Shown here one piece after another: positions 1 to 64,000 of a DNA stretch of 64,000 nucleotides. The notes under the pieces are model-generated. The model ran no database searches and was not told where the DNA came from. It worked only from the letters and a program-made list of their open reading frames with translations. Source of the DNA: Pseudorhodobacter sp. PARRP1 (GTDB lineage Bacteria > Pseudomonadota > Alphaproteobacteria > Rhodobacterales > Rhodobacteraceae); the NCBI GenBank assembly GCA_002256245.1, contig NKIU01000003.1, positions 310,001 to 374,000 on the forward strand, written 5' to 3'. A program made the translations under genes and the position numbers. How positions within the stretch are numbered: position 1 is the first letter of the stretch; the number at the start of each line of letters is the position of its first letter.

Positions 1-66
1 GCGGCGGCTGTGGGGTTTCCAGTGCAGCCCCCAGTGCACCCGCCAGTGCAACGTGTGGTGAAGGAT

Positions 67-423
67 ATGGTGATGGTGAAGCTTGATGCGCCGGTTTGGC
101 TTTTGTGCCGGTTTGGGGCAAGCGAGGAGGAAGTGCCCGGCTTTTGTGCCCGCTTGCGTGCCGATTTTCAGCGCCAGACCGGGCAGGCGCTTGGCGATGA
201 TGCCGAGCCGGTTGAGGGCGCGCGGGTGTTGGTGGTGCAGGTGGACAATCGCGGCGACCACCGCGCGCTGGTGACGCTGGCGGGCGGGCGGCAGGTCGCG
301 GGAAAGTTCATCGCACAAAGCACGCAAGAGATGCGGCTGGGCACGGTGGACGCCGCGATGCAGGCCGGTTCTGCGGCGGCTTTGGTTTTCCCGTTGGCCA
401 GCTTGCTGGAAACATTGCGCTAG
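67..423 (+). CDS. Hypothetical protein of about 118 residues
   Basis: I do not recognise this family. The reading frame is open from near the window edge, and the first residues after position 10 are proline-rich and low in complexity. Start codons at 67 and 73 look more plausible, because an AAGGA lies just upstream of 73. The protein is acidic and soluble-looking, with no signal peptide or membrane segment. It has alternating hydrophobic stretches (around LVVQVDN and ALVTLAGG) that suggest an alpha/beta fold. It ends 168 bp before the metalloprotease gene and may belong to an operon lying left of the window. Codon use matches the neighbours. Confidence 0.5.
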   Translation: MVMVKLDAPVWLLCRFGASEEEVPGFCARLRADFQRQTGQALGDDAEPVEGARVLVVQVDNRGDHRALVTLAGGRQVAGKFIAQSTQEMRLGTVDAAMQAGSAAALVFPLASLLETLR

Positions 424-591
424 GTTTGTGGCCAGTCTGTGCATAGACAGAACGTGTGTCAGATGTTAATTTCTATTTAACAAATGCCGTTTGGGGCCAT
501 GCTGCTGCTTGTAACCCAATCCTATTGACCGAGCACCGTTTTCAACGCCGCGATTTGCGCGGTAATTTGTGATTATGCGAAGGAGTCATCC

Positions 592-3102
592 ATGTTTTTG
601 TCCAGCCCCCGTGCGCATTCCGTGCGCGACCTTTTGGCCGATGACCGGGCGATACAGGCGTTGCCGTTGCCGGGCGGCGATATTGCGGCCACCACAGCCA
701 CGACCGGGCGCGTGACGCTTGGCTCCAGCACCTATGGCACGGTTGGGGCTTCGGGCGATCACGATTGGTATGCGGTCAGTCTGGTGGCCGGGCAAACCTA
801 TGATTTCCGGTTGCTTGGCGTGGGCCGCACCCCGCTGGCGGATACTCTGTTAACCCTGCGCAACGCCTCGGGCACGCAGGTGGCGGTGAATGACGACGCC
901 GGTGGCGCGCTTACATTGAATTCGGCGATCACCTATACTGCGACGACGACGGGCACGTTTTTTCTGGATGTCAGCGGTTTCAGCAGCGGCACCGGAGATT
1001 TCGTGATCTCGGCCGTGCGCGACAACGCGGCGGGTATGGTGCTGACCCCCGATGAGGTGGCGTGGCAACTGACCAACAATTTTGAGCGGTTCTTCTCGTC
1101 GGGCGTATCGCAGAACGTGCCGGCGACCGCCTATGATTTGTCTGCCGGGCGCACGATCACCTATAACGTCTCGCAGTTGACCTCGGCCGGGGCGGCTTTG
1201 GCGGTGCAGGCGCTGCGGATGTGGTCCGATGTCAGCGGCATCAATTTCGTGGCCACCAATGGCGCGGCACGGATCACCTTTGACGACAGCGAAGCCGGGG
1301 TGAATGCCTATAACAACAATGTCACCGCTACGGATGGAAGTGGCACGATCACGTCGTCGTCGCTGATGATCACCACCGGCTGGCTGACCCAGTTTGGCAC
1401 CTCGTTTGACAGCTATAGTTTCGAGACCACGATCCACGAGTTGGGCCACGCGCTTGGGTTGGGACACGGTGGCAATTACAACGGCTCGGCCACCTATGGC
1501 GTTGACAATTTCTACGTCAACGACTCGCAGCATTTGTCGATCATGTCTTACATGCAGTCGGTCAACGACGAATTTTCGCGCGACGGCACTGATTTCAACA
1601 CCTTCGTGAACGCGCAATTCCGTTGGGTGCTGACGCCGATGATCGCGGATATTCTGGCGATCAGCAATCTTTACGGGCTGTCCACCACCACCCGCACCGG
1701 CAACACCACCTATGGCTATAACTCCAACACCGGAAACGCGGCGCTGGATCAGGCGGTGACGTTGAATGACCCGGCCAGCAACAGCTATGTGGCCTTCACG
1801 ATCTTTGACAACGGCGGCGTTGATACGGTGGATATGTCGGGCTTTGCGGGCGCGCAACGGATTGACTTGCGGCAAGGCGAGTCATCCGATGTGCTGGGCG
1901 GGCGGCTGAATATGGGCATTGCCTACGGCACGGTGGTTGAAAACGCCTATGGCGGCGGCGGCAATGATACAATCACGGGTAACAGCATTGCCAACTTGCT
2001 GCGTGGCAACAATGGCAATGACTTTCTGAACGCTGGCAGCGGCAACGATACGCTTGAAGGTGGATCTGGTGCGGATACGTTGAACGGTGGGGCTGGCCGC
2101 GATATCATGACGGGCGGCAGCGGCAACGACGCCTACTTTGTTGACATGGCTGGCGACCTGATCAATGAGGCGGCTGGCGGTGGCACGGGTGATCAGGTTG
2201 TCGCAAGCGTCAGCTTCAGCCTGGCCATTGATGACGATATAGAATTCCTCAACACTACGTCTGCTGCGGGAACGCAGACACTACATCTGACTGGCAACAA
2301 TCTGGCGCAGTCGATCACGGGAAATGCAGGCGTAAACAATCTGTCCGGCTTGGGCGGGAATGATCGTCTTTTTGGCCTTGGCGGGGCGGATGTTCTCGAC
2401 GGTGGCGCGGGCAACGACACGATGACAGGCGGCACCGGAAACGACTGGTATTTTGTCGATTCACAATCGGACACCATTGTGGAGGATGCCGGGCAAGGCA
2501 CGGCCGACCGCGTGTGGGCATCTGCCAGCTTTGCGCTGGCAGCGGACGATAATATCGAGATCCTCAGCACAAGTAACGCCACGCCATCCGCCGCGATCAG
2601 CCTCACAGGCAATGGGTTGTCTCAGACAATTGTGGGCAATAACGGCGCGAACCAACTTGTGGGTCTGGGCGGGCACGACACCATCAACGGGGGCGCGGGC
2701 GCTGATACGTTGCTTGGCGGAACTGGCAACGATGTGTTGAACGGCGGAGTGGGTCGGGACCAGATGACGGGCGGGGACGGGCTTGACGTGTTCGTCTTTA
2801 ATGTCGCCCTCGTCCCGACAAACGTGGATACGATCATCACCTACATATCAGCCCAAGATCGGATCGTGCTGGATCATACCGTGTTCAGCGCCTTGGCGGT
2901 GGGGGCGCTGTTGGACGCAAATTTTGCAGCCAACACGACAGGGCTTGCCGTACGGAGCACGGACCGGATTATCTACGAGACCGATACAGGCAATCTTTAC
3001 TACGATGCCGACGGGGCTGGTGGCCCTGCTGGGTCGTTGGTATTTGCCAATGTCGGTATAAACGTTGTTGATTTTGGGTATCGAGAGTTCTCGATATTCT
3101 GA
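592..3102 (+). CDS. Serralysin-like secreted zinc metalloprotease with PPC domain and RTX repeats
   Basis: This 836-residue protein is a calcium-dependent extracellular protease of the metzincin M10 type. Residues about 30-135 resemble a bacterial pre-peptidase C-terminal (PPC) beta domain. The zinc motif HELGHALGLGH covers residues 282-292, with His282, His286, His292 and the general base Glu283. The Met-turn SIMSYM follows with Met318. From about residue 453 to 735 there are several blocks of glycine- and aspartate-rich RTX nonapeptides (GGxGxD). The C-terminus ends in hydrophobic residues without a cleavable N-terminal signal, as expected for type I secretion. No ABC exporter or membrane-fusion gene is adjacent, so secretion must rely on genes elsewhere. 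Serralysins usually start directly with the catalytic domain, so the PPC domain in front is a less common layout. Confidence 0.9.
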   Translation: MFLSSPRAHSVRDLLADDRAIQALPLPGGDIAATTATTGRVTLGSSTYGTVGASGDHDWYAVSLVAGQTYDFRLLGVGRTPLADTLLTLRNASGTQVAVNDDAGGALTLNSAITYTATTTGTFFLDVSGFSSGTGDFVISAVRDNAAGMVLTPDEVAWQLTNNFERFFSSGVSQNVPATAYDLSAGRTITYNVSQLTSAGAALAVQALRMWSDVSGINFVATNGAARITFDDSEAGVNAYNNNVTATDGSGTITSSSLMITTGWLTQFGTSFDSYSFETTIHELGHALGLGHGGNYNGSATYGVDNFYVNDSQHLSIMSYMQSVNDEFSRDGTDFNTFVNAQFRWVLTPMIADILAISNLYGLSTTTRTGNTTYGYNSNTGNAALDQAVTLNDPASNSYVAFTIFDNGGVDTVDMSGFAGAQRIDLRQGESSDVLGGRLNMGIAYGTVVENAYGGGGNDTITGNSIANLLRGNNGNDFLNAGSGNDTLEGGSGADTLNGGAGRDIMTGGSGNDAYFVDMAGDLINEAAGGGTGDQVVASVSFSLAIDDDIEFLNTTSAAGTQTLHLTGNNLAQSITGNAGVNNLSGLGGNDRLFGLGGADVLDGGAGNDTMTGGTGNDWYFVDSQSDTIVEDAGQGTADRVWASASFALAADDNIEILSTSNATPSAAISLTGNGLSQTIVGNNGANQLVGLGGHDTINGGAGADTLLGGTGNDVLNGGVGRDQMTGGDGLDVFVFNVALVPTNVDTIITYISAQDRIVLDHTVFSALAVGALLDANFAANTTGLAVRSTDRIIYETDTGNLYYDADGAGGPAGSLVFANVGINVVDFGYREFSIF

Positions 3103-3115
3103 TCGAGACAGCGAT

Positions 3116-3139
3116 GGGCGGGCCCCCGTGGGCCCGCCC
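3116..3139 (+). terminator. Stem-loop after the metalloprotease
   Basis: GGGCGGGCCC, loop CCGT and GGGCCCGCCC form a perfect 10-bp stem 14 bases after the protease stop codon. There is no clear T-run, so it may be a weak terminator or an mRNA 3' stabiliser. It lies between convergent genes and could serve both strands. Confidence 0.55.
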
Positions 3140-3200
3140 GGTCCGCCGGGTTCAGTCCTGTGGGTTTGGTGGGGACGCTTACAACCGCGTTTGGGTTGCA

Positions 3201-4601
3201 TCAACCGGGGTTGAAAAGCCACGCGACAAGCGGGGTGATTGCGATGGGCTGGGTGGTGTCCACATCGTGCCGGGGCGCGAGGCCAGTCGGCTTTGCGACG
3301 GCCGCAAGGGCGATCAGTTCGGGCACATAATCGGCACCCGGATGGCCTGCGGGGCGGGTGCCCAGACGGGCCGCGTAGCGCGCGCCGATCACTTCGGGCG
3401 GGGCGTGGCACCAGATTTCGGCGATGTCGGTCAGGCCTGCGCGGGCGATGTGGTCTTGCAGCACCTGCGTGGGTTGGAAGCCGAACCATGCGTCGATGAT
3501 CACGGTGGTATCTGCGGGGGCTTCGGCGATCAGATCAAAGATCGCGGCATAGGAGGCGCGGCCCAAGGTGCGGTTGAACAGCCTGTCCCCCGGCGGCAGG
3601 ACGGTAAGGAACGGGTTCTTCACGGTATCCAGCGCAAGCACCGGCCAGCCTGTCGCATCGGCCAGCGCACGCGCCACGCCGGATTTGCCCGAAGCAGGCA
3701 CGCCGTTGACAAATACGGCACGTTTTGCGCGGCGGTTTTTCCGCGCGGCGGTGGCGGCCCCGATGACGCCCGCATCATCCCCCAGAATGGCTGCGCGCAC
3801 GGGGGCAGAGAACCATGACGGCGCGGCAGGAAAGCGGGCCAGCGCGGCATGGGCGGCAGCCCCGGCACCGCCGCCGATCAGCACGACATCGGGGTTGAGC
3901 GTGGCGGTCAGCGTGTCGATGGCGGCGCGGAGGGGGGCTGCCCAAGCGCGGATCACGGCTTGTGCGGCGGGCTTGGTGCTTGCCATCAGGGCCTCGGCCC
4001 TGGTGTCGGCGGGCAGGCCTGCTTCGGCCAGATGCACCCCGAAAGCGGTGCCCGACGAGGTGGTTTCAACGCAGCCGATCTTGCCACACACACAGGCGCG
4101 GCCCTGCGGATCAATGCAGATGTGGCCGAGTTGCCCCGCAGCGCCGCGCCCGCGCAGCACCTGACCATTGTCGAGCACCGCGCCGCCGATGCCGGTGCCA
4201 ATCGTCAGCATCACCACGTTCTGCTGGCCCTTGGCCGCGCCATAGGCGGCCTCGCCCAGCAGGGCCATGGTCGCGTCGTTTTCGATTGTCACCGCAAGGC
4301 CGGTGGCCGATTCGATCTGTCCGGCAAAGTCAAACCCAGACAGATCGACATAGCCGCCCGACAAGACTTGCCGTGTCGCGGCATGGACTTGCCCCGGCAC
4401 ACCAATGCCAAGCGCGTTGCAGGTGTCATTGCGCACCTGTGCGACCAATTCCAGCACGCGGGCGGTCACAACGGCAGGGTCGCGGGCGCTGTCGGCACTG
4501 GCGCGGGCCTCGATCACCCCGCCCACCACACGCGCGGCACGCAAGCGGGTGCCGCCGATGTCGATGCCGATGGCGCTGCCTGTCGCAGTCCCAGAAGTCA
4601 C
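3201..4601 (-). CDS. ROK-family sugar kinase fused to a P-loop kinase domain
   Basis: Residues 1 to about 288 form a ROK sugar kinase. The ATP-binding start is GIDIGGT, the catalytic Asp lies in ENDATM, and the structural zinc motif CVCGKIGC follows GQLGH. That last motif has Gln where ROK kinases usually have Glu. Residues from about 295 to 466 form a second, unrelated nucleotide kinase with a Walker A loop GVPASGKS at 300-307. This part resembles chloramphenicol-phosphotransferase or AAA-type small-molecule kinases. At 466 residues it is about 160 longer than a normal ROK protein, with no stop or frameshift between the halves. The start is GTG at 4601, with AAGG eight bases upstream inside the end of the aldolase gene. 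It is co-transcribed with the aldolase, 3 bases apart. The substrate is unknown; phosphorylation of the sugar imported by the neighbouring transporter is inferred. Confidence 0.82.
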   Translation of the reverse strand: MTSGTATGSAIGIDIGGTRLRAARVVGGVIEARASADSARDPAVVTARVLELVAQVRNDTCNALGIGVPGQVHAATRQVLSGGYVDLSGFDFAGQIESATGLAVTIENDATMALLGEAAYGAAKGQQNVVMLTIGTGIGGAVLDNGQVLRGRGAAGQLGHICIDPQGRACVCGKIGCVETTSSGTAFGVHLAEAGLPADTRAEALMASTKPAAQAVIRAWAAPLRAAIDTLTATLNPDVVLIGGGAGAAAHAALARFPAAPSWFSAPVRAAILGDDAGVIGAATAARKNRRAKRAVFVNGVPASGKSGVARALADATGWPVLALDTVKNPFLTVLPPGDRLFNRTLGRASYAAIFDLIAEAPADTTVIIDAWFGFQPTQVLQDHIARAGLTDIAEIWCHAPPEVIGARYAARLGTRPAGHPGADYVPELIALAAVAKPTGLAPRHDVDTTQPIAITPLVAWLFNPG

Positions 4602-4604
4602 GGC

Positions 4605-5516
4605 TTAGGCCTTGAAATGCTTGGCAATCACCGCCTGAATTTCACGCAGGCGGGGCACAGCGATGGTTTCCAGCTTGGTTTTTGTCACCGCGCGGTCCAG
4701 CGAAATGCAGTCTTTCCACAGCGAGCGCCCCGCGATCACGCCAGATGCGCCATTGGCCATCGAGGTTTCGACCTGGCCGAGGAAAGTGGCATGATCGACG
4801 CCCGCCGACAGCACCGCCCACGGCACGCTGCCGCACATCGCGGTGATGTTGGCGCAGGCTTGCGGCGTGCCCGGATAGGGGATTTTCAACACTTTCGAGC
4901 CCGCATCAAGGCACAGCTTCGAGCCGCCTTCGATCAGTTCGGGGATTTTGGCGGCATAGGCCTCGGGCGCTTCGCCGGGCAGGGCGTATGTCAGAAATTC
5001 GACCACCAGCAGCAGGTCTTCGGCGGCGAAATCGGCGATAGACGCGCGCAGGGTGGCCATGTTGGCGGTGTTGGCCGCAGGCGTGTCCGAGCGCAGGTAG
5101 ATCATGATCTTGGCCCCGGTGCCGCCCAGTTCGCGCACACGGCGGGCGTTGATGCCTTCGCACATGTTGGAAATCCGGTAGCCTTCGGGGGTAAGATCAA
5201 AGCCCGAGGCATCAAGGCCAATCAGCAGCCCGGTCGTGCGGTGGATCGCGCCCTGATCGACCATGCCCGGCACAGCACAAATCGGGTCAACCAACACGCA
5301 GCCAGCATGGCGGGCGAGGTAGGCGGTGATATCCATCTTCGTCTCGCCCAGCGTGGCATTGGAAATCGCCGCCTGCTCCTCGGGCGTTTTGGCGAGGATG
5401 GTGCGCATTCCGCCGCGCTGATCGCAGGCAATGACCATCATTGCGCCATCGTCGCCGCAGATTTGGCTATAGCCGCGGCGTTCGGCGGTTGTCATGCTGG
5501 ACATCGGGGCGGCCAT
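4605..5516 (-). CDS. LacD/YihT-like class I ketose-phosphate aldolase
   Basis: The 303-residue protein matches the LacD type of class I aldolases, which cleave tagatose-1,6-bisphosphate or 6-deoxy-6-sulfofructose-1-phosphate into two three-carbon fragments by a Schiff base. The expected lysine is Lys211 in LKIPYPG. Other family landmarks are the N-terminal ACDQRGGMR and the DAGSKVLK stretch. Start 5516 is chosen because GGAG lies six bases upstream; an open frame continues further upstream to 5615 but has no better signal. The gene diverges from the SorC regulator and leads into the ROK fusion gene. No sulfoquinovosidase or sulfolactaldehyde reductase is nearby, so a sulfosugar role is not supported and the true substrate is open. 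Confidence 0.8.
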   Translation of the reverse strand: MAAPMSSMTTAERRGYSQICGDDGAMMVIACDQRGGMRTILAKTPEEQAAISNATLGETKMDITAYLARHAGCVLVDPICAVPGMVDQGAIHRTTGLLIGLDASGFDLTPEGYRISNMCEGINARRVRELGGTGAKIMIYLRSDTPAANTANMATLRASIADFAAEDLLLVVEFLTYALPGEAPEAYAAKIPELIEGGSKLCLDAGSKVLKIPYPGTPQACANITAMCGSVPWAVLSAGVDHATFLGQVETSMANGASGVIAGRSLWKDCISLDRAVTKTKLETIAVPRLREIQAVIAKHFKA

Positions 5517-5616
5517 CGGGTTCTCCAGATATTTGGCGCGGGCCAGGGGGCGAAGATGCCAGTTGCCTGAACGCGGATATTGCGGGATAAGCTTGCGGTA
5601 GATAACCTGTAACACC

Positions 5617-5635
5617 TTGCAGAAAGGAATTGCAA
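5617..5635. promoter_or_regulatory. Candidate SorC operator between aldolase and regulator
   Basis: The 162-bp divergent spacer contains TTGCA-N9-TGCAA, a perfect 5-bp inverted repeat. A related half-site (CTTGCAG followed by A-rich DNA) recurs in front of the transporter operon near 6635. This fits autoregulation and shared control by the adjacent SorC protein, but it is inferred from position only. Confidence 0.35.
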
Positions 5636-5678
5636 CCTGTCAATTTCCAACGGGGCCGTCATCGGTGAAAACCGGGCC

Positions 5679-6584
5679 ATGCTGCATACTGTCGCCAAGC
5701 TGCATTACGAATCGGACCTGAGCCAGGTTCAGATCGCCAAGCAGTTGGGGCTATCGACGGCCACGATCTCGCGGCTGTTGCAGCGGGCGCGTGCCGAGGG
5801 GATCGTGCGAATCGAGGTGCGCGATATTCACGCGCCGGATGCGTTGGGCGGGATGCTGGCCGAGCGGTTGGGGTTGAAGCTGGCCGTGGCGGTGGATGCG
5901 CCAGCGGCGGCGGGGGTGCAGGCGCTGGCGGCACCGCTGTCGCGGATGGTGGCGGCGCGGGGGCTTGGGCAGGGCTCGGTGCTGATGGTGGGATGGGGGC
6001 GCACGGTGGCCGCGATCATCGACGGCGGTTTGCCCAGCTTGCCGGGGGTGAGTGTTGTGCCCTCGACCGGCGGGATGAGCCAACATGCGCAGCATTTTCA
6101 AAGCAACGAATTCGCGCGCCGCGCGGCCGAGGTGACGGGCGGTATTCCGCATTTCATCCACGCGCCCTATCTGCCCGCCCCCGAGGCGTTGGATTTCTTT
6201 CTGGCCGAGCCGGGGGTTGAGGCTTCGGTGGCGCTGTGGGACCGGATTGATCTGGCTGTGGTGGGCATCGGGCTGCCTTATGGCCTTGACCGCCCGACGC
6301 AAGGTGCGACCGATGTGGGCGACCCTGATCTGACCGAAGCTGCGGGCGATGTGGTGCGGCATTACTTCGACGGCGCAGGGCAGATCGTGCCGTGGCGCGG
6401 TGAGGGGCAGATGATTGCGGTGTCTTGCGCGCAGTTGCGGCGCGCGCCTTTGGTGATTGGCGTGGCGGTGGGAGAGGCGAAAGTGCCGTCGATCATTGGC
6501 GCGGCGAAGGCGGGGCTGATCTCGGGCCTGCTGACCGACACGCGCACCGCCGAGGCGGTTATGGACGCTTTGGCGCGGGGATGA
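5679..6584 (+). CDS. SorC/DeoR-type sugar-responsive transcription regulator
   Basis: The 301-residue protein begins with a helix-turn-helix (DLSQVQIAKQLGLSTATISRLLQRARAEGIV, residues about 13-43). A SorC-type sugar-phosphate-binding domain follows, with landmarks GWGRTVAAI and GIGLPYG. SorC proteins bind phosphorylated sugar intermediates and control the adjacent catabolic operon. The frame stays open upstream of the ATG, and residues there resemble the N-termini of relatives, so a non-ATG start near 5637 is possible. The gene sits between the divergent aldolase/ROK pair and the transporter operon, so it probably controls both. Confidence 0.85.
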   Translation: MLHTVAKLHYESDLSQVQIAKQLGLSTATISRLLQRARAEGIVRIEVRDIHAPDALGGMLAERLGLKLAVAVDAPAAAGVQALAAPLSRMVAARGLGQGSVLMVGWGRTVAAIIDGGLPSLPGVSVVPSTGGMSQHAQHFQSNEFARRAAEVTGGIPHFIHAPYLPAPEALDFFLAEPGVEASVALWDRIDLAVVGIGLPYGLDRPTQGATDVGDPDLTEAAGDVVRHYFDGAGQIVPWRGEGQMIAVSCAQLRRAPLVIGVAVGEAKVPSIIGAAKAGLISGLLTDTRTAEAVMDALARG

Positions 6585-6654
6585 GTCTGGTGCGCAGGAA
6601 GGGCTGCGCGACGGGCTGCGAATCCAAGAAAATACTTGCAGCAAAAAATTTCTC

Positions 6655-6683
6655 TTGACGAAGCGCGGTGAACCACGTGTTAT
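6655..6683 (+). promoter_or_regulatory. Sigma-70-type promoter of the sugar transporter operon
   Basis: TTGACG and TGTTAT are separated by 17 bases, about 90 bases upstream of the binding-protein gene and after the SorC stop codon. An A-rich stretch with the possible SorC half-site lies just upstream of the -35 element. Confidence 0.5.
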
Positions 6684-6775
6684 TCGAGGCATTGGCGGCG
6701 CCCGCGTGGCGTGAAACAGCCAACTGCTTTGCCACTTGAGGAGGTGGCGCAGCGGGTATTCAGGGAGGAATATGG

Positions 6776-7759
6776 ATGAAACGTCGTAGCTTTTTGGGCG
6801 CTGCTTCGGCATTGGCGCTGACATTCTCTATCGCCACGTCGGCGGTGGCAGAAGACAAGAAATACACCATCGCGCTGGTCCCCGGTCTGACCACCGATGC
6901 GTTCTACATCACCATGCAAAAGGGCGCGCAGGCGGCGGCGGATGCTTTGGGCGTCGAGCTGGTGTTTCAGGGCGCACCCGATTTCAACCCGGTGACGCAG
7001 GTGCCGGTGCTGGACGCAGTGATCGCCCGCGCGCCCGATGCCATTCTGATCGCGCCGACCGACACCACCCAGTTGATCGAGCCTTTGCGCAAGGCGCATG
7101 ACGCAGGGATTGCGGTGATCACCGTCGATACGTTCATCGGCACGGGTGTTTATCAGACCGGTGCAGGGGACGCGGATTTCCCGCTGGCTTACATCGCATC
7201 TGACAACGTGCTGGGGGGGCGGATGGCAGCCCGTGCGCTGGCCAATGCAATCGGCGGCGAGGGCAAGGTGTTTGTGTCGAACGTCAAGCCCGGCATCTCT
7301 ACCACTGACCAGCGTGAAGCCGGCTTCAAGGCCGAGATGGCCGAGAATTTCCCGAAAGTCACCGTGCTGGAAACCCAGTTCAACGACAACGATGCCAACA
7401 AGGCCGCGTCGCAGTTGCAGGGCGTGTTCGCGCGTGACGCTGATCTGAAAGGCGTGTTCGGGGCCAACCTGTTCTCGGCTTTGGGCGCGGGCACCGGGGT
7501 GCAGCAAGCGGGCCAGACCGGCAATATCAAGGTCGTGGCGTTTGACGCACCGGGCTCGATCGTGGACAACATCAGCAGCGGCTTGGTCGATGTGGCGATT
7601 GCGCAGCATCCGGCCGAGATCGGCTATTACGGTGTGGTTTCGGCCTATGCCCACCTGACCGGAAACTCGATCCCGGTGAACATCGGCACCGGCTTTACCA
7701 TCATGGACAAGTCGAACATCGCTGATCCGAACGTCGCGAAATACATCTACTCTGAGTAA
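6776..7759 (+). CDS. Periplasmic sugar-binding protein of a CUT2 ABC transporter
   Basis: This 327-residue protein has a Sec signal peptide (MKRRSF followed by a hydrophobic stretch to about residue 24, AVA-E cleavage). The mature part is a RbsB/FrcB-type periplasmic binding fold with ILIAPTDTT and VVAFDAPGS regions typical of the Peripla_BP_4 family. It captures the sugar in the periplasm for the downstream permease. The start at 6776 is preferred over the ATG at 6772 because AGGGAGGA lies six bases upstream of it. It is the first gene of the operon and is followed by a T-tailed stem-loop. The ligand cannot be read from the sequence; ribose, fructose and xylitol relatives all share this fold. 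Confidence 0.9.
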   Translation: MKRRSFLGAASALALTFSIATSAVAEDKKYTIALVPGLTTDAFYITMQKGAQAAADALGVELVFQGAPDFNPVTQVPVLDAVIARAPDAILIAPTDTTQLIEPLRKAHDAGIAVITVDTFIGTGVYQTGAGDADFPLAYIASDNVLGGRMAARALANAIGGEGKVFVSNVKPGISTTDQREAGFKAEMAENFPKVTVLETQFNDNDANKAASQLQGVFARDADLKGVFGANLFSALGAGTGVQQAGQTGNIKVVAFDAPGSIVDNISSGLVDVAIAQHPAEIGYYGVVSAYAHLTGNSIPVNIGTGFTIMDKSNIADPNVAKYIYSE

Positions 7760-7766
7760 GCGCATC

Positions 7767-7797
7767 GGGGGAGGGCGCAGGCTCTCCCCCATTTTTT
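7767..7797 (+). terminator. T-tailed stem-loop after the binding-protein gene
   Basis: GGGGGAG pairs with CTCCCCC across a 10-base loop and is followed by ATTTTTT. The hairpin lies inside the operon, between binding protein and permease. It is therefore likely a partial terminator or mRNA-stabilising element that keeps binding-protein expression above that of the membrane parts. Confidence 0.75.
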
Positions 7798-7877
7798 GCC
7801 AAAGCGGTCTGACGACCAAGGCGGCCCAATGGGCCGCTGCGCGGGTGCGATCACCTGCCCAAGTTTAGGAATTTCAT

Positions 7878-8939
7878 ATGACATCGCCGCCAAGCATCCC
7901 TTCGACCCCGACCCATGTCGCGCCGCAGGCCGACCATGCCGACAAAGCGCGCACGCTGATGCAGCGTGTGGCCGATCTGCGGGCCTGGTTGTTTCTGGCG
8001 GTGCTTATTCTGGGGTTTGAGATCTGGTCGCGGTTGAGTTTTGGCGGCACCTTCCTGTTCAACCCGTTCAACATCCAGTCGATTGCGGTGTTTGCGGTGG
8101 CGCCGTTGCTGCTGGCGACGGGGCAGACGTTTGTGATCATCTCGGGCGGGATCGACCTTTCGCTGGGCTTCATCATGGGGCTGGCGGCGGTGGTGGCCGC
8201 GCATGTGATCAACTGGCTGACGCCGGGGCTGGGCTTTCTGCCTGCGGTGCTGCTGGGGGGCGTGGTGGCGGTGGCTGTTGCGGCAATCCCTGGGTTTATC
8301 AATGGCTTGCTGGTGGCATTTCTGAAAGTGCCGCCGTTTATCGGCACGCTGGGCATGTTTGGCGTGGCGCGGGGCGTGGCGTTTTTGCTGGCGGGCGGCA
8401 CCACGGTTCCGGTGAAGAACGAGGTGTTTGCCGCACTCGGCAATGGCCGGTTGGGCCCGGTGCCCTATATCGTGATCGTCACGGCGGTGTTTGTGTTGAT
8501 CATGCACTACCTGCTGGGCCAGACCAAATTCGGCCAGCACAATTATGCCATCGGGGCCAATGCCCAAGCCGCACGCCGTGCGGGCATCAACATCAAATGG
8601 CACTTGCTGCGGCTGTATATCCTGTCGGGTGTCTGCGCGGGGCTGGCGGGTGTTTTGTATGCGGCGCGGTTCAGCGCGGGGGCGGCGCAAGCGGGCGAGC
8701 CGCTGTTGTTGGATGCGGTGGCGGCGGTGGTGATCGGCGGCGCGAGCCTGTTTGGCGGATCGGGCACCATTCTGGGCACGGTTGCGGGGGCGTTCGTGAT
8801 CGCGGTCATCCAATACGGGCTGGTGTTCATCAACGTAGAGCCATTCTGGCAGTTTATTTCGGTGGGCGTGGTCATCATCATCTCGGTGCTGATTGATCAG
8901 GCGCAGCGGCGGTTCTCGGGAGGGCGGCAAAGTGAGTGA
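7878..8939 (+). CDS. CUT2 sugar ABC transporter permease (RbsC/FrcC-like)
   Basis: The 353-residue membrane protein has a proline-rich cytoplasmic start and eight to ten hydrophobic segments. It carries family landmarks such as ISGGIDLSLGFIMGL and VVIGGASLFGGSG, the EAA-like loop that contacts the ATPase. It forms the inner-membrane channel for the sugar delivered by the preceding binding protein. Its end overlaps the GTG start of the ATPase gene by eight bases, indicating translational coupling. Its length is usual for FrcC-type permeases. Confidence 0.9.
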   Translation: MTSPPSIPSTPTHVAPQADHADKARTLMQRVADLRAWLFLAVLILGFEIWSRLSFGGTFLFNPFNIQSIAVFAVAPLLLATGQTFVIISGGIDLSLGFIMGLAAVVAAHVINWLTPGLGFLPAVLLGGVVAVAVAAIPGFINGLLVAFLKVPPFIGTLGMFGVARGVAFLLAGGTTVPVKNEVFAALGNGRLGPVPYIVIVTAVFVLIMHYLLGQTKFGQHNYAIGANAQAARRAGINIKWHLLRLYILSGVCAGLAGVLYAARFSAGAAQAGEPLLLDAVAAVVIGGASLFGGSGTILGTVAGAFVIAVIQYGLVFINVEPFWQFISVGVVIIISVLIDQAQRRFSGGRQSE

Positions 8940-9705
8940 TATGACCCCAATCGGCCAGACCAAGATCGGCGATCCGTTGTTGGAAGTGCGCAATCTGTCG
9001 AAGAATTTCGGGCCGGTGCAGGCGCTGAATGATCTGACGATGATGGTGCGGGCGGGCGAAGTTGTGGCGCTTGCGGGCGACAATGGCGCGGGCAAGACCA
9101 CGCTGATCAAGGCGATTTCGGGGGTGTATCAGCCGTCCTCGGGTGAGATTTTGCTGAAAGGTCAGAAGGTTAGTTTCAACTCGCCGCAAGAGGCGCGCGA
9201 TATCGGGATTGAGACGATCTATCAGGATCTGGCGCTGGCCGATAACCTGACGATTGGCGCGAATATCTTTCTGGGCCGCGAGCCGATGCGCCGCGCGTTT
9301 GGGTTTCTGCCGGTGCTGGACCGCGCCAAGATGGCCGAGGCCGCCAAATCGACCATGGCTTTGCTGGATTTCCATGTCTCGCGCCTTGATGCGCCGGTGT
9401 CGAATTTCTCGGGCGGGCAAAGGCAGGCGGTGGCGATTGGGCGCGCGGTGTATTGGAACGCGCAAATCCTGATCATGGACGAGCCTACAGCGGCTTTGGG
9501 CGTGCCCGAGCAGCGCAAGGTGATCCAGTTGATCCACCAGTTGAAGGCGCAGGGGCGCGGGGTGATCTTTATCAGCCACAACTTGCAGGACATTTTCGCG
9601 GTGTCTGACCGCATCGTCGTGCTGCGGCGCGGGGTGCAGGCCGGAGAGCGCAAGATTTCCGAGACCACGCATGACGAGGTCGTCAAGTTGATGATCGGCG
9701 GCTGA
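8932..9705 (+). CDS. CUT2 sugar ABC transporter ATPase, single domain (FrcA-like)
   Basis: The 257-residue protein carries one ABC domain: Walker A GDNGAGKT at 50-57, Q-loop YQDLALA, signature NFSGGQRQ and Walker B LIMDEPTAAL. Most CUT2 systems use a 500-residue tandem ATPase; the single-domain form is typical of the fructose-type FrcBCA systems of rhizobia. The GTG at 8932 has GGGAGGG upstream; an ATG at 8941 is the alternative start. It energises uptake with the two preceding genes and is followed one base later by the PfkB kinase. Confidence 0.9.
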   Translation: MSDMTPIGQTKIGDPLLEVRNLSKNFGPVQALNDLTMMVRAGEVVALAGDNGAGKTTLIKAISGVYQPSSGEILLKGQKVSFNSPQEARDIGIETIYQDLALADNLTIGANIFLGREPMRRAFGFLPVLDRAKMAEAAKSTMALLDFHVSRLDAPVSNFSGGQRQAVAIGRAVYWNAQILIMDEPTAALGVPEQRKVIQLIHQLKAQGRGVIFISHNLQDIFAVSDRIVVLRRGVQAGERKISETTHDEVVKLMIGG

Positions 9706-9706
9706 G

Positions 9707-10657
9707 ATGGCCGTGGTGATCGGGGCCATCGGCGAATTGCTGGTGGAGTTTGTCTGCACCGAACAGGATGGCCGCAACCTGCGTGCGGCCCCCTATATCG
9801 GGCCGTTTCCATCGGGCGCGCCGGGGATTTTCATTGATCAGGCGGCACGGGTGGCGCGCAGTTTTGGCGGGCGGGCGGTGTTTGCGGGTGCGGTGGGGGA
9901 CGATGCGTTTGGGCAGGTGATCTTGCAGCGATTGGTCGCGGGCGGCGTTGACCCCGGCCTGATCCGGGTGGTGGCGGGGGTGCCGACCGGATCGGCCTTT
10001 GTCAGCTATAACAGCGATGGCAGCCGGGATTTCGTGTTCAACATCAGCCATTCGGCGGCGGCGCAGTTGCCGGGGTTGGAGGAGATTGCGGCGGGATTTC
10101 TGGCGGCGGCGATTGCGGTGCTGCATATCTCGGGCTCGATGCTGGGCGATCCGGCGATGCGGGCGGTGGGGTTGGCGCTGTGCGAGCGGCTGGATGCGGC
10201 GGGGGTTGCGATCTCGATTGATCCCAATATCCGGCCCGAGTTGATCGCCGATGCGGGCTATCTCGATGCGCTGACACGCATCATCGCGATGGCGGATTAT
10301 GTGCTGCCCTCGGATGCCGATGCGTCGGTTTTGTATCCGGGGCAGGCGTTTGAGGATTGGTCGCAGCGGTTGCTGGCGGATCAGGCGCAGGTGGTGGTGT
10401 TGAAGCGCGGTGATCAGGGATGTGTCGGGCGCGATCGTGTGGGGCAGGTCGATCTGCCCGCGCATAGGGTTCAGGTTGTCGATCCAACCGGGGCGGGCGA
10501 TTGCTTCTGCGCGACCCTGGTGACGTTGCTGGCGGCGGGTCAGGCTTTGCCGGATGCTTTGGCGCGGGCCAATGCGGCGGGCGCTTTGGCTGTGCAGAAA
10601 TTGGGGCCGATGGAGGGGAACTCTGCTTTGGCCGACATTGACAGATTGAAAGGATAG
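9707..10657 (+). CDS. PfkB-family carbohydrate kinase
   Basis: The 316-residue protein has the PfkB/ribokinase fold. The N-terminal glycine motif (SFGGRAVFAGAVGDDAFG, about 64-81) and the C-terminal signature DPTGAGDCF at 259-267 are intact, with the catalytic base at Asp265. It transfers phosphate from ATP to a sugar or keto-sugar acid in the cytoplasm. KDG kinases, fructokinases and ribokinases all share these motifs, so the substrate is unresolved. The ATG follows the ATPase stop (TGAGATG). It is the second kinase of this locus besides the ROK fusion. Confidence 0.87.
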   Translation: MAVVIGAIGELLVEFVCTEQDGRNLRAAPYIGPFPSGAPGIFIDQAARVARSFGGRAVFAGAVGDDAFGQVILQRLVAGGVDPGLIRVVAGVPTGSAFVSYNSDGSRDFVFNISHSAAAQLPGLEEIAAGFLAAAIAVLHISGSMLGDPAMRAVGLALCERLDAAGVAISIDPNIRPELIADAGYLDALTRIIAMADYVLPSDADASVLYPGQAFEDWSQRLLADQAQVVVLKRGDQGCVGRDRVGQVDLPAHRVQVVDPTGAGDCFCATLVTLLAAGQALPDALARANAAGALAVQKLGPMEGNSALADIDRLKG

Positions 10658-10660
10658 GCG

Positions 10661-11737
10661 ATGCCCCTCAAACAAGATCGGTTGCTGCGGGTGGGTGTGC
10701 TGGGCTGCGGCCCGATTGCGCAAGCCGCGCATTTCGAATCCTGCACCAAGGCCGCGAATGCCGAACTTTATGCGATTTGCGATGTCGCCGATGATCTGCG
10801 CGACCGGATGGCGGCCACCCACGCGCCACGCCGCAGTTATAATGATTACGCGGCCATGCTGGCCGACCCGGAACTGGAGGCGGTGGTGATTGCCACCTCG
10901 GATGCGTTCCATGTGCCAGCGGCTTTGATGGCCTTGCAGGCGGGCAAGCATGTGTTGTGTGAAAAGCCGTTGGCGACCAGCGTCGAAGAGGCCGAGAGTT
11001 TGCGCGCAGCGGTCGCGGCAAGCAGCTCTGTGCTGCAAGTTGGCCATATGAAGCGCTATGACGCCGGATTGCAGGCCGCGAAGGTGTTCATTGACACCGA
11101 AATGGGGCAGATGGTGGCGCTGAAGGCGTGGTATTGCGACAATACGCACCGCTACGCGATGACCGATGCGGTGCAGCCGTTGATGGTAACCTCAAAGAAC
11201 GCAAAGAAGCCGGCCGAGAACCCCAAGGCCGATCTGGACCGTTACTACATGCTGGCCCATGGCAGCCATCTGGTTGATACCGCACGCTATTTTGCCGGAG
11301 AAATCGTGGCGGTGGATGCGCGGCTGTTAAACCGCGCGGGCATCCGCTGCTGGTTTGTCGATGTGGAATTCGCCAGCGGCGTGCTGGGCCACCTTGATCT
11401 GACGGTGGCGGTGCGGATGGATTGGCACGAAGGGTTTCAGATTTACGGCGAACAAGGCTCGGTCTTGGGCAAAACCTATAACCCGTGGTATTACAAGTCG
11501 TCCGAGGTGGATATCTTCCGCGAAAGCGATGGCGCGACGCATCGGGTGTTGGGCGCGGATGGGCATTTCTATCGCCGCCAGCTGGAAGGCTTTGCCGATA
11601 CGATCCTGAAGGCCGTGCCGCAATCGGGGGCGGATATCGAGGACGGTATCGCCTCGGTCCGCGCGATGGTGGCGATTGCGCAATCGGTGCGGGAAGGCCG
11701 TCCGGTGACGCTGGCCGATGTGGCGGGGCCGCTTTGA
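10661..11737 (+). CDS. Gfo/Idh/MocA-family NAD(P)-dependent dehydrogenase
   Basis: The 358-residue protein begins with a Rossmann fold (VGVLGCGPIAQAAHF, about residues 8-22) and has the family motif CEKPLA near residue 107. The rest is the beta-sheet substrate domain. Members oxidise sugars, inositols or sugar phosphates at a ring hydroxyl, often giving a lactone or a 3-keto sugar. The stop overlaps the next start (TGATG). The neighbouring isomerase-like and hydrolase genes suggest that its product is further isomerised or hydrolysed. Substrate unknown. Confidence 0.88.
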   Translation: MPLKQDRLLRVGVLGCGPIAQAAHFESCTKAANAELYAICDVADDLRDRMAATHAPRRSYNDYAAMLADPELEAVVIATSDAFHVPAALMALQAGKHVLCEKPLATSVEEAESLRAAVAASSSVLQVGHMKRYDAGLQAAKVFIDTEMGQMVALKAWYCDNTHRYAMTDAVQPLMVTSKNAKKPAENPKADLDRYYMLAHGSHLVDTARYFAGEIVAVDARLLNRAGIRCWFVDVEFASGVLGHLDLTVAVRMDWHEGFQIYGEQGSVLGKTYNPWYYKSSEVDIFRESDGATHRVLGADGHFYRRQLEGFADTILKAVPQSGADIEDGIASVRAMVAIAQSVREGRPVTLADVAGPL

Positions 11738-12564
11738 TGCGCTTGGGGATTTTCGCCAAGACCTTTGCGGGCAGCGATCCGGGCACGGTTTTGGCGGCGT
11801 CAAAGGCGGCGGGGTTTGCCTGCGTGCAGTATAACATGGCCTGTTCGGGGTTGGCCGCGATGCCGGATGCGCTAAGCGCGCAGGATGTGGCGGCGGTGAC
11901 TGCGGCCAGTGCTGCGGAGGGCGTGGCGATTGCGGCGGTGTCGGGCACTTACAACATGATCCACCCCGACCCAAGCCTGCGGGCCAAGGGCTTGGCGCGG
12001 TTAGAGATTTTGCTGCGCAATGCGCGGGCGATGGGCACCGGGATGGTGACGCTGTGCACCGGCACCCGCGATCCGCAGGACCAGTGGCGGCATCATCCCG
12101 ACAACGCCAGCCCCGAGGCTTGGGCGGATTTGTTGACCGAGATGGGTAAGGCCTGCGCCATCGCCGAGCCTTTGGGCATCAAGCTGGGGATCGAGCCGGA
12201 ACTGGCCAATGTGGTCGATACGGCACCCCGCGCGCGGGCGTTGATCGACACGTTGCAAAGCCCGGCGCTTGCGATTGTGCTGGACCCGGCGAATTTGTTT
12301 GAGGTGGCGCGCCTGACCGAGCAGCGCGATCTGTTGTCGCGGGCGGTGGATCTGCTGGCCGACCGCATCTTGATGGCCCATGCCAAAGACCGCGACGGGC
12401 AGGGCGGTTTTGCCACGGCGGGCAAGGGCGTGGTGGATTTTCCGCACTTTTTGGGGCGGTTGAAAGCGGCGGGGTTTGATGGCGATCTGGTGACGCATGG
12501 GCTGGCCGCAGACGAGGCTTCGGGGGTGGCGCGCTACCTCTCTGGCGTGTTGGCAGAGCTTTGA
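11737..12564 (+). CDS. Sugar phosphate isomerase/epimerase-like TIM barrel
   Basis: The 275-residue protein starts MRLGIFAKTF and has the xylose-isomerase-like AP endonuclease-2 fold. Metal ligands are likely in GIEPELANVV, VLDPANLF and LMAHAKDRDG. Proteins of this family commonly sit beside Gfo/Idh dehydrogenases in inositol, keto-glycoside and sugar-acid pathways, where they isomerise, epimerise or dehydrate keto sugars. The start at 11737 is set by the overlap with the previous stop and by the family-typical N-terminus. The longer open frame upstream is an out-of-frame shadow of the dehydrogenase gene. Confidence 0.83.
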   Translation: MRLGIFAKTFAGSDPGTVLAASKAAGFACVQYNMACSGLAAMPDALSAQDVAAVTAASAAEGVAIAAVSGTYNMIHPDPSLRAKGLARLEILLRNARAMGTGMVTLCTGTRDPQDQWRHHPDNASPEAWADLLTEMGKACAIAEPLGIKLGIEPELANVVDTAPRARALIDTLQSPALAIVLDPANLFEVARLTEQRDLLSRAVDLLADRILMAHAKDRDGQGGFATAGKGVVDFPHFLGRLKAAGFDGDLVTHGLAADEASGVARYLSGVLAEL

Positions 12565-13382
12565 TGCGGACGGGCACCCTTCAGCGCGACGGCTTGCAGT
12601 TGGCGGTTTATGGTGCGGGTGAAACTGGCCCTGCGCTGGTATTTCAGCACGGACTTTGCGGCGGTGCGGGCCAGATTGCCGAGGCGATGCAAGGGCTTGC
12701 ACCCCAGCGTTGGCAGGGGTTGGAGTGCCGGGGGCATGGCTACTCGCCGCTGGGCGAGACGGTTTCGATTGCCTGCTTTGCCGAGGATGTGGCGGCGATG
12801 ATCGCGCAAATCGGGGGGCCGGTGGTGCTGGGCGGTATCTCGATGGGGGCCGCGATTGCTGCGCGGATTGCGGTGACGCGCCCCGATCTGGTGCGGGCTT
12901 TGGTTTTGGTGCGGCCCGCTTGGGTGGTGGACGCAGGCCCCGAAAACATGGCCCCGAATGCCGAGGTTGGCATGTTGTTAGAAATGCTGCCGCTGGATCA
13001 GGCGCGGGCGTTTTTCGATGCGGGCGAGACGGCGCAGCGGTTGGCGGCAGCAGCGCCGGACAATCTGGCCTCGCTGAAAGGGTTTTTCCGAAGGCAACCG
13101 CTGGCAGAAACCGCGCGGCTGTTGACGGCGATTTCCGCGGATGGGCCGGGGATTTCGGCTGCGGATTTGCAGGCATTGCGTATCCCGGCGCTGATTTGTG
13201 GCTGCGCCGAGGATGCCATTCACCCGATGGCCCATGCGCAGGCTTTGGCACATCTGATCCCGGATGCGCGGCTGGTGGAACTGCCTGCCAAGGCGCGCGA
13301 TAAAGCAGCACATCTGGCAGCCTTGGCCTGTGCGATGACAGAATTTTTGAAGGAGATTGACCATGCCCCGCCCGCAGCCTGA
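12564..13382 (+). CDS. Alpha/beta-fold hydrolase
   Basis: The 272-residue protein has an oxyanion-hole HG motif (FQHGLCGGA, about residue 31), the nucleophile elbow GISMG near residue 93, and a likely catalytic His in the C-terminal AAHLA segment. The fold matches enol-lactone hydrolases and esterases. Placed after a sugar dehydrogenase, lactone hydrolysis is a reasonable inference, but esterase activity on an acylated sugar is equally possible. It overlaps the upstream gene by one base and the downstream epimerase gene by 20 bases, so it is part of one coupled operon. Confidence 0.78.
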   Translation: MRTGTLQRDGLQLAVYGAGETGPALVFQHGLCGGAGQIAEAMQGLAPQRWQGLECRGHGYSPLGETVSIACFAEDVAAMIAQIGGPVVLGGISMGAAIAARIAVTRPDLVRALVLVRPAWVVDAGPENMAPNAEVGMLLEMLPLDQARAFFDAGETAQRLAAAAPDNLASLKGFFRRQPLAETARLLTAISADGPGISAADLQALRIPALICGCAEDAIHPMAHAQALAHLIPDARLVELPAKARDKAAHLAALACAMTEFLKEIDHAPPAA

Positions 13383-14055
13383 CTGGATATCCGCCCTGCC
13401 GCGCAACCGTCTGTTGGCGGAGTATTCCATGTGGTCAGCCAATCTGATCCGCTTGGCGGATGATCTGGCAAGGATCACACCTTTTGCAGATATCCTGCAT
13501 ATTGACGTGGCAGATGGCCATTTTGCCCCGGCTTTGTTGTTCTTTCCCGACCTTGTGGCGGGGTTGCGCGGGCAGACGGCTTTGCCGATCCATGTGCATC
13601 TGATGGTGGATGATGCGGTGTTGATCTCGCAGATTGATCAGTTTGCCGAAGCCGGGGCGGACCTGATCTCGGTGCATGTCGAGAACGCCAATGCCGGTGA
13701 AGGGTTGCAGCGGATCGGGGCGCATGGGCTGAAGGCCGGGATGGTGCTGCGGGTGGAGACACCTGTCGAACGCGCCGCCGAATGGGTGGGCCGCTTGGAT
13801 ATGCTGACGCTTTTGGGCACCGCGATTGGCGTCAAGGGGCAGGGGCTGGACCCGACAGCGGGCGCGCGGTTGGGCGCGGCGCAGGCGCTGATCGCGGGCG
13901 CTGGGCGCCGGGTGGTGCTGGCGGCGGATGGCGGTATCCGCGACACCACCGTGCCGCTGCTGCGTGCCGCAGGGGCCGAGACGGTGGTCATGGGCTCGCT
14001 GGCCTTTGGGGCACCCGATCTGGCGGAACGGATGGCTTGGTTGCACGGATTGTAA
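13363..14055 (+). CDS. Divergent ribulose-phosphate 3-epimerase homologue
   Basis: The 230-residue TIM barrel keeps the Rpe/AlsE metal-binding residues: His46 and Asp48 (LHIDVADGHF), His79 (HVHLMV) and Asp189 (AADGGI). In normal family members the phosphate-side loop after strand 6 reads NPGFGGQ. Here it is GTAIGVKGQG, so the substrate is probably not ribulose-5-phosphate. AlsE-type allulose-6-phosphate epimerase is the closest functional analogy. AAGGAG seven bases upstream fixes the ATG at 13363, inside the hydrolase gene. It is the last gene of the transporter operon and converges with the bestrophin gene 16 bases away. Confidence 0.82.
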   Translation: MPRPQPDWISALPRNRLLAEYSMWSANLIRLADDLARITPFADILHIDVADGHFAPALLFFPDLVAGLRGQTALPIHVHLMVDDAVLISQIDQFAEAGADLISVHVENANAGEGLQRIGAHGLKAGMVLRVETPVERAAEWVGRLDMLTLLGTAIGVKGQGLDPTAGARLGAAQALIAGAGRRVVLAADGGIRDTTVPLLRAAGAETVVMGSLAFGAPDLAERMAWLHGL

Positions 14056-14071
14056 CGCGCGCGCGGGCCCG

Positions 14072-14962
14072 TCAGCTTAGATGGAAATCGTTCGGCTGCA
14101 ACGGCTTGGGCGCTTCATGCCCCAGATGCGGGGCAAGGCTTATTTCGGCCGCGCGGCAGATCGCATCAAGGGGCAGCGCGTTCAGCGTGCTGCCAAACGG
14201 ATGGCTCAGTTCCTCGGTCACTTCGGCAAGGCCCAGAAACACGTAAGCGACGATGCCCACGAACAGCGGCGTCAGCCAGCCCGAGGTTCCCGCCAAAGCC
14301 ATCGGCAAAAGCAGGCAGAACAGATAGGTGGTGCGGTAGATCAACAGCGAATAGACGAACGGCAGCGGCGTGCCGGCAATCCGCTCGCACCCGGCTTGTG
14401 CCAGCGCGATGCTGGACAGCCGTGCGGAAAGTGTGCGGGCGCCAAAGCCATCGATCCTGGCTGCCTGATAGGCCGCCGCCAGATCGGCGTTGATCAGGTT
14501 CAGCGCGGCACAAGGCGGGTGCGGATCGGCCAGAAGATCTGGCGCGCGGGCCTGTGCTTCGGCGTCGTCGGTCAGGCGGCGCAACTGGCGGCGGTGCAGG
14601 TGTAGAAATGCCAAGGATTGCAGCAGGATGCGGTGGCGCAGGGCTTGGTCTGGCGCGAAAATCTCTAACTCGCGCGCAAGGCTGCGCAGATCGGCCAGAA
14701 GGCCACCCCACAGCTTGCGGGCCTCCCACCAGCGATCATAGGCGGCGTTGTTGCGAAAGCTGAGAAACAGCGACAACGCGATGCCGAACACGGTGAAGGG
14801 GATGCCTTCGATATGCGGCAAAACCCCGAAATGGTGATCCAGCAGCACCATGACGGCGGCAAGAGCGATCACCCCCAGCAGCGGCCACGCGATATGCGGC
14901 AGCACCGAGCCGCGCATCGCAAAGGCCAGTTCCCACGCCCGGGGTTTGTCACGGATGATCAT
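14072..14962 (-). CDS. Bestrophin-like anion channel (UPF0187/YneE family)
   Basis: The 296-residue membrane protein has the bacterial bestrophin signature near the N-terminus: LSFRNNAAYDRWWEARKLWG, about residues 67-86. There are two hydrophobic pairs, around residues 25-65 and 205-245. Homologues form pentameric anion or cation channels in the inner membrane. The ATG overlaps the modC stop by four bases, so it is the promoter-distal gene of the mod operon. A role in molybdate or other anion homeostasis is suggested only by this position. Confidence 0.85.
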   Translation of the reverse strand: MIIRDKPRAWELAFAMRGSVLPHIAWPLLGVIALAAVMVLLDHHFGVLPHIEGIPFTVFGIALSLFLSFRNNAAYDRWWEARKLWGGLLADLRSLARELEIFAPDQALRHRILLQSLAFLHLHRRQLRRLTDDAEAQARAPDLLADPHPPCAALNLINADLAAAYQAARIDGFGARTLSARLSSIALAQAGCERIAGTPLPFVYSLLIYRTTYLFCLLLPMALAGTSGWLTPLFVGIVAYVFLGLAEVTEELSHPFGSTLNALPLDAICRAAEISLAPHLGHEAPKPLQPNDFHLS

Positions 14963-16062
14963 GCTGTGCCTTTCTGGCCGATGCCGGTGCCGATATCGGT
15001 TTGCGCCGCGGCGACCGATTTCACAATCGCGAAGATCGGCAGGCCGGGTGCAAGGCCAAGCGCCTGCGCCGAGCGGTGCGTGACGCGGGCCAGCAGATGT
15101 TCGCGGCCAAGTGCGATCTGGATCAATGCGCCCTGATCGGTCATGCGGATTTCGCGCACTGTGCCTGCAAGGATGTTCAGCGCCGACAAACCTTCGGGGC
15201 GGTGGCGTGACAGGATCACGTCTTGGGCGGCGATGCGCAGGCGCAGGCTGGTGCCGATGGGGCTTGCGAGACGCGGCAGCCAGATCGGCCCGCCCGCTGT
15301 ATGCAGTTCTGTCAGCCCGTCGGCGTCTTGTGCGGTGATGACGGCAGCCAGCACAGACCCTGCGTCGCGCAAACCCATCGCGGGGGCAAGGTCGGGATCG
15401 GCGAGCAACGCGGCGGCGGGGCCTGCGCGCAGGACGTGGCCCTGATCCATCACCACAAGGGTGGTCGCAAGGCGGGCCACTTCGGGCAAGGCGTGGCTGA
15501 CATACAGGATCGGTGTTTGGGTGCGGTCCCGCAGCGCCTCGATATAGGGCAGCAGTTCGGCTTTGCGGGGCTCATCAAGGGCGGCGAAGGGTTCGTCCAT
15601 AAGGAGCAGCGCCGGGTTGGACAGCAAGGCCCGCCCGATCGCCACACGGGATTTCTCGCCGCCAGACAGCGCGGCGGGGCGACGGTGCAGCAGGCTTTGC
15701 AGGCCAAGCAGATCGGTGATCTGCTCAAAATCAGGGCCGGGGCCTTTGGGTGCAAACCAGCGGCCATAGCGCAGGTTTTGCTGCACCGTCAGATGCGGAA
15801 ACAGCCGCGCGTCTTGGAAGACGTAGCCGAGACGGCGGCGGTGGGGGGGCAAGTTGATGGCCTTTGATGTATCCAGCAACACGGTATGATCGGCGCTGAT
15901 CCGGCCTTGATCGGGGCGCAAGATGCCAGCCACCGCGTTGATCACGCTGGTCTTTCCCGAGCCAGAGCGGCCGAACAGTGCGGTCAGGCCGGGGGGGGCT
16001 TCGAACGCCACATCCAGCGCAAAGCCGGGGAAGTGGTGATGCAGGGTGACCGAAAGGCTCAT
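14959..16062 (-). CDS. modC: Molybdate ABC transporter ATPase ModC
   Basis: The 367-residue protein has Walker A GRSGSGKT at 31-38, signature LSGGEKSRVAIGRAL and Walker B LLLMDEPFAALD. The C-terminal region of about 70 residues is a TOBE/Mop-like molybdate-sensing domain (LNILAGTVREIRMTDQG onward). It powers molybdate uptake through ModB. It overlaps modB and the bestrophin gene by four bases each, so the three are translationally coupled. Length and domain order are standard for ModC. Confidence 0.95.
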   Translation of the reverse strand: MSLSVTLHHHFPGFALDVAFEAPPGLTALFGRSGSGKTSVINAVAGILRPDQGRISADHTVLLDTSKAINLPPHRRRLGYVFQDARLFPHLTVQQNLRYGRWFAPKGPGPDFEQITDLLGLQSLLHRRPAALSGGEKSRVAIGRALLSNPALLLMDEPFAALDEPRKAELLPYIEALRDRTQTPILYVSHALPEVARLATTLVVMDQGHVLRAGPAAALLADPDLAPAMGLRDAGSVLAAVITAQDADGLTELHTAGGPIWLPRLASPIGTSLRLRIAAQDVILSRHRPEGLSALNILAGTVREIRMTDQGALIQIALGREHLLARVTHRSAQALGLAPGLPIFAIVKSVAAAQTDIGTGIGQKGTA

Positions 16063-16757
16063 GTCCCCGCGATCCTGCGGGCGATGGCGCGCGAGAGGTA
16101 TTCCGACAAGATCAGCGCCAGCATCGCGATGGCAATGGCGACCAACACAAGCCGGAAGGCCTGAGGATCGCCGCCCGGCACCTGCAAAAACGTATAGATC
16201 GCCGAGGGCAGGGTTTGTGTCTGGCCGGGGATGTTCGAGACAAAGGTGATGGTTGCGCCGAATTCGCCCATCGCTTTGGCGAAGGCAAGCACCGCGCCGG
16301 CAAGGATGCCGGGCAAGATCAGCGGCAGGGTAACGGTCAGAAACACCCAGACGGGCGCGGCACCCAAGGTGCCTGCGGCCTGCTCTAGTTTGGGATCAAC
16401 CGCCTCGAACGCAAGGCGGATGGCGCGCACCATCAGCGGAAAGGCCATGACAGCAGCGGCCACCACCGCGCCCGTCCATTTGAACGCCAGCACCAGCCCG
16501 AACCATTGGTCAAGGTATTGGCCGACCGCGCCTTTGCGCCCGAACGCCAGCAGCAAAAGATAGCCCGTCACAACCGGCGGCAGGATCAGCGGCAGATGCA
16601 CAAGGCCGTTCAGCAGTTGCTTGCCCCAGAATTGCCGCCGCGCCAGAACATGCGCGACATAGATGCCAAGGGGCAGGCTGAGCAGCGTCGCCCAAACAGA
16701 AACGCGCAGCGACAAGGCCACTGCGCGCCATTCATCAGGGGTAAACCAATCGCTCAT
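16059..16757 (-). CDS. modB: Molybdate ABC transporter permease ModB
   Basis: The 232-residue protein begins MSDWFTPDEWRAVALSLRVS and has five to six membrane segments. Typical ModB features are the LPLGIYVAHVLARRQFWGK start and the ABC-contact loop GAAPVWVFLTVTLPLILPGILAG. It is the inner-membrane pore for molybdate or tungstate. It lies six bases after modA and overlaps modC. Confidence 0.95.
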   Translation of the reverse strand: MSDWFTPDEWRAVALSLRVSVWATLLSLPLGIYVAHVLARRQFWGKQLLNGLVHLPLILPPVVTGYLLLLAFGRKGAVGQYLDQWFGLVLAFKWTGAVVAAAVMAFPLMVRAIRLAFEAVDPKLEQAAGTLGAAPVWVFLTVTLPLILPGILAGAVLAFAKAMGEFGATITFVSNIPGQTQTLPSAIYTFLQVPGGDPQAFRLVLVAIAIAMLALILSEYLSRAIARRIAGT

Positions 16758-16762
16758 CGGGC

Positions 16763-17539
16763 CTATTTCAGAACGGTGAAGCCCTGTGCGGTGAACACGT
16801 CGGCTGCGGACTGACTGGACAAGGCGTCCAGAAAGGTTTGCGCTGCGGGCGTGGTGCTGGAGGCCGTGACAGCTGCAGGATAGACGATCGGCTTGTGGCT
16901 GTCAGCAGGGAAGGCGCCCACGACAGTTACCTTGTCGCCCGCTTGATCATCGGCGATGGCATCAGAGGCGTAAACGATGCCGTAGGGGGCCTCGCCTGCC
17001 GCGACCATCGCCAAGGCCGCGCGCACGTTGTCTGATTGCGCGACATTGGCTTCGACACTGGCCCACAGCCCAAGGTTTTCCAAGGCTTCCTTGCCGTATT
17101 GCCCGGCTGGAACCGACTCGACCGTGCCCATCGCCAGCTTGCCGTCCCCCAGAAGGCCTTTCAGATCAAGGTCCTTGCTGATGTCCAAAGGCGCGGCCTT
17201 GCCCGAGGCCACCAGAACCAGCGTGTTGCCCAAAAGGTCTTTGCGGCTGTCCTTGTTGATCAGATTTTCGTCCGACAGCGTATCCATCCATTTCTTCGAC
17301 GCCGAGATGAACAGATCAGCGGGCGCGCCCTGTTCGATCTGTTTGGCCAGTTTCGCGGTGCTTTCATAGGAAATCACCACGGTATTGCCGGTTTGCTGTT
17401 GCCAATCAGCGGCGATGGTATCGAGCGCGTTCTTCAGGGAGGCTGCGGCAAAGACGGTGATTTCTTCGGCCCGTGCGCTGGCGGGCAGGGCAAGGCTGGT
17501 CAGCAGAGCGGCGGTCAGGGCGTGACGACGGGTGAACAT
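16763..17539 (-). CDS. modA: Molybdate-binding periplasmic protein ModA
   Basis: The 258-residue protein has a signal peptide MFTRRHALTAALLTSLALPASARAEE-type with cleavage near residue 23. The mature start EITVFAAASLKNALD contains the conserved serine pocket, and SYESTAKLAKQIEQGAPADLF is typical of ModA. It binds molybdate or tungstate in the periplasm. The ATG at 17539 has GGAG nearby; a longer frame to 17593 adds an arginine/cysteine-rich leader unlike a signal peptide. A perfect palindrome sits directly upstream. Confidence 0.95.
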   Translation of the reverse strand: MFTRRHALTAALLTSLALPASARAEEITVFAAASLKNALDTIAADWQQQTGNTVVISYESTAKLAKQIEQGAPADLFISASKKWMDTLSDENLINKDSRKDLLGNTLVLVASGKAAPLDISKDLDLKGLLGDGKLAMGTVESVPAGQYGKEALENLGLWASVEANVAQSDNVRAALAMVAAGEAPYGIVYASDAIADDQAGDKVTVVGAFPADSHKPIVYPAAVTASSTTPAAQTFLDALSSQSAADVFTAQGFTVLK

Positions 17540-17551
17540 GGGGTCTCCTGT

Positions 17552-17573
17552 GATATGTTTGGGCGAACATATC
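17552..17573. promoter_or_regulatory. Candidate ModE operator upstream of modA
   Basis: GATATGTT-N6-AACATATC is a perfect 8-bp inverted repeat in the 57-bp gap between modE and modA, ending 12 bases before the modA start. ModE boxes in proteobacteria are AT-rich palindromes at this position, although the exact Rhodobacter Mo-box consensus differs. It implies that modABC can be controlled separately from the polyol genes upstream. Confidence 0.6.
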
Positions 17574-17596
17574 GAACAGCGTCTGCGTCGCAAGCG

Positions 17597-17956
17597 TTAT
17601 TTCTGATCGGGAATATCGGCAAGCAGAGATTCCAGCGCGGCGATATGCGGGGCGGTGGCCTGTGCGCTGGCGGCTTCGGCGGCCCGGTAGGCGGCGATCA
17701 CCGCAATCCCGGCCTCTGTCACCGCGGCACCGCCGCCCTTTGCCCCGCCGCGTGCGCTTGCCACAAGCGGCCCCGTGAAGGCAGCGTTCATTTCCTCGAC
17801 CAACATCCAGGCACGCTTGTAGCTCATCTCCATGGCGCGACCGGCGGCAGAAATCGAGCCGGTATCGCGGATCAATTCAAGCAGTTGCACCTTGCCGGGG
17901 CCAAGTTTCAGCCCGCCGAAGTAAAACCGCAGCAGGGTGTGGGGCGGGGGCTTCAT
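17597..17956 (-). CDS. modE: Short ModE-type regulator, DNA-binding domain only
   Basis: The 119-residue protein is the LysR-like winged helix of ModE (LLELIRDTGSISAAGRAMEMSYKRAWMLVEEMN, about residues 23-55). It ends after the linker helix. The molybdate-binding TOBE/Mop domains that make full ModE about 260 residues are absent. Short versions occur in several bacteria and may sense molybdate indirectly or simply dimerise. The ATG overlaps the stop of the GlpD-like gene by four bases, which joins the mod genes to the polyol operon. Confidence 0.85.
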   Translation of the reverse strand: MKPPPHTLLRFYFGGLKLGPGKVQLLELIRDTGSISAAGRAMEMSYKRAWMLVEEMNAAFTGPLVASARGGAKGGGAAVTEAGIAVIAAYRAAEAASAQATAPHIAALESLLADIPDQK

Positions 17957-19644
17957 GGCGTTAAACTCTGGCGGTTGGTATGGGCCAACTGCGCGGTGAC
18001 CTGGTCGATTTCTGCCGCTATCCGCTCAACGGACCAAGCTTTCGCGGCCCCGATGATCGCTGCGATTGCGGCCAGATCGGCGCTATTCATGGCACCTGTG
18101 ACGGCAAGGGTGGTGCGCCGCAGCACGAGGTCTGACAGGTGCTCCACAGCCTCGGTGCGGGCAAGCCAGTCAATTTCCAGCGCGCTGTAATCGGTGGCAT
18201 GGGGCAGCCGGGTGGCATCGGTGTGGCTGGATTTCTGCGCCACAAGGCTTGTAAGGCTGGTGCCGTAGCGGGCGAAAAGCGCCTCGGCGCGGGCAAGGTT
18301 CAGGCCTCCGGTGGCGGCAGCACTGGCGATCAGTTTGGATTTCGATGTCGGATCAAGGGGATAGCCTTTGCCGCCACCGATGCCCAAATCGCGGGTGCTG
18401 ATGCGGCGGGGATGATCAAGGCGGGCAAGGCAGGTGTCGGTGACTTCCTCGGCAAAGCCCCGGAACGTTGTCCATTTGCCACCGACCAGCGAGATGATCG
18501 GATAGGGGCGGCTGGGCGTGGCTTCCAGAACCGGCGCAGAATGGTCGCGGCTGATCAGGCCGGGGGTGGCGGCGTTGGACGCAGGCAGCGGGCGGATGCC
18601 GGAATAGGCGTAGATGATCTGGCTGTGCTCAAACGGCAGGCCGGGCAACAGCGCGCGCAAACTGGTCAGGAAATACGCGATCTCGTCATCGTCGCAGCGC
18701 ACATCGTCGGGATCGGCGGCCTTGATGTCGGTAGAGCCAACCAACGCCCGGCCAAGGTAATCATACACCAGCAGGATGCGGCCATCATCGGCCTCGAAAT
18801 AGATCATCTGGCCGTTCAGCATTGCCAGAAGCTGCGGGTGATCCAGCAGGATATGCGAGCCTTTGGTGCCGCCGATCAGCTTGGTGGCCGCGCCGAGGGC
18901 GGCGTTTACCCGGTCAATCCACGGGCCAGCGGCGTTGATCACCAGCTTTGGCTGGACGGTAAAGGCGCTGCCATCCTCGCGCGCAAAGCTGATTGCCGCG
19001 CCGTTGTGGGTGCTGATCTGGGTGTAGTTCAGCGCCAAGGCCTGCGGGTTGGCCGCCATACCGTCGGCGCATAATTCCCAGACCAGCCGCTCGGGCCCCG
19101 CGATCTTGGCATCGTAATACAGCCCCGAGGCCACGATGCGCGGGGTCATTTGTGGAAATTCGGCCAGGGTTTTGGCGCGGGATTTCATCTTGTGGCGCGG
19201 CATCACATTGGCACGGCTGCCGTAGTAATCGTAGATCGAAAGGCCAACTTTCAACAGCAGCGCGCCGCGACTGCGCGCGGCGGTGGTCGAGCCGAACAGC
19301 GTGCGCAGGGCCGCCCAAACCCCCTTGGTCCATGAGAAAATCGGGATCACGGTGGGAAGTGGCGTCACCGCATGGGGCGCGTTGCGCAAAAGCAGATTGC
19401 GCTCCAGCGTCGATTGCGCGACCAGACGAAACTCGCCGGTTTCCAGATACTTCAGCCCGCCGTGGATCATCCGCGAGGGTGCTGCCGAAGTGCCGCCGCC
19501 GAAATCGCCCTTTTCCACCAGCAGCACGCGCAGGCCCTGTTCGGCCAGATCGCGGAACAGGCCGGCGCCGTTGATGCCTGCGCCAAGGATCAGCACGTCG
19601 ATGCCGTTTTCGGTAAGGTCTTGCAGGCGGGGATCGTGGGTCAT
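17953..19644 (-). CDS. GlpD-like FAD-dependent polyol-phosphate dehydrogenase, divergent paralogue
   Basis: The 563-residue protein has an N-terminal FAD motif (LGAGINGAGLFRDLAEQGL, about 20-38) and the GlpD/GlpA catalytic architecture, including LVINAAGPWIDRVN and YSGIRPLP. The usual family segment GTSSxSSKLxHGGLRYLE reads GTSAAPSRMIHGGLKYLE. Two basic positions near the substrate are therefore exchanged (Lys to Arg, Arg to Lys) relative to GlpD and to the EryB at 29413. It is longer than GlpD/EryB (about 505). It oxidises a polyol phosphate, probably passing electrons to ubiquinone. It is coupled by ATGA overlaps to the DeoR gene upstream and modE downstream, and pairs with the FGGY kinase at 20411. 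Confidence 0.85.
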   Translation of the reverse strand: MTHDPRLQDLTENGIDVLILGAGINGAGLFRDLAEQGLRVLLVEKGDFGGGTSAAPSRMIHGGLKYLETGEFRLVAQSTLERNLLLRNAPHAVTPLPTVIPIFSWTKGVWAALRTLFGSTTAARSRGALLLKVGLSIYDYYGSRANVMPRHKMKSRAKTLAEFPQMTPRIVASGLYYDAKIAGPERLVWELCADGMAANPQALALNYTQISTHNGAAISFAREDGSAFTVQPKLVINAAGPWIDRVNAALGAATKLIGGTKGSHILLDHPQLLAMLNGQMIYFEADDGRILLVYDYLGRALVGSTDIKAADPDDVRCDDDEIAYFLTSLRALLPGLPFEHSQIIYAYSGIRPLPASNAATPGLISRDHSAPVLEATPSRPYPIISLVGGKWTTFRGFAEEVTDTCLARLDHPRRISTRDLGIGGGKGYPLDPTSKSKLIASAAATGGLNLARAEALFARYGTSLTSLVAQKSSHTDATRLPHATDYSALEIDWLARTEAVEHLSDLVLRRTTLAVTGAMNSADLAAIAAIIGAAKAWSVERIAAEIDQVTAQLAHTNRQSLTP

Positions 19645-20414
19645 GCGGTTTCCGTCTCTATCAGATGCAGCCGGACACCGGCGGATGTCAAGGCTTCGGC
19701 TTGGGCTATGGGCAACGCGGTGCCGGTCAGCACGGCGTCAAAAGCGGTGAGGGGGGCAAGCGCATGCAGCGCGCTGCGGCCGAATTTTTCATGGTTCAAA
19801 AGCAGGATGCGCGTGTTGGCGCTGGCCATCATCGCCTGTTTTGCCCGCGTGACTTGGGCGTCTTGAATGTAGGCCACACCGTCTTGTGCGGCAGAGGCGG
19901 AGCAGATCAGCACATTGGCGCGCAAGCCGGGCAGGGCGTTTTCGCACAAATGGCCGATAAAAGCGTTGTAAGTCGGGTGATACTGACCGCCAAGACCGAT
20001 CAGTGTGATGCCTTCTGCCCCTGTCAGTGTCTGGATTGACGCAAGGCTGTTGGTGATCACGGTCAAGGGGGCAAGTTCGGGCAGCAGCGCAGCAAGCGCG
20101 TGGGTGGTGCTGGAATCGTCAATCATCACCACCTGCCCCGGTTCGATAAAGCGCCGCGCGGCATGGGCCAGGCTGGACTTTTCGGCAGCCGCTACGGTTT
20201 GGCGATAGCGAAACAGGCTTTCATAGATGCCAGAGGGTAGGGCGCTGACGGCCCCGTGCAGTTTGCGCAGCAACCCCGCCTGCGCCAACTGGTCGATATG
20301 GCGGTGAATGGTCATGCGCGAGACGCCAAAGCGCTGCACCAGATCGTCGATGCGGGCCTCGCCCTGCTTTAGCACATAGGCGGCGATTTCTTCGCGGCGG
20401 GTTTCGGGGGTCAT
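19641..20414 (-). CDS. DeoR-family transcription regulator
   Basis: The 257-residue protein has a DeoR winged helix (ARIDDLVQRFGVSRMTIHRHIDQLAQAGLL, about 20-49) and the DeoRC sugar-phosphate sensor (VMIDDSSTTHALAALL and VITNSLASI). It probably represses the kinase/dehydrogenase operon in which it lies. Its start overlaps the kinase stop and its stop overlaps the dehydrogenase start, each by four bases (ATGA). It resembles the DeoR protein at 21991 in size and motifs, which suggests an old duplication. Confidence 0.88.
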   Translation of the reverse strand: MTPETRREEIAAYVLKQGEARIDDLVQRFGVSRMTIHRHIDQLAQAGLLRKLHGAVSALPSGIYESLFRYRQTVAAAEKSSLAHAARRFIEPGQVVMIDDSSTTHALAALLPELAPLTVITNSLASIQTLTGAEGITLIGLGGQYHPTYNAFIGHLCENALPGLRANVLICSASAAQDGVAYIQDAQVTRAKQAMMASANTRILLLNHEKFGRSALHALAPLTAFDAVLTGTALPIAQAEALTSAGVRLHLIETETA

Positions 20415-21919
20415 GGCACGAGGGCTTCGATTTCGGGCCACAGCGGGGCGAGGGTGTTGGTGATCTTGTTGTAAAGCTGAAAGCGTTTTTCGTAAGACGC
20501 GGCGCGGGCGGGGTCGGGGGTGTAGGTGTGGCCCAAGGTGGACAGATCGCGCGGATCGGCAAGCGGGCTTTGGTAAAGCCCCACCGCAGCCCCGGCGCAA
20601 AGTGCCGCCCCCCAAGCGGCGGCTTCCTCGGTCTGGCTGGTGGTGACGGGCATGTTCAGGATATCGGCGAACATCTGCGCGAAAGCGGGGTTGCGGGCGA
20701 CGCCCCCGGTCAGGCGGGCTTCCTTTACAGGGAAGCCTGCGCGCAACGCGTCAATGTGGGTGCGGTGGTTGAACACGATGCCTTCCAGCACGCAGCGCAA
20801 CATATCGCCGCGATTGTGCCAGCCGCGCAGGCCGATAAAGCTGGCGCTGGCCTGCGGTCCAAGCGGTGAGCCGTAAAGATAGGGGTGGAATATCAACGTG
20901 GTAGGTTTTGTGAGGGCTGCGTCGATCTCGCGCGCAAGCACCGCATGAACCGACTGCCCCGCGGCCTCGGCGGCCTGAATTTCGGCCTTGCACAGGGTTT
21001 CGATGAACCAGTCGTAGTTGGCAGCAGAGGCGGGCGACAGCGCCATGTTGTTCCAAAAGCCGGGCTCGATCGCGTTGCGGCACAGCCAGCGCGGATCTGT
21101 GTTCGGCTGCGCGGACACCACCTCGTTGATCGAATAGGTGCCGGCAACAATCGCTACGACACCCTCGGCATGGCCGCCGATGCCCAAGGCCGACGCCGTC
21201 ACATCATGCAGGCCTGCCGCCACCGGAGTGCCCGCGACAAGACCGGTAAGGCGCGCGGCCTCTGGCGTGACCTTGCCGATGATCTCGGCCGAACCGGCGA
21301 TGTCGGGCAGGGCGTGGGCGACGTTTTCGAGACCGAAAAGTTGCAGCGCATCAAGGGTATAGTCTTGGGTTTGCACATCGGTAAATGCGGTGGAAGCCTC
21401 GGTGCGGTCAGTGCCGATGCTGCCTGTCAGGCAGAACCTCAGCCAATCCTTGCACGCCAGAACCGTGCCAATCTGCGCAAAACGCTCGGGTTCATTGTCG
21501 CGCACCCAAGCAAGCAAAGCGGCAGGCGAGCAGGCGGGCGGGATCTGCCCGGTCAACTTCAACGCCGCATCGGCCCGGTCGCGCCAGCTTTCGCAAATCG
21601 CCCCGGCGCGGCCATCCAGCGACAGGATGCCGTTGCCCAGTGGGCGGCAATCGTGATCAAGCAGATACAGCCCATCGCCATGCGCGGTGGCTGCGACGGC
21701 AACGATATCGCTGGCGGGGCGGCCAGAAAGCGTGATGGCCTCGGCAATCGCTTCGGCAGTCGCGCGCCACAGGCCTTCCATGTCGCGCTCGACATGGTGC
21801 GGTTCCGGAAGAAGCTGCGGGATGCGGCGGCGGGCGACGGCGATTTGCTGGCCATTGACATCGAAGATCACCGCTTTGGTGACGGTCAATCCGTTGTCGA
21901 TGCCCAAGATGCTGGTCAT
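20411..21919 (-). CDS. FGGY-family carbohydrate kinase
   Basis: The 502-residue protein has the FGGY N-terminal phosphate loop ILGIDNGLTVTKAVIFD, a central catalytic aspartate in GLHDVTASALGIG near residue 240, and the C-terminal FGGY signature region ARLTGGVARNPAFAQMFADI. Substrates in the family are polyols or ketoses such as xylulose, ribitol or erythritol. It is a distant paralogue of EryA at 27852. Its operon with a GlpD-like dehydrogenase suggests phosphorylate-then-oxidise chemistry on a polyol. AAGGG lies eight bases before the ATG. Confidence 0.85.
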   Translation of the reverse strand: MTSILGIDNGLTVTKAVIFDVNGQQIAVARRRIPQLLPEPHHVERDMEGLWRATAEAIAEAITLSGRPASDIVAVAATAHGDGLYLLDHDCRPLGNGILSLDGRAGAICESWRDRADAALKLTGQIPPACSPAALLAWVRDNEPERFAQIGTVLACKDWLRFCLTGSIGTDRTEASTAFTDVQTQDYTLDALQLFGLENVAHALPDIAGSAEIIGKVTPEAARLTGLVAGTPVAAGLHDVTASALGIGGHAEGVVAIVAGTYSINEVVSAQPNTDPRWLCRNAIEPGFWNNMALSPASAANYDWFIETLCKAEIQAAEAAGQSVHAVLAREIDAALTKPTTLIFHPYLYGSPLGPQASASFIGLRGWHNRGDMLRCVLEGIVFNHRTHIDALRAGFPVKEARLTGGVARNPAFAQMFADILNMPVTTSQTEEAAAWGAALCAGAAVGLYQSPLADPRDLSTLGHTYTPDPARAASYEKRFQLYNKITNTLAPLWPEIEALVP

Positions 21920-21974
21920 GCATTACCCTTTCGCAGGTGCGAATCTGATAAAGTGAACATACCACAGCGTTAAA

Positions 21975-21994
21975 GTAACGGATATAGCCGTTAC
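21975..21994. promoter_or_regulatory. Inverted repeat between DeoR gene and FGGY kinase
   Basis: GTAACGG-N6-CCGTTAC is a perfect 7-bp inverted repeat in the 71-bp gap upstream of the kinase; its right arm overlaps the stop codon of the upstream DeoR gene. On the minus strand it is followed by TTTAACG, so it may be a terminator, or an operator for one of the two DeoR proteins. Confidence 0.45.
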
Positions 21995-22860
21995 ATTTGA
22001 TCTGCCTCGGCGTCGGTTTCAATCCGTGCGACGGCATCGGAGGCGATCACAACATTGATGCCCTTGGCGCGCATCCGGCTGATATGGGCGGCGTCTGTGG
22101 CCTGATCGACGATGACCACGTCAAACTCGGTCAGGTCGGCGAAAGCGTGCAAGGCGCGGCGGCCGAATTTGGTGTGATCGGCCAGCAGAATGCGGCGCTG
22201 GGCGCTGTCAAACATCGCGCGCTTGGTTTCCACCATCTCGGGCGATTGGTGAAACACGATGTCATCGGTGATCGCAGGCATCGACAAAAACAAGGTATCC
22301 GCCCGCAAGCGTTTGATTTCATTCGTCGTCATTCGCCCCATGAACGCATTGCACCAGTTGTGCAACTGCCCGCCCAAGCCCAGCAGGGTCAAATCGCGGA
22401 TGCCGTTCAACTCGTTCATCAGGATCAGCGAGTTGGTGATCGCGGTCAGCGGCACCTTGGCGGACAGGTGGGCGGCCATTTGCAAAACGGTGGTGGAATC
22501 GTCAAAGAACACCGCCTGACCGGGTTCGACAAACTGCATCGCGGCGGCGGCGAGGGCGCGTTTTTCGGCGGATTGGCGGGAAAATCGGTAAACGTCCGAG
22601 GCCTCGATCAGGCTGGTGGGGGCTGCGGAGACAATGCCGCGCGCCTTGCGCAACAGCCCGCGCGCGACCAGTTCATCCAGATCGCGGTGCGCGGTCATCA
22701 GCGAGATGCCGAAACGATCCACCAGATCCTCGATCCGCATCGAGCCTTCGGCCATCACCGCTTCGGTGATCAACTGGCGGCGGGCAAGCTGGCGGGCGTG
22801 GCGGCTGTCGGCGGGCAAAGGCACGGGTGTCAGGCCAGAGGGCGGTTTCATTTCGGTCAT
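21991..22860 (-). CDS. DeoR-family transcription regulator
   Basis: The 289-residue protein carries a proline-rich leader and then a DeoR winged helix (MRIEDLVDRFGISLMTAHRDLDELVARGLL, about 41-70). The effector domain has FFDDSTTVLQMAAHL and AITNSLILMNEL. It probably senses a phosphorylated intermediate of the polyol pathway. It is separated from the upstream binding-protein gene by a strong stem-loop and from the downstream kinase by an inverted repeat. It may therefore be a separate transcription unit. Confidence 0.87.
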   Translation of the reverse strand: MTEMKPPSGLTPVPLPADSRHARQLARRQLITEAVMAEGSMRIEDLVDRFGISLMTAHRDLDELVARGLLRKARGIVSAAPTSLIEASDVYRFSRQSAEKRALAAAAMQFVEPGQAVFFDDSTTVLQMAAHLSAKVPLTAITNSLILMNELNGIRDLTLLGLGGQLHNWCNAFMGRMTTNEIKRLRADTLFLSMPAITDDIVFHQSPEMVETKRAMFDSAQRRILLADHTKFGRRALHAFADLTEFDVVIVDQATDAAHISRMRAKGINVVIASDAVARIETDAEADQM

Positions 22861-22909
22861 GTTTCGCCCCCTTTTCGCGGAATGATGCTGCGTGGATGTC
22901 GAAAGGCAA

Positions 22910-22933
22910 GGGGGCGCTGTCGCCAGCGCCCCC
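22910..22933 (-). terminator. Terminator after the EryG-type binding-protein gene
   Basis: GGGGGCGCTG and CAGCGCCCCC pair perfectly around a 4-base loop, 12 bases after the binding-protein stop on the minus strand. The hairpin is followed there by a T-rich stretch (TTGCCTTT). It separates the transporter operon from the regulator/kinase genes. Confidence 0.75.
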
Positions 22934-22944
22934 CAAAGATCAGA

Positions 22945-23892
22945 TTATTGCGACAGGGTGAACGGGCCGGTGTAGTTGGCGACGTTGTCTTTGGTGATCA
23001 GCAGGCAGTCAAACAGCTGCTTTTCGGTCGCAGCACCCGTGGCGCCGGTTTTGATGAAGCTGTCAGCTTGCTTCACAGCCTCGGCCGAGAACACGGCGAC
23101 GGGCTGCAACACGGTGTATTGCATCTCGCCTGCGGTGATCGCAGCCACAGCATCCGGCGAGCCGTCAAAGCCGCCGACCTTCACGCCGTCCAGCTTGCCA
23201 GCCTCTTTCAGCGCCGCAATCGCGCCCAAAGCCATCTCGTCGTTGCCCGCGATCACGCCGATGATGTCGGGGTTGGCTTGCAGGATCGACTGCATCTTGT
23301 CGTGGCCCTTGGTGCGGTCCCAGTCGGCCACTTCCTTGGCGGCTTTGGTCAGATCGGGGTATTGGGTCAGCACGGTTTCATAGCCGTTCGAGCGGGTGGC
23401 GGCGTTGTTATCGGCCGGGTTGCCAAACAGTTCGGCGTATTTGCCGGTCTCGCCGACAGCGGTCACCCACTGTTGCGCGCCCATTGCAGCACCTTGTGCG
23501 TTGTTGGAAACCAACTGCGCTTTGGCAAGGCCTTCCTTGTTGATCTCGGCGTTCACCAGAAACACCGGAATGCCTGCGTCAACGGCCTTTTGCACCGCAC
23601 CGATCGAGCCGTCGGCGTTGGCCGGGTCAAGAATGATCGCAACCGATTTGTTGGTGATGGCGGTGTCGATCATGGTCGATTCCGCGTTGGTGTCGCCCTT
23701 GTGTGCCGACACGGCAGCGGTATAGCCGAGGCTTTCAGCGGTGGCAGCGGCCACATCGCCTTCGGTTTTCCAGTAGGGGTTTGCCGGATCGTTAACGATG
23801 ATGCTGATCAGGCCCTCGGCCATTGCCGTGCCTGCCAGCAGGGCATTGATCGCAACAGCCGCCAGCAGCGCGCGCTTGGTCATGGTGAACAT
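22945..23892 (-). CDS. eryG: Periplasmic binding protein of an EryG-type polyol transporter
   Basis: The 315-residue protein has a signal peptide (MFTMTKRALLAAVAINALLAG, cleavage after AMA). It has a RbsB-like fold with NDPANPYWKTEGD near the mature N-terminus and AGNDEMALGAIAALKEAG typical of D-ribose-type binding proteins. The gene order DUF2291, ATPase, permease, binding protein, divergent from eryABCD, matches rhizobial erythritol loci, so erythritol or another tetritol is the likely ligand. The ATG at 23892 is chosen over an upstream in-frame start because it begins the signal peptide and GGGAGAG lies upstream. Confidence 0.82.
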   Translation of the reverse strand: MFTMTKRALLAAVAINALLAGTAMAEGLISIIVNDPANPYWKTEGDVAAATAESLGYTAAVSAHKGDTNAESTMIDTAITNKSVAIILDPANADGSIGAVQKAVDAGIPVFLVNAEINKEGLAKAQLVSNNAQGAAMGAQQWVTAVGETGKYAELFGNPADNNAATRSNGYETVLTQYPDLTKAAKEVADWDRTKGHDKMQSILQANPDIIGVIAGNDEMALGAIAALKEAGKLDGVKVGGFDGSPDAVAAITAGEMQYTVLQPVAVFSAEAVKQADSFIKTGATGAATEKQLFDCLLITKDNVANYTGPFTLSQ

Positions 23893-23949
23893 AGTCTCTC
23901 TCCCTTGGTTGATGTCGTCTTGTGTTGCCAATCACTTGGCGGGGTCTTT

Positions 23950-23974
23950 CCGCGACGGATAGGGACCGTCGCGG
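23950..23974 (-). terminator. Stem-loop between permease and binding-protein genes
   Basis: CCGCGACGG-N7-CCGTCGCGG gives a perfect 9-bp stem in the 92-bp gap before eryG. It lacks a T-run and is probably an mRNA processing or stability element rather than a full terminator. Confidence 0.55.
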
Positions 23975-23984
23975 CGAAGCTTGG

Positions 23985-25019
23985 TTACGCCGTGGCTTTC
24001 GCCCGTGGCTTGTATTGGATCGAGTTCAGCAGCACCGCGAGGACGATCACCGCCCCGGTGAACACGGTCTGCCAGTAGGACGACACGCCGATGATCACGA
24101 GGCCATCGGACAAAAAGCCGATGACGAACGCGCCCAGCATGGTGCCGCGAATGGTGCCACGGCCCCCTGTCAATGCGGCCCCGCCGATGACAACGGCAGC
24201 AATCGCCGTCAACTCATAGGTGGTGCCTGCGGTGGGCCCGGCGCTGGTCAGTTGCGATGACAGCACCAGCCCTGCGATGGCAGCGCAGATGCCCGACAGC
24301 ACATAGACCGTGATCTGCACCCGCTTGACCGGCACGCCCGACAACTCTGCCGCCCGCGCATTGCCACCCGATGCGTAAAGCCAGCGGCCAAAGGCGGTGC
24401 GCGACAGCATCAGGCCCGCCAGAATGGCCAGGGTTGCCAGCACCAGCACGCCAATTGGCACACCGCCCAAGCGGTTGAAGCCCAGCCAGTTGAAGCCCAG
24501 ATTGCCCAGTTCTGCCTTGCCGCCCAGATTGTTGAAGGTCAGGCCATTGGTCATCAGCAAAGCCACGCCGCGCGCCACATACATCACTCCCAGCGAGGCG
24601 ACAAAGGCCGGCACCTTGAACCACGCCACCAGCGCGCCGTTGACAAATCCCACCAGCGCGCCCGCCACGCAGGTCAGCACCACAACCGCCCAGACCGGCG
24701 GATAAAGGATCACCCCCGCCGCCTCGATCTGCACGCCCTGCATCAAAAACCCCGCGATACATCCCGCAAGCCCAAGGGTCGATCCGACCGACAGATCAAT
24801 CCCGCCGTTCAGGATCACCAGCAGCATGCCGATGGCAAGGATGCCGTAAATCGCAACATGGCTGGCCATCACCAGAAAGTTGGCCAGCGAGAAATAGTGT
24901 GGCGACAGCAGCGAAAACACGACGATGATGGCGATCAGCGCGAAAAACGCGCGACCTTCCAGCAGCAGGGCAATCGGGTCAAACCCTTGTTTCGCAGCGG
25001 TTTTTGGGGTGGTTGACAT
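23985..25019 (-). CDS. eryF: EryF-type polyol ABC transporter permease
   Basis: The 344-residue CUT2 permease has about eight to ten membrane helices with the family motifs NGGIDLSVGSTLGLAG and VVIGGAALTGGRG. It forms the inner-membrane channel for the substrate bound by EryG and is driven by the ATPase encoded nine bases upstream. The EryF name rests on the conserved neighbourhood (divergent from eryABCD) rather than on diagnostic residues. Confidence 0.83.
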   Translation of the reverse strand: MSTTPKTAAKQGFDPIALLLEGRAFFALIAIIVVFSLLSPHYFSLANFLVMASHVAIYGILAIGMLLVILNGGIDLSVGSTLGLAGCIAGFLMQGVQIEAAGVILYPPVWAVVVLTCVAGALVGFVNGALVAWFKVPAFVASLGVMYVARGVALLMTNGLTFNNLGGKAELGNLGFNWLGFNRLGGVPIGVLVLATLAILAGLMLSRTAFGRWLYASGGNARAAELSGVPVKRVQITVYVLSGICAAIAGLVLSSQLTSAGPTAGTTYELTAIAAVVIGGAALTGGRGTIRGTMLGAFVIGFLSDGLVIIGVSSYWQTVFTGAVIVLAVLLNSIQYKPRAKATA

Positions 25020-25028
25020 CGGTTGCTC

Positions 25029-26546
25029 CTAGTGGCTCACGGCTTCGCCCGAGGCGGCCATGATCTTTTCTTTGGCGACAGTGTGATCAAACTCGGCGGA
25101 AATCCGGCCGCGGTGCATGACGATGATGCGATGCGCAATCGAAAGGCACTCGCCGACTTCCGAGGTGGAATAGACCACGGCAAGGCCTTGCTTTGCGCCC
25201 TCGGCAAGCAGGCGGAACACCTCGGCCTTCGCGCCAATGTCGATGCCCCGGCTGGGCTCGTCCAGCACGATGACCGATGGCTTGGTGGCCAGCATCTTGC
25301 CGATCACCACCTTTTGCTGGTTGCCGCCCGAAAGCGATCCGATTGGTGCAGCGCCAGAAGCATCGGTTTTCACCGTGACCGTGCGGATGGCATCTGCCAC
25401 CACAGCGGCCTCGGCGCGGCGAGAGGTGAACAGCCCCTTGGTGAACGCGCCGATGCTGGCCAGTGACAGATTTTGCCCCACCGTCATGGTCTGCACCAGC
25501 CCGTCGCGCTGGCGATCTTCCGGCACCAGCACCAGCCCCTTTGCGATGCGCTGCGCGATGGTCAAGCCAGACACATCCTGCCCCTGCAACAACACGCGGC
25601 CACCTGATGGGGCCAGCCTGCCTGCCACACATTCCAGCAGTTCCGTGCGGCCCGCACCCATAAGCCCATAGATACAAACGATTTCCCCGGCGCGGACGGA
25701 AAGCGAAAGCCGATCCACCACCGAAAACCCGACCCCCGCCGCATCGGGCACCGACAGGTTTTCGATGCTCAGCGCCGTCGGCCCCATCGTGTAACCGCCC
25801 GGCGGGCTGCCAAGGTCGAAATTCTCGCCCACCATGTTGCGCACGATCCATTCCAGATCAATCGCGCCGCGCTCGGCATAGGCGGTCATCGCGCCATCAC
25901 GCAAAACCACCGCATGATTGGTGATCTGCAATGCCTCTTCCAGGTGGTGCGAGATATAGACAATCGACACGCCGCGCGCCGTCAGATCGCGGATCACCTT
26001 GAACAGCACTTCGACTTCGGTCGCAGACAGCGCACTGGTCGGCTCGTCCATGATCAGAATACGGCTGTTGACGGACAACGCGCGGGCAATTTCCACGATC
26101 TGCTGCTGGCCAAGGCGCAATTCCTCAACCGGGGTCAGCGGATCAATGTCTTCTTCCAACTCGGCCATCAAAGCGCGGGTCTGGCGCTCTTCCTCGGCAA
26201 AATCGACGCCCGAGCGCGTCATGATCTCGCGCCCCATGAAGATATTGTCACGCACGTTCATATTCAGCGCAAGGCTAAGCTCTTGGTGAATAATCGAAAT
26301 CCCACGATTGCGCGCATCGGTGGAATTGGCAAAGGTGACAGGCGCGCCATCCAGCACGATCTCGCCAGACGTGGGCTGCACCACGCCCGACAGGATCTTC
26401 ATCAGCGTCGATTTGCCCGCGCCGTTCTCGCCGAACAAGGTCGTGACTTGGCCTTGGTGAATATCAAAATTCACCCCCTTCAGCGCATGAATATTGCCAT
26501 AGGATTTGGCAATATTGCGTGCCGACAGAACCGGAGCGGCGGTCAT
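25029..26546 (-). CDS. eryE: EryE-type polyol ABC transporter ATPase, two ABC domains
   Basis: The 505-residue protein has two ABC modules, as usual in CUT2 systems. The first has Walker [10 protein letters not shown] near residue 38, signature LRLGQQQ and Walker B LIMDEPTSAL. The second, from about residue 250, has the typical degenerate Walker A GLMGAGRTE, signature LSGGNQQK and Walker B IVLDEPSRGIDIG. It energises tetritol uptake. Its start overlaps the stop of the DUF2291 gene by four bases. Confidence 0.87.
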   Translation of the reverse strand: MTAAPVLSARNIAKSYGNIHALKGVNFDIHQGQVTTLFGENGAGKSTLMKILSGVVQPTSGEIVLDGAPVTFANSTDARNRGISIIHQELSLALNMNVRDNIFMGREIMTRSGVDFAEEERQTRALMAELEEDIDPLTPVEELRLGQQQIVEIARALSVNSRILIMDEPTSALSATEVEVLFKVIRDLTARGVSIVYISHHLEEALQITNHAVVLRDGAMTAYAERGAIDLEWIVRNMVGENFDLGSPPGGYTMGPTALSIENLSVPDAAGVGFSVVDRLSLSVRAGEIVCIYGLMGAGRTELLECVAGRLAPSGGRVLLQGQDVSGLTIAQRIAKGLVLVPEDRQRDGLVQTMTVGQNLSLASIGAFTKGLFTSRRAEAAVVADAIRTVTVKTDASGAAPIGSLSGGNQQKVVIGKMLATKPSVIVLDEPSRGIDIGAKAEVFRLLAEGAKQGLAVVYSTSEVGECLSIAHRIIVMHRGRISAEFDHTVAKEKIMAASGEAVSH

Positions 26547-27190
26547 TTCACCTCCAGCGAAACCGGGGTGATCAGCCAGTTTTTCGGATTGACCAGCTTG
26601 AACGCGCCGACCACCGTCACGGTTTTGCCGGTCAGGGCAGAGTTGTCGATGCCATCCAGCACCAGCTTTTTCAACTCTTTGTTCAGCGCCGAGCCTGCGT
26701 CCTGATATTCGATCTGGTTGGTGAACTGGCTGAAGTTGATCTCGCCCGTGGCGTCCCGCAATTCGGTGCCGTTGATGGCAGGGCCGGTCTGCACCCGCAG
26801 GCGCACGGGCGCGGAAATTCCTGCGACATCAACATAGTAGATGCCAGATTTGCCCTCGCCCACAATGCCTTGCAGCTTCACCGGATAGACCCCGGCCACG
26901 CTGTATTTCGCCTCGGCGGCCTTGGGATCGGCGGCGATGGCATTGGCCAGCTCTACCGCATCCACGGCCCTCGCGGTGATGTTGGCCTGGACAATCGGGA
27001 AGGTTGCAACCCCATAAGCCTCGGGCGAGAATTTCGCGGCCCGCACATCGGCGTCCGAGCCGATCTGCACCACGGTCGTATCCAGCGCCATCGCCCCCAG
27101 CACCGCCACGATGACGGCGGCGGTGATCAGGTGCACGCGGCGCAAGCGCGGCTGCGGCGAAAGCGGGGCTGTGTCGGGCAGTTGGCTCAT
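26543..27190 (-). CDS. DUF2291 periplasmic protein linked to sugar ABC transport
   Basis: The 215-residue protein has one N-terminal membrane anchor (residues about 19-36) and a periplasmic domain of the DUF2291 type, with motifs VYPVKLQGIVGEGKSGIYYVDVAG-like and FTNQIEYQDAGSALN. Members of this family are repeatedly encoded at the head of CUT2 polyol transporter operons in alphaproteobacteria, but their biochemical role is not established. It is the first gene of the eryEFG operon and is coupled to eryE by an ATGA overlap. Confidence 0.8.
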   Translation of the reverse strand: MSQLPDTAPLSPQPRLRRVHLITAAVIVAVLGAMALDTTVVQIGSDADVRAAKFSPEAYGVATFPIVQANITARAVDAVELANAIAADPKAAEAKYSVAGVYPVKLQGIVGEGKSGIYYVDVAGISAPVRLRVQTGPAINGTELRDATGEINFSQFTNQIEYQDAGSALNKELKKLVLDGIDNSALTGKTVTVVGAFKLVNPKNWLITPVSLEVK

Positions 27191-27385
27191 CGCGCATCGA
27201 CCTTCAAGTTAGCGGTGGATGCGCTAAAGGAATGGTGTGCCAACCGATGCGCTGGCACGGGATGCGTTTGCACGGTGTGCAAGCGCATCGCGCCGTGTGG
27301 CGTCTGCTTTGACGGCATGTCTCCCCCCTTCTGCCAAATGGCGCAGCGCGTTTCCTCCCGCTGCCCCGGTTTGGCTGTCGCACAT

Positions 27386-27408
27386 CCATAACCGTGATAG
27401 AGTTATGG
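27386..27408. promoter_or_regulatory. Inverted repeat, candidate EryD or DeoR operator
   Basis: CCATAAC-N9-GTTATGG is a perfect 7-bp inverted repeat about 196 bases upstream of the DUF2291 start. On the minus strand it overlaps a possible -10 box (CTGACA-N16-TATCAC), a position typical for a repressor site. Confidence 0.45.
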
Positions 27409-27732
27409 TATCAACTGTCAGCACAGTGTTATAAGTTTTCCGCCCTGTCAATCGAGTCTTTGATCGAAGGCCCACAGCAAAAGGCACTGGCGGCAGGCTT
27501 CATCTTGGTGCGCCTGCCCGAGTCCCGCCCCCCCTGCTGCACGCGCGAAAATTGCTGCGCTGCGGCGGAAATTGCAGGGGCGACATTAGGGAAATTGCGA
27601 CCAAATCGTTGTTAATATTAGACAAAAAATAAATCAGCGCACAGAAATTCACTAGGCGTCGCCCTTGACCAACAGTCAGCCGCAGATTGTCTCGTGCTTG
27701 CGGTTCTGTGGCTGTGGCATCGGTTGACAGAG

Positions 27733-27802
27733 TTCAGTTTATCTGAAAGAAATTGCGGTGTCCGTAAAATAATTCATCTTCTGTGTTATCTTTCTGTGAT
27801 AA
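27733..27802. promoter_or_regulatory. Two small palindromes upstream of eryA
   Basis: TTCAG-N5-CTGAA (27733-27747) and TTATC-N7-GATAA (27786-27802) lie downstream of TTGACA at 27724. Both are AT-rich and 50-120 bases before the eryA start. Either could be a SorC-type (EryD) operator; the short arms make this weak. Confidence 0.3.
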
Positions 27803-27851
27803 GCGGATTCTGATCGCAAGGCGAATGTTCGGTGCGGGCAAAGGGGGGGGT

Positions 27852-29408
27852 ATGGCTGAGGTTTTGATCGGCATCGATTCGGGCACTTCGGTGGTGAAGG
27901 CGGTGGCGTTCACCTTGCAGGGCGTGCAGATCGCGGCTTTTGCCGTGCCCAATGCCTATGTGACCGCGGGCGACGGGGCGGCAACGCAGAATCTGGCGCA
28001 GACCTGGGCAGATTGTGTCGCGGCGCTGCGCGGTCTGGCAGAGCAAGTGCCAGATCTCGCCGCGCGCACAGCGGCAGTTTCGGTCACGGCGCAGGGTGAT
28101 GGGACTTGGCTTGTCGGCAAGGCCAACCAGCCAGTCGCCGATGCGTGGCTGTGGTTGGATGCGCGCGCAGCACCCACCGTCGCGCGCCTTGCTGCAAGCC
28201 CCGCAAACCGCGCGCGGTTTGAGGCGACGGGCACCGGTCTGAACACCTGCCAGCAGGGCGCGCAAATGGCGCATATGGACCGCTTCCACCCCGAGCTTCT
28301 GGACGCGGCCGAGGTGGTCTTGCACTGCAAAGACTGGCTTTATCTTAACCTGACAGGCGTGCGCGCCACCGATCCTTCCGAGGCCAGCTTTACCTTTGGC
28401 AACTATCGCAGCCGCGCCTATGACGACGTGGTGATTGACGCGCTGAGTCTTTCACATCGCAGCCATCTGCTGCCCGAGATCATCGACGGCACCCGTGTCA
28501 CGCATCCGCTTACCCCGCAGGCCGCGGCGGCCACGGGCTTGCGCGCGGGCACGCCTGTCAGCCTGGGGTTTGTTGACATGGTGATGACGGCGCTTGGTGC
28601 GGGCGTGCACACCGGTACGGCGGGGGCTGCGTGTTCAACCGTGGGGTCAACCGGCGTGCACATGCGCGCAACGCCCGTGGCGAGCGTGCATCTGAACGCC
28701 GAGGGCACCGGCTATGTGATCTGCCTGCCGGTGCCGGATATGGTGACACAGGTGCAAACCAACATGGCCGCCACGCTGAACATAGACTGGGTGCTGCGGA
28801 TGGCGGCTGACCTCATGTCAGACTTTGGCCGCCCCACCAAACACGCAGACCTTGTGCCCTTGATCGAAAGTTGGCTTGCCGCCAGCAAACCCGGCGCGCT
28901 GCTCTATCATCCCTACATCTCGGAAGCGGGCGAGCGGGGGCCGTTCGTGAACGCCTGCGCCCGCGCGGGCTTTGTCGGGCTGAACTTCAACCACCGTTTC
29001 GCCGACCTGTTGCGCGCCGTGGTCGAAGGCCTGGGCATGGCGACCCGTGATTGCTATGCCGCGATGGGGGCCAAGCCGTTGGAATTGCGCATGACGGGTG
29101 GCGCTGCGCGCTCGAAGGGGTTGCGCGGCATCTTGTCGGCCGCGGTCGATGCACCCGTGCGCGTCTCGTCGCGCGAAGAAGCCGGTGCTGCCGCTGCGGC
29201 GATGATGTCTGCGGTGGCGATCGGCGCGTATCCGACGATGGATGCCTGCGTGGCCGAATGGGTCACGCCCCTGCTGGGCCCGGCAGAAGCCCCGGATGCT
29301 GCCCTGACCGCCACCTATGCGCAAAGCTACACCGCCTACAAATCCGCCCGCGAGGGTCTGACCGAAGCATGGTCGGGCCTTGCTGCGATCCGCCACGGCA
29401 AAGGATAA
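27852..29408 (+). CDS. eryA: Erythritol kinase EryA (FGGY family)
   Basis: The 518-residue protein starts MAEVLIGIDSGTSVVKAVAF, the FGGY phosphate-binding motif. It has the catalytic-Asp region LGFVDMVMTALGAG and the C-terminal LRMTGGAARSKGLRGILS signature. Length and operon position match the Brucella and rhizobial erythritol kinases, which make L-erythritol-4-phosphate with ATP. A run of eight Gs directly precedes the ATG at 27852 and serves as the ribosome-binding site; in-frame starts further up (27783, 27825) are weaker. eryB follows four bases after the stop. Confidence 0.87.
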   Translation: MAEVLIGIDSGTSVVKAVAFTLQGVQIAAFAVPNAYVTAGDGAATQNLAQTWADCVAALRGLAEQVPDLAARTAAVSVTAQGDGTWLVGKANQPVADAWLWLDARAAPTVARLAASPANRARFEATGTGLNTCQQGAQMAHMDRFHPELLDAAEVVLHCKDWLYLNLTGVRATDPSEASFTFGNYRSRAYDDVVIDALSLSHRSHLLPEIIDGTRVTHPLTPQAAAATGLRAGTPVSLGFVDMVMTALGAGVHTGTAGAACSTVGSTGVHMRATPVASVHLNAEGTGYVICLPVPDMVTQVQTNMAATLNIDWVLRMAADLMSDFGRPTKHADLVPLIESWLAASKPGALLYHPYISEAGERGPFVNACARAGFVGLNFNHRFADLLRAVVEGLGMATRDCYAAMGAKPLELRMTGGAARSKGLRGILSAAVDAPVRVSSREEAGAAAAAMMSAVAIGAYPTMDACVAEWVTPLLGPAEAPDAALTATYAQSYTAYKSAREGLTEAWSGLAAIRHGKG

Positions 29409-29412
29409 AGAC

Positions 29413-30936
29413 ATGAGCCTAAGCACTTCCAACGCTAGAAATTCTGACCCAAGCAGCGTTGATCTGTTTGTGATCGGCGGCGGCATCAACGGCGCGGGGC
29501 TTGCGCGCGATGCGGCAGGGCGGGGGCTTTCGGTGGTGCTGTGCGAGAAAGACGATCTTGCGCAGGGCACCTCGTCGCGCTCGGGCAAGCTGGTGCATGG
29601 CGGCCTGCGCTATCTGGAGTATTACGAATTTCGCCTTGTGCGCGAGGCGCTTATCGAGCGTGAAGTGCTGCTGAACGCAGCCCCCCATATCATCTGGCCG
29701 ATGCGGTTCGTGCTGCCACATTCGCCCACCGACCGGCCCGCGTGGCTGGTGCGGTTGGGCCTGTTTCTTTACGACCATCTCGGCGGGCGCAAAAAGCTGC
29801 CCGGCACGCGCATGCTCGATCTGCGCCGTGATCCACAGGGCGCGCCGATCATGGATCAGTATAAACGCGGCTTTGAATATTCGGACTGCTGGGTCGATGA
29901 CGCGCGACTGGTGGTGCTGAACGCGCTTGACGCCGCCGAGCGCGGTGCGCAAGTGCTGACCCGCACCGCCTGCACCAGCGCGCGGCGCGAGCACGGCGCC
30001 TGGACGGTTGAGACCACCGATCAGAACGGCGAAAAGCGCCAGTTCCGCGCGAAATGTCTGGTCAATGCCGCCGGGCCTTGGGTGACGGATGTGGTCACAC
30101 GGGTGGCGGGCAGCAACTCGGCCCGCAACGTGCGCCTTGTGAAGGGCAGCCACATCATCGTGCCGAAATTCTGGTCGGGCGAACATGCCTACCTTGTGCA
30201 AAATCACGACAAGCGGGTGATTTTCATCAACCCTTATGAGGGCGACAAGGCGCTGATTGGCACCACCGATGTGGCCTATGAGGGGCGCGCCGAAGAGGTG
30301 CAGGCGACCGAGGCCGAGATCGAATATCTGATCGCCGCCGTTAACCGCTATTTCAAGGAAAAGCTGCGCCGCTCGGATGTGGTGCATCACTTCTCGGGCG
30401 TGCGACCCTTGTTTGACGATGGCAAGGGCAACCCTTCGGCTGTGACGCGCGACTATGTGTTTGATCTGGATGAGACAGGGGGTGCGGCGCTTTTGAACGT
30501 GTTCGGCGGCAAGATCACCACCTTCCGCGAGCTGGCAGAGCGCGGCTTGCACCGGCTGAAAGCGATATTCCCGCAGATGGGCCCCGATTGGACAGCCGCG
30601 GCAAAATTGCCGGGTGGCGAGATGCCGAATGCCGATTACGAAAGCTTCGCCAATAGCTTGCGTGAGGCCTACCCATGGATGCCACGCAGCCTGATTGCGC
30701 ATTATGGCCGCCACTATGGCACGCGCACCCATGATCTGGTTGTGCAGGGACAGGGGCTTGACGGCCTTGGCCAACACTTCGGCGGCGATCTTTATGAGGC
30801 CGAGGCCCGCTATCTGATCGCCCGCGAATGGGCGCAAACCGCAGAAGATATTCTGACCCGGCGCACCAAGCACAACCTGCACCTTACGGCAGAGCAGCGG
30901 GCGGCCTTTACCGCGTGGATGGAACAGGTGGCCTAA
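29413..30936 (+). CDS. eryB: Erythritol-phosphate dehydrogenase EryB (GlpD family)
   Basis: The 507-residue flavoprotein has the FAD motif IGGGINGAGLARDAAGRGLS-type near residues 20-38. It has the intact family motif GTSSRSGKLVHGGLRYLE, then CLVNAAGPW and HHFSGVRPLFDD. It oxidises L-erythritol-4-phosphate to a tetrulose-4-phosphate, feeding electrons to the respiratory chain. Fusion of its path with EryA and EryC is supported by gene order and 1-4 base spacing. Glycerol-3-phosphate dehydrogenase is the alternative reading by sequence alone; the context makes EryB more likely. Confidence 0.87.
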   Translation: MSLSTSNARNSDPSSVDLFVIGGGINGAGLARDAAGRGLSVVLCEKDDLAQGTSSRSGKLVHGGLRYLEYYEFRLVREALIEREVLLNAAPHIIWPMRFVLPHSPTDRPAWLVRLGLFLYDHLGGRKKLPGTRMLDLRRDPQGAPIMDQYKRGFEYSDCWVDDARLVVLNALDAAERGAQVLTRTACTSARREHGAWTVETTDQNGEKRQFRAKCLVNAAGPWVTDVVTRVAGSNSARNVRLVKGSHIIVPKFWSGEHAYLVQNHDKRVIFINPYEGDKALIGTTDVAYEGRAEEVQATEAEIEYLIAAVNRYFKEKLRRSDVVHHFSGVRPLFDDGKGNPSAVTRDYVFDLDETGGAALLNVFGGKITTFRELAERGLHRLKAIFPQMGPDWTAAAKLPGGEMPNADYESFANSLREAYPWMPRSLIAHYGRHYGTRTHDLVVQGQGLDGLGQHFGGDLYEAEARYLIAREWAQTAEDILTRRTKHNLHLTAEQRAAFTAWMEQVA

Positions 30937-30937
30937 G

Positions 30938-31867
30938 ATGTTAACACTTTCCCTCAACACCAACCCGCTGGTGAACCGTTTCGCCGACCCGGATGATCTG
31001 ATCAACACCGTGGCCCGTGATCTGCGCATCCGCGATCTGCAACTGACGCACGAGTTCATCAATCCGTCCTGGCCCGCCCCGGTGATCCGCCGCCTGACCC
31101 GCCAGATGCAGGCCGCATTGCAGCGCACCGGGGTGCGGGTGACTTCGGGCATGACCGGCCCCTACGGACGTCTGAACCACTTCGGCCACCCCGACCGTGA
31201 CGTGCGACGGTATTATATCGACTGGTTCAAGACCTTCGCCGATATCACCGCCGACTTGGGCGGCACATCGGTCGGCACGCAGTTTGCGATCTTCACATAT
31301 CAGGATTTCGACGACCCCATCCGGCGCGAAAACCTGACGCAGATTGCGATTGATGCATGGGCCGAGGTCGCCGAACATGCCAAATCCGCCGGGCTGTCCT
31401 ATGTGTTCTGGGAGCCGATGAGCGTGGGCCGCGAGTTTGGCGAGACCATCGCCGCCGCAATGGCGCTGCAAGATCGGCTGACCGCGGCCAATATGGCGGT
31501 GCCGATGTGGATGATGGCCGACATTGACCATGGCGATCTGACCAGCCCGAACCCCGATGATGTGGACCCCTACGCCTGGGCGCGTGCCGTGCCCAAGGTT
31601 TCTCCGATTATCCATATAAAGCAAAGCCTTATGGACAAGGGCGGCCACCGCCCCTTCACCGCCGCTTTCAACGCCAAGGGCCGGATTCAGCCCGAACCCT
31701 TGCTTGCGGCTTTTGCTGCGGGCGGCGCCAAAGACAACGAAATCTGTCTGGAGTTGTCGTTCAAGGAACGCGACCCGAATGACCGCGAGGTGATCGCGCA
31801 GATCGCCGAAAGCGTTGCATTCTGGGCGCCGCACATTCACAGCGGTGTCAACGACTTGCATATCTGA
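30938..31867 (+). CDS. eryC: EryC, tetrulose-4-phosphate racemase/epimerase-like
   Basis: The 309-residue TIM-barrel protein of the xylose-isomerase-like fold starts MLTLSLNTNPLVNRFADPDD. It contains YVFWEPMSVGREFGE, MWMMADIDHGD and IHIKQSL, probable metal-binding strands. In Brucella EryC interconverts the L and D forms of 3-tetrulose-4-phosphate. The start is one base after the eryB stop. Its length matches EryC proteins of rhizobia. Confidence 0.85.
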   Translation: MLTLSLNTNPLVNRFADPDDLINTVARDLRIRDLQLTHEFINPSWPAPVIRRLTRQMQAALQRTGVRVTSGMTGPYGRLNHFGHPDRDVRRYYIDWFKTFADITADLGGTSVGTQFAIFTYQDFDDPIRRENLTQIAIDAWAEVAEHAKSAGLSYVFWEPMSVGREFGETIAAAMALQDRLTAANMAVPMWMMADIDHGDLTSPNPDDVDPYAWARAVPKVSPIIHIKQSLMDKGGHRPFTAAFNAKGRIQPEPLLAAFAAGGAKDNEICLELSFKERDPNDREVIAQIAESVAFWAPHIHSGVNDLHI

Positions 31868-31877
31868 GGAGGCCGCC

Positions 31878-32999
31878 ATGACTGCATTCGCGTTCCTGAC
31901 TGCAACGGAAATCCTGTTCGGGCGCGGGCAGGCGGCGCAAGCGGCGGACCGGATCAAGGCGCTTGGCACACGGGTTTTCCTGCTGCACGGCACGCCCGCG
32001 CGCGCTGATTGGCTGGCCGCCGCATTGGCGGGGCAGGGCTGCGCGGTCAGCCGTTTTGTGGTGCAGGGCGAGCCTGACACTGGGATGATCGAGGCTGCCA
32101 CCAAAGCCGCTCAGGGTGCGCAGGTGATCGTCAGCTTGGGCGGTGGCGCTGTGCTTGATGCAGGCAAGGCGGTGGCGGCGATGGTGCCTGCCACGCGGCC
32201 ACTGATGGATCACCTTGAAGTTATTGGCAAATCTCTGCCGCTGGATCATCCACCGCTGCCATTTGTGGCGATCCCCACCACCGCAGGCACCGGCGCGGAA
32301 GTGACGCGCAACGCCGTGATCGGTTCGGCCGCGCATCAGCGCAAGGTCAGCCTGCGCGACAAGCGGATGCTGCCCGCGCTTGCCATTATCGACCCCGCTT
32401 TGACCGATGGCACCCCGAAATCCGTGACACTCGCCTCGGGTCTGGATGCGATCACCCAAGTGATCGAGCCCTACATCTGCACCCGCGCCAACCGCTTGAC
32501 CGATGCCTTGTGCCGCGACGCCATCCCGCTGGGCCTGCGCGCGCTGCGCCGCTTGATGGAGGCTGAAGACCCGCAGGCGCGTGACGATATGGCTTGGGTC
32601 AGCCTGTGCGGCGGGTTGGCGCTGGCCAACGCGGGCCTTGGCGTCATCCACGGGCTGGCGGGGCCGCTGGGCGGTTTGCTGCCCGCACCACATGGTGCGA
32701 TCTGCGGGGCGCTGCTGCCGCACGGCCTTGCGCTGAACGCCGCCCGTGTGCAGGACGATACCCGCATCCGCCAAGTGATCGGCTGGATCGCACAAGCCTT
32801 TGACACAGATAACGAAAACGCGCTGCCGCTGCTGATCCGCTGGTCGCGCCAGCACGGTTTGCCCACCCTCGCTCAGATGGGATTCACCCCCCAACACCTG
32901 CATCTTGCCGCCGAGGCCGCAGCGGTGTCGTCGTCGATGCAGGCCAATCCGGCGCGGCTTAGCCCCAGTGATCTGGCCATTCTGATGGCCACGGCATGA
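31878..32999 (+). CDS. Iron-containing (group III) alcohol dehydrogenase
   Basis: The 373-residue protein has the NAD(P)-binding VSLGGGAVLDAGKA motif near residue 86 and the metal-site regions FVAIPTTAGTGAEVT, ASGLDAITQVIE and GVIHGLAGPLGG, with the usual Asp and His ligands. It is an NAD(P)-linked dehydrogenase for small polyols or aldehydes. Standard rhizobial and Brucella ery operons do not carry it between eryC and eryD. It could oxidise erythritol or threitol to erythrulose, or reduce an aldehyde by-product. GAGGAGG seven bases upstream supports the ATG at 31878. The stop overlaps eryD by four bases. Confidence 0.87.
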   Translation: MTAFAFLTATEILFGRGQAAQAADRIKALGTRVFLLHGTPARADWLAAALAGQGCAVSRFVVQGEPDTGMIEAATKAAQGAQVIVSLGGGAVLDAGKAVAAMVPATRPLMDHLEVIGKSLPLDHPPLPFVAIPTTAGTGAEVTRNAVIGSAAHQRKVSLRDKRMLPALAIIDPALTDGTPKSVTLASGLDAITQVIEPYICTRANRLTDALCRDAIPLGLRALRRLMEAEDPQARDDMAWVSLCGGLALANAGLGVIHGLAGPLGGLLPAPHGAICGALLPHGLALNAARVQDDTRIRQVIGWIAQAFDTDNENALPLLIRWSRQHGLPTLAQMGFTPQHLHLAAEAAAVSSSMQANPARLSPSDLAILMATA

Positions 33000-33943
33000 C
33001 CCGCGCGGTGGACGCCGAGCAGTCTTTGGCGATCCGCGCCGCCTGGCTGCATTACGTGGGCGGTCTGACGCAAGCGGCGGTGGCGAACCGATTGGGCATC
33101 GCCTCGGTCAAGGCGCACCGCCTGATCGCGCGCGCCGTGGCCGAAGGTGCGGTGAAAGTCACCATCGACGGTGATATCGTCGAATGCGTGGCCTTGGAGA
33201 CCGCCTTGGCCGCCCGTTTCGGGCTGGAATTTTGCGAAGTGGCCCCCGATCTCGAGGAAGTCGGCCTGCCCATCCGCACCTTGGGCATGGCCGCCGCCGG
33301 ATTTCTGCGCCGTCAGATTGATCTCGACAATCGCGCGGTGATTGGCTTGGGTCATGGCCGCACGCTTGCCGCCATGGTGCGCTTTTTGCCCCGCATAGAT
33401 GCGCCTGATCTGAAATTTGTATCGCTGTTGGGCGGGCTTACGCGCAACTACGCCGCCAACCCGCATGACGTGATGCACCGCATCGCCGAGCGCACCGGCG
33501 CGCGCGCCTTTGTCATGCCGGTGCCGTTCTTCGCCAACACCGCCGAGGACCGAGAGGTGCTGTTGGCGCAGCGCGGTGTGGCCGAGGTGTTCGCGCTTGC
33601 GCAAAGCTCGGGCTTGAAACTGGTGGGCATCGGAACCGTCGAGGCCGACGCGCAACTGGTGGCATCTGGAATGATAGAACCGCGTGAAATCAAAGAGATA
33701 CAAGCGCAAAGCGCGGTGGGCGAGATGTTGGGCCATTTCTTTGACAGCGCCGGACGCATCCTGCAAACCCCGCTCACCGCGCGCACCCTTGCCGTCAGCC
33801 TGACCGCAACAGATGATCGCATTGTCGCCATCGCCGGTGGGGCAGACAAGGTGCAGGCCATTCGGGCGGTGTTGTCCAGCCACAGCTTGCGCGGTCTGAT
33901 CACCGATGAGGCCACCGCGCGGGCGCTGGTCGCGCTGGAATGA
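32996..33943 (+). CDS. eryD: EryD, SorC-family regulator of the erythritol operon
   Basis: The 315-residue protein has an N-terminal HTH (GGLTQAAVANRLGIASVKAHRLIARAVAEGAV, about 20-51) and a SorC sugar-binding domain with GLGHGRTLAAM and VGIGTVEAD. In Brucella and rhizobia EryD represses the ery operon and is relieved by an erythritol-derived signal. The ATG overlaps the stop of the alcohol dehydrogenase gene by four bases. A stem-loop follows directly. Confidence 0.85.
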   Translation: MTRAVDAEQSLAIRAAWLHYVGGLTQAAVANRLGIASVKAHRLIARAVAEGAVKVTIDGDIVECVALETALAARFGLEFCEVAPDLEEVGLPIRTLGMAAAGFLRRQIDLDNRAVIGLGHGRTLAAMVRFLPRIDAPDLKFVSLLGGLTRNYAANPHDVMHRIAERTGARAFVMPVPFFANTAEDREVLLAQRGVAEVFALAQSSGLKLVGIGTVEADAQLVASGMIEPREIKEIQAQSAVGEMLGHFFDSAGRILQTPLTARTLAVSLTATDDRIVAIAGGADKVQAIRAVLSSHSLRGLITDEATARALVALE

Positions 33944-33975
33944 GGCCGGGCTGGCCCACCACGGTCGCCCGGCCT
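33943..33975. terminator. Bidirectional stem-loop between eryD and the transaldolase-like gene
   Basis: AGGCCGGGC pairs with GCCCGGCCT around a 15-base loop in the 37-bp gap between the two convergent genes. No T-run is present on the plus strand. It probably ends both transcripts. Confidence 0.5.
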
Positions 33976-33980
33976 ATCGC

Positions 33981-34634
33981 TTACAGAATGGTTTGGCCGG
34001 TGGCCGCCCAATCCTTGGCGAATTGCTCAAGCCCTTTGTCGGTCAGCACATGATTGGCCAAGCCCTTGATAACACTGGGCGGAATCGTCGCCACATCGGC
34101 ACCCGCAAGGGCCGCCTCTTTCACATGGTTGGCGCTGCGGATCGAGGCCGCAAGGATCTGCGTTTCAAACCCGTAGTTGTCGTAAATCTCGCGGATGTCG
34201 CGGATCAGATCCATGCCGTCGATGTTGATATCGTCCAGCCGGCCCAGAAACGGCGAGATATAGGTCGCCCCCGCTTTCGCCGCCAGCAGCGCCTGATTGG
34301 CGGTGAAGCACAACGTCACATTGGTTTTGATACCTTTTTGCGCAAAATACCGGCAGGCCTTCAACCCGGCCAGCGTCAGCGGCAGCTTGATCACCACGTT
34401 CTTGGCGATTTTCGCCAGATGCTCGCCTTCAGCAACCATGCCGTCATATTCCATCGAGGCCACTTCGGCCGAGACCGGGCCTTCGACCAGCGCGCAGATT
34501 TCTGCGATCACCTCTTTGAAATCACGGCCAGATTTCGCGATCAGGCTGGGGTTGGTGGTGACACCATCCAACAGGCCGTAATCGTTCAACTCGGAAATCT
34601 CACTGACAACGGCGGTATCGACAAAGAATTTCAT
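33981..34634 (-). CDS. Transaldolase / fructose-6-phosphate aldolase-like small transaldolase
   Basis: The 217-residue protein begins [13 protein letters not shown] and has [13 protein letters not shown], the Schiff-base lysine in NVVIKLPLT, and [28 protein letters not shown]. All are signatures of short transaldolases (TalC/FSA). It could recycle D-erythrose-4-phosphate from the erythritol pathway with fructose-6-phosphate, or act as an aldolase. AGGAGAGC precedes the ATG at 34634. It is a single gene convergent to eryD and divergent from the DeoR gene at 34786. Confidence 0.87.
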
Positions 34635-34699
34635 CACGCTCTCCTCTGCGGGAATCGATGGGATATGCTTGGGCCAAGGGCTAAAGGAATTCGCTGAAT

Positions 34700-34726
34700 A
34701 TCACAAGTTAAAATCACAAAATCACA
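34700..34726. promoter_or_regulatory. Three direct ATCACA repeats, candidate DeoR operator
   Basis: ATCACA occurs at 34700, 34713 and 34721 in the 151-bp divergent gap, in AT-rich DNA. DeoR-family repressors often bind short direct repeats in such gaps, so these may control both the transaldolase and the deoR-eryH-eryI operon. Confidence 0.45.
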
Positions 34727-34785
34727 TAAACCACTTTTCATTCGGTTTGTGCGATGTTAAAATGATCAAAGCAGGGGGGAATCTG

Positions 34786-35556
34786 GTGAAGCGCGAAGAT
34801 CGCAAACAGGCGATTATGGATCTGCTGGTAGGCCAGCGCGCGGTCGATCTGGATGATCTGGCCGAGCGTTTTGCGGTGTCGAAAATGACCATCCACCGCG
34901 ATCTGGACGATCTGGAGGCCGAGGGTTTGCTGCGCAAGATGCGCGGGGGGGCCACGATGGAATCGGGCACCCAGTTCGAATCCGATTTCCGCTTTCGCGC
35001 ACGTCAGGAAGGCCCCGCCAAGGCGCGGATGGCGCGCGCGGCGCTGCAACTGGTAGAGCCCGGCATGACGGTGATGATCAACGATGGCTCGATGGCTGCG
35101 GTGCTGGGGGCGATGTTGACCGAGAAGCGCCCGCTGACCGTGATCACCAACAACGCCGCCGTGATTGACGTGCTGCGCGCCGAGCATGGCATCACGCTGA
35201 TCGCTTTGGGCGGGGTTTATTCCTATAAGTTCAATGGCTTCTTTGGTGTTGTCACCGAAGAAACCCTCGCCCGTCTGCATGCCGATGTGGCCTTTATCTC
35301 GACCCCCGCCGTCCAAGGCACCCGCGCCTATCACATGGATGACAACGCCGTGCGCGCCAAGCGGGCGATGATCGCAAGTGCTGCGCGCACCTGCCTTCTG
35401 GTCAACCACCAGCGCTTTGGCCGCCAGTCTTTGCACGTGCTGGCCGAGCTTTCCGATTTCGACACCATCATCACCGATGCCCCGCCCGAACCCGAAGCCC
35501 GTGCCGCTTTGGACCGGGCCGGGATCGGCCTTCGCATCGCAGGAGACAGCGCATGA
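34786..35556 (+). CDS. eryR: DeoR-family regulator of the eryH-eryI operon
   Basis: The 256-residue protein has a DeoR HTH (VDLDDLAERFAVSKMTIHRDLDDLEAEGLL, about 19-48) and a DeoRC effector domain (VMINDGSMAAVLGAML, VITNNAAVI). The gene order deoR, tpi-like, rpiB-like downstream of eryABCD is the same as in Brucella and rhizobia. The GTG at 34786 has GGGGGGA five bases upstream and gives the family-typical start KREDRKQAIMDLL; an ATG at 34762 is the alternative. It overlaps eryH by four bases. Confidence 0.83.
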   Translation: MKREDRKQAIMDLLVGQRAVDLDDLAERFAVSKMTIHRDLDDLEAEGLLRKMRGGATMESGTQFESDFRFRARQEGPAKARMARAALQLVEPGMTVMINDGSMAAVLGAMLTEKRPLTVITNNAAVIDVLRAEHGITLIALGGVYSYKFNGFFGVVTEETLARLHADVAFISTPAVQGTRAYHMDDNAVRAKRAMIASAARTCLLVNHQRFGRQSLHVLAELSDFDTIITDAPPEPEARAALDRAGIGLRIAGDSA

Positions 35557-36308
35557 GCAAACACGTCTGGGTCGGCACAAGTTGGAAAATGAACAAAACC
35601 CTCGCCGAAGCGCGGGCCTTCGCCGAAGGTCTGCCGCCTAAGGGCGATCTGCGCATTCAGCGCTTTGTGATCCCGCCGTTTACCGCCGTGCGCGAGGTGA
35701 AAACCCTTCTTGCCGACAGTGATGTGAAGGTCGGTGCGCAGAACATGCATTGGGCCGATGAGGGTGCTTGGACGGGCGAGGTCTCGCCCTTGATGTTGAA
35801 GGATTGCAACCTCGACATCGTGGAACTCGGGCATTCCGAACGCCGTGAATTCTTTGGCGAAACCGACGAAACCGTCGCCCTGAAGGTGGAAGCCGCCGTG
35901 CGTCACGGGCTTATCCCGTTGATTTGCATTGGCGAAACCTTGGCACAACGCGAAGCGGGCAGCGCCACCGAAACCTTGGCTGCGCAAGTCGCAGGGGCTT
36001 TGGGCAAACTCTCACCCGAGCAGAAATCAGCGCAAATCCTGCTCGCCTATGAACCCGTCTGGGCCATTGGTGCGGGCGGTATTCCCGCCTCATCCGACTA
36101 CGCCGACGCCCGGCAGGCCGAAATCATTGCAACCGCCGAAACCATCCTGAACCGCCGCATCCCGTGTCTTTACGGCGGTTCGGTCAATCCCGGCAACGCT
36201 GCCGAACTTATCGCTTGCCCGCATATCGACGGGCTGTTCATTGGCCGCTCGGCCTGGAATGTCGCAGGCTATCTCGACATCCTCGCCCGCGTCGCCGCAA
36301 CTTTGTGA
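35553..36308 (+). CDS. eryH: EryH, TIM-family tetrulose-phosphate isomerase
   Basis: The 251-residue protein has the triose-phosphate-isomerase fold with catalytic residues in place: Lys in GTSWKMNKT (about residue 13), His in [12 protein letters not shown] and Glu in [12 protein letters not shown]. In Brucella this paralogue (TpiA2/EryH) acts on tetrulose phosphate rather than on triose phosphate, and the related L-erythrulose-1-phosphate isomerase of actinobacteria has the same fold. The neighbourhood supports this over a housekeeping TpiA. It overlaps the DeoR gene (ATGA) and lies 11 bases before eryI. Confidence 0.87.
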
Positions 36309-36319
36309 AGGAGAACCCT

Positions 36320-36769
36320 ATGAAACTTGCAATCGCGGGCGACAGCGCAGGCGAAGGTCTCGCCAAGATCCTCGCCGATCATCTGAAGGGCGCGCATGAG
36401 GTTTCGGAAATCTCGCGCACCGAGGCAGGCCCGGATGCCTTCTACGCCAACCTGTCCGACCGGGTTGCCAACGAAGTGCTGGCAGGCAAATACGACCGCG
36501 CCATTCTGGTCTGCGGCACCGGTATTGGCGTGTGCATTTCCGCCAACAAGGTGCCGGGTATCCGCGCCGCGCTGACGCATGACACCTATTCGGCAGAACG
36601 CGCCGCGCTGTCGAACAACGCGCAAATCATCACCATGGGCGCGCGGGTGATCGGATCGGAACTGGCCAAAGCCATCGCCGAAGCTTTCCTGAAAGAAACC
36701 TTCGATCCGGCAGGCCGCTCGGCCACCAATGTTGACGCGATCAACGCGCTGGACAAGAAATACTCCTAA
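36320..36769 (+). CDS. eryI: EryI, RpiB-like D-erythrose-4-phosphate isomerase
   Basis: The 149-residue protein matches the RpiB/LacAB fold. It has [12 protein letters not shown] at the start, the catalytic-cysteine motif [14 protein letters not shown] near residue 65, and [17 protein letters not shown] with the ring-opening histidine. In the erythritol pathway EryI makes D-erythrose-4-phosphate, which enters the pentose-phosphate pathway. AGGAGA nine bases upstream sets the ATG at 36320. It is the last gene before a terminator-like hairpin. Confidence 0.88.
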
Positions 36770-36798
36770 CCTGCGGCAGCACTTCGCAGCAGGTCAGC

Positions 36799-36826
36799 AA
36801 GCCCGGTGTCCTCCTCCGCCGGGCTT
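36799..36826 (+). terminator. Terminator-like hairpin after eryI
   Basis: AAGCCCGG pairs with CCGGGCTT around a 12-base loop and is followed by GTTTC. It lies in the 104-bp gap between eryI and dhaK and may reduce read-through into dhaKL. Confidence 0.55.
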
Positions 36827-36873
36827 GTTTCATCCATCCGAAGCCGCCATTCTGGCGCAAACCGGAGACGCGC

Positions 36874-37872
36874 ATGGCACCGACACAAAAGCTGATCAAC
36901 GATGGCAATCACGCGGTGGATGAGATGCTGCGCGGCGTTCTGGCCGCCCATCCCAACCATTTGACCCTTGCTGCCCCGCGCGCTGTGATCGCCAAACATG
37001 GGCCGCGCGCGGGCAAGGTGGCGCTGGTGATCGGCGGCGGATCGGGGCATGAGCCGACGTTTTTGGGCTTTGTCGGCAAGGGTTTGGCCGATGCCTGTGC
37101 GGTGGGCAATGTCTTTGCATCCCCCCCGCCGCAGCCTTGCGTTGATGCCGCGATGGCCGCAGATGGCGGGGCAGGGGTGCTGTTCATGTATGGCAACTAC
37201 GCCGGCGACGTAATGAATTTCGACATGGCGGCTGAGATGCTGGAGATGGAGGGCATCGAGGCCCGCACCGTTCTGACCACCGACGATATCGCCTCGTCCC
37301 CCGACCGCGCGAAACGCCGCGGAGTTGCTGGAAACGTGTTCATCTTCAAAGCCGCAGGCGCTGCTGCCGACAAGATGCTGCCCTTGGATGAGGTCGCCCG
37401 TATCGCAGCCCATGCCAACGCCCGCACCTATACGATGGGCGTGGCGCTTTCGGCCTGTTCGCTGCCGCAAACCCGCCGCCTGAATTTCGATCTGCCCGCC
37501 GGAGAGATGGAAATCGGCATGGGCATCCATGGCGAGCCGGGCATCCGGCGCGGGGCGTTAAAGCCCGCCAATGCGGTCGCTGATGAGATCATGGACGCGA
37601 TCCTTGCGGAAATGAATGCCCCCGCCGGGGCCAAGGTTGCCGTGCTGGTCAACTCGCTCGGCTCCACCCCGCTGATGGAGCTTTACATCCTTTACGCCCG
37701 CGTCGCCGCACGTCTGGGCGCTGCCGATCTGAGCGTCCACACCGCCCTCGTCGGCCCCTATTGCACCTCGATGGAGATGGCGGGGGCCTCGATCACGATC
37801 ATGCATCTGGATGATGAGTTGACGCAGATGCTGGATCATCCCTGTGATTGCGCCATGTTCCGGGTGGGTTAA
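36874..37872 (+). CDS. dhaK: Dihydroxyacetone-kinase-type subunit DhaK
   Basis: The 332-residue protein has the DhaK motifs GGGSGHEPTFLGFVG (about 50-64), YGNYAGDVMNFDMA and the substrate-binding histidine His219 in GIHGEPG, which forms a hemiaminal with the ketone substrate. With DhaL it phosphorylates dihydroxyacetone or related ketoses. No DhaM phosphotransferase gene is adjacent. Its place directly after eryH and eryI suggests that erythrulose may be the substrate, as in tetritol pathways that use DAK-family kinases, but dihydroxyacetone remains possible. Confidence 0.9.
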   Translation: MAPTQKLINDGNHAVDEMLRGVLAAHPNHLTLAAPRAVIAKHGPRAGKVALVIGGGSGHEPTFLGFVGKGLADACAVGNVFASPPPQPCVDAAMAADGGAGVLFMYGNYAGDVMNFDMAAEMLEMEGIEARTVLTTDDIASSPDRAKRRGVAGNVFIFKAAGAAADKMLPLDEVARIAAHANARTYTMGVALSACSLPQTRRLNFDLPAGEMEIGMGIHGEPGIRRGALKPANAVADEIMDAILAEMNAPAGAKVAVLVNSLGSTPLMELYILYARVAARLGAADLSVHTALVGPYCTSMEMAGASITIMHLDDELTQMLDHPCDCAMFRVG

Positions 37873-37875
37873 GCG

Positions 37876-38475
37876 ATGGATTTCACCACCCAAAACCTCA
37901 CCGCCCTGTTTGAAAACCTCGCCGCGCGCATGTCTGCCGAACGCGATGCGCTTTGCGCGCTCGATGGGCTGATCGGGGACGCAGATCATGGCATCGCGAT
38001 GGAGCAAGGCATGGCTGCCGCAGCCCTTGCCGTGCCAAACCTAGCCACCCTGCAAGACCAGTTCAACGCCGCCGCCAAAGCCTTTCTGAACGCGGTCGGG
38101 GCGTCTTCCGGCCCGCTTTACGCCACCGCCTTGATGCGCGCCGCCAAAGCGGCAGGCCCGCGTGCTGCCATGCCCCGCAGCGAAACCCCCGCGCTGATCG
38201 CGGCGATGGCCGATGGTATCGCCCATCGCGGCAAAGCCGAACCGGGGCAAAAGACCATGCTCGACGCTTGGGCCCCCGCCGCTGCCGCCGCCAAATCCGG
38301 TGCAAACTGGGCCGAGATCCTAAGCGCCGCCCAAAGCGGGGCCGACGCCACCGCCGCCATGCAAGCCACCCTTGGCCGCGCCGCACGCCTTGGTGAACGC
38401 AGCCTGGGCCACAAAGACCCCGGTGCGGTCAGCGCCTGCATGATCATCGCCGAGTTCGCCAAGGCGCTGGGCTAA
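37876..38475 (+). CDS. dhaL: Dihydroxyacetone-kinase-type subunit DhaL
   Basis: The 199-residue protein has the nucleotide/Mg-binding motif GLIGDADHGIAMEQG (about 34-48), GASSGPLYATALMRAA and the C-terminal LGERSLGHKDPGAVS region of DhaL. DhaL carries the ADP or ATP that phosphorylates the substrate on DhaK. It starts three bases after dhaK. A large Rhodobacter-type palindrome follows 38 bases after its stop. Confidence 0.9.
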   Translation: MDFTTQNLTALFENLAARMSAERDALCALDGLIGDADHGIAMEQGMAAAALAVPNLATLQDQFNAAAKAFLNAVGASSGPLYATALMRAAKAAGPRAAMPRSETPALIAAMADGIAHRGKAEPGQKTMLDAWAPAAAAAKSGANWAEILSAAQSGADATAAMQATLGRAARLGERSLGHKDPGAVSACMIIAEFAKALG

Positions 38476-38850
38476 CCCGCTAAAATCTGTCTAAAGTTTT
38501 TCATCTGTTCCTAAATATCCCCGCCGGAGGCTCCTTGCATCTGTGTCGGATGCCTCCGGCGGGGATATTTGAGCAGAGAGGATGACCAGACGCGGCCTTC
38601 ATGATGGCCGATCACATCGGCCAATCCAGCCGCTCGGGTTGCGCAAACGCCGAGCCGCCTGCGATCAGACAGGGCCAAGGGGGTGCGAGGCGCCCCGCCG
38701 ATGCGTCAGCGCCCGCAAATCTTGAAGCGGTTGCCAAGGCAAAAAGCAGCGGATGCGTCGCTGAAGGGTGCGCAGATGGGGCGCGCTAAGGGATCGACAG
38801 CCGTTGTGAAATCCCGCAGTCTTGCCGCAGATAGAATGAGGCCTCACAGC
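38476..38850. other. Intergenic region with no recognisable gene
   Basis: The 375-bp gap between dhaL and the FAH-family gene contains the long hairpin at 38513-38570. The remainder has coding-like GC content but no gene I can support. An open frame in phase with the next gene runs from 38683 but its translation looks unlike any family. Confidence 0.6.
38513..38570. repeat. Long palindromic hairpin, probable dispersed repeat and terminator
   Basis: AAATATCCCCGCCGGAGGC and its exact reverse complement form a 19-bp stem around a 20-base loop. Palindromes ending in GGCGGGGATATTT are frequent at gene ends in Rhodobacteraceae, where they act like REP elements. It lies 38 bases after the dhaL stop and could terminate or stabilise the ery/dha transcript. 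Confidence 0.7.
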
Positions 38851-40002
38851 ATGTCACACCCCCCGGTTCTTACCCTGCCAGACGGCCTTTGGCTGGGGCG
38901 CATTTGGCGGGCGGGGATTGGCCCGTGTGTGGTCACGGTGCGACAGGGGCGGGTGCTGGACATCACCAGCAAAGCCGCGCCGACCATGCGGGATGCGTTG
39001 GAATTGGGCGATCTGGCGGGGTTTGTTGCCAACGCGCCGGGTGCGGATATCGGCGCTTTGGCCGATATCGCCGCGGCGTCGGTGGAGCCTGATCCAGCCG
39101 TGACCCACCTGCTTGCGCCGAATGATCTGCAGGCGGTGAAGGCTTGCGGCGTGACCTTCGCGCGGTCGATGGTGGAGCGGGTGATCGAGGAGCGCGCTGC
39201 CGGGAACCCGGCGCGGGCGGCGGAAATCCGCGCCCGGGTGGCGGATGTGATCGGCAATTCGCTGCGCGATCTGATCCCCGGATCGGCCAAGGCGGCCGAG
39301 GTCAAGGCGCTGCTGCAAGCCGAAGGGCTGTGGAGCCAATATCTCGAGGTGGGCATTGGCCCCGATGCCGAGGTGTTCACCAAGGCGCAGCCGATGTCGG
39401 CGGTGGGTTATGGGGCCAGTGTGGGGCTGCATCCGATCAGCAAATGGAACAACCCGGAACCGGAAGTGGTGCTGGCGGTCAATTCCAAGGGTGTGATTGT
39501 CGGGGCGACCTTGGGCAACGATGTGAACCTGCGCGATGTCGAGGGACGCTCGGCTTTGCTGTTGGGCAAGGCGAAAGACAACAATGCGGCGGCCAGCATC
39601 GGGCCGTTTATCCGGGTGTTTGACGCAGGCTTCAGCCTTAACACCGTGCGCAATCTGGAACTGGCGCTGACGGTGACGGGCGCGGATGGCTTCCGGCTGG
39701 AGGGGGCATCATCCATGCGCCAGATCAGCCGCGACCCTGCCGATCTGGTGGCGCAGACGCGGGGGCGGCATCATCAATATCCCGACGGCTTCATGCTGTA
39801 TTGTGGCACGATGTTCTCGCCGGTGCAGGACCGTGACGGGCCGGGGCAGGGCTTTACCCACCATGTCGGCGATGTGGTCAGCATCGCCACCCCCGAGCTT
39901 GGGGTTTTGACCAACACGGTGCGGCTTTCGACCGAGGCACCGGAATGGGTGTTTGGCGCGGGCGCACTGATGCGCAATCTGGCGGGGCGTGGGCTGCTGT
40001 AG
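38851..40002 (+). CDS. FAH-family sugar-acid dehydratase, XylX-like
   Basis: The 383-residue protein has the C-terminal fumarylacetoacetate-hydrolase fold. The segments VGIGPDAEVFTKAQPMSAVGYG, NNPEPEVVLAVNSKG and GATLGNDVNLRDVEGRS supply the metal-binding acids. Members of this long FAH type (for example Caulobacter XylX) dehydrate 2-keto-3-deoxy-pentonates to 2-ketoglutarate semialdehyde, the substrate of the dehydrogenase encoded next door on the opposite strand. The ATG at 38851 begins a family-like N-terminus. It is a paralogue by fold, not by sequence, of GguC at 44451. Confidence 0.75.
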   Translation: MSHPPVLTLPDGLWLGRIWRAGIGPCVVTVRQGRVLDITSKAAPTMRDALELGDLAGFVANAPGADIGALADIAAASVEPDPAVTHLLAPNDLQAVKACGVTFARSMVERVIEERAAGNPARAAEIRARVADVIGNSLRDLIPGSAKAAEVKALLQAEGLWSQYLEVGIGPDAEVFTKAQPMSAVGYGASVGLHPISKWNNPEPEVVLAVNSKGVIVGATLGNDVNLRDVEGRSALLLGKAKDNNAAASIGPFIRVFDAGFSLNTVRNLELALTVTGADGFRLEGASSMRQISRDPADLVAQTRGRHHQYPDGFMLYCGTMFSPVQDRDGPGQGFTHHVGDVVSIATPELGVLTNTVRLSTEAPEWVFGAGALMRNLAGRGLL

Positions 40003-40210
40003 GCAGATGATCTTGCGATGTGTCCCCGCGGGGACAAAAGTCTGGTGGTGGTAGATTTGGTATTTTTTACCGCTAAATCTTGATGCAGCGGCCCCGGATG
40101 CGGAGTTTGACGCGATCGCGCAGAAGGCCTGTCAGGGGCGGAGGGCCAAGGTTTGGCGGCCAGCCCGCACACCAGATGGCGCGGGCTGGACCGGATCAGT
40201 GGGGGCGGCG

Positions 40211-41716
40211 TTAGCCCAGATCGGCCGGGAACAACTCGGCTGGCAGGTTCTGGAACGCCACCGGGCGCAGCCAGCGCCGGATCGACAGCGTGCCCACCGA
40301 GGTGGCCCCGAAGTTGGTCGAGGCGGGGTAGGGGCCGCCATGCACCTGCGCATCGACAACCTCAACCCCGGTCGGGAAGCCGTTGGCAAGGATGCGGCCG
40401 GCTTTACGCTCTAACACCGGCAGCAGGGCGCGGGCTTGCGGGTAATCGGCGGCGTCGATGTGCAGGGTGCAGGTCAACTGGCCTTGCAGGGCTTGTGCGA
40501 CGGCCTGCATTTGCGCGAAATCGCGCACCCGCACGATCAGGCCGAGGGGGCCGAACACTTCCTCGCCCAAGGCGTGATTGGCCAGCCAATCGGCACCCGA
40601 AACCTCAAACAGATAGGGCGTCGCCTGGCGCATGTCGCAGACCGAGGTCAGCACGGCCTGCACCCCAGTGCTGGCGGCCACGCGGTCGCGGCCCGCGCGG
40701 TAGGCTTCGGCGATGCCATCGGTCAGCATGGTTTGGGCTGCGACCTTGGAGAGGGCGGTTTTGGCGGCGTCGATGAAGGTTTGGGCCTCAACGCTGTCGA
40801 TCACCACGGCGATGCCGGGATTGGTGCAGAATTGGCCTGCGCCCATGGTCAGGCTGCCCGCCCAGCCGATGCCCAAAGCCTCACCCCGCGCGGCGATGGC
40901 GGCGGGCATGAGGAACATCGGGTTGACGGAGCCGAGTTCGCCGAAGAACGGGATCGGCTCGGGCCGGCGTGCGCAGAGGTCAAACAGCGCGCGACCGCCG
41001 CCGAGCGAGCCGGTAAAGCCCACGGCTTTGATCAGCGGGTGCTGCACCAGGCTTTCACCGACATCGCGTTTGCCGCCTTGCACCAGGCTGAAGGTGCCGG
41101 GGTGCAGGCCCAAGGCTTTGATAGCCGCATCAATGGCTTGGGCGACGATCTCGCCGGTGCCGGGATGCGCGGAATGGCCTTTGACCACCACGGTGCAGCC
41201 TGCGGCGAGGGCAGAGGCGGTGTCGCCGCCTGCGGTGGAGAAGGCGAGCGGGAAGTTTGACGCGCCAAACACCGCGACCGGGCCGACGGCGACCTGCATC
41301 ATGCGGATTTCCGGGCGTGGGGCGGGGGTGCGGTCGGGCTGGGCGGCGTCAAAGCGGCGATCCAGATAGTCGCCCTTGCGGATATGGTTGGCGAACAGGC
41401 GCAACTGACCGGTGGTGCGGCCGCGCTCGCCTTCCAGCCGGGCGGCGGGCAGGCCGGTTTCGGACGTGCCGATGGCGGTGATTTCAGCCCCGCGTGCGTC
41501 GATTTCCTCGGCAATCTTGTCAAGGAAAGCGGCACGCGCCTCGCGGGAGAGCGCGGAATAGGACGGGAACGCGGCCTCGGCCCCCTGCACGGCGGCATCG
41601 ACATGGGCGGGGGTGCCTGCGGCGAAGGGCAGGGCCTCGCCCGTGGCGGGGGACGACAGGAAGGTGGTGTCGCCTGCGACCCATTGGCCCGCGATGAGGT
41701 GTTTTCCGGTAAGCAT
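40211..41716 (-). CDS. 2-Ketoglutarate semialdehyde dehydrogenase
   Basis: The 501-residue aldehyde dehydrogenase starts MLTGKHLIAGQWVAGD. It has the coenzyme-binding FGASNFPLAFSTAGGDTASALAAG, the GFTGSLGGGRALFD turn, the general base Glu in FFGELGSVNP and the nucleophile Cys in GAGQFCTNPG. It matches the KGSADH type that oxidises 2-ketoglutarate semialdehyde to 2-ketoglutarate with NAD(P), the last step of the Weimberg pathway. It is the last gene of the chvE-to-KGSADH operon, 73 bases after the dehydrogenase gene, with a hairpin in the gap. Confidence 0.88.
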   Translation of the reverse strand: MLTGKHLIAGQWVAGDTTFLSSPATGEALPFAAGTPAHVDAAVQGAEAAFPSYSALSREARAAFLDKIAEEIDARGAEITAIGTSETGLPAARLEGERGRTTGQLRLFANHIRKGDYLDRRFDAAQPDRTPAPRPEIRMMQVAVGPVAVFGASNFPLAFSTAGGDTASALAAGCTVVVKGHSAHPGTGEIVAQAIDAAIKALGLHPGTFSLVQGGKRDVGESLVQHPLIKAVGFTGSLGGGRALFDLCARRPEPIPFFGELGSVNPMFLMPAAIAARGEALGIGWAGSLTMGAGQFCTNPGIAVVIDSVEAQTFIDAAKTALSKVAAQTMLTDGIAEAYRAGRDRVAASTGVQAVLTSVCDMRQATPYLFEVSGADWLANHALGEEVFGPLGLIVRVRDFAQMQAVAQALQGQLTCTLHIDAADYPQARALLPVLERKAGRILANGFPTGVEVVDAQVHGGPYPASTNFGATSVGTLSIRRWLRPVAFQNLPAELFPADLG

Positions 41717-41737
41717 GGTGTTTCCTTTCGGCGAAGG

Positions 41738-41758
41738 CTGGGGGTTTCACACCCCCAG
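41738..41758 (-). terminator. Stem-loop and Rhodobacter-type tail sequence between two pentose genes
   Basis: CTGGGGGT-N5-ACCCCCAG forms an 8-bp stem. The adjoining CCCCGTGGAGTATTTGGGCC is a sequence often repeated at gene borders in this group. It lies within the operon and may tune expression of the downstream dehydrogenase. Confidence 0.5.
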
Positions 41759-41789
41759 ACCCCCGTGGAGTATTTGGGCCAAGATGGAG

Positions 41790-42701
41790 CTAGAAGTCGA
41801 AAGCTTCGGTTTCAAGGCGGCGACCGAGGGTAAGCGCGTCGGCGACGTGGACCATCGGGGTAAGGTCGATTTCACTGGCTTTGGTGGCCACCAGTTCGGC
41901 CATGCGGGCATAAAGCGCGGGGTATTCGCCCATGATGGTATTCTCGCCGCCCGCAGGTTTGCCGTTGATTTCCAGCACGTTGCCGCCCATGCGCAAGGCC
42001 ATAGGGCCGTGGTCGGTTTCAACATGGATATCCCAGGTTTGCGGGCCGGTCTGGCGCCAGTCGAAATCGGCGGTGACATTGCCCGAGAAGGTGAGTTTGG
42101 CGGCGATCGGGGTTTGGCGGTTAGATGGAAACTCAAGGCTTGCGGCGGTCAGATGCACCGGGGCGGGGAGAATCTCGGTCAGGATCGACAAAGCGTTGAT
42201 GCCGGGATCGAACACGCCCATGCCGCCGGGTTCAAACACCCAATCCTGCCCGGGATGCCATTTGCGCACGTCTTCGCGCCAGGTGATATGGGCTTTGCGG
42301 ATGGTTTTATCGGCCAGCCACGCCTTTGCCGGGGCCACCGCCTGCGCCATGCGGCTGTGCCATGTGGTGTAGAGGGTGAGGCCTTTTGCGGCCGCGAGGG
42401 CTTGCAGGGCGTGGATTTCGGCCAAGGTCGCGCCGGGGGGCTTTTCCAGCATGACGTGGCGACCTGCGTTCAGCGCGGCTTCGGCGTAGTCAAAGCGCGG
42501 CACCGGGGGCAGGCAAAGCGATACCACCGGCACATCGGGGCGGGCGGCGAGGAAGGCGGCGAAATCGGTGAAGGATTCCACGCCCTCGACCGCGCCTTTG
42601 CGCGAGACGGTGGCCGCCAGCTCCCAATCGGGGGAGTTGGCGATGGCGGGGACGTGTTGATCAATGGCGATCTTGCCGATGCCGACCAGAGCGATCTTCA
42701 T
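41790..42701 (-). CDS. Arabinose/galactose 1-dehydrogenase, Gfo/Idh type
   Basis: The 303-residue protein starts MKIALVGIGKIAIDQHVPAI, a Rossmann fold. It has the motif EKPPGATLAE near residue 90 and a substrate domain with WREDVRKWHPGQDWVFEPGGMGVFDPGINA. This is typical of NAD(P)-dependent L-arabinose or D-galactose 1-dehydrogenases of Azospirillum and rhizobia. It oxidises the pentose to its lactone. The start overlaps the stop of the dehydratase gene (TGATG). No lactonase gene is present in the cluster. Confidence 0.87.
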   Translation of the reverse strand: MKIALVGIGKIAIDQHVPAIANSPDWELAATVSRKGAVEGVESFTDFAAFLAARPDVPVVSLCLPPVPRFDYAEAALNAGRHVMLEKPPGATLAEIHALQALAAAKGLTLYTTWHSRMAQAVAPAKAWLADKTIRKAHITWREDVRKWHPGQDWVFEPGGMGVFDPGINALSILTEILPAPVHLTAASLEFPSNRQTPIAAKLTFSGNVTADFDWRQTGPQTWDIHVETDHGPMALRMGGNVLEINGKPAGGENTIMGEYPALYARMAELVATKASEIDLTPMVHVADALTLGRRLETEAFDF

Positions 42702-44443
42702 CAGTGCGAATCCTTGCCCACCGCATTGCCGCGCGCGCCTTTGAGGAAATCGAGGTCGGCCCCGGTATCGGCCCCCTCGACATGGCGTTGGTGCAGCCAG
42801 CCGTAGCCGCTTTCGTAAAGCGGGTGGATCGGCTTCCACGCGGCCAAGCGCGCGGCGAGTTCGGCATCGGAGATATCCAGATGCAGGCGGCGGTTTGGCA
42901 CGTCCAACTCGATCATGTCGCCGTTTTGCACCACGGCCAGCGGGCCACCAGCCGCGGCTTCGGGCGAGGTGTGCAGAACGACCGTGCCATAGGCGGTGCC
43001 GGACATGCGGGCGTCAGAGATGCGGACCATATCGGTGATGCCCCGGCGCAGGATTTTCGGCGGCAGGCCCATGTTGCCGACCTCTGCCATGCCGGGATAG
43101 CCCTTTGGCCCGCAGTTTTTCAGCACCATCACGCAGGTCTCGTCGATGTCGAGATCCTCATCGTTGATCTTGGCCTTGTAGTCGTCGATGTCTTCAAACA
43201 CCACGGCGCGGCCGCGGTGGGTGAGCAGGGCGGGGGTGGCTGCTGAGGGTTTCAGCACGGCACCTTTGGGCGCGAGATTGCCTTTGACCACCACCACGCC
43301 GCCGGATTGGGCGAGGGCTTTGTCGGCGGGCAGGATCACGTCGTCGTTGTGGTTGACGACATCTTTGACCTGATCCCAAGCGGACTCGCCCGAGACGGTG
43401 AGCGCATCTTTGTGCAAGAGACCCGCTTCGCCCAAGCGTTTGATCACCACGGGCAGGCCGCCTGCGTAGAAGAATTCCTCCATCAGGTATTTGCCCGAGG
43501 GCATCAGGTTCACGACTGTCGGCACGTCGCGGCCGCAGCGATCCCAGTCCTCAAGCGTCAGATCAACGCCGACGCGGCCCGCGATGGCAAGCAGGTGGAT
43601 CACGGCGTTGGTGGAACCACCGATGGCCGCATTGGTGCGGATCGCGTTTTCAAACGCCTCTTTCTTCATCACGTCGGAGGGCTTCAGATCATCCTTGACC
43701 ATCTGCACAATCCGCCGTCCGGTCAGTTGCGCCATCACGCGGCGGCGGCTGTCCACCGCCGGGATCGCGGCGTTGCCGGACAGGGCCATGCCGAGGGCTT
43801 CGGCCATCGACGCCATGGTGCTGGCGGTGCCCATGGTGTTGCACGATCCCGGAGAGCGCGACATCGAGGCTTCGGCATCGACAAATTCCTCACGCGTCAT
43901 CGTGCCAGCCTTTACGGCCTCGGAGAATTTCCACAGATGGGTGCCAGAGCCTACGCGTTCGTTCTTGTAATAGCCGTTCAGCATCGGCCCACCCGTCACC
44001 ACAATCGACGGAATGTCGGTGCTGGCGGCTGCCATCAGCAGGGAGGGCGTGGTCTTGTCGCAGCCGACCATCAGCACGCAGCCGTCCATCGGCTGGCCGC
44101 GCATCGCTTCCTCGACCGCCATCGCGGCGAGGTTGCGGAACATCATTGCGGTGGGGCGGAAGGCGGATTCCGAGGCGCTGAAAACCGGGACTTCCACCGG
44201 GAAACCGCCTGCTTCGTAGATGCCGTGCTTCACCCGCTCGGCCAGATCGCGCAGATGGGCGTTGCAGGGGGTCAATTCCGACCATGTGTTCAGGATGCCG
44301 ATAACGGGGCGGCCATCGAACAGATCGGGCGGGAAGCCTTGGTTCTTCATCCAGCCGCGGTGATAGATATTGTCCTTCGAGGTGCCGCCAAACCAAGTTT
44401 GCGAGCGCAGTTTGCGGGGCCATGCGGCAGGTTTGAAGGTCAT
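42701..44443 (-). CDS. L-Arabinonate dehydratase (IlvD/EDD family)
   Basis: The 580-residue protein has the three iron-sulfur cysteines at Cys60 (LTPCNAH), Cys128 (MVGCDKTTPS) and Cys201 (SPGSCNTMG). Spacing matches the rhizobial L-arabinonate dehydratase, a [2Fe-2S] enzyme. It also has the C-terminal RISDARMSGTAYG signature. It converts arabinonate to 2-keto-3-deoxy-arabinonate with Mg2+. Sugar-acid dehydratases of this clade also accept fuconate or galactonate, so substrate range could be wider. GAGGAT precedes the ATG. The gene is inside the chvE-ggu operon. Confidence 0.9.
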   Translation of the reverse strand: MTFKPAAWPRKLRSQTWFGGTSKDNIYHRGWMKNQGFPPDLFDGRPVIGILNTWSELTPCNAHLRDLAERVKHGIYEAGGFPVEVPVFSASESAFRPTAMMFRNLAAMAVEEAMRGQPMDGCVLMVGCDKTTPSLLMAAASTDIPSIVVTGGPMLNGYYKNERVGSGTHLWKFSEAVKAGTMTREEFVDAEASMSRSPGSCNTMGTASTMASMAEALGMALSGNAAIPAVDSRRRVMAQLTGRRIVQMVKDDLKPSDVMKKEAFENAIRTNAAIGGSTNAVIHLLAIAGRVGVDLTLEDWDRCGRDVPTVVNLMPSGKYLMEEFFYAGGLPVVIKRLGEAGLLHKDALTVSGESAWDQVKDVVNHNDDVILPADKALAQSGGVVVVKGNLAPKGAVLKPSAATPALLTHRGRAVVFEDIDDYKAKINDEDLDIDETCVMVLKNCGPKGYPGMAEVGNMGLPPKILRRGITDMVRISDARMSGTAYGTVVLHTSPEAAAGGPLAVVQNGDMIELDVPNRRLHLDISDAELAARLAAWKPIHPLYESGYGWLHQRHVEGADTGADLDFLKGARGNAVGKDSH

Positions 44444-44450
44444 ATCATCC

Positions 44451-45443
44451 TCAGAGTTGCTTGACGGTCACGGCACCCGAAAGGGCGGGGGCGATGGCCA
44501 AGGTATTGCGCAGGGGCAGACCGAACGCGTCCACCTGAATTTCGAACACATCGCCCGCCTGCGGTTTGATGCCATCGGCAAAGCTGAGGGTGGCTGTGCC
44601 AAACATATGCACATGCAGGTCGCCGGGTTGGCAGAACAGCGCGTATTTGAAGTGGTGGTGTTCGAGGTTGGCGAAGCTGTGCGACATGTTGGCCTCGCCC
44701 GACAGGAACGGCTTGTCGAAGATCGCTTTGCCGTCGCGGTAAATCCGGCTGGCGCCGCGCACATCCGTGGGCAGATCGCCGACCAGCAGTTCGGGGCCGA
44801 ACGAGGCCTCGCGCAGTTTGGAATGCGCAAGGAACAGGTAGTTGATGCGTTCGGTCACGTGGTCGGAAAACTCATTCGCCAAGGCCCAGCCGACGCGGGC
44901 GGGGGTGCCATCAGAGTCGATCAGGTAGATGCCGGCGAGTTCGGGTTCCTCGCCACCATCCAGCGCGAAACCGGGCGAGGTGAGGGCAGAGCCGGGGGCG
45001 ACGGCGGTGTGGCCGTTGCCTTTGTAGAACCATTCCGGCTGCACGCCGACTTGGCCGGGGGTGGGGCGGCCATCGGCCAGACCCATCTGGAACATCTTCA
45101 TACTGTCGGTCAGGGTTTCGGCCCCGTCCAGCTTGGCGTGCATCGCGTCGCGGGTGGCGGCTGAGCCGAGATGCGTCAGGCCAGTGCCGGTCAGGTGCAT
45201 GTGGGTCAGATCGGGGTGGGTGATCGGCAGGGCCAGACGGCCGTTTGCCGCCAAAGCGACCAGATCGACAGCCTCACCCAGACCGCGGGCGGCGATGACT
45301 TCGGCCAGCGGTTTGGCTTGGGCCAAAGCCTCGGACGCGAGCGCGTAGGTGCTGGCGGCACCGCGCACGATGGCGGCTTCGGTGCCTTCGCGTGCCACCA
45401 CGCTGAGGGTGCCATCGGCATTCCGTATCTGAGACAACAGCAT
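44451..45443 (-). CDS. gguC: GguC, FAH-fold 2-keto-3-deoxy-L-arabinonate dehydratase
   Basis: The 330-residue protein belongs to the GguC/AraD1 type of the FAH superfamily. Characteristic stretches are HLTGTGLTHLGSA, QPEWFYKGNG, GGEEPELAGIYLID (metal ligands) and GFALANEF-like ALANEFSDHVTE. GguC was first seen downstream of gguAB in Agrobacterium; related AraD1 enzymes dehydrate 2-keto-3-deoxy-L-arabinonate to 2-ketoglutarate semialdehyde. The gene order chvE-gguA-gguB-gguC is conserved here, with 7- and 12-base spacers. Confidence 0.87.
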   Translation of the reverse strand: MLLSQIRNADGTLSVVAREGTEAAIVRGAASTYALASEALAQAKPLAEVIAARGLGEAVDLVALAANGRLALPITHPDLTHMHLTGTGLTHLGSAATRDAMHAKLDGAETLTDSMKMFQMGLADGRPTPGQVGVQPEWFYKGNGHTAVAPGSALTSPGFALDGGEEPELAGIYLIDSDGTPARVGWALANEFSDHVTERINYLFLAHSKLREASFGPELLVGDLPTDVRGASRIYRDGKAIFDKPFLSGEANMSHSFANLEHHHFKYALFCQPGDLHVHMFGTATLSFADGIKPQAGDVFEIQVDAFGLPLRNTLAIAPALSGAVTVKQL

Positions 45444-45455
45444 GATATTCCTGCC

Positions 45456-46628
45456 TTATTTCGCTTTATTGTAAACGTCGAAGATCACGGCTGCCAGCAG
45501 CACCAGACCTTTGATCATCTGCTGATAATCAATGCCGATGCCCATGATCGACATGCCCATGTTCATCACGCCCATGATCAGCGCGCCGATCACCACGCCA
45601 ACGATCTTGCCCGACCCGCCGGTCATCGACGCGCCGCCGATGAACACCGAAGCGATGGCGTCGAGTTCAAACCCGGTGCCAGCCTTGGGGGTGGCAGAGT
45701 TGAGGCGGGCCGTCACCATCATCCCCGCCAAAGCCGCCAGCACGCCCATGTTCACAAAACACGCAAACACCAGACGATCCGAATTGATGCCTGACAGTTT
45801 CGCGGCTTTTTCGTTGCCGCCGACGGCGTAAATCCGCCGCCCCATCGTGGTGTTTTCGGTGAAGAACGCATAAAGGACGGTGAGGACGATCAGCACCACC
45901 AGCACGTTCGGCAGGCCTTTCAGGTAGGCCAGTTGGTAGCCGACAAAGGCGGTGGCTGCGGCGATCAGCAGGGTGCGGCCCATGAACAGGGCCATCGGTT
46001 CAGCCTCCATCCCGAACTCGGCATCCCTTGCCCGTGCCCGGAAGCCCAGCCAGAACTGCGCGCCGATGGCCAGCAGAACGAGGATCACGGTCAGGCCGTG
46101 TGGTTGGCCGATCCCCGTCAAATCCGGCAGGAAACCGCTTGAAATCGCTTGGAATTCCTTGGGAAACGGCCCGATGTTCTGCCCGCCGAGCATCCACATC
46201 GTCGCCCCCCGGAACACCATCATCCCCGCAAGGGTGACGATGAACGAAGGGATGCGCCAGAACGCCACCCAATAGCCTTGCACAGCGCCAATGCAGCCGC
46301 CCACCAGCAGCGTCAGCGGGATCACCACATAGAACGGCAGGCCCAGATTAACCGTAAGGTAAGCCGCAACCGCCCCGGTGAAGGCGGCCACCGAGCCCAC
46401 CGACAGGTCGATATGCCCGGCCACGATCACCAGCAGCATCCCCAAGGCAAGGATGATCACATGGCCGTTTTGCAGGAAGATGTTGGTGATGTTCTGCGGC
46501 TGCAAGAAGGTCTTGCCCTGATAGCCCAGCAGCGCCGAGAACAGCACCACGATGGCGACCAGCGCCAGCAACATGCCGTTTTCGCGCAACCGATCGCCCA
46601 AAGCGCTAGATTTTTTATCTTGTGCCAT
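45456..46628 (-). CDS. gguB: GguB, multiple-sugar ABC transporter permease
   Basis: The 390-residue CUT2 permease of the XylH/GguB type begins [19 protein letters not shown] and has ten or more hydrophobic segments. Family motifs are IVAGHIDLSVGSVAAFTGAV and VFIGGASMTGGSG. It is longer than the other two permeases in this window (344 and 353) owing to an extra central region, as in XylH. Its start codon overlaps the gguA stop by one base (TAATG). Confidence 0.9.
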   Translation of the reverse strand: MAQDKKSSALGDRLRENGMLLALVAIVVLFSALLGYQGKTFLQPQNITNIFLQNGHVIILALGMLLVIVAGHIDLSVGSVAAFTGAVAAYLTVNLGLPFYVVIPLTLLVGGCIGAVQGYWVAFWRIPSFIVTLAGMMVFRGATMWMLGGQNIGPFPKEFQAISSGFLPDLTGIGQPHGLTVILVLLAIGAQFWLGFRARARDAEFGMEAEPMALFMGRTLLIAAATAFVGYQLAYLKGLPNVLVVLIVLTVLYAFFTENTTMGRRIYAVGGNEKAAKLSGINSDRLVFACFVNMGVLAALAGMMVTARLNSATPKAGTGFELDAIASVFIGGASMTGGSGKIVGVVIGALIMGVMNMGMSIMGIGIDYQQMIKGLVLLAAVIFDVYNKAK

Positions 46629-48157
46629 TATGCAGCCTTCCCTTCACCCTTCAGGATCAGCGCCATGATCTTCTCTTGGCTGGCTTCCGACCGATCCAAT
46701 TCCCCCACGATACGCCCTTCATTCATCACATAAATCCGGTCACACATCCCCAAAAGCTCGGGCATTTCCGAGCTGATCATCACGATCGACCGCCCCTGTT
46801 CGGCCAGTTCCTTCATGATGGTGTAAATCTCAAACTTGGCACCCACGTCGATGCCACGGGTCGGCTCGTCGAGGATCAAAACCTCAGGTTCAGTGAACAG
46901 CCATTTCGACAACACCACCTTCTGCTGGTTGCCGCCCGACAGGTTGACCACCTTCTGCTGCACCCCCGGCGTGCGGATCGCAAGTTGCTTGCGATAGCCC
47001 TCTGCCACCTTGGTTTCGCGCCGCTTGTCCAGCACACCCTTCATCGCAACCCCGGCCAGATTGGCCAAAGTGATATTCTTGACAATGGGTTCTTCCAGCA
47101 CGAGGCCCAGACCCTTGCGGTCTTCGGTCACGTAAGCAATACCCGCTTTCACCGCCTTCGGCACGGTGGACACATCCACTTCCGCGCCGTGCATCTTGAT
47201 GCTGCCCTTGTGGCCCTGCCCGTAAGACTTGCCGAAAATCGACATCGCCAGTTCGGTGCGCCCGGTGCCCATCAGGCCCGCGATGCCAACAATCTCACCC
47301 TTTTTGACGTTGAACGACACGTCCTTGATGATCTGCCGTTCCCCCTGTTCGGGGTGCCAGACGTTCCAGCCCGCCACTTCCATCAGCACCGGCCCCGGAT
47401 TGGGTGTGCGCTCGGGGTAGCGGTGCGCCATGTCGCGGCCCACCATGTCGCGGATGATGCGGTCTTCGGTGATTTCGTGCTTGTCCATCGTGGACACCGA
47501 TGCGCCATCGCGGATCACGGTGATCCGGTCCGCCACGCGGGAAATCTCGTTCAGCTTGTGGCTGATGATGATTTGCGTCACGCCCTGCGCCTTCAACTCC
47601 AGCATCAGGTCGAGCAGTTTCTGGCTGTCATTTTCCTGCAAAGCCGCGGTCGGCTCGTCCAGAATGAGCAGACGCACATCTTTGGCCAAGGCCTTGGCGA
47701 TCTCGATCAACTGCTGTTTGCCGACGCCCAGCTTTTCCACCTTGGTGGTGGGCAATTCATTCAGGCCGACCTTTTTCAACAATTCGCCAGTGCGCTGATA
47801 GGCCTCGCCCCAGTTGATTACGCCGTTCTTAGCCACTTCGTTGCCCAAGAACAGGTTCTCGGCAATCGACAGCAGGGGCACCAGCGCAAGTTCTTGGTGA
47901 ATAATGATAATCCCGCGCGCTTCGCTGTCGCGGATGTTGCGGCAAGCCAAAGTCTCGCCGTCATAAATGATGTCGCCCTCGTAAGAGCCAAACGGATAGA
48001 CCCCCGACAGCACCTTCATCAGGGTGGATTTGCCCGCGCCATTCTCGCCGCAGATCGCGTGGATCTCGCCCGGCTCGACGCTGAGCGATACGTTATCCAA
48101 CGCCCGAACACCCGGGAAGACCTTGCTGATCCCCCGCATCTCCAACAATGCTGTCAT
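46628..48157 (-). CDS. gguA: GguA, multiple-sugar ABC transporter ATPase, two ABC domains
   Basis: The 509-residue protein has two ABC modules. The first has Walker [10 protein letters not shown] (about 36-44), signature GVGKQQ and Walker [12 protein letters not shown]. The second has the degenerate loop GLMGTGRTE, signature LSGGNQQK and [14 protein letters not shown]. It matches XylG/GguA, which powers uptake of arabinose, xylose, galactose and glucose bound by ChvE. Confidence 0.92.
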
Positions 48158-48175
48158 GGTTTCCTCCCGAAAGCC

Positions 48176-48201
48176 CGTGCCCGCCCGGATAGGCGGGCAC
48201 G
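48176..48201 (-). terminator. Stem-loop between chvE and gguA
   Basis: CGTGCCCGCC-N6-GGCGGGCACG is a perfect 10-bp stem in the 52-bp gap after the chvE stop on the minus strand, followed there by GGCTTTC. It resembles the hairpin after the binding-protein gene at 7767 and probably favours the binding-protein part of the message. Confidence 0.65.
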
Positions 48202-48209
48202 AGATAAGC

Positions 48210-49286
48210 TTACTGCAGTTGATCTGCGGTGTAATAGCCCGAAGTCACCAGCACAGCTTCGTAGTTGGTGGCGTTGACCGGCTGGCTTTCCAGCAGATAC
48301 GACGGCACAACCTTGACGCCGTTGTCGTAGGTCTTGGTGTCGTTGATCTCGGGTTCAGCGCCCGACAGAACGGCATCGACCATCTTGACGGTGACTTTTG
48401 CCAGTTCGCGGGTGTCTTTGAAGATCGACGAATACTGCTCGCCTGCAATCATCGACTTGACCGAGGGGATTTCGCAATCCTGACCGGTGACGACCGGCAT
48501 TTTCAGATCGCCCGAGCCATAGCCCACGCCCTTGACCGAGGACAGGATACCGATCGACAGACCATCGTAAGGCGACAGCACGCCGTGCAGCACCTTGTCG
48601 CCATAGTTCGACGACAGCAGGTTATCCATGCGCGATTGTGCAACGGCCGCATCCCAACGCAGGGTGCCAACCACCTTCATGCCGGTCTGGCCCGAGGGGA
48701 TCACGATCTCGCCCGAGTCGATCATCGGTTGCAGCACCGACATTGCGCCATCGTAGAAGAAGAAGGCGTTGTTGTCGTCGGGCGAGCCGCCGAACAGTTC
48801 GACATTCCACGGTTTGGTGTCTGCGAAACGCTCTTTCAGGCCTTCCACCAGGCTGGTGGCCTGCTGCACGCCGACTTTGAAGTTGTCGAAGGTGGCGTAG
48901 TAATCGACCGAGCCGGAATCGCGGATCAGACGGTCATAGGCGATGACCTTGATGCCAGCCTTGTTGGCGGCGTCGAGCGCGTTCGACAGGGTGGTGCCGT
49001 CGATGGCCGCAATCACCAGCGCCTTGACGCCGTTGGTGATCATGTTTTCGATCTGTGCCAACTGGTTCGGAATGTCGTCTTCTGCGTATTGCAGATCGGC
49101 GGTGTAGCCGGCGGCGGTGAACTGCTCGACCATCGACTTGCCGTCCGAGATCCAGCGTGCCGACGATTGCGTCGGCATGGCGATGCCGATGGTGCCTTTG
49201 TCTTGCGCGAAAGCCGGCAGACCGAACACGCTTGTGGCCGCCGCAGCGCCGCCCAGCGCCAGAAGCGCCCTTCTTGAAACTTGCAT
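48210..49286 (-). CDS. chvE: ChvE, multiple-sugar periplasmic binding protein
   Basis: The 358-residue protein has a signal peptide ([22 protein letters not shown], cleavage at AFA-Q). The mature start [24 protein letters not shown]-type is characteristic of ChvE/XylF proteins, with further motifs [10 protein letters not shown] and [19 protein letters not shown]. In Agrobacterium ChvE binds arabinose, galactose, glucose and xylose for uptake, and it also signals to VirA; no vir genes are here. GGGAGGA nine bases upstream fixes the ATG at 49286. It heads the seven-gene pentose operon and is divergent from gbpR. Confidence 0.93.
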
Positions 49287-49428
49287 TCTATATCCTCCCA
49301 AGCAGCACATTGGCTGCGATAACCCGACGGCTGGCAGAGCTGGCCCTCCCAAGACCGTGCGGCACTCTTGCAACAGCGATTTATATCGGTCAAATGATGA
49401 AATCGTATAGACACATGGCGGAAATGAT

Positions 49429-50373
49429 ATGCCAAAACCCCTTAGCGCCGATTTACTGGCGCAACGCGGCCTGAAACTCAGCCACCTGCGGCTGATGGCG
49501 GCGCTGGCCGAAAGCGGGCAGATCAGCGTCGCCGCCGGGCAGATCGGCACCACGCAGCCCGCAGCCTCGCGCCTGCTGGCCGAGGTAGAGCGGATCGTGG
49601 GCGTGCCGGTGCATCACCGCACCGGGCGCGGGATGAGCCTGACGGCGGTGGGCCAGGCGCTTGCCGCCCGGGCGCAGCGCATCCAGATGGAGTTGCGGGA
49701 CGCCGCCCGTGACATGACCGAGGTGGCATCCGGCAGCGTCGGCCATGTGCGGATCGGCAGCGTCACCGGGCCTGCGATTGACCGCGTGCTGCCGACCTTG
49801 CGCAACGCCCGGCTGACCGCGCCGCAGGTGACGGTCGAGGTTGTGGTGTCGCCGTCTGATTTGCTGTGCGAGCAACTGCTAGCGGGGCGGCTGGATTTCG
49901 TCATTGGCCGTCTGCCCGAAGGCCCCAGCCGCAATCTGTTCACGCTGGCCCCGATTGCGACCGAACCCGTCAGCCTTGTGGTGCGCAAGGGGCATCCCTT
50001 GGCCCATCACCCCAACCCCACGCCGCAAGACCTGATGGCCTATGATTGGGTGATGCCGCCGCCCGATTCGCTGTTGTCGCGCGCGGTCCACGCCCGCCTG
50101 CGCGCCAGCGGCATGCCCAGCCCGCCGCAGCGGCTATCGACGGCGTCGTTCCTGCTGATCTTTGCGTTGATCCAGCAATCCAACGCCATCGCCCCCTTGG
50201 CGCGGGCGGTTGTCACCAGCTTTTCGGCGCATCCGGATGCGTCTTATGTCGAGTTGGCGGTGGATCTGGGGATCGAGGTGGAACCCTTCGGCCTTGTCAC
50301 CCGCGCCGATGCGATCTTGCCGCCGGTGGCGGCGCGATTGGCGCGCGAGATTCAGAATATGGTGATTTTGTAA
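49429..50373 (+). CDS. gbpR: LysR-family regulator, GbpR-like
   Basis: The 314-residue protein has an N-terminal LysR HTH ([36 protein letters not shown], about 19-54) and a periplasmic-binding-like effector domain ([18 protein letters not shown] and [11 protein letters not shown]). It is transcribed divergently from chvE, the position of gbpR in Agrobacterium, where it controls chvE in response to sugars. The 142-bp intergenic region has AT-rich dyads (for example CGAT-N4-ATCG at 49377) that may be its binding site. Confidence 0.85.
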
Positions 50374-50442
50374 TGCGGCTTTGCAGAGCGTAGTAGCCAA
50401 GCAAGCCGTCCATGCCCGGAATCAAGGCGCTTTAGCGCCGCC

Positions 50443-50572
50443 GGGCAGCGCCCGACCGCCCCCTCGGGCGGGCGCTATTGCCATGTCGCGCCTAGAAGTT
50501 CTGGGGGATTTGCTGAGGCATAAAGTGCCTAGAAATTCTGTGGCTCGCCCACCCGGCGGTCGGGCGCTGCCC
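50443..50572. repeat. 18-bp inverted repeat flanking 94 bp, GC-rich palindromic element
   Basis: GGGCAGCGCCCGACCGCC at 50443-50460 and its exact reverse complement at 50555-50572 bracket a 94-bp stretch that holds two further near-repeats (CCTAGAAGTTCTG and CCTAGAAATTCTG). It occupies most of the 216-bp gap between convergent gbpR and gntK. A related stem is found at 61029. It looks like a non-coding mobile palindrome or double terminator. Confidence 0.6.
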
Positions 50573-50589
50573 TGTGGGGCATTGGTCCG

Positions 50590-51081
50590 TCAGCCGCCGG
50601 ACATTCCCCCCAGCTTGCTTACGACCTCGGCCACAATCGCAGCCAGCGGCTGATCAATATCCACCGTCACCGCGCGTTCATCCGGCCCCGGCACTTCCAG
50701 CGTGGCGAACTGGCTGTCGAGCAGGGTGGGCGGCATGAAGTGGCCGGTGCGCGCGGCCATCCGTGCCTCGATCACCGCGCGCGTGCCCGACAGGTGCACG
50801 AACACCACGCCGCCACCTGCCTCGGCGTCGATCAGCGTGCGATAGCTGCGCTTCAGCGCCGAGCAGCCGACGATCCCCGGCGCGCGCAGGGTTTGGCCAA
50901 CCAGAGCCAGCCATGGCCAGCGGTCGGCATCGGTCAACGCTTCTCCGCGCGCCATCTTGGCGATGTTTTCTGCGGGGTGCAGATCGTCGCCGTCGCGGTA
51001 GGGCAGGGCGAGCGCTGGGGACAGCGCCGCCCCGACCGAGGATTTGCCGCAGCCGGAAACCCCCATCAGGACGATCTTCAC
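50590..51081 (-). CDS. gntK: Gluconokinase GntK
   Basis: The 163-residue protein has the P-loop MGVSGCGKSS (residues 6-15), the gluconate-site motif DGDDLHPAENIAKMARGEALTDADRWPWL and CSALKRSYRTLI, all diagnostic for thermoresistant-type gluconokinase. It makes 6-phosphogluconate with ATP. The start is the GTG at 51081, which overlaps the dehydrogenase stop (GTGA) and gives the normal family N-terminus. A longer frame upstream has no family resemblance. Confidence 0.92.
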   Translation of the reverse strand: MKIVLMGVSGCGKSSVGAALSPALALPYRDGDDLHPAENIAKMARGEALTDADRWPWLALVGQTLRAPGIVGCSALKRSYRTLIDAEAGGGVVFVHLSGTRAVIEARMAARTGHFMPPTLLDSQFATLEVPGPDERAVTVDIDQPLAAIVAEVVSKLGGMSGG

Positions 51082-51827
51082 AGCGAAACCGTGATGCCGC
51101 CGTCGATATGCAGGCATTGGCCGTTGATAAAGCTGGAGGCCGCCGAGGCCAGGAATATACACGCGCCCACCAGTTCCTCGACCCGGCCCCAACGCCCGGC
51201 GGGGGTGCGTTTGATCAGCCACTCGTTGAAGGCGGGGTCGGCGATGAGGGCGGCGTTCAGCGGCGTTTCAAAATAGCCGGGAGCGATGGCGTTGCATTGC
51301 AGGCCGTAGCGTGCCCAATCGGTCGCCATGCCTTTGGTGAGGTTGCCGACAGCACCCTTGGTGGCGGTATAGGGCGCGATGCCGGGCCGGGCCAAAGCGG
51401 TCTGCACCGAGGCGATGTTGATGATCTTGCCCGCGCCGCGTGCGATCATATGGCGCGCAACCGCTTGGCCGACGTTGAACACGCTTGCCACATTGGTTTG
51501 CAGCAGGCGTTGGAAGGCCTCTTCGGGGAAGTCTTGCAGCGGGCCGCGATGCTGCATGCCTGCGTTGTTCACCAGAATGTCGATCGGGCCTATGTCGGCT
51601 TCAAACCCATCGACCGCCGCGCGCGCGGCCTTGTAGTCGGTCACGTCAAACAGCAACCCGCGCGCGCCCGGCACCTGCGCCACCGCCGCGTCCAGCCGCA
51701 CCGCGTCGCGCCCGTTCAGCACCACTTCGGCCCCGGCCTCGGCCAGACCTTTGGCGAGTGCAAAGCCGATGCCCTGCGATGCCCCGGTGATCAGCGCCCG
51801 CTTGCCCGTCAGATCAAACAGCTTCAT
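51078..51827 (-). CDS. Gluconate 5-dehydrogenase (IdnO-like SDR)
   Basis: The 249-residue short-chain dehydrogenase has the cofactor motif GASQGIG (about 15-21), NNAGMQHRGPL, the catalytic Ser in NIASVQ and Tyr-x-x-x-Lys in YTATKGAVG, and ends with the family-typical GQCLHIDGGITVSL. IdnO-type enzymes reduce 5-ketogluconate to gluconate with NADPH, which the coupled gluconokinase then phosphorylates. A perfect GntR-type palindrome lies 28 bases before the start. A 2-deoxy-gluconate dehydrogenase activity is an alternative. Confidence 0.85.
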   Translation of the reverse strand: MKLFDLTGKRALITGASQGIGFALAKGLAEAGAEVVLNGRDAVRLDAAVAQVPGARGLLFDVTDYKAARAAVDGFEADIGPIDILVNNAGMQHRGPLQDFPEEAFQRLLQTNVASVFNVGQAVARHMIARGAGKIINIASVQTALARPGIAPYTATKGAVGNLTKGMATDWARYGLQCNAIAPGYFETPLNAALIADPAFNEWLIKRTPAGRWGRVEELVGACIFLASAASSFINGQCLHIDGGITVSL

Positions 51828-51854
51828 TTTGTTCCCCTTTGCCAGCCCGCAGTT

Positions 51855-51870
51855 ATGTTATCGGTAACAT
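51855..51870 (-). promoter_or_regulatory. GntR/IdnR-type operator
   Basis: The minus strand reads ATGTTACCGATAACAT, which fits the enterobacterial GntR consensus ATGTTA-N4-TAACAT exactly. It lies 28 bases upstream of the IdnO-like start, where it would block transcription of the gluconate operon. No lacI/gntR-type gene is in the window, so the regulator must be encoded elsewhere. Confidence 0.8.
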
Positions 51871-51980
51871 TGCCCTGTCAATCGGGCGACTTCGCGCACA
51901 AAGCCAAACACCCAAGCACGCCATTCCGACCGTAGCACCGCGCGCCCCAATGCCCTGCCGCAGCGCAGGGGTTTTCTTCG

Positions 51981-52139
51981 CCCGATTTGTCCCGCGACAA
52001 ATCGGGCCGCGCCTGCCTGCCCCTGGCAGGCACGCGCGCCCCGATTTCCCACCTGCTCGGCTTGCTGCACACACCCCCTTGCTCAACGGCCTTCAGCCTT
52101 ATGAGCAACAAACCGAAAAACGCTCTGCCAGAGCGTTTT
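51981..52139 (+). repeat. Palindromic intergenic repeat, copy A
   Basis: The element begins with a CCCGATTTGT/ACAAATCGGG hairpin and continues with CCGCGCCTGCCTGCCC and a GGCAGGC-rich middle. It then reads CTTGCTCAACGGC and CCTTATGAGCAAC, and ends with an AAAACGCTC/GAGCGTTTT hairpin. The same order of blocks recurs at 56921-57100 and, inverted, at 62962-63142. It fills most of the gap between the gluconate promoter and the end of the DUF1989-GcvT gene. No gene is supported in this 349-bp gap. Confidence 0.75.
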
Positions 52140-52176
52140 CAGATCGGTTTGCGGGATGGGTGTTCATCGCCCGCCC

Positions 52177-54546
52177 TTACGATTGCGGGCGGGTCTTCTT
52201 CGGATCATAGGCCGAGGTCGCCGTCACCACCGCAGGCAGGCGTTTCTGCTGGCCGTCAAGCTTGCCGACCTCTACCGCCGTGCCTGCCGCCGCATGGGCG
52301 GTGTCGACGCGGGCGAGGGCGATGTTCTTGCCCAGCAGCGGCGAGCGCATGGCGGAAGTCACCACGCCGACCTGCGCGCGGCCCAGATAAACGCCGTCGC
52401 CGTGGCCAACATCGACCGCTGCATCAATCTCTAGCCCCACGAACTTGTCACGCGGGTTTTCCTTGCGGCGGATCAGCGCGTCACGCCCGATGAAATCGTC
52501 GGTTTTGGATTTCAGCGGCACGGTAAAGCCGATGCCCGCCTCGAACGGATCGGTCTGGTCGCTGAAATCATAGCCGGCAAAGATCAACCCGGCCTCGATC
52601 CGCACCATGTCCAAAGCGGCAAGACCCATCGGGCGCAGACCCTGATCGGCGCCGCTTTCCCAAACCGCATCCCAGACAGCCGCGCCGTCTTTCGGGTGGC
52701 AGAACACTTCATAGCCCAGCTCGCCGGTATATCCCGTGCGCGACACCACCACGGGCGCGCCGTTGGGGCCGCCGAGGCGACCGATGGTCAGGCGGAACCA
52801 GCCGAGTTCGGCAATCGTGGGCTGATGCGGGGCGGTCCAGATCATCCGCTGCATGATCGTGCGGCTGTTCGGGCCTTGCACGGCAAGGTTATGAAGCTGA
52901 TCGGTGGACGAGCGCACCATCACCTTCAGCCCCAGCTTTTCGGCCTGCTCGCGCAGCCAGATACCCGAGTAATCATCGCCGCCGATCCAGCGGAATTGAT
53001 CGCGGCCCAGCCGGAACAGCGTGCCGTCGTCGATCATCCCACCATGTTCGTAGCACATCGCGGAATAGACCACCTGACCGATGGAAAGCTTTTTCACATC
53101 GCGCGTCAGGCAATAGTGCAACAGCGCCTCGGCATCCGGCCCGGTGACTTCAAACTTGCGCAGCGGCGACAGATCGAGCACCACGGCTTTCTCGCGGCAG
53201 GCCCAGTATTCCTCTATCGCGCCGTTGCTGGAATAGGTTTGCGGCAGCCAGTAGCCTTTATATTCCACCAGATTGCGGGTCTTCTCGGCGATACGGGTGT
53301 GGAAGGCGGTTTCCTTGGTCATCACAGGCTCCGATGTCGGGGTGGGGCGGTAGGCGATGGACCGCTGGAAATTCTCGGCACCGTCATAGGTGCGCACATG
53401 GATGTCGGACAGATACCAGCCGTTTGCGGGCGAGGTGTCGTCGGGGCAGGCCGAGTTGACGCAGACCAGATCGGTCAGCGCGCGCAAGAGAACGTAGTCA
53501 CCGGGGCGCGACCACGGCTCATCCGCGATCAGCACGCCGTGGGCGTCGATGTTGGTGTTGAAGAACATGTTCACCGCCATCCAGCCGGGGCGGGCGGTGA
53601 CACCATGCGGGGCAAGCGCCGCGTTGAAATTGTCCGAGCAGTTGACGTGGCCGGGATAGCCGATCTCGTCATAGTATTTCGACGCGCAGGCCATCGCGAA
53701 AGCGTCGTGACGGCCAACGGTATCCTGAATGACCTCGACCAGCGGCAGCCAATCCTGATCGTAGTATTTCGCGTGCAGGCCGGGCATGGAATAGGCGTGG
53801 CCCATCAGCGTGCGCGAGGTGGTCACGTCCAGCGGATGTTCCAGCCCCTTATCCAGCTTGCGGGCAGAAAAGCATTGGAAATCGGTGCATTGGCGGCCTT
53901 CCACGTCGATGATCTGGATATAGTCGCCCGCCTTGACGAAATAGCTTTCGGCGGTTGCGGATTTCACCCGCAGATCGAGCACCGGGGTGGCCAGCGGGTC
54001 GGGCAGGTCGGGTTTCTGCACGCCCAGCAGGGTGGAGCGTTGCACGCGCACGCCGATGGGGGTGGCGGTGTCTTGTGCTTCGGGCGACATCGCGGCACCG
54101 GGGGCTGCGATGATCAACACGCCGTCGCGGGTGGCGGTGAAGGTTTCCGCATCGCCGGGCGGCGAGTCTGCGCCGAACAGGGCCACCGCGCGGGCACCCT
54201 CAAGGTTGATGCCGCGCCGCTCGATCCCCAAGCGCAGGCCTGCGATGCCGGGGGCGCGGGCCTCGGCCAGCAGGGCCTTTAGCCCCGCCGCATCGGCATT
54301 GCCCGGCGCGCCGAGTATCCCCGGATCAACCCGGCCTTCTGCGTCAGCCGCCACGAGTTCGGCCCGCTGCCCGCCCTCCAGATTAACCACCGTCACCTGA
54401 TCGCCCGTGGCCAGCCGGATCAGCCAAGCGCCACCGCCCGGCACCTCGAACCGCTCCAGCCCCATGCGGGTGCCGAAGGGTTCGGGCGTGATGATCTGGC
54501 TGGGGCGTGGCGGGCCGGGGCGCACTGTCGGGTATGAGTCAAGCAT
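52177..54546 (-). CDS. DUF1989-GcvT fusion, aminomethyltransferase-like protein
   Basis: The 789-residue protein is a fusion. Residues about 10-180 look like a partial DUF1989-like module (VPGGGAWLIRLATGD, VNLEGGQRAEL). Residues about 190-400 are a clear DUF1989 domain with YIQIIDVEGRQCTDFQ, HVNCSDNF and CPDDTSPANGW. From about 425 to the end there is a GcvT-type folate-binding aminomethyltransferase (VLDLSPLRKFEVTGPDAE, SRTGYTGELGYE, GLAALDMVRIEAGL). GcvT domains pass C1 units from methylated amines to tetrahydrofolate. The ATG at 54546 has GAGG upstream; two TGCATGCA motifs sit just before it. It is divergent from the DMT transporter and near soxBDAG. Confidence 0.85.
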   Translation of the reverse strand: MLDSYPTVRPGPPRPSQIITPEPFGTRMGLERFEVPGGGAWLIRLATGDQVTVVNLEGGQRAELVAADAEGRVDPGILGAPGNADAAGLKALLAEARAPGIAGLRLGIERRGINLEGARAVALFGADSPPGDAETFTATRDGVLIIAAPGAAMSPEAQDTATPIGVRVQRSTLLGVQKPDLPDPLATPVLDLRVKSATAESYFVKAGDYIQIIDVEGRQCTDFQCFSARKLDKGLEHPLDVTTSRTLMGHAYSMPGLHAKYYDQDWLPLVEVIQDTVGRHDAFAMACASKYYDEIGYPGHVNCSDNFNAALAPHGVTARPGWMAVNMFFNTNIDAHGVLIADEPWSRPGDYVLLRALTDLVCVNSACPDDTSPANGWYLSDIHVRTYDGAENFQRSIAYRPTPTSEPVMTKETAFHTRIAEKTRNLVEYKGYWLPQTYSSNGAIEEYWACREKAVVLDLSPLRKFEVTGPDAEALLHYCLTRDVKKLSIGQVVYSAMCYEHGGMIDDGTLFRLGRDQFRWIGGDDYSGIWLREQAEKLGLKVMVRSSTDQLHNLAVQGPNSRTIMQRMIWTAPHQPTIAELGWFRLTIGRLGGPNGAPVVVSRTGYTGELGYEVFCHPKDGAAVWDAVWESGADQGLRPMGLAALDMVRIEAGLIFAGYDFSDQTDPFEAGIGFTVPLKSKTDDFIGRDALIRRKENPRDKFVGLEIDAAVDVGHGDGVYLGRAQVGVVTSAMRSPLLGKNIALARVDTAHAAAGTAVEVGKLDGQQKRLPAVVTATSAYDPKKTRPQS

Positions 54547-54560
54547 CGGAGCCTCACTTT

Positions 54561-54584
54561 TTGCATGCACGTTTTGCATGCACG
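54561..54584. promoter_or_regulatory. Tandem TGCATGCA palindromes upstream of the DUF1989-GcvT gene
   Basis: TTGCATGCACG occurs at 54561 and 54574, a period of 13 bases, each containing the palindrome TGCATGCA. They lie 15-38 bases upstream of the start codon and are likely a regulator site, for example for the XRE-cupin or AraC-type protein of this locus. Confidence 0.5.
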
Positions 54585-54656
54585 GCAAATTTGTTTCTTT
54601 TGAAGAATATCGCGGATCAGGAATTGCGCAAGCGATTTAAGCCGCTAGCTTGACGC

Positions 54657-54696
54657 CGTGCGCAAGCAAGAGAAACCGTGCGCAAGCAGGAGAAAC
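54657..54696 (+). repeat. 20-bp tandem duplication at the DMT transporter start
   Basis: Two 20-base units, 54657-54676 and 54677-54696, differ at a single base (CAAGCAAGAG versus CAAGCAGGAG). The second unit supplies the GGAG ribosome-binding site of the GTG at 54700. The first unit has AAGAG in place of that GGAG. Confidence 0.8.
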
Positions 54697-54699
54697 CGG

Positions 54700-55542
54700 G
54701 TGTATTCGCTACTGTTGGGGCTTTTGGCGGCGGTGCTGTGGGGCTTGCACGACTTTACCATCCGCAGCATCGCGGCGGGCGCGGATGCGGCGGCGCTTTA
54801 TCTTATGGTGTTGTTGTTTGGCGGGGTGTTGCTTTTGCCCTTCGCCGCGCTGTCACCGGGCTGGGGCGCGATTTCGGCGGGGGTGCTGGGGTTTTGTGTC
54901 ATCACCGGGCTGATCTATGCGCTGGGGGTCTATGCGCTGTATCGCGCCTTCATCATCGGGCCGGTGCGGTTGGTGGCGCCGATTTGCGGCGCGTTTCCGC
55001 TGCTGTCGGTCGGCTTTGCGGTGGCGCGCGGGCAAGAGGCGGGCGCGGTGGTTTGGCTGGCATCGCTGGCGGTGCTGGCGGGGATCGCCATTGTGGCGCA
55101 GGGCGAAAGCGGCGCCACCCAAGGCTCGCGCCGGGGGGCGATCACATGGGCGGTGATTGCCGCGCTTGGCTTTGCCGTCAGCTTCGAGATGCTGCATCAG
55201 GCGGCAGAGCAGGCGGCTGATCTGCCGGTGACGTTGATCGCACGGGTGGCGGGCTTTGCCGGCGTCTCGGTCTGGGTGATCTGGCAACGCATTGATCTGA
55301 AACCGGCTTTTGCGATCTGGCCCAGCCTTTTGCTGATGGGGGCCTTGGATGTGGGCGGTATGTTGGCTGTCACCATCGCGGGCGGCTTTGCGCGCCCCGA
55401 GTTTGCGTCGGTGGCCTCATCCTGCTTTGGGCTGGTGACGATCCTGCTGGCATGGCGGTTCCTGCACGAGCCTTTGACAAGGCTGCAAGCCTTTGGCGCG
55501 GTTGTGGTGTTTGGCGGCATCGCGGTGTTGGGGCTTGTCTGA
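54700..55542 (+). CDS. DMT/EamA-family transporter
   Basis: The 280-residue protein is almost entirely hydrophobic with about ten membrane helices in two EamA repeats (for example LLGLLAAVLWGLHDFTIR at the start and TWAVIAALGFAVSFEML at the second half). EamA proteins export amino acids or metabolites across the inner membrane. The GTG at 54700 has GGAG seven bases upstream; earlier GTG codons at 54658 and 54678 lie in the duplicated leader. It is divergent from the DUF1989-GcvT gene and 85 bases upstream of soxB, so it may move methylated amino acids or a product of this pathway. Confidence 0.85.
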   Translation: MYSLLLGLLAAVLWGLHDFTIRSIAAGADAAALYLMVLLFGGVLLLPFAALSPGWGAISAGVLGFCVITGLIYALGVYALYRAFIIGPVRLVAPICGAFPLLSVGFAVARGQEAGAVVWLASLAVLAGIAIVAQGESGATQGSRRGAITWAVIAALGFAVSFEMLHQAAEQAADLPVTLIARVAGFAGVSVWVIWQRIDLKPAFAIWPSLLLMGALDVGGMLAVTIAGGFARPEFASVASSCFGLVTILLAWRFLHEPLTRLQAFGAVVVFGGIAVLGLV

Positions 55543-55627
55543 AATGAAAGATTGCTTGTCGGGAATGAAAGCACACCGCGCCGCACTTCGCGCCATATTC
55601 AGCGCAAGACGAAGATAGGAACAGCAC

Positions 55628-56878
55628 ATGCGCTATTCGGGTTTCAAGGTAATTGCCGAGGCTTTGACCGGGCATAAGGGTTGGAAACCGGCATGGCGCG
55701 ACCCGGCCCCGCAGGCGGCTTATGACTATATCATCGTCGGCGGTGGCGGGCATGGGCTGGCGACCGCGTATTATCTGGCGAAGGAATTTCAGCAGGCCCG
55801 GATTGCCGTGCTGGAAAAGGGCTGGATCGGCGGCGGCAACGTCGGGCGGAATACCACGATTGTGCGGTCAAACTACCTGCTGGATGGCAATGAGCCGTTC
55901 TACGAATTTTCGATGAAGCTGTGGGAGGGGTTGGAGCAGGATTTCAACTACAACGCCATGGTTTCCCAGCGCGGCATCATCAACCTGTTCCACACCGATG
56001 CGCAGCGCGATGCGGCAACCCGGCGCGGCAATGCGATGATCATGCACGGCGCGGATGCGGAACTTCTGAACAAGGAACAGGTGCGCAGCCTCTATCCGTT
56101 CTTGAATTTCGAGAACGCCCGCTTCCCGATCAAGGGGGCCTTGATGCAGCGGCGCGGCGGCACGGTGCGGCATGATGCAGTGGCTTGGGGCTATGCGCGG
56201 GGTGCGGACAATCGCGGTGTCGATATCATCCAGAACTGTGACGTCACGGGGATGCGGATCGAGAATGGCCGCGTGCTGGGGGTGGAAACCTCGCGCGGGT
56301 TTATTGGCGCGAAAAAGGTCGGCGTGGCGGTGGCGGGGTCTTCATCACGCGTGATGGCCCATGCCGGGATGCGCCTGCCGATGGAAAGCCATGTGTTGCA
56401 AGCCTTTGTTTCCGAAGGGTTAAAGCCCTTGATTGACGGCGTGATCACCTATGGCGCGGGGCATTTCTACGTCAGCCAGTCTGACAAGGGCGGCTTGGTG
56501 TTTGGCGGCGATATTGACGGCTACAATAGCTACGCCCAACGCGGCAACCTGCCGGTGGTCGAGGATGTGGCCGAGGGCGGCATGTCCCTGATGCCGATGA
56601 TTGGCCGCGCGCGGCTGTTGCGGATGTGGGGCGGGATTATGGATATGTCGATGGACGGCTCTCCGATCATCGACAAGACCGATATCGAGGGGCTCTATTT
56701 CAACGGTGGCTGGTGCTATGGCGGCTTCAAGGCGACGCCCGCAAGCGGTTGGGTGTTTGCGCATCTGCTGGCGAAAGATACGCCGCACAGCACGGCCACG
56801 GCCTACCGGTTTGATCGCTTTGCCAAGGGGCTGATGATTGACGAAAAGGGCCAGGGCGCCCAGCCGAATTTGCATTGA
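55628..56878 (+). CDS. soxB: Sarcosine oxidase-like beta subunit SoxB
   Basis: The 416-residue flavoprotein has the FAD motif YIIVGGGGHGLATAYYLAKE (about 34-53) and a GRNTTIVRSNYL segment. His182 lies in RHDAVAWG, the place where FMN is covalently bound in heterotetrameric sarcosine oxidases. SoxB oxidises the N-methyl amine and passes electrons to O2 through FMN. The size (about 405 expected) and gene order soxB-D-A-G are standard. The usual sarcosine substrate is inferred from the family; other N-methyl compounds are possible because specialised paralogues exist. AGGA lies eight bases upstream of the ATG. Confidence 0.9.
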   Translation: MRYSGFKVIAEALTGHKGWKPAWRDPAPQAAYDYIIVGGGGHGLATAYYLAKEFQQARIAVLEKGWIGGGNVGRNTTIVRSNYLLDGNEPFYEFSMKLWEGLEQDFNYNAMVSQRGIINLFHTDAQRDAATRRGNAMIMHGADAELLNKEQVRSLYPFLNFENARFPIKGALMQRRGGTVRHDAVAWGYARGADNRGVDIIQNCDVTGMRIENGRVLGVETSRGFIGAKKVGVAVAGSSSRVMAHAGMRLPMESHVLQAFVSEGLKPLIDGVITYGAGHFYVSQSDKGGLVFGGDIDGYNSYAQRGNLPVVEDVAEGGMSLMPMIGRARLLRMWGGIMDMSMDGSPIIDKTDIEGLYFNGGWCYGGFKATPASGWVFAHLLAKDTPHSTATAYRFDRFAKGLMIDEKGQGAQPNLH

Positions 56879-56920
56879 GGGCGTGATGCGGTTGTCTCAA
56901 TCCCCTCGCTTGCCATCTTG

Positions 56921-57100
56921 CCCGATTTGTTCGCAAACAAATCGGGCCGCGCCTGCCTGCCCCCGGCAGGCGCGTTTCCGCGCCCGCCCAGGCAGGCGCG
57001 CCCCGATTTCCATATCTCGGCCTGCTGCACGACGCCCCTTGCTCAACGGCGTTCCGCCTTATGAGCAACGCACCGGCAAACTCTGCCCCGCAGAGTTTGC
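56921..57100 (+). repeat. Palindromic intergenic repeat, copy B, inside the sox operon
   Basis: This copy begins with a CCCGATTTGTT/AACAAATCGGG hairpin, runs through the GGCAGGCGCGTTTCCGCGCC block, then CCCCTTGCTCAACGGCG and GCCTTATGAGCAAC. It ends with a GCAAACTCTG/CAGAGTTTGC hairpin. It lies between soxB and soxD, an otherwise tightly packed operon, so it was probably inserted there. It adds about 200 bases of structured RNA to the transcript. Confidence 0.8.
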
Positions 57101-57144
57101 TTTCGGCGCGGCGCCTCATTTTCCCACATTGTCAGGAGCCTGAC

Positions 57145-57432
57145 ATGATCATCAACCACCCCCTGCTTGGCCCCCGCGATGCCCAAGAGTTCATCTACCT
57201 CGGCGATGCAGCCCTGATCCACCGCCCGGATGGCATGGCCGAGGGCGCGCTGGAGCGTTTTATCCCCTACACCTATCTGCGCGACAACCCCGCAGGCAGC
57301 CACCGCGAGCTTTGGTATCACGAGCAGGGCGACCGCTCCTGGCTAGTCGTCACCCGCAACACCACCACCCACGAGATCACCGCCGTCGAGATGGCGCGTG
57401 ACGTCGCCCGCAAGGAAGGCCGCAGCAAATGA
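57145..57432 (+). CDS. soxD: Sarcosine oxidase-like delta subunit SoxD without zinc cysteines
   Basis: The 95-residue protein aligns with SoxD by MIINHPLLGPRDAQEFIYLGD at the start and YLRDNPAGSHRELWYHEQGDRSWLVVTRNT in the middle. Classical SoxD binds zinc through a CxxC near the N-terminus and a later cysteine plus histidine. This protein contains no cysteine at all, so it cannot bind zinc in that way. AGGAG lies nine bases upstream of the ATG. It overlaps soxA by four bases (ATGA). Confidence 0.85.
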   Translation: MIINHPLLGPRDAQEFIYLGDAALIHRPDGMAEGALERFIPYTYLRDNPAGSHRELWYHEQGDRSWLVVTRNTTTHEITAVEMARDVARKEGRSK

Positions 57433-60326
57433 GCCGTATTTCCGGTGGTCAGATCGACCGCAGCAAGACCCTGCGCTTCCAGTTTGATGGGGTCAGCTAC
57501 AACGGGCACCCCGGCGACACGCTGGCCTCGGCCCTGCTGGCCAACAACGTCCGCCTCATGGGGCGCAGCTTCAAATACCACCGCCCGCGCGGGGTGATGG
57601 CGGCAGGATCGGAAGAACCCAACGCGATTGTCGAGTTGCGCAGCGGCGCGCGGCAGGAACCCAACACCCGCGCCACGGTGGTTGAGGTGTTCGACGGCCT
57701 GCAAGCGCAAAGCCAGAACCGCTGGCCCAGCCTCAAATTCGACGCCATGGCGATCAATGACCGGCTGTCGCCGTTCTTCGCGGCAGGCTTCTACTACAAG
57801 ACCTTCATGTGGCCGGCGGCGTTCTGGGAAAAGATCTACGAGCCGATCATCCGCCGCGCCGCAGGGCTTGGCTCACTTTCCAAGCAAGACGACCCCGATG
57901 CCTATGACAAGGGCTTCCTGCATTGCGATCTGCTGATCATTGGCGCTGGCCCCGCTGGCCTGTCGGCTGCCCTCACCGCAGGCCGTGCAGGCGCGCGGGT
58001 GATCCTTGCGGATGAAGATTTCCGCATGGGCGGCCGCTTGAACGCCGAAACGCTGGAGGTTGGCGGCGCGGCGGGCGCGGATTGGGCGGCGCAATCGGTG
58101 CTGGAACTGGCCAGCCTGCCCAACGTGCGGCTGATGACCCGCACCACCGTGATCGGCGCTTTCGATCACGGGATTTACAGCGCGGTTGAGCGTGTCTCGG
58201 ATCATCTGGCCCAACCCTTGCCCGGCAAACCACGGCAAATCCTGTGGCGCATCTACACCAAGCGCGCGATCCTTGCCGCTGGCGCCATCGAGCGCCCGAT
58301 CGCGTTCGAGAACAACGACCGCCCCGGCATCATGCTGGCAGGTGCCTTGCGCGCCTATGCCAACCGCTGGGGGGTGGCTGTGGGCGAAAGTGTCGCGGTG
58401 TTCACCAACAACGACGACGGCTTGCGCACGGTGGCTGATCTGAAAGCCAAGGGCCTGAACGTGACGCTGATCGACGCGCGCCAAGGCGACGAAGTGATTG
58501 ATTCCGCTGGCCGTCTGGGGCTGAAATCCATCACCATCCGCCGCAGCAATGGCCGCACCGAAACCGTTGCGGTGCAAGCGCTGGGCGTGTCGGGTGGGTG
58601 GAACCCCAACCTTAACATCGCCTCCAACCACCGGGGCCGCCCGGTCTGGGATGATCAGATTGCCGCCTTCATTCCCGCCCCCGAAAGCATCGCGGGCCTG
58701 TCCTGTGTGGGGGCTGCGGCGGGCGCGTTTTCGACCCATGCCGCGCTGACCATGGGCGCGACTCACGCCGTCGCGGCGCTTGCCGATCTGGGGCTAACCG
58801 CCCATGCCGATGCGCCGACGGCCGAGGACGCGCCCCTGAACCTGACGCCGGCATGGTATGTCCATTCCGGCAAAGGCCGCGCTTGGGTTGATCCGCAGAA
58901 CGATGTGACGGTGAAGGATGTGAAGCTGGCCAAGCAGGAAGGCTTCATCTCAGTCGAGCATCTGAAGCGCTATACCACGCTGGGCATGGCGACCGATCAG
59001 GGCAAGACCGGCAATGTGCTGGGCCTTGCGGTGATGGCGGAGTTGACCGGCAAGAGCATCCCCGAAACCGGCACCACCATCTACCGCCCGCCCTATACCC
59101 CCGTCGCGATGGGCGCTTTGGGGGGCCGCGCGCGCGGCGAAGATTTCAAACCCACGCGGCAAACCCCCAGCCACAAATGGGCGACCGAACAGGGCGCGAT
59201 CTTTGTCGAAGTCGGCTATTGGCTGCGCACCCAATGGCTGCCCCGCAAGGGTGAGACGACATGGCGGCAATCGGTGGACCGCGAGGTGCTGCAAACCCGC
59301 CGCTCGGCGGGCATCTGCGACGTGACCACGCTTGGCAAGATCGACATTCAGGGCACCGATGCGGGCCTGTTCCTTGATCGGGTTTATGCCAACAACTTCG
59401 CCAGCCTCGCGGTCGGCAAGGTGCGCTACGGGTTGATGCTGCGCGAAGACGGTATGGTGATGGACGATGGCACCACGGCACGCATGGGACAAAATGAATA
59501 CGTGATGACCACCACAACCGCCAATGCGGTGCCCGTGTTCCGGCATCTGGAATACTGCCGCCAAGTGCTGTGGCCCGATCTGGATGTGCAACTGATCTCG
59601 ACGACTGAGGCTTGGGCGCAGTATTCGGTGGCAGGCCCCAATGCGCGGAAATTGCTGCAAAAACTGGTGGATCAGGATATTTCTGACGCGGCCTTCCCCT
59701 ATATGGCCTGCGGCAATATCACCGTGCAAGGCACCCGCGCGCGACTGTTCCGCATCAGCTTTTCGGGGGAATTGGCCTATGAGATCGCAGTGCCCACCCG
59801 CTACGGCGATGCGATGATCCGCGCCTTGGTTGAGGCTGGGCGTGAGTTTGACGCGGTGGTTTATGGCACCGAGGCGCTGGGCGTGATGCGGGTGGAAAAG
59901 GGCCATGTCGCGGGGAATGAGTTGAACGGGCAGTCAAGCGCGCTGAACATGGGCCTTGGCAAGATGGTGTCGAAGAAGAAAGACAGCATTGGCATGGTGC
60001 TTTCGCAGCGGATCGGCATGACGGCCCCCGACGGCTATCGCTTGGTCGGCGTCAAACCCGTTGATCCGGCGCAAAGCCTGACGGCAGGCGCGCATTTTCT
60101 GGCCAAGGGGGCCGAGGCGGTGGCGGCCAATGATGGCGGCTGGCTGACCTCGGTGGTCTATTCGCCGCATCTGGGCCATTCCATCGGCCTCGGCTATCTG
60201 AAATCCGGGGATAGTCGGAAGGGCGAGCGGCTGCGCAGCGTCAACCTGTTGGCGGGCACGGATGTCGAGGTTGAAATCGTCAGCCCGCATTTCTTTGATC
60301 CGGAAGGGGAGCGTCTTCGTGGCTAA
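57429..60326 (+). CDS. soxA: Sarcosine oxidase-like alpha subunit SoxA
   Basis: The 965-residue protein has an N-terminal ferredoxin-like domain (FDGVSYNGHPGDTLASALLANNVRLMGRSFKYHRPRG region). A nucleotide-binding domain follows (IIGAGPAGLSAALTAGRAGARV, about 175-196), then a C-terminal GcvT-like folate domain from about residue 590 (VLQTRRSAGICDVTTLGKIDIQG, FSGELAYEIAVPTRYG, GTEALGVMRVEKGH). The alpha subunit binds NAD and tetrahydrofolate, so the methyl carbon leaves as methylene-THF. Length and domains match SoxA (about 970). Confidence 0.92.
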   Translation: MSRISGGQIDRSKTLRFQFDGVSYNGHPGDTLASALLANNVRLMGRSFKYHRPRGVMAAGSEEPNAIVELRSGARQEPNTRATVVEVFDGLQAQSQNRWPSLKFDAMAINDRLSPFFAAGFYYKTFMWPAAFWEKIYEPIIRRAAGLGSLSKQDDPDAYDKGFLHCDLLIIGAGPAGLSAALTAGRAGARVILADEDFRMGGRLNAETLEVGGAAGADWAAQSVLELASLPNVRLMTRTTVIGAFDHGIYSAVERVSDHLAQPLPGKPRQILWRIYTKRAILAAGAIERPIAFENNDRPGIMLAGALRAYANRWGVAVGESVAVFTNNDDGLRTVADLKAKGLNVTLIDARQGDEVIDSAGRLGLKSITIRRSNGRTETVAVQALGVSGGWNPNLNIASNHRGRPVWDDQIAAFIPAPESIAGLSCVGAAAGAFSTHAALTMGATHAVAALADLGLTAHADAPTAEDAPLNLTPAWYVHSGKGRAWVDPQNDVTVKDVKLAKQEGFISVEHLKRYTTLGMATDQGKTGNVLGLAVMAELTGKSIPETGTTIYRPPYTPVAMGALGGRARGEDFKPTRQTPSHKWATEQGAIFVEVGYWLRTQWLPRKGETTWRQSVDREVLQTRRSAGICDVTTLGKIDIQGTDAGLFLDRVYANNFASLAVGKVRYGLMLREDGMVMDDGTTARMGQNEYVMTTTTANAVPVFRHLEYCRQVLWPDLDVQLISTTEAWAQYSVAGPNARKLLQKLVDQDISDAAFPYMACGNITVQGTRARLFRISFSGELAYEIAVPTRYGDAMIRALVEAGREFDAVVYGTEALGVMRVEKGHVAGNELNGQSSALNMGLGKMVSKKKDSIGMVLSQRIGMTAPDGYRLVGVKPVDPAQSLTAGAHFLAKGAEAVAANDGGWLTSVVYSPHLGHSIGLGYLKSGDSRKGERLRSVNLLAGTDVEVEIVSPHFFDPEGERLRG

Positions 60327-60879
60327 TCCGTTGAAACCCCTTACCGCTTTGGGAAATCCCACCGCGCAATCCGACACGATTGGCGCGGTAACGATCACCG
60401 AGAATCCCGATACCGCCCTTGCCTCGCTCGCCTCGCGTCTGGGGCGAGAGGCCGAGGTTGCCAGCCTCGCCGCAAGCGCGGGCGTCCCGCTGCCCGGACC
60501 GGGGCGCGCCGAAACTGCCGGTTACGGCGCGTTCTGGCTTGGCCCCGAACAATGGATGATCGAAGCCCCCTTCGCCACGCATGAAGATATCACCGCGGTT
60601 CTGAAGCCGATCTTCACCGATGCCGCCTCGATCACCGAGCAGACTGACGCCTGGGTGCGCTTTGACATCACCGCCAGCGATCTGCCGGGGTATTTCGAGC
60701 GGCTGTGCAATTTTGACATGGCCCGCGCGACCCCCGGCGCGGCCACCCGCACGGTGATTGACCATCTGGGCTGCTACATCATCCGCCGCAGCCTGACGCT
60801 GGTCAGCCTGCTGGGGCCGCGCTCATCCGCGCACAGCCTGCATCATGCGCTGGTGACGGCGGCTAGGGCGATCCTGTAG
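60319..60879 (+). CDS. soxG: Sarcosine oxidase-like gamma subunit SoxG
   Basis: The 186-residue protein matches SoxG in GYGAFWLGPEQWMIEAP, ITEQTDAWVRFDI and the C-terminal GCYIIRRSLTLVSLLGPRSSAHSLHHAL motif. It is a small structural subunit with a folate-enzyme-like fold. The start is the GTG at 60319, overlapping the soxA end by eight bases, with AGGGGA upstream. It completes the SoxBDAG set. Confidence 0.9.
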   Translation: MANPLKPLTALGNPTAQSDTIGAVTITENPDTALASLASRLGREAEVASLAASAGVPLPGPGRAETAGYGAFWLGPEQWMIEAPFATHEDITAVLKPIFTDAASITEQTDAWVRFDITASDLPGYFERLCNFDMARATPGAATRTVIDHLGCYIIRRSLTLVSLLGPRSSAHSLHHALVTAARAIL

Positions 60880-61181
60880 GGTTGCGTTCTGGCGCAGAGG
60901 CGGCACGGGGTGATCGAATGCACGCCATCGCGTGCGGCCAGCCCCCGGGCGGAAACAGGAAACGCAGTGCGTTTCCCCGCCCGTGTGTGCGGTTTCACCC
61001 TGTAGTCGGTTCAGCAATCACCCCGAGAGGCCAGCGCCCGACCCGGCGGGCGAGAAGCGCCCGCCATGGGCGGGTCGGGCGCTGGCCGGGCCTTTGGGGC
61101 CCGGCGGTTTCAGCTGCACTTCAACCGCTTGGCGAAGGCAATGGCCTTCTCCAGATTGTCCGAAATGCCGCCCGCGCGGCC
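60880..61181. other. Intergenic region between soxG and the AraC-type regulator
   Basis: The 302-bp gap between these convergent genes has no gene I can support. It holds the GC-rich palindromes at 61029-61106, which may end both transcripts. Confidence 0.6.
61029..61106. repeat. GC-rich palindromic element related to the one at 50443
   Basis: GGCCAGCGCCCGACCC (61029-61044) pairs with GGGTCGGGCGCTGGCC (61072-61087). An inner CGGCGGGCG/CGCCCGCC stem lies inside it, and a second hairpin (CCGGGCC-N5-GGCCCGG) follows directly. The core AGCGCCCGACC is shared with the inverted repeat at 50443-50572. Confidence 0.6.
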
Positions 61182-62192
61182 CTAGTCATTCGGCGGCATT
61201 GCCCCCGCCAGCCCCCGCAAGCCCACCAACCGCCGCCGCTCGTCATTCGGGTTGACCCCGAACGCCTCGGCATAGTGCTTGGTCATCGGGGTCGAACTGG
61301 CGTAACCCACCGATTGCGCGATCTCGCGGATGCTCTGGGTGGAATACAGCACGCGCTGTCGCGCCTTGCGCAGCCGCATCAGCCGGTAATATTTCAGCGG
61401 GCTTTGCCCGGTCGCCTGCTTGAAGCACCGCTCCAGATGCCGCTCTGACATCGCCAAGGCTTCCGCCACATCGGCGATCTGCAACGGGTCTTCGATATGC
61501 TCGGCAAAGATGCTGATCGCCGCGCGCACGGTGTCGGGCAGCAGATCATCGGTGCCGCCCTGCTTTTGCACCGGCACCTTTTGGGCTGCATCCTCGGTGC
61601 GCACAAACGGGTGCTGAAACCAGCAGGCCACTTCGGTCATCGTATCGCGGCCCAAGCGTTCCTCGATCAGCCGCAGCATCAGATCGAACACCGCACCCGC
61701 ACCCGATGCGGTATAGCGCCGCCGATCCCGCAGGATCACGGCTTGGCTCGCTTGCATGTCAGGAAACTCGGTCTTGAACGCCGCCTCATAGCACCAATGC
61801 ACCGACACCGCGTGCCGCTCCATCACGCCCGAGCGCACCAGCGGGAAGATCCCGCCCGAAAACCCGCCCAAAACCACGCCGGAACGATCAAGCCAGCGCA
61901 CCTGAGCATTGCCACGCTTGGGGTTCTGGAACTGCGCGGTCGGGGCGGACAGGAAGAACAGATAATCCAAGCCCACCGCGTCTTGCAGCGTCACATCGGG
62001 GTCAAACCGCACCTCGGCGGAAGACCGGATCGGGCTTGCCGCCTCGCCAATCAAAGCCCATGAAAATTCGCGCCGCCCGGTGATTTCATTGGCCGCCCGC
62101 AACGGCTCGATGGCCGAGGTCAGACAGGCCATCGGAAAGCCGGGAAACAGCAAAAAGCCCAATGTGGCGGCGGTATCTCGGTGCAGGCTCAT
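61182..62192 (-). CDS. GlxA/GbdR-like AraC-family regulator
   Basis: The 336-residue protein has an N-terminal DJ-1/PfpI-like (class I amidotransferase-like) sensor domain (LGFLLFPGFPMACLTSAIEPLRAAN to about residue 200). A C-terminal AraC DNA-binding domain follows (LQIADVAEALAMSERHLERCFKQATGQSPLKYYRLMRLRKARQRVL and IREIAQSVGYASSTPMTKHYAEAFG). Relatives such as GbdR and SouR regulate glycine betaine, dimethylglycine and sarcosine catabolism, which fits the soxBDAG neighbours. It is divergent from the XRE-cupin gene with a 57-bp shared gap. Confidence 0.87.
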   Translation of the reverse strand: MSLHRDTAATLGFLLFPGFPMACLTSAIEPLRAANEITGRREFSWALIGEAASPIRSSAEVRFDPDVTLQDAVGLDYLFFLSAPTAQFQNPKRGNAQVRWLDRSGVVLGGFSGGIFPLVRSGVMERHAVSVHWCYEAAFKTEFPDMQASQAVILRDRRRYTASGAGAVFDLMLRLIEERLGRDTMTEVACWFQHPFVRTEDAAQKVPVQKQGGTDDLLPDTVRAAISIFAEHIEDPLQIADVAEALAMSERHLERCFKQATGQSPLKYYRLMRLRKARQRVLYSTQSIREIAQSVGYASSTPMTKHYAEAFGVNPNDERRRLVGLRGLAGAMPPND

Positions 62193-62221
62193 GCGCGGGG
62201 ATTTTCTGTTGAGTGGCGGTG

Positions 62222-62240
62222 TGTTTCACGGTAGTAAACA
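62222..62240. promoter_or_regulatory. Inverted repeat between the two divergent regulators
   Basis: TGTTT-N9-AAACA, with nearby AC/GT bases that lengthen the dyad, sits in the 57-bp gap between the AraC-type and XRE-cupin genes. Either protein could bind here. Confidence 0.35.
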
Positions 62241-62249
62241 AGGGTAACA

Positions 62250-62933
62250 GTGATCGCAGACAGAGCCGGTGTCATGGACAACAACGCAGACGACCCCATT
62301 CTGCCCCGCGCCAAGCCTGCGTTCGACCAGGACCCGCACCGCGTCCGCGAGTTGTCCGAGCGCAATCTGGAAATGGCCATCGGCCGTTCGGTGCGCGCCT
62401 TCCGCCGCGCCCAAGGCATGACGGTGGCCGACCTTGCGGGCGTCACGGGCCTGTCCATCGGGATGCTGTCAAAGATCGAAAACGGCATCACTTCGCCCTC
62501 GCTGACCACGCTGCAAATCCTGTCACACGCGTTCTCCACCCCGGTCACCTCGTTCTTCCGTGGCTTTGAGGAACGCCGCGAGGTGCAGCATGTCAAGGCC
62601 GGGGATCACATTGAAATCGAGCGCCGCGGCACGCGCGCGGGCCATCAGTATCACCTGCTGGGCCATATCGGATCGAACGATTCCGGGGTGTTGGTGGAGC
62701 CTTACCTGATCACGCTGACCACCGAATCCGACACGTTCCCGGCGTTTCAGCACGACGGGATCGAGCTTTTGTATATGCTGGAGGGAGAGGTCGAATACCG
62801 TCATGGTGATCAGCTTTTCCATTTGAAACCGGGGGATAGCCTGTTCTTCGACGCCGACGCCCAGCACGGGCCAGAGGTTCTGGTGAAATTGCCGGCGCGG
62901 TATTTGTCGATCATCTCTTATAAGCAGGCCTGA
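62250..62933 (+). CDS. XRE-cupin transcription regulator
   Basis: The 227-residue protein has an XRE-type HTH (IGRSVRAFRRAQGMTVADLAGVTGLSIGMLSKIENGITSPSL, about 45-86) followed by a cupin domain (HDGIELLYMLEGEVEYRHGD and LKPGDSLFFDADAQHGPEV) with metal-type His/Glu positions. Such regulators sense small metabolites and often control amine or amino-acid catabolism. The GTG at 62250 has AAGGG six bases upstream; the ATG at 62274 lacks a visible ribosome-binding site but is also possible. Confidence 0.85.
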   Translation: MIADRAGVMDNNADDPILPRAKPAFDQDPHRVRELSERNLEMAIGRSVRAFRRAQGMTVADLAGVTGLSIGMLSKIENGITSPSLTTLQILSHAFSTPVTSFFRGFEERREVQHVKAGDHIEIERRGTRAGHQYHLLGHIGSNDSGVLVEPYLITLTTESDTFPAFQHDGIELLYMLEGEVEYRHGDQLFHLKPGDSLFFDADAQHGPEVLVKLPARYLSIISYKQA

Positions 62934-62961
62934 ACTATCTGACTTAACTTCCGAACCGTCC

Positions 62962-63142
62962 AGAAACTCTGCGGGGCAGAGTTTCTAGGTGAGTTGCTCA
63001 TAAGGCGGAACGCCGTTGAGCAAGGGGCGCTGTCCAGCAAACCGATCATGCGCCAATCGAGCCGCGCCTGACTGGGCTGGCGCGGAAACGCGCCTGCCGA
63101 GGGCAGGCAGGCGCGGCCCGATTTGGCGCGGGCCAAATCGGG
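62962..63142 (-). repeat. Palindromic intergenic repeat, copy C, inverted
   Basis: Read on the minus strand, this copy has the same block order as copies A and B. A CCCGATTTGG/CCAAATCGGG hairpin comes first, then the CCGCGCCTGCCTGCCC and GGCAGGCGCGTTTCCGCGCC blocks, GCGCCCCTTGCTCAACGGCG and GCCTTATGAGCAAC. It closes with an AGAAACTCTG/CAGAGTTTCT hairpin. It lies between the convergent XRE-cupin and DUF3445 genes. Confidence 0.8.
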
Positions 63143-63151
63143 CAAGGGCGG

Positions 63152-64000
63152 TCATTCCGGCGCAAACCCCGGGCTGGTCGGCAAGCCATCGTCAAACGGC
63201 GCGAGATAGTCCAGCATCAAGGCCTTGTTGCGGATAAAGCCCTTGTAGGTCGCCAGTTCGTCGGGAATATCACGCACCACCCGGTGCATCCGGCGCGCCC
63301 ATTTCGGCACCGTCACCAGATCCTGAAAGCTGATCAGATAGCAGCGGATCGGAAAGGCGATGGCATTGGATCGCGGCAGGCGGTGCAGAGTCTGCAACTC
63401 CACCCGCAGATGCTGCCTACGGCCCACCGTCTCGGGCGTCATCGTGGTTTTCGACGGGCCCCATTTGGGATAATTCTCGGGCGAGGTGTCCAGCAGCGGA
63501 TCAACCGTCATCGTCCAGTTGAACCGCCGCACCGGGGCGCCGTGCTGCAACTTCAGCAGAAACTTCAACGCGCGGTCGAAAATCCCGGCCTGATGCGCCA
63601 AGGGCACCGGAGCGTGCCACTGCTTGAAACTCATGCCGATGTCGAAATCAAGGCTCCAATCGGCTTGGGTCGTCACCATCCCAGCCTCAATCCATAAATC
63701 ATCATCCCGCTGATCTTGCAGGGTAAAATCCCCCTGCGTCTGCCGAGTGATATATTCCATCGGCCCACATGGCAGGGTCGAGGCATCCATGAAGGTAAAC
63801 CGTTGCTCAATCTGCAAAGGCCGGTTGATCCAATGCCACTGATTGCCGTCGCGGTGCAGCGAGAACCAGTGCGGATAATCCCGCGCCTTGCTCTCCATGA
63901 TCAACTCCAGCAGATCCCAGCCCGCCAGTTCCATATGCGGCAGGCTTTGGCAGCGCAAAGGATCATCCGCCAACACCTGCGCCCGGTCGCGCATTTCCGA
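63152..64000 (-). CDS. DUF3445 haem-dependent oxidative N-demethylase-like protein, 5' end outside the window
   Basis: The frame is open to the window end, so the N-terminus is missing; 282 residues are visible. The sequence matches DUF3445: LPHMELAGWDLLELIMESKARDYPHWFSL, then LHRLPRSNAIAFPIRCYLISFQDLVTVPKWARRMHRVVRDIPDELATYKGF near the C-terminus. The family includes the haem-dependent oxidative N-demethylase subunit that removes methyl groups from dimethylamine. With soxBDAG and the GcvT fusion this gene points to breakdown of N-methylated amines. An ATG at 63994 is in frame but is probably internal. Confidence 0.82.
   Translation of the reverse strand, partial: SEMRDRAQVLADDPLRCQSLPHMELAGWDLLELIMESKARDYPHWFSLHRDGNQWHWINRPLQIEQRFTFMDASTLPCGPMEYITRQTQGDFTLQDQRDDDLWIEAGMVTTQADWSLDFDIGMSFKQWHAPVPLAHQAGIFDRALKFLLKLQHGAPVRRFNWTMTVDPLLDTSPENYPKWGPSKTTMTPETVGRRQHLRVELQTLHRLPRSNAIAFPIRCYLISFQDLVTVPKWARRMHRVVRDIPDELATYKGFIRNKALMLDYLAPFDDGLPTSPGFAPE

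Follow-up and report, generated by a model that had tools for sequence, protein, structure and literature searches.

A locus in Pseudorhodobacter sp. PARRP1 combining a probable 2-ketose catabolic unit, built around a fused ROK/P-loop kinase, with a separable second gene module

Related systems

The closest described system is a predicted mannoheptulose pathway of the Rhodobacteraceae bin08, for which an aldolase, a ROK kinase, a second kinase and an ABC set were reported in 2017 (PMC5507952). In the scheme of that paper, mannoheptulose is converted to the 7-phosphate and then to the 1,7-bisphosphate, which is cleaved to DHAP and erythrose-4-phosphate; the two kinases are listed by COG, with COG0529 among the labels. 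A literature search, which was not exhaustive for this sugar, found no experimental bacterial mannoheptulose route.

The window (the whole stretch of 64,000 nucleotides analysed, contig NKIU01000003.1 of assembly GCA_002256245.1, positions 310,001-374,000) carries at 3201-14055 a locus that likewise combines a LacD-family aldolase, a ROK domain and a second P-loop kinase. The bin08 locus contains an ABC transporter with a binding protein near Avi_5339 of A. vitis (PMC5507952), and the binding protein of the window is 78% identical to PDB 5dkv (A. vitis Avis_5339; 519 bits). A sequence-only reading of the locus had held that no described pathway contains such an aldolase, ROK kinase and transporter set, which does not stand, since PMC5507952 predicts one. 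In the passages of that paper on the bin08 locus the SorC regulator, the kinase fusion, PfkB, GatZ and a counterpart of the second module (module B, below) are not mentioned; the window has all of these but GatZ.

Several other systems share parts of the set. In the Lac tagatose-6-phosphate pathway (LacABCD), an aldolase of the same family likewise acts after double phosphorylation. However, no LacAB isomerase was found in the window locus, its importer is of the ABC type instead of a PTS, and its second kinase would be the P-loop domain, whereas that of Lac is the PfkB protein LacC. The Agrobacterium galactitol/tagatose route, which uses tagatose kinase and a GatZ-type C4 epimerase, is similar in that the window PfkB is nearest to tagatose kinase and GatZ adjoins PfkB in relatives, but GatZ is missing from the window locus. 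The lsr operon for AI-2 likewise has a SorC-type regulator, a ribose-type importer, a DeoC/LacD-fold enzyme and an Rpe-like protein. Unlike lsr, with its two permeases, the window has one, its aldolase is nearest to LacD/YihT, and domains of LsrK and LsrG, which belong to lsr, were not found among the locus proteins scanned; an AI-2/lsr-type locus was rejected on gene content. YihT, the sulfofructose-phosphate aldolase of the sulfoquinovose pathway, is among the nearest solved aldolases, only distantly at 71 bits, and a DUF2090 protein scores 73 in the same comparison with solved structures. No sulfoquinovose enzymes were recognised in the locus, and this pathway was rejected in view of the distant aldolase match.

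Overall, the locus is real and conserved, and its first module (module A) belongs to a pathway that had been predicted before. New here are the comparison of the kinase fusion with PTS-linked relatives, a possible C4-epimerase branch, and the recognition of module B as a separate cassette.

Gene content and conservation

All named genes are open frames with the domains that the sequence-only reading had given them, and they sit where it had placed them (ORF list and Pfam scan). Its two divergent units around a SorC gene are retained as to gene content, with the correction that the rightward unit begins with the SorC gene. Comparison with relatives indicates that several of the listed ORFs start too far upstream. 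The locus consists of two separable modules. Module A comprises a LacD-type aldolase, a ROK/P-loop fusion kinase, a SorC regulator and an FrcBCA-type importer. The reverse strand encodes the fusion kinase (3201-4601; Pfam ROK 1.1e-44, AAA_33 9e-9), with its AAA_33 P-loop domain at about 3201-3731, and the class I aldolase (DeoC/LacD, 4605-5516; PF01791, 1.6e-14), whose start is likelier at 5504 or 5516 than at 5615 from comparison with relatives. On the forward strand lie the SorC-type regulator (5679-6584; PF04198, 1.3e-37), the sugar-binding protein of the importer (Peripla_BP_4, 6776-7759; PF13407, 1e-54), the permease (BPD_transp_2, 7878-8939; PF02653, 2.2e-38), the single-domain ATPase (8941-9705, a probable start, the listed ORF running from 8893; PF00005, 1.7e-32) and a PfkB sugar kinase (9707-10657).

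Module B, which in the window continues the same gene row, consists of a Gfo/Idh oxidoreductase (10661-11737, forward; PF01408, 1.1e-23), an AP_endonuc_2 (AP2) barrel (11737-12564, forward; PF01261, 9.7e-32), a protein of alpha/beta-hydrolase fold (12564-13382, forward; PF00561, 1e-13) and an Rpe/AlsE-like 3-epimerase (13363-14055, forward). By the same comparison, the AP2 barrel more likely starts at about 11737 than at 11485. The Rpe-like barrel is absent from the Pfam scan and was identified against solved structures (Rpe structures matched at 5e-31).

Conservation was surveyed in the best 80 aldolase loci from named genomes. The fused kinase adjoins the aldolase in 64 of them; SorC is present in 64/64 of these fused-kinase loci and the binding protein in 63/64. 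A P-loop kinase of any form adjoins the aldolase in 79/80 loci, and the remaining locus stops at its contig end. Besides the 64 ROK-fused forms, 13 are free-standing with PTS genes, one is split into two overlapping ORFs (L078) and one is fused with an internal stop (L082). The 13 free-standing genes are all from Enterobacterales loci, in which ROK is absent and PTS genes adjoin; a PfkA-type kinase occurs besides the P-loop kinase in 12, and the contig of the thirteenth is short. Among 198 genomes of the same family, the aldolase was found in 5 and the binding protein in 6; all 5 aldolase genomes also hold the binding protein, 1.3 to 4.6 kb away on one contig. In the class, the aldolase was found in 1 of 385 genomes, the window's own. 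The gene set is conserved beyond chance. The aldolase, fused kinase, SorC and binding protein recur together in these neighbourhoods, and the earlier proposal of a sugar catabolic locus, conserved in other genomes and with phosphorylation and aldol cleavage as its likely end, is upheld.

Substrate and enzymes of module A

What does module A degrade? The best overall explanation, to which we assign a probability of roughly 0.6, is that module A is a 2-ketose catabolic unit and module B a separate cassette. As part of this explanation, the ketose degraded by module A would share the configuration of tagatose at C3-C5; D-mannoheptulose, the avocado sugar, is the most probable candidate, and D-tagatose may be degraded as well. 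The ABC importer would take up the sugar, the ROK domain would phosphorylate its terminal carbon to give the 7-phosphate (or, from tagatose, the 6-phosphate), the 1-phosphate would come from the fused P-loop domain, and the aldolase would cleave the resulting bisphosphate to DHAP and erythrose-4-phosphate (or glyceraldehyde-3-phosphate). PfkB may offer another route to the monophosphate, and in many relatives a GatZ-type C4 epimerase may convert this monophosphate further.

The alignment of the binding protein with 5dkv agrees in the segments that line the sugar site in this fold, and 5dkv itself is probably a tagatose complex. Mannoheptulose and tagatose are alike at C3-C5, so that much of the evidence fits both. 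It is conceivable, although rather improbable, that the true substrate is D-tagatose. In that case ROK would form tagatose-6-phosphate, which the P-loop domain would convert to the 1,6-bisphosphate for cleavage by the aldolase to DHAP and glyceraldehyde-3-phosphate, and PfkB would act as tagatose kinase. Consistent with tagatose are the presumed 5dkv ligand, the LacD/tagatose-bisphosphate family of the aldolase, the tagatose kinase model NF049991 as the top NCBIfam match of PfkB, and a GatZ-type protein in 27 of the 80 best aldolase loci. However, the aldolase (NF009498, 145 vs 184; TIGR01232, 55 vs 432), PfkB (269 vs 420 bits) and the sole GatZ scanned, that of L014, all score under the curated cut-offs, and mannoheptulose binding is given for Avi_5339, as an unpublished observation (PMC5507952). 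The low scores, the unpublished status of that binding and the probable tagatose ligand of 5dkv also weigh against the preferred reading.

The preferred reading draws on the gene set and scheme of PMC5507952, the likeness of the binding protein to 5dkv, the linkage of aldolase and binding protein, the P-loop kinase beside the aldolase, and the kinase motifs, P-loop profile and GatZ counts given below. The aldolase residues Lys137 and Glu174 are invariant in 88/88 aligned rows, and the motif suggests that they may correspond to Lys126 and Glu164, the catalytic residues of S. pyogenes LacD (PMC9007349). In the fusion kinase, the ROK zinc motif (73 rows) and the P-loop motif (86 rows, L082 being left out owing to its stop) are conserved, and the P-loop part shares 42% identity with a free-standing protein of Sodalis across 173 residues. 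The P-loop profile is rare, matching 2 of the 385 genomes of the class, one of them the window's own. A P-loop relative in another genome (L107) lay in an unrelated gene setting.

It may not be the P-loop domain that forms the bisphosphate, because the PfkA-type kinase of the Enterobacterales loci would make a second sugar-phosphate kinase redundant there. These 12 of 13 loci are in keeping with a different scheme, in which the P-loop domain would be a triose or tetrose kinase acting on the aldehyde that the aldolase releases from a ketose-1-phosphate. We regard this as unlikely: ROK kinases usually act on a terminal hydroxyl, and we know of no aldehyde kinase in the family of the P-loop domain.

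E. coli GatZ supports the conversion of fructose-6-phosphate and tagatose-6-phosphate into each other (PMC11907403). In 19 of the 27 GatZ-bearing loci, PfkB is at least 55% identical to that of the window. The window locus has no GatZ-type epimerase, and the single copy of the genome lies on another contig in a GalNAc-type locus; a PfkB and GatZ partnership in the window was rejected for this reason. Mannoheptulose is to sedoheptulose as tagatose is to fructose, the members of each pair being C4 epimers, so PfkB and GatZ together would give sedoheptulose-7-phosphate. A tentative extension is a two-branch heptulose pathway. In one branch, PfkB and a GatZ-family C4 epimerase would lead from mannoheptulose-7-phosphate directly to sedoheptulose-7-phosphate, an intermediate of the pentose phosphate pathway; in the other, the fused kinase and the aldolase would yield erythrose-4-phosphate. 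Module B, as an undescribed oxidation-isomerisation cassette used with several importers, would feed another sugar into both branches.

SorC would sense the sugar or one of its phosphates. A candidate SorC operator lies between the divergent genes (5608-5642), in a block identical in 6/6 aligned loci that contains the inverted repeat TTGCA-N9-TGCAA at 5617-5635. A second candidate operator precedes the binding-protein gene (6626-6660, forward) and is identical save three columns in the 6 aligned loci. Both blocks contain CTTGCAG; the second continues into a -35-like TTGACG, and a -10-like TGTTAT lies at 6678-6683.

Module B and its relation to module A

The AP2 barrel is weakly like ketose 3-epimerases (2e-4 against allulose 3-epimerase), and its Glu239, Asp267, His299 and His338 (numbering of the long ORF) are invariant in 35/35 rows. 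The hydrolase-fold protein may be active, because Ser94, Asp218 and His221 are kept in 30/30 rows; the C-terminal His251 is found in 22 of the 30 and is Tyr in the rest. The Rpe-like protein is 58-69% identical to four relatives. A gene corresponding to it by gene order, pRL120033, is named D-allulose-6-phosphate 3-epimerase in a table of PMC5118466, where it is marked NE in both conditions. No sugar-acid dehydratase was among the Pfam domains found at the locus.

As one interpretation, the sequence-only reading had offered a single pathway for the whole gene set, in which a dehydrogenation would give a lactone, followed by ring opening through the hydrolase, isomerisation or epimerisation, phosphorylation and aldol cleavage. 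In the window they do form one locus, all four module B genes occur likewise in 24 of the 64 fused-kinase loci (Gfo and AP2 in 7 further loci, each cut off where the fetched DNA stops), and the hydrolase-fold protein may be active as described above. However, modules A and B also occur in separate loci. The Gfo and AP2 pair is absent, within the fetched DNA, from 33/64 fused-kinase loci, 4 of which show Gfo at the very edge, and at 1e-70 no Rpe-like hit was obtained in 3 of the 5 aldolase-bearing family genomes (94-100% complete). Among plasmid records the Gfo/Idh of module B was found in 119 and the aldolase, at 60-80% identity, in 25. Against a stronger separation of the modules, R. tumorigenes 932 holds both in one strain, on different plasmids, and module B without module A genome-wide was seen in only two genomes of the family, with completeness of 73 and 76%; in the class-wide search of 385 genomes, only the window's own matched for either module.

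In addition, module B adjoins a CUT1 importer in Agrobacterium and an AraF-type importer in Paraburkholderia. The nearest structure to the former is 4r2b and its nearest sugar-named chain is the glucose-binding protein 2b3b, and one Mesorhizobium importer protein beside module B had no structure match at 1e-25; the importers in these three genera gave no common substrate pointer. Because module B also has its own loci with other transporters, the linear lactone pathway is unsupported; it was set aside and appears very unlikely, although a lactone step as such may still take place. Module B is a separate cassette that probably makes a ketose, or the phosphate of one, from another sugar.

The mannoheptulose scheme of 2017 is a prediction, and the present locus supplies intact genes for testing it, as do the named relatives Cypionkella psychrotolerans and C. 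aquatica. The fused kinase would be one protein replacing two kinases. Module B is a conserved cassette, and 96 of the 119 plasmid records that carry its Gfo/Idh are from Rhizobium.

Gene layout and regulation of the locus

Open reading frame, domain and structure searches of the window placed every gene named in the sequence-only reading where that reading had put it. The leftward row (about 5516 to 3201, minus strand) consists of the LacD-type aldolase followed by the ROK/P-loop fusion kinase. The rightward row (5679-14055, plus strand) starts with the SorC regulator and continues with the binding protein, permease and ATPase of the importer, PfkB, and then Gfo/Idh, the AP2 barrel, the hydrolase-fold protein and the Rpe-like protein; these final four genes, here called module B, touch or overlap one another, and the row is bounded by an opposite-strand gene at 14072-14962. 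The aldolase, fusion kinase, SorC and importer are called module A. Several mechanically listed ORF starts were overlong, with shorter starts indicated by relatives. The DNA block at 5608-5642 is identical across six relatives and holds the inverted repeat TTGCA-N9-TGCAA. The block at 6626-6660, also conserved in six relatives, shares CTTGCAG with the former and continues into a promoter-like TTGACG/TGTTAT with a spacing of 17 bases. Both blocks are candidate SorC sites.

On the left, the gene at 592-3102 (plus strand) stops just short of the sugar locus; its large product contains an HELGH zinc-protease-like segment along with numerous GGxGxD-type repeats and looks serralysin-like by eye. On the right, the gene at 14072-14962 (minus strand) appears by eye to encode a bestrophin-like membrane protein, and ModC-, ModB- and ModA-like molybdate transport genes, likewise read by eye, lie within the neighbouring stretch 14072-17593 (minus strand), convergent with the sugar locus.

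Module A and its substrate

The aldolase profile matched 145 relatives in named genomes, the best 80 of which were analysed as loci. With identity thresholds set, ROK and P-loop form a single fused ORF without PTS genes in 64 of these 80; SorC is present in all 64 and the binding protein (at least 70% identity) in 63. Module A is a conserved unit, and the locus of the sequence-only reading is real and conserved. The closest named aldolases among the best 80 of 145 include three from Cypionkella (94, 93 and 92% identity), and the window clusters with these three in the aldolase tree (support 100/99), which makes an origin in or near Cypionkella probable. Among 198 genomes of the same family, the aldolase was found in five and the binding protein in six, including all five, where the two genes share a contig 1.3-4.6 kb apart; the sixth genome, with binding protein and no aldolase, is 85% complete in 390 contigs. 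The window's own genome comprises 4.35 Mb in 28 contigs. Across 385 genomes of the class, the aldolase was matched at 1e-90 in the window's genome alone, and the P-loop profile matched one further genome, in an unrelated setting. In two relatives' loci, module A has in its neighbourhood a gene annotated as pyridoxine 5'-phosphate synthase and resembling PdxJ (L002, 10161-10907; L006, 9724-10473), accompanied by a HAD gene; the PdxJ-like gene was also matched in L038, L046 and L061.

Thirteen of the 80 loci carry the P-loop protein as a separate ORF of 177-192 residues together with relatives of the Sodalis PTS genes (IIA in 13/13, IIC in 12/13), and neither ROK nor the binding protein was matched in any of them. 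The remaining three fall outside both groups: L078 (Labrys) encodes ROK and P-loop in two ORFs that differ in frame, and the second of these has an ATG of its own; L082, a metagenome contig, keeps them in one frame, with an internal stop in the fusion kinase gene (3370-4960); and L088 stops at the contig end. The Sodalis plasmid row (L005, 8015-13678), with relatives in 12-13 Enterobacterales loci, reads PfkA-type kinase, PTS IIB, IIC, small protein, PTS IIA, P-loop kinase, aldolase and HAD, so that the PTS genes precede the aldolase. The free-standing Sodalis protein shares 42% identity with the window's P-loop domain across 173 residues, the match starting at the end of the ROK domain. The Sodalis IIC scores 485.8 (cut-off 380) with the PTS ascorbate-transporter model and 797 (cut-off 657) with an IIC model for an unnamed sugar.

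On the simplest reading, the first phosphate would be supplied by the PTS in Sodalis-type loci and by ROK in window-type loci, with the P-loop kinase and aldolase as a fixed pair across both. A PfkA-type kinase is, however, also present in 12 of the 13 PTS-type loci and could make the bisphosphate, which counts against a simple reading. In the aldolase tree, rooted by midpoint only, the 14 PTS rows (the 13 and Sodalis) lie on one side of a fully supported branch and adjoin rhizobial fused-type rows.

The window's binding protein matches PDB 5dkv (Avis_5339 of Agrobacterium vitis) with 519 bits and 78% identity; the model used in the structure comparison has a mean pLDDT of 70.5. The ligand of 5dkv is, we assume, alpha-D-tagatopyranose. 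D-manno-heptulose has the C3-C5 arrangement of D-tagatose plus one carbon, and because the two agree there, both sugars are compatible with a LacD-type aldolase and with a tagatose-binding site. The mannoheptulose locus predicted in PMC5507952 is module A, and the window offers a more finely resolved example of this pathway, whose prediction is already in print. The sequence-only description of an undescribed set falls for module A and applies at most to module B and the combination.

Module B as a separate cassette

All four module B genes occur in 24 of the 64 fused-kinase loci, and Gfo/Idh with the AP2 barrel in 31, the additional seven reaching the edge of the fetched DNA. In the stretches fetched, module B stands apart from module A on plasmids of Rhizobium leguminosarum, R. 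johnstonii (pRL12), Agrobacterium, R. tumorigenes, Shinella, Mesorhizobium and Paraburkholderia. A ROK-family gene follows it in all seven plasmid loci, the Rpe gene is absent from the Mesorhizobium and Paraburkholderia ones, and the adjoining importers vary from locus to locus. R. tumorigenes 932 has module A on a different plasmid; for the other carriers, the comparison covers plasmid stretches only. At 60-80% identity, Gfo/Idh was found in 119 plasmid records and the aldolase in 25, which leaves no fewer than 94 of the Gfo/Idh records without the aldolase. The Rpe-like protein was found in five of the 198 family genomes: two of them also have the aldolase, one has the binding protein but no aldolase, and two have neither; three of these five are 73-85% complete. 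Three of the five aldolase-bearing family genomes (94-100% complete) showed no Rpe-like match. Module A without the Rpe-like protein is the firmer direction of independence than the Rpe-like protein without the aldolase. Module B is separate from module A.

In the Rpe-like protein, residues that we take to be metal ligands and a presumed G-x-x-G-Q phosphate loop are kept in the structure-match alignment, from which a phosphorylated ketose is a likely substrate. Ser94, Asp218 and His221 of the hydrolase-fold protein are present in 30/30 rows, and the C-terminal His251 in 22/30. Glu239, Asp267, His299 and His338 of the AP2 barrel are present in 35/35 rows; His338 sits where ketose epimerases presumably have a metal-binding Glu.

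PfkB, GatZ and a possible entry into glycolysis

A GatZ/AgaZ-family gene, forming one protein cluster, is present in 27 of the 80 loci (best 80 of 145); the single member scanned (L014) scored 478 bits with TIGR02810, under the cut-off of 569. PfkB is at least 55% identical to that of the window in 19 of these 27 loci and matches at 40-43% in seven of the other eight; no PfkB match was found in the last, L030. GatZ is absent from the window locus and from the relatives' loci L009-L013 (Cypionkella included), all of which have PfkB. The sole GatZ copy of the window's genome lies in a GalNAc-type locus on another contig, C5. By eye, this locus (22000-41000, L115) holds GatZ/AgaZ, a DeoR-type regulator, a BadF-type kinase, a CUT1 importer and SIS-domain genes. 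According to PMC11907403, GatZ supports the interconversion of fructose-6-phosphate and tagatose-6-phosphate; by stereochemical analogy, mannoheptulose-7-phosphate and sedoheptulose-7-phosphate could be a further pair on which it acts. The window's genome gave no match to the PF00365 phosphofructokinase (control matched in 9/14 genomes), and a route entering below the phosphofructokinase step would therefore be useful to the organism.
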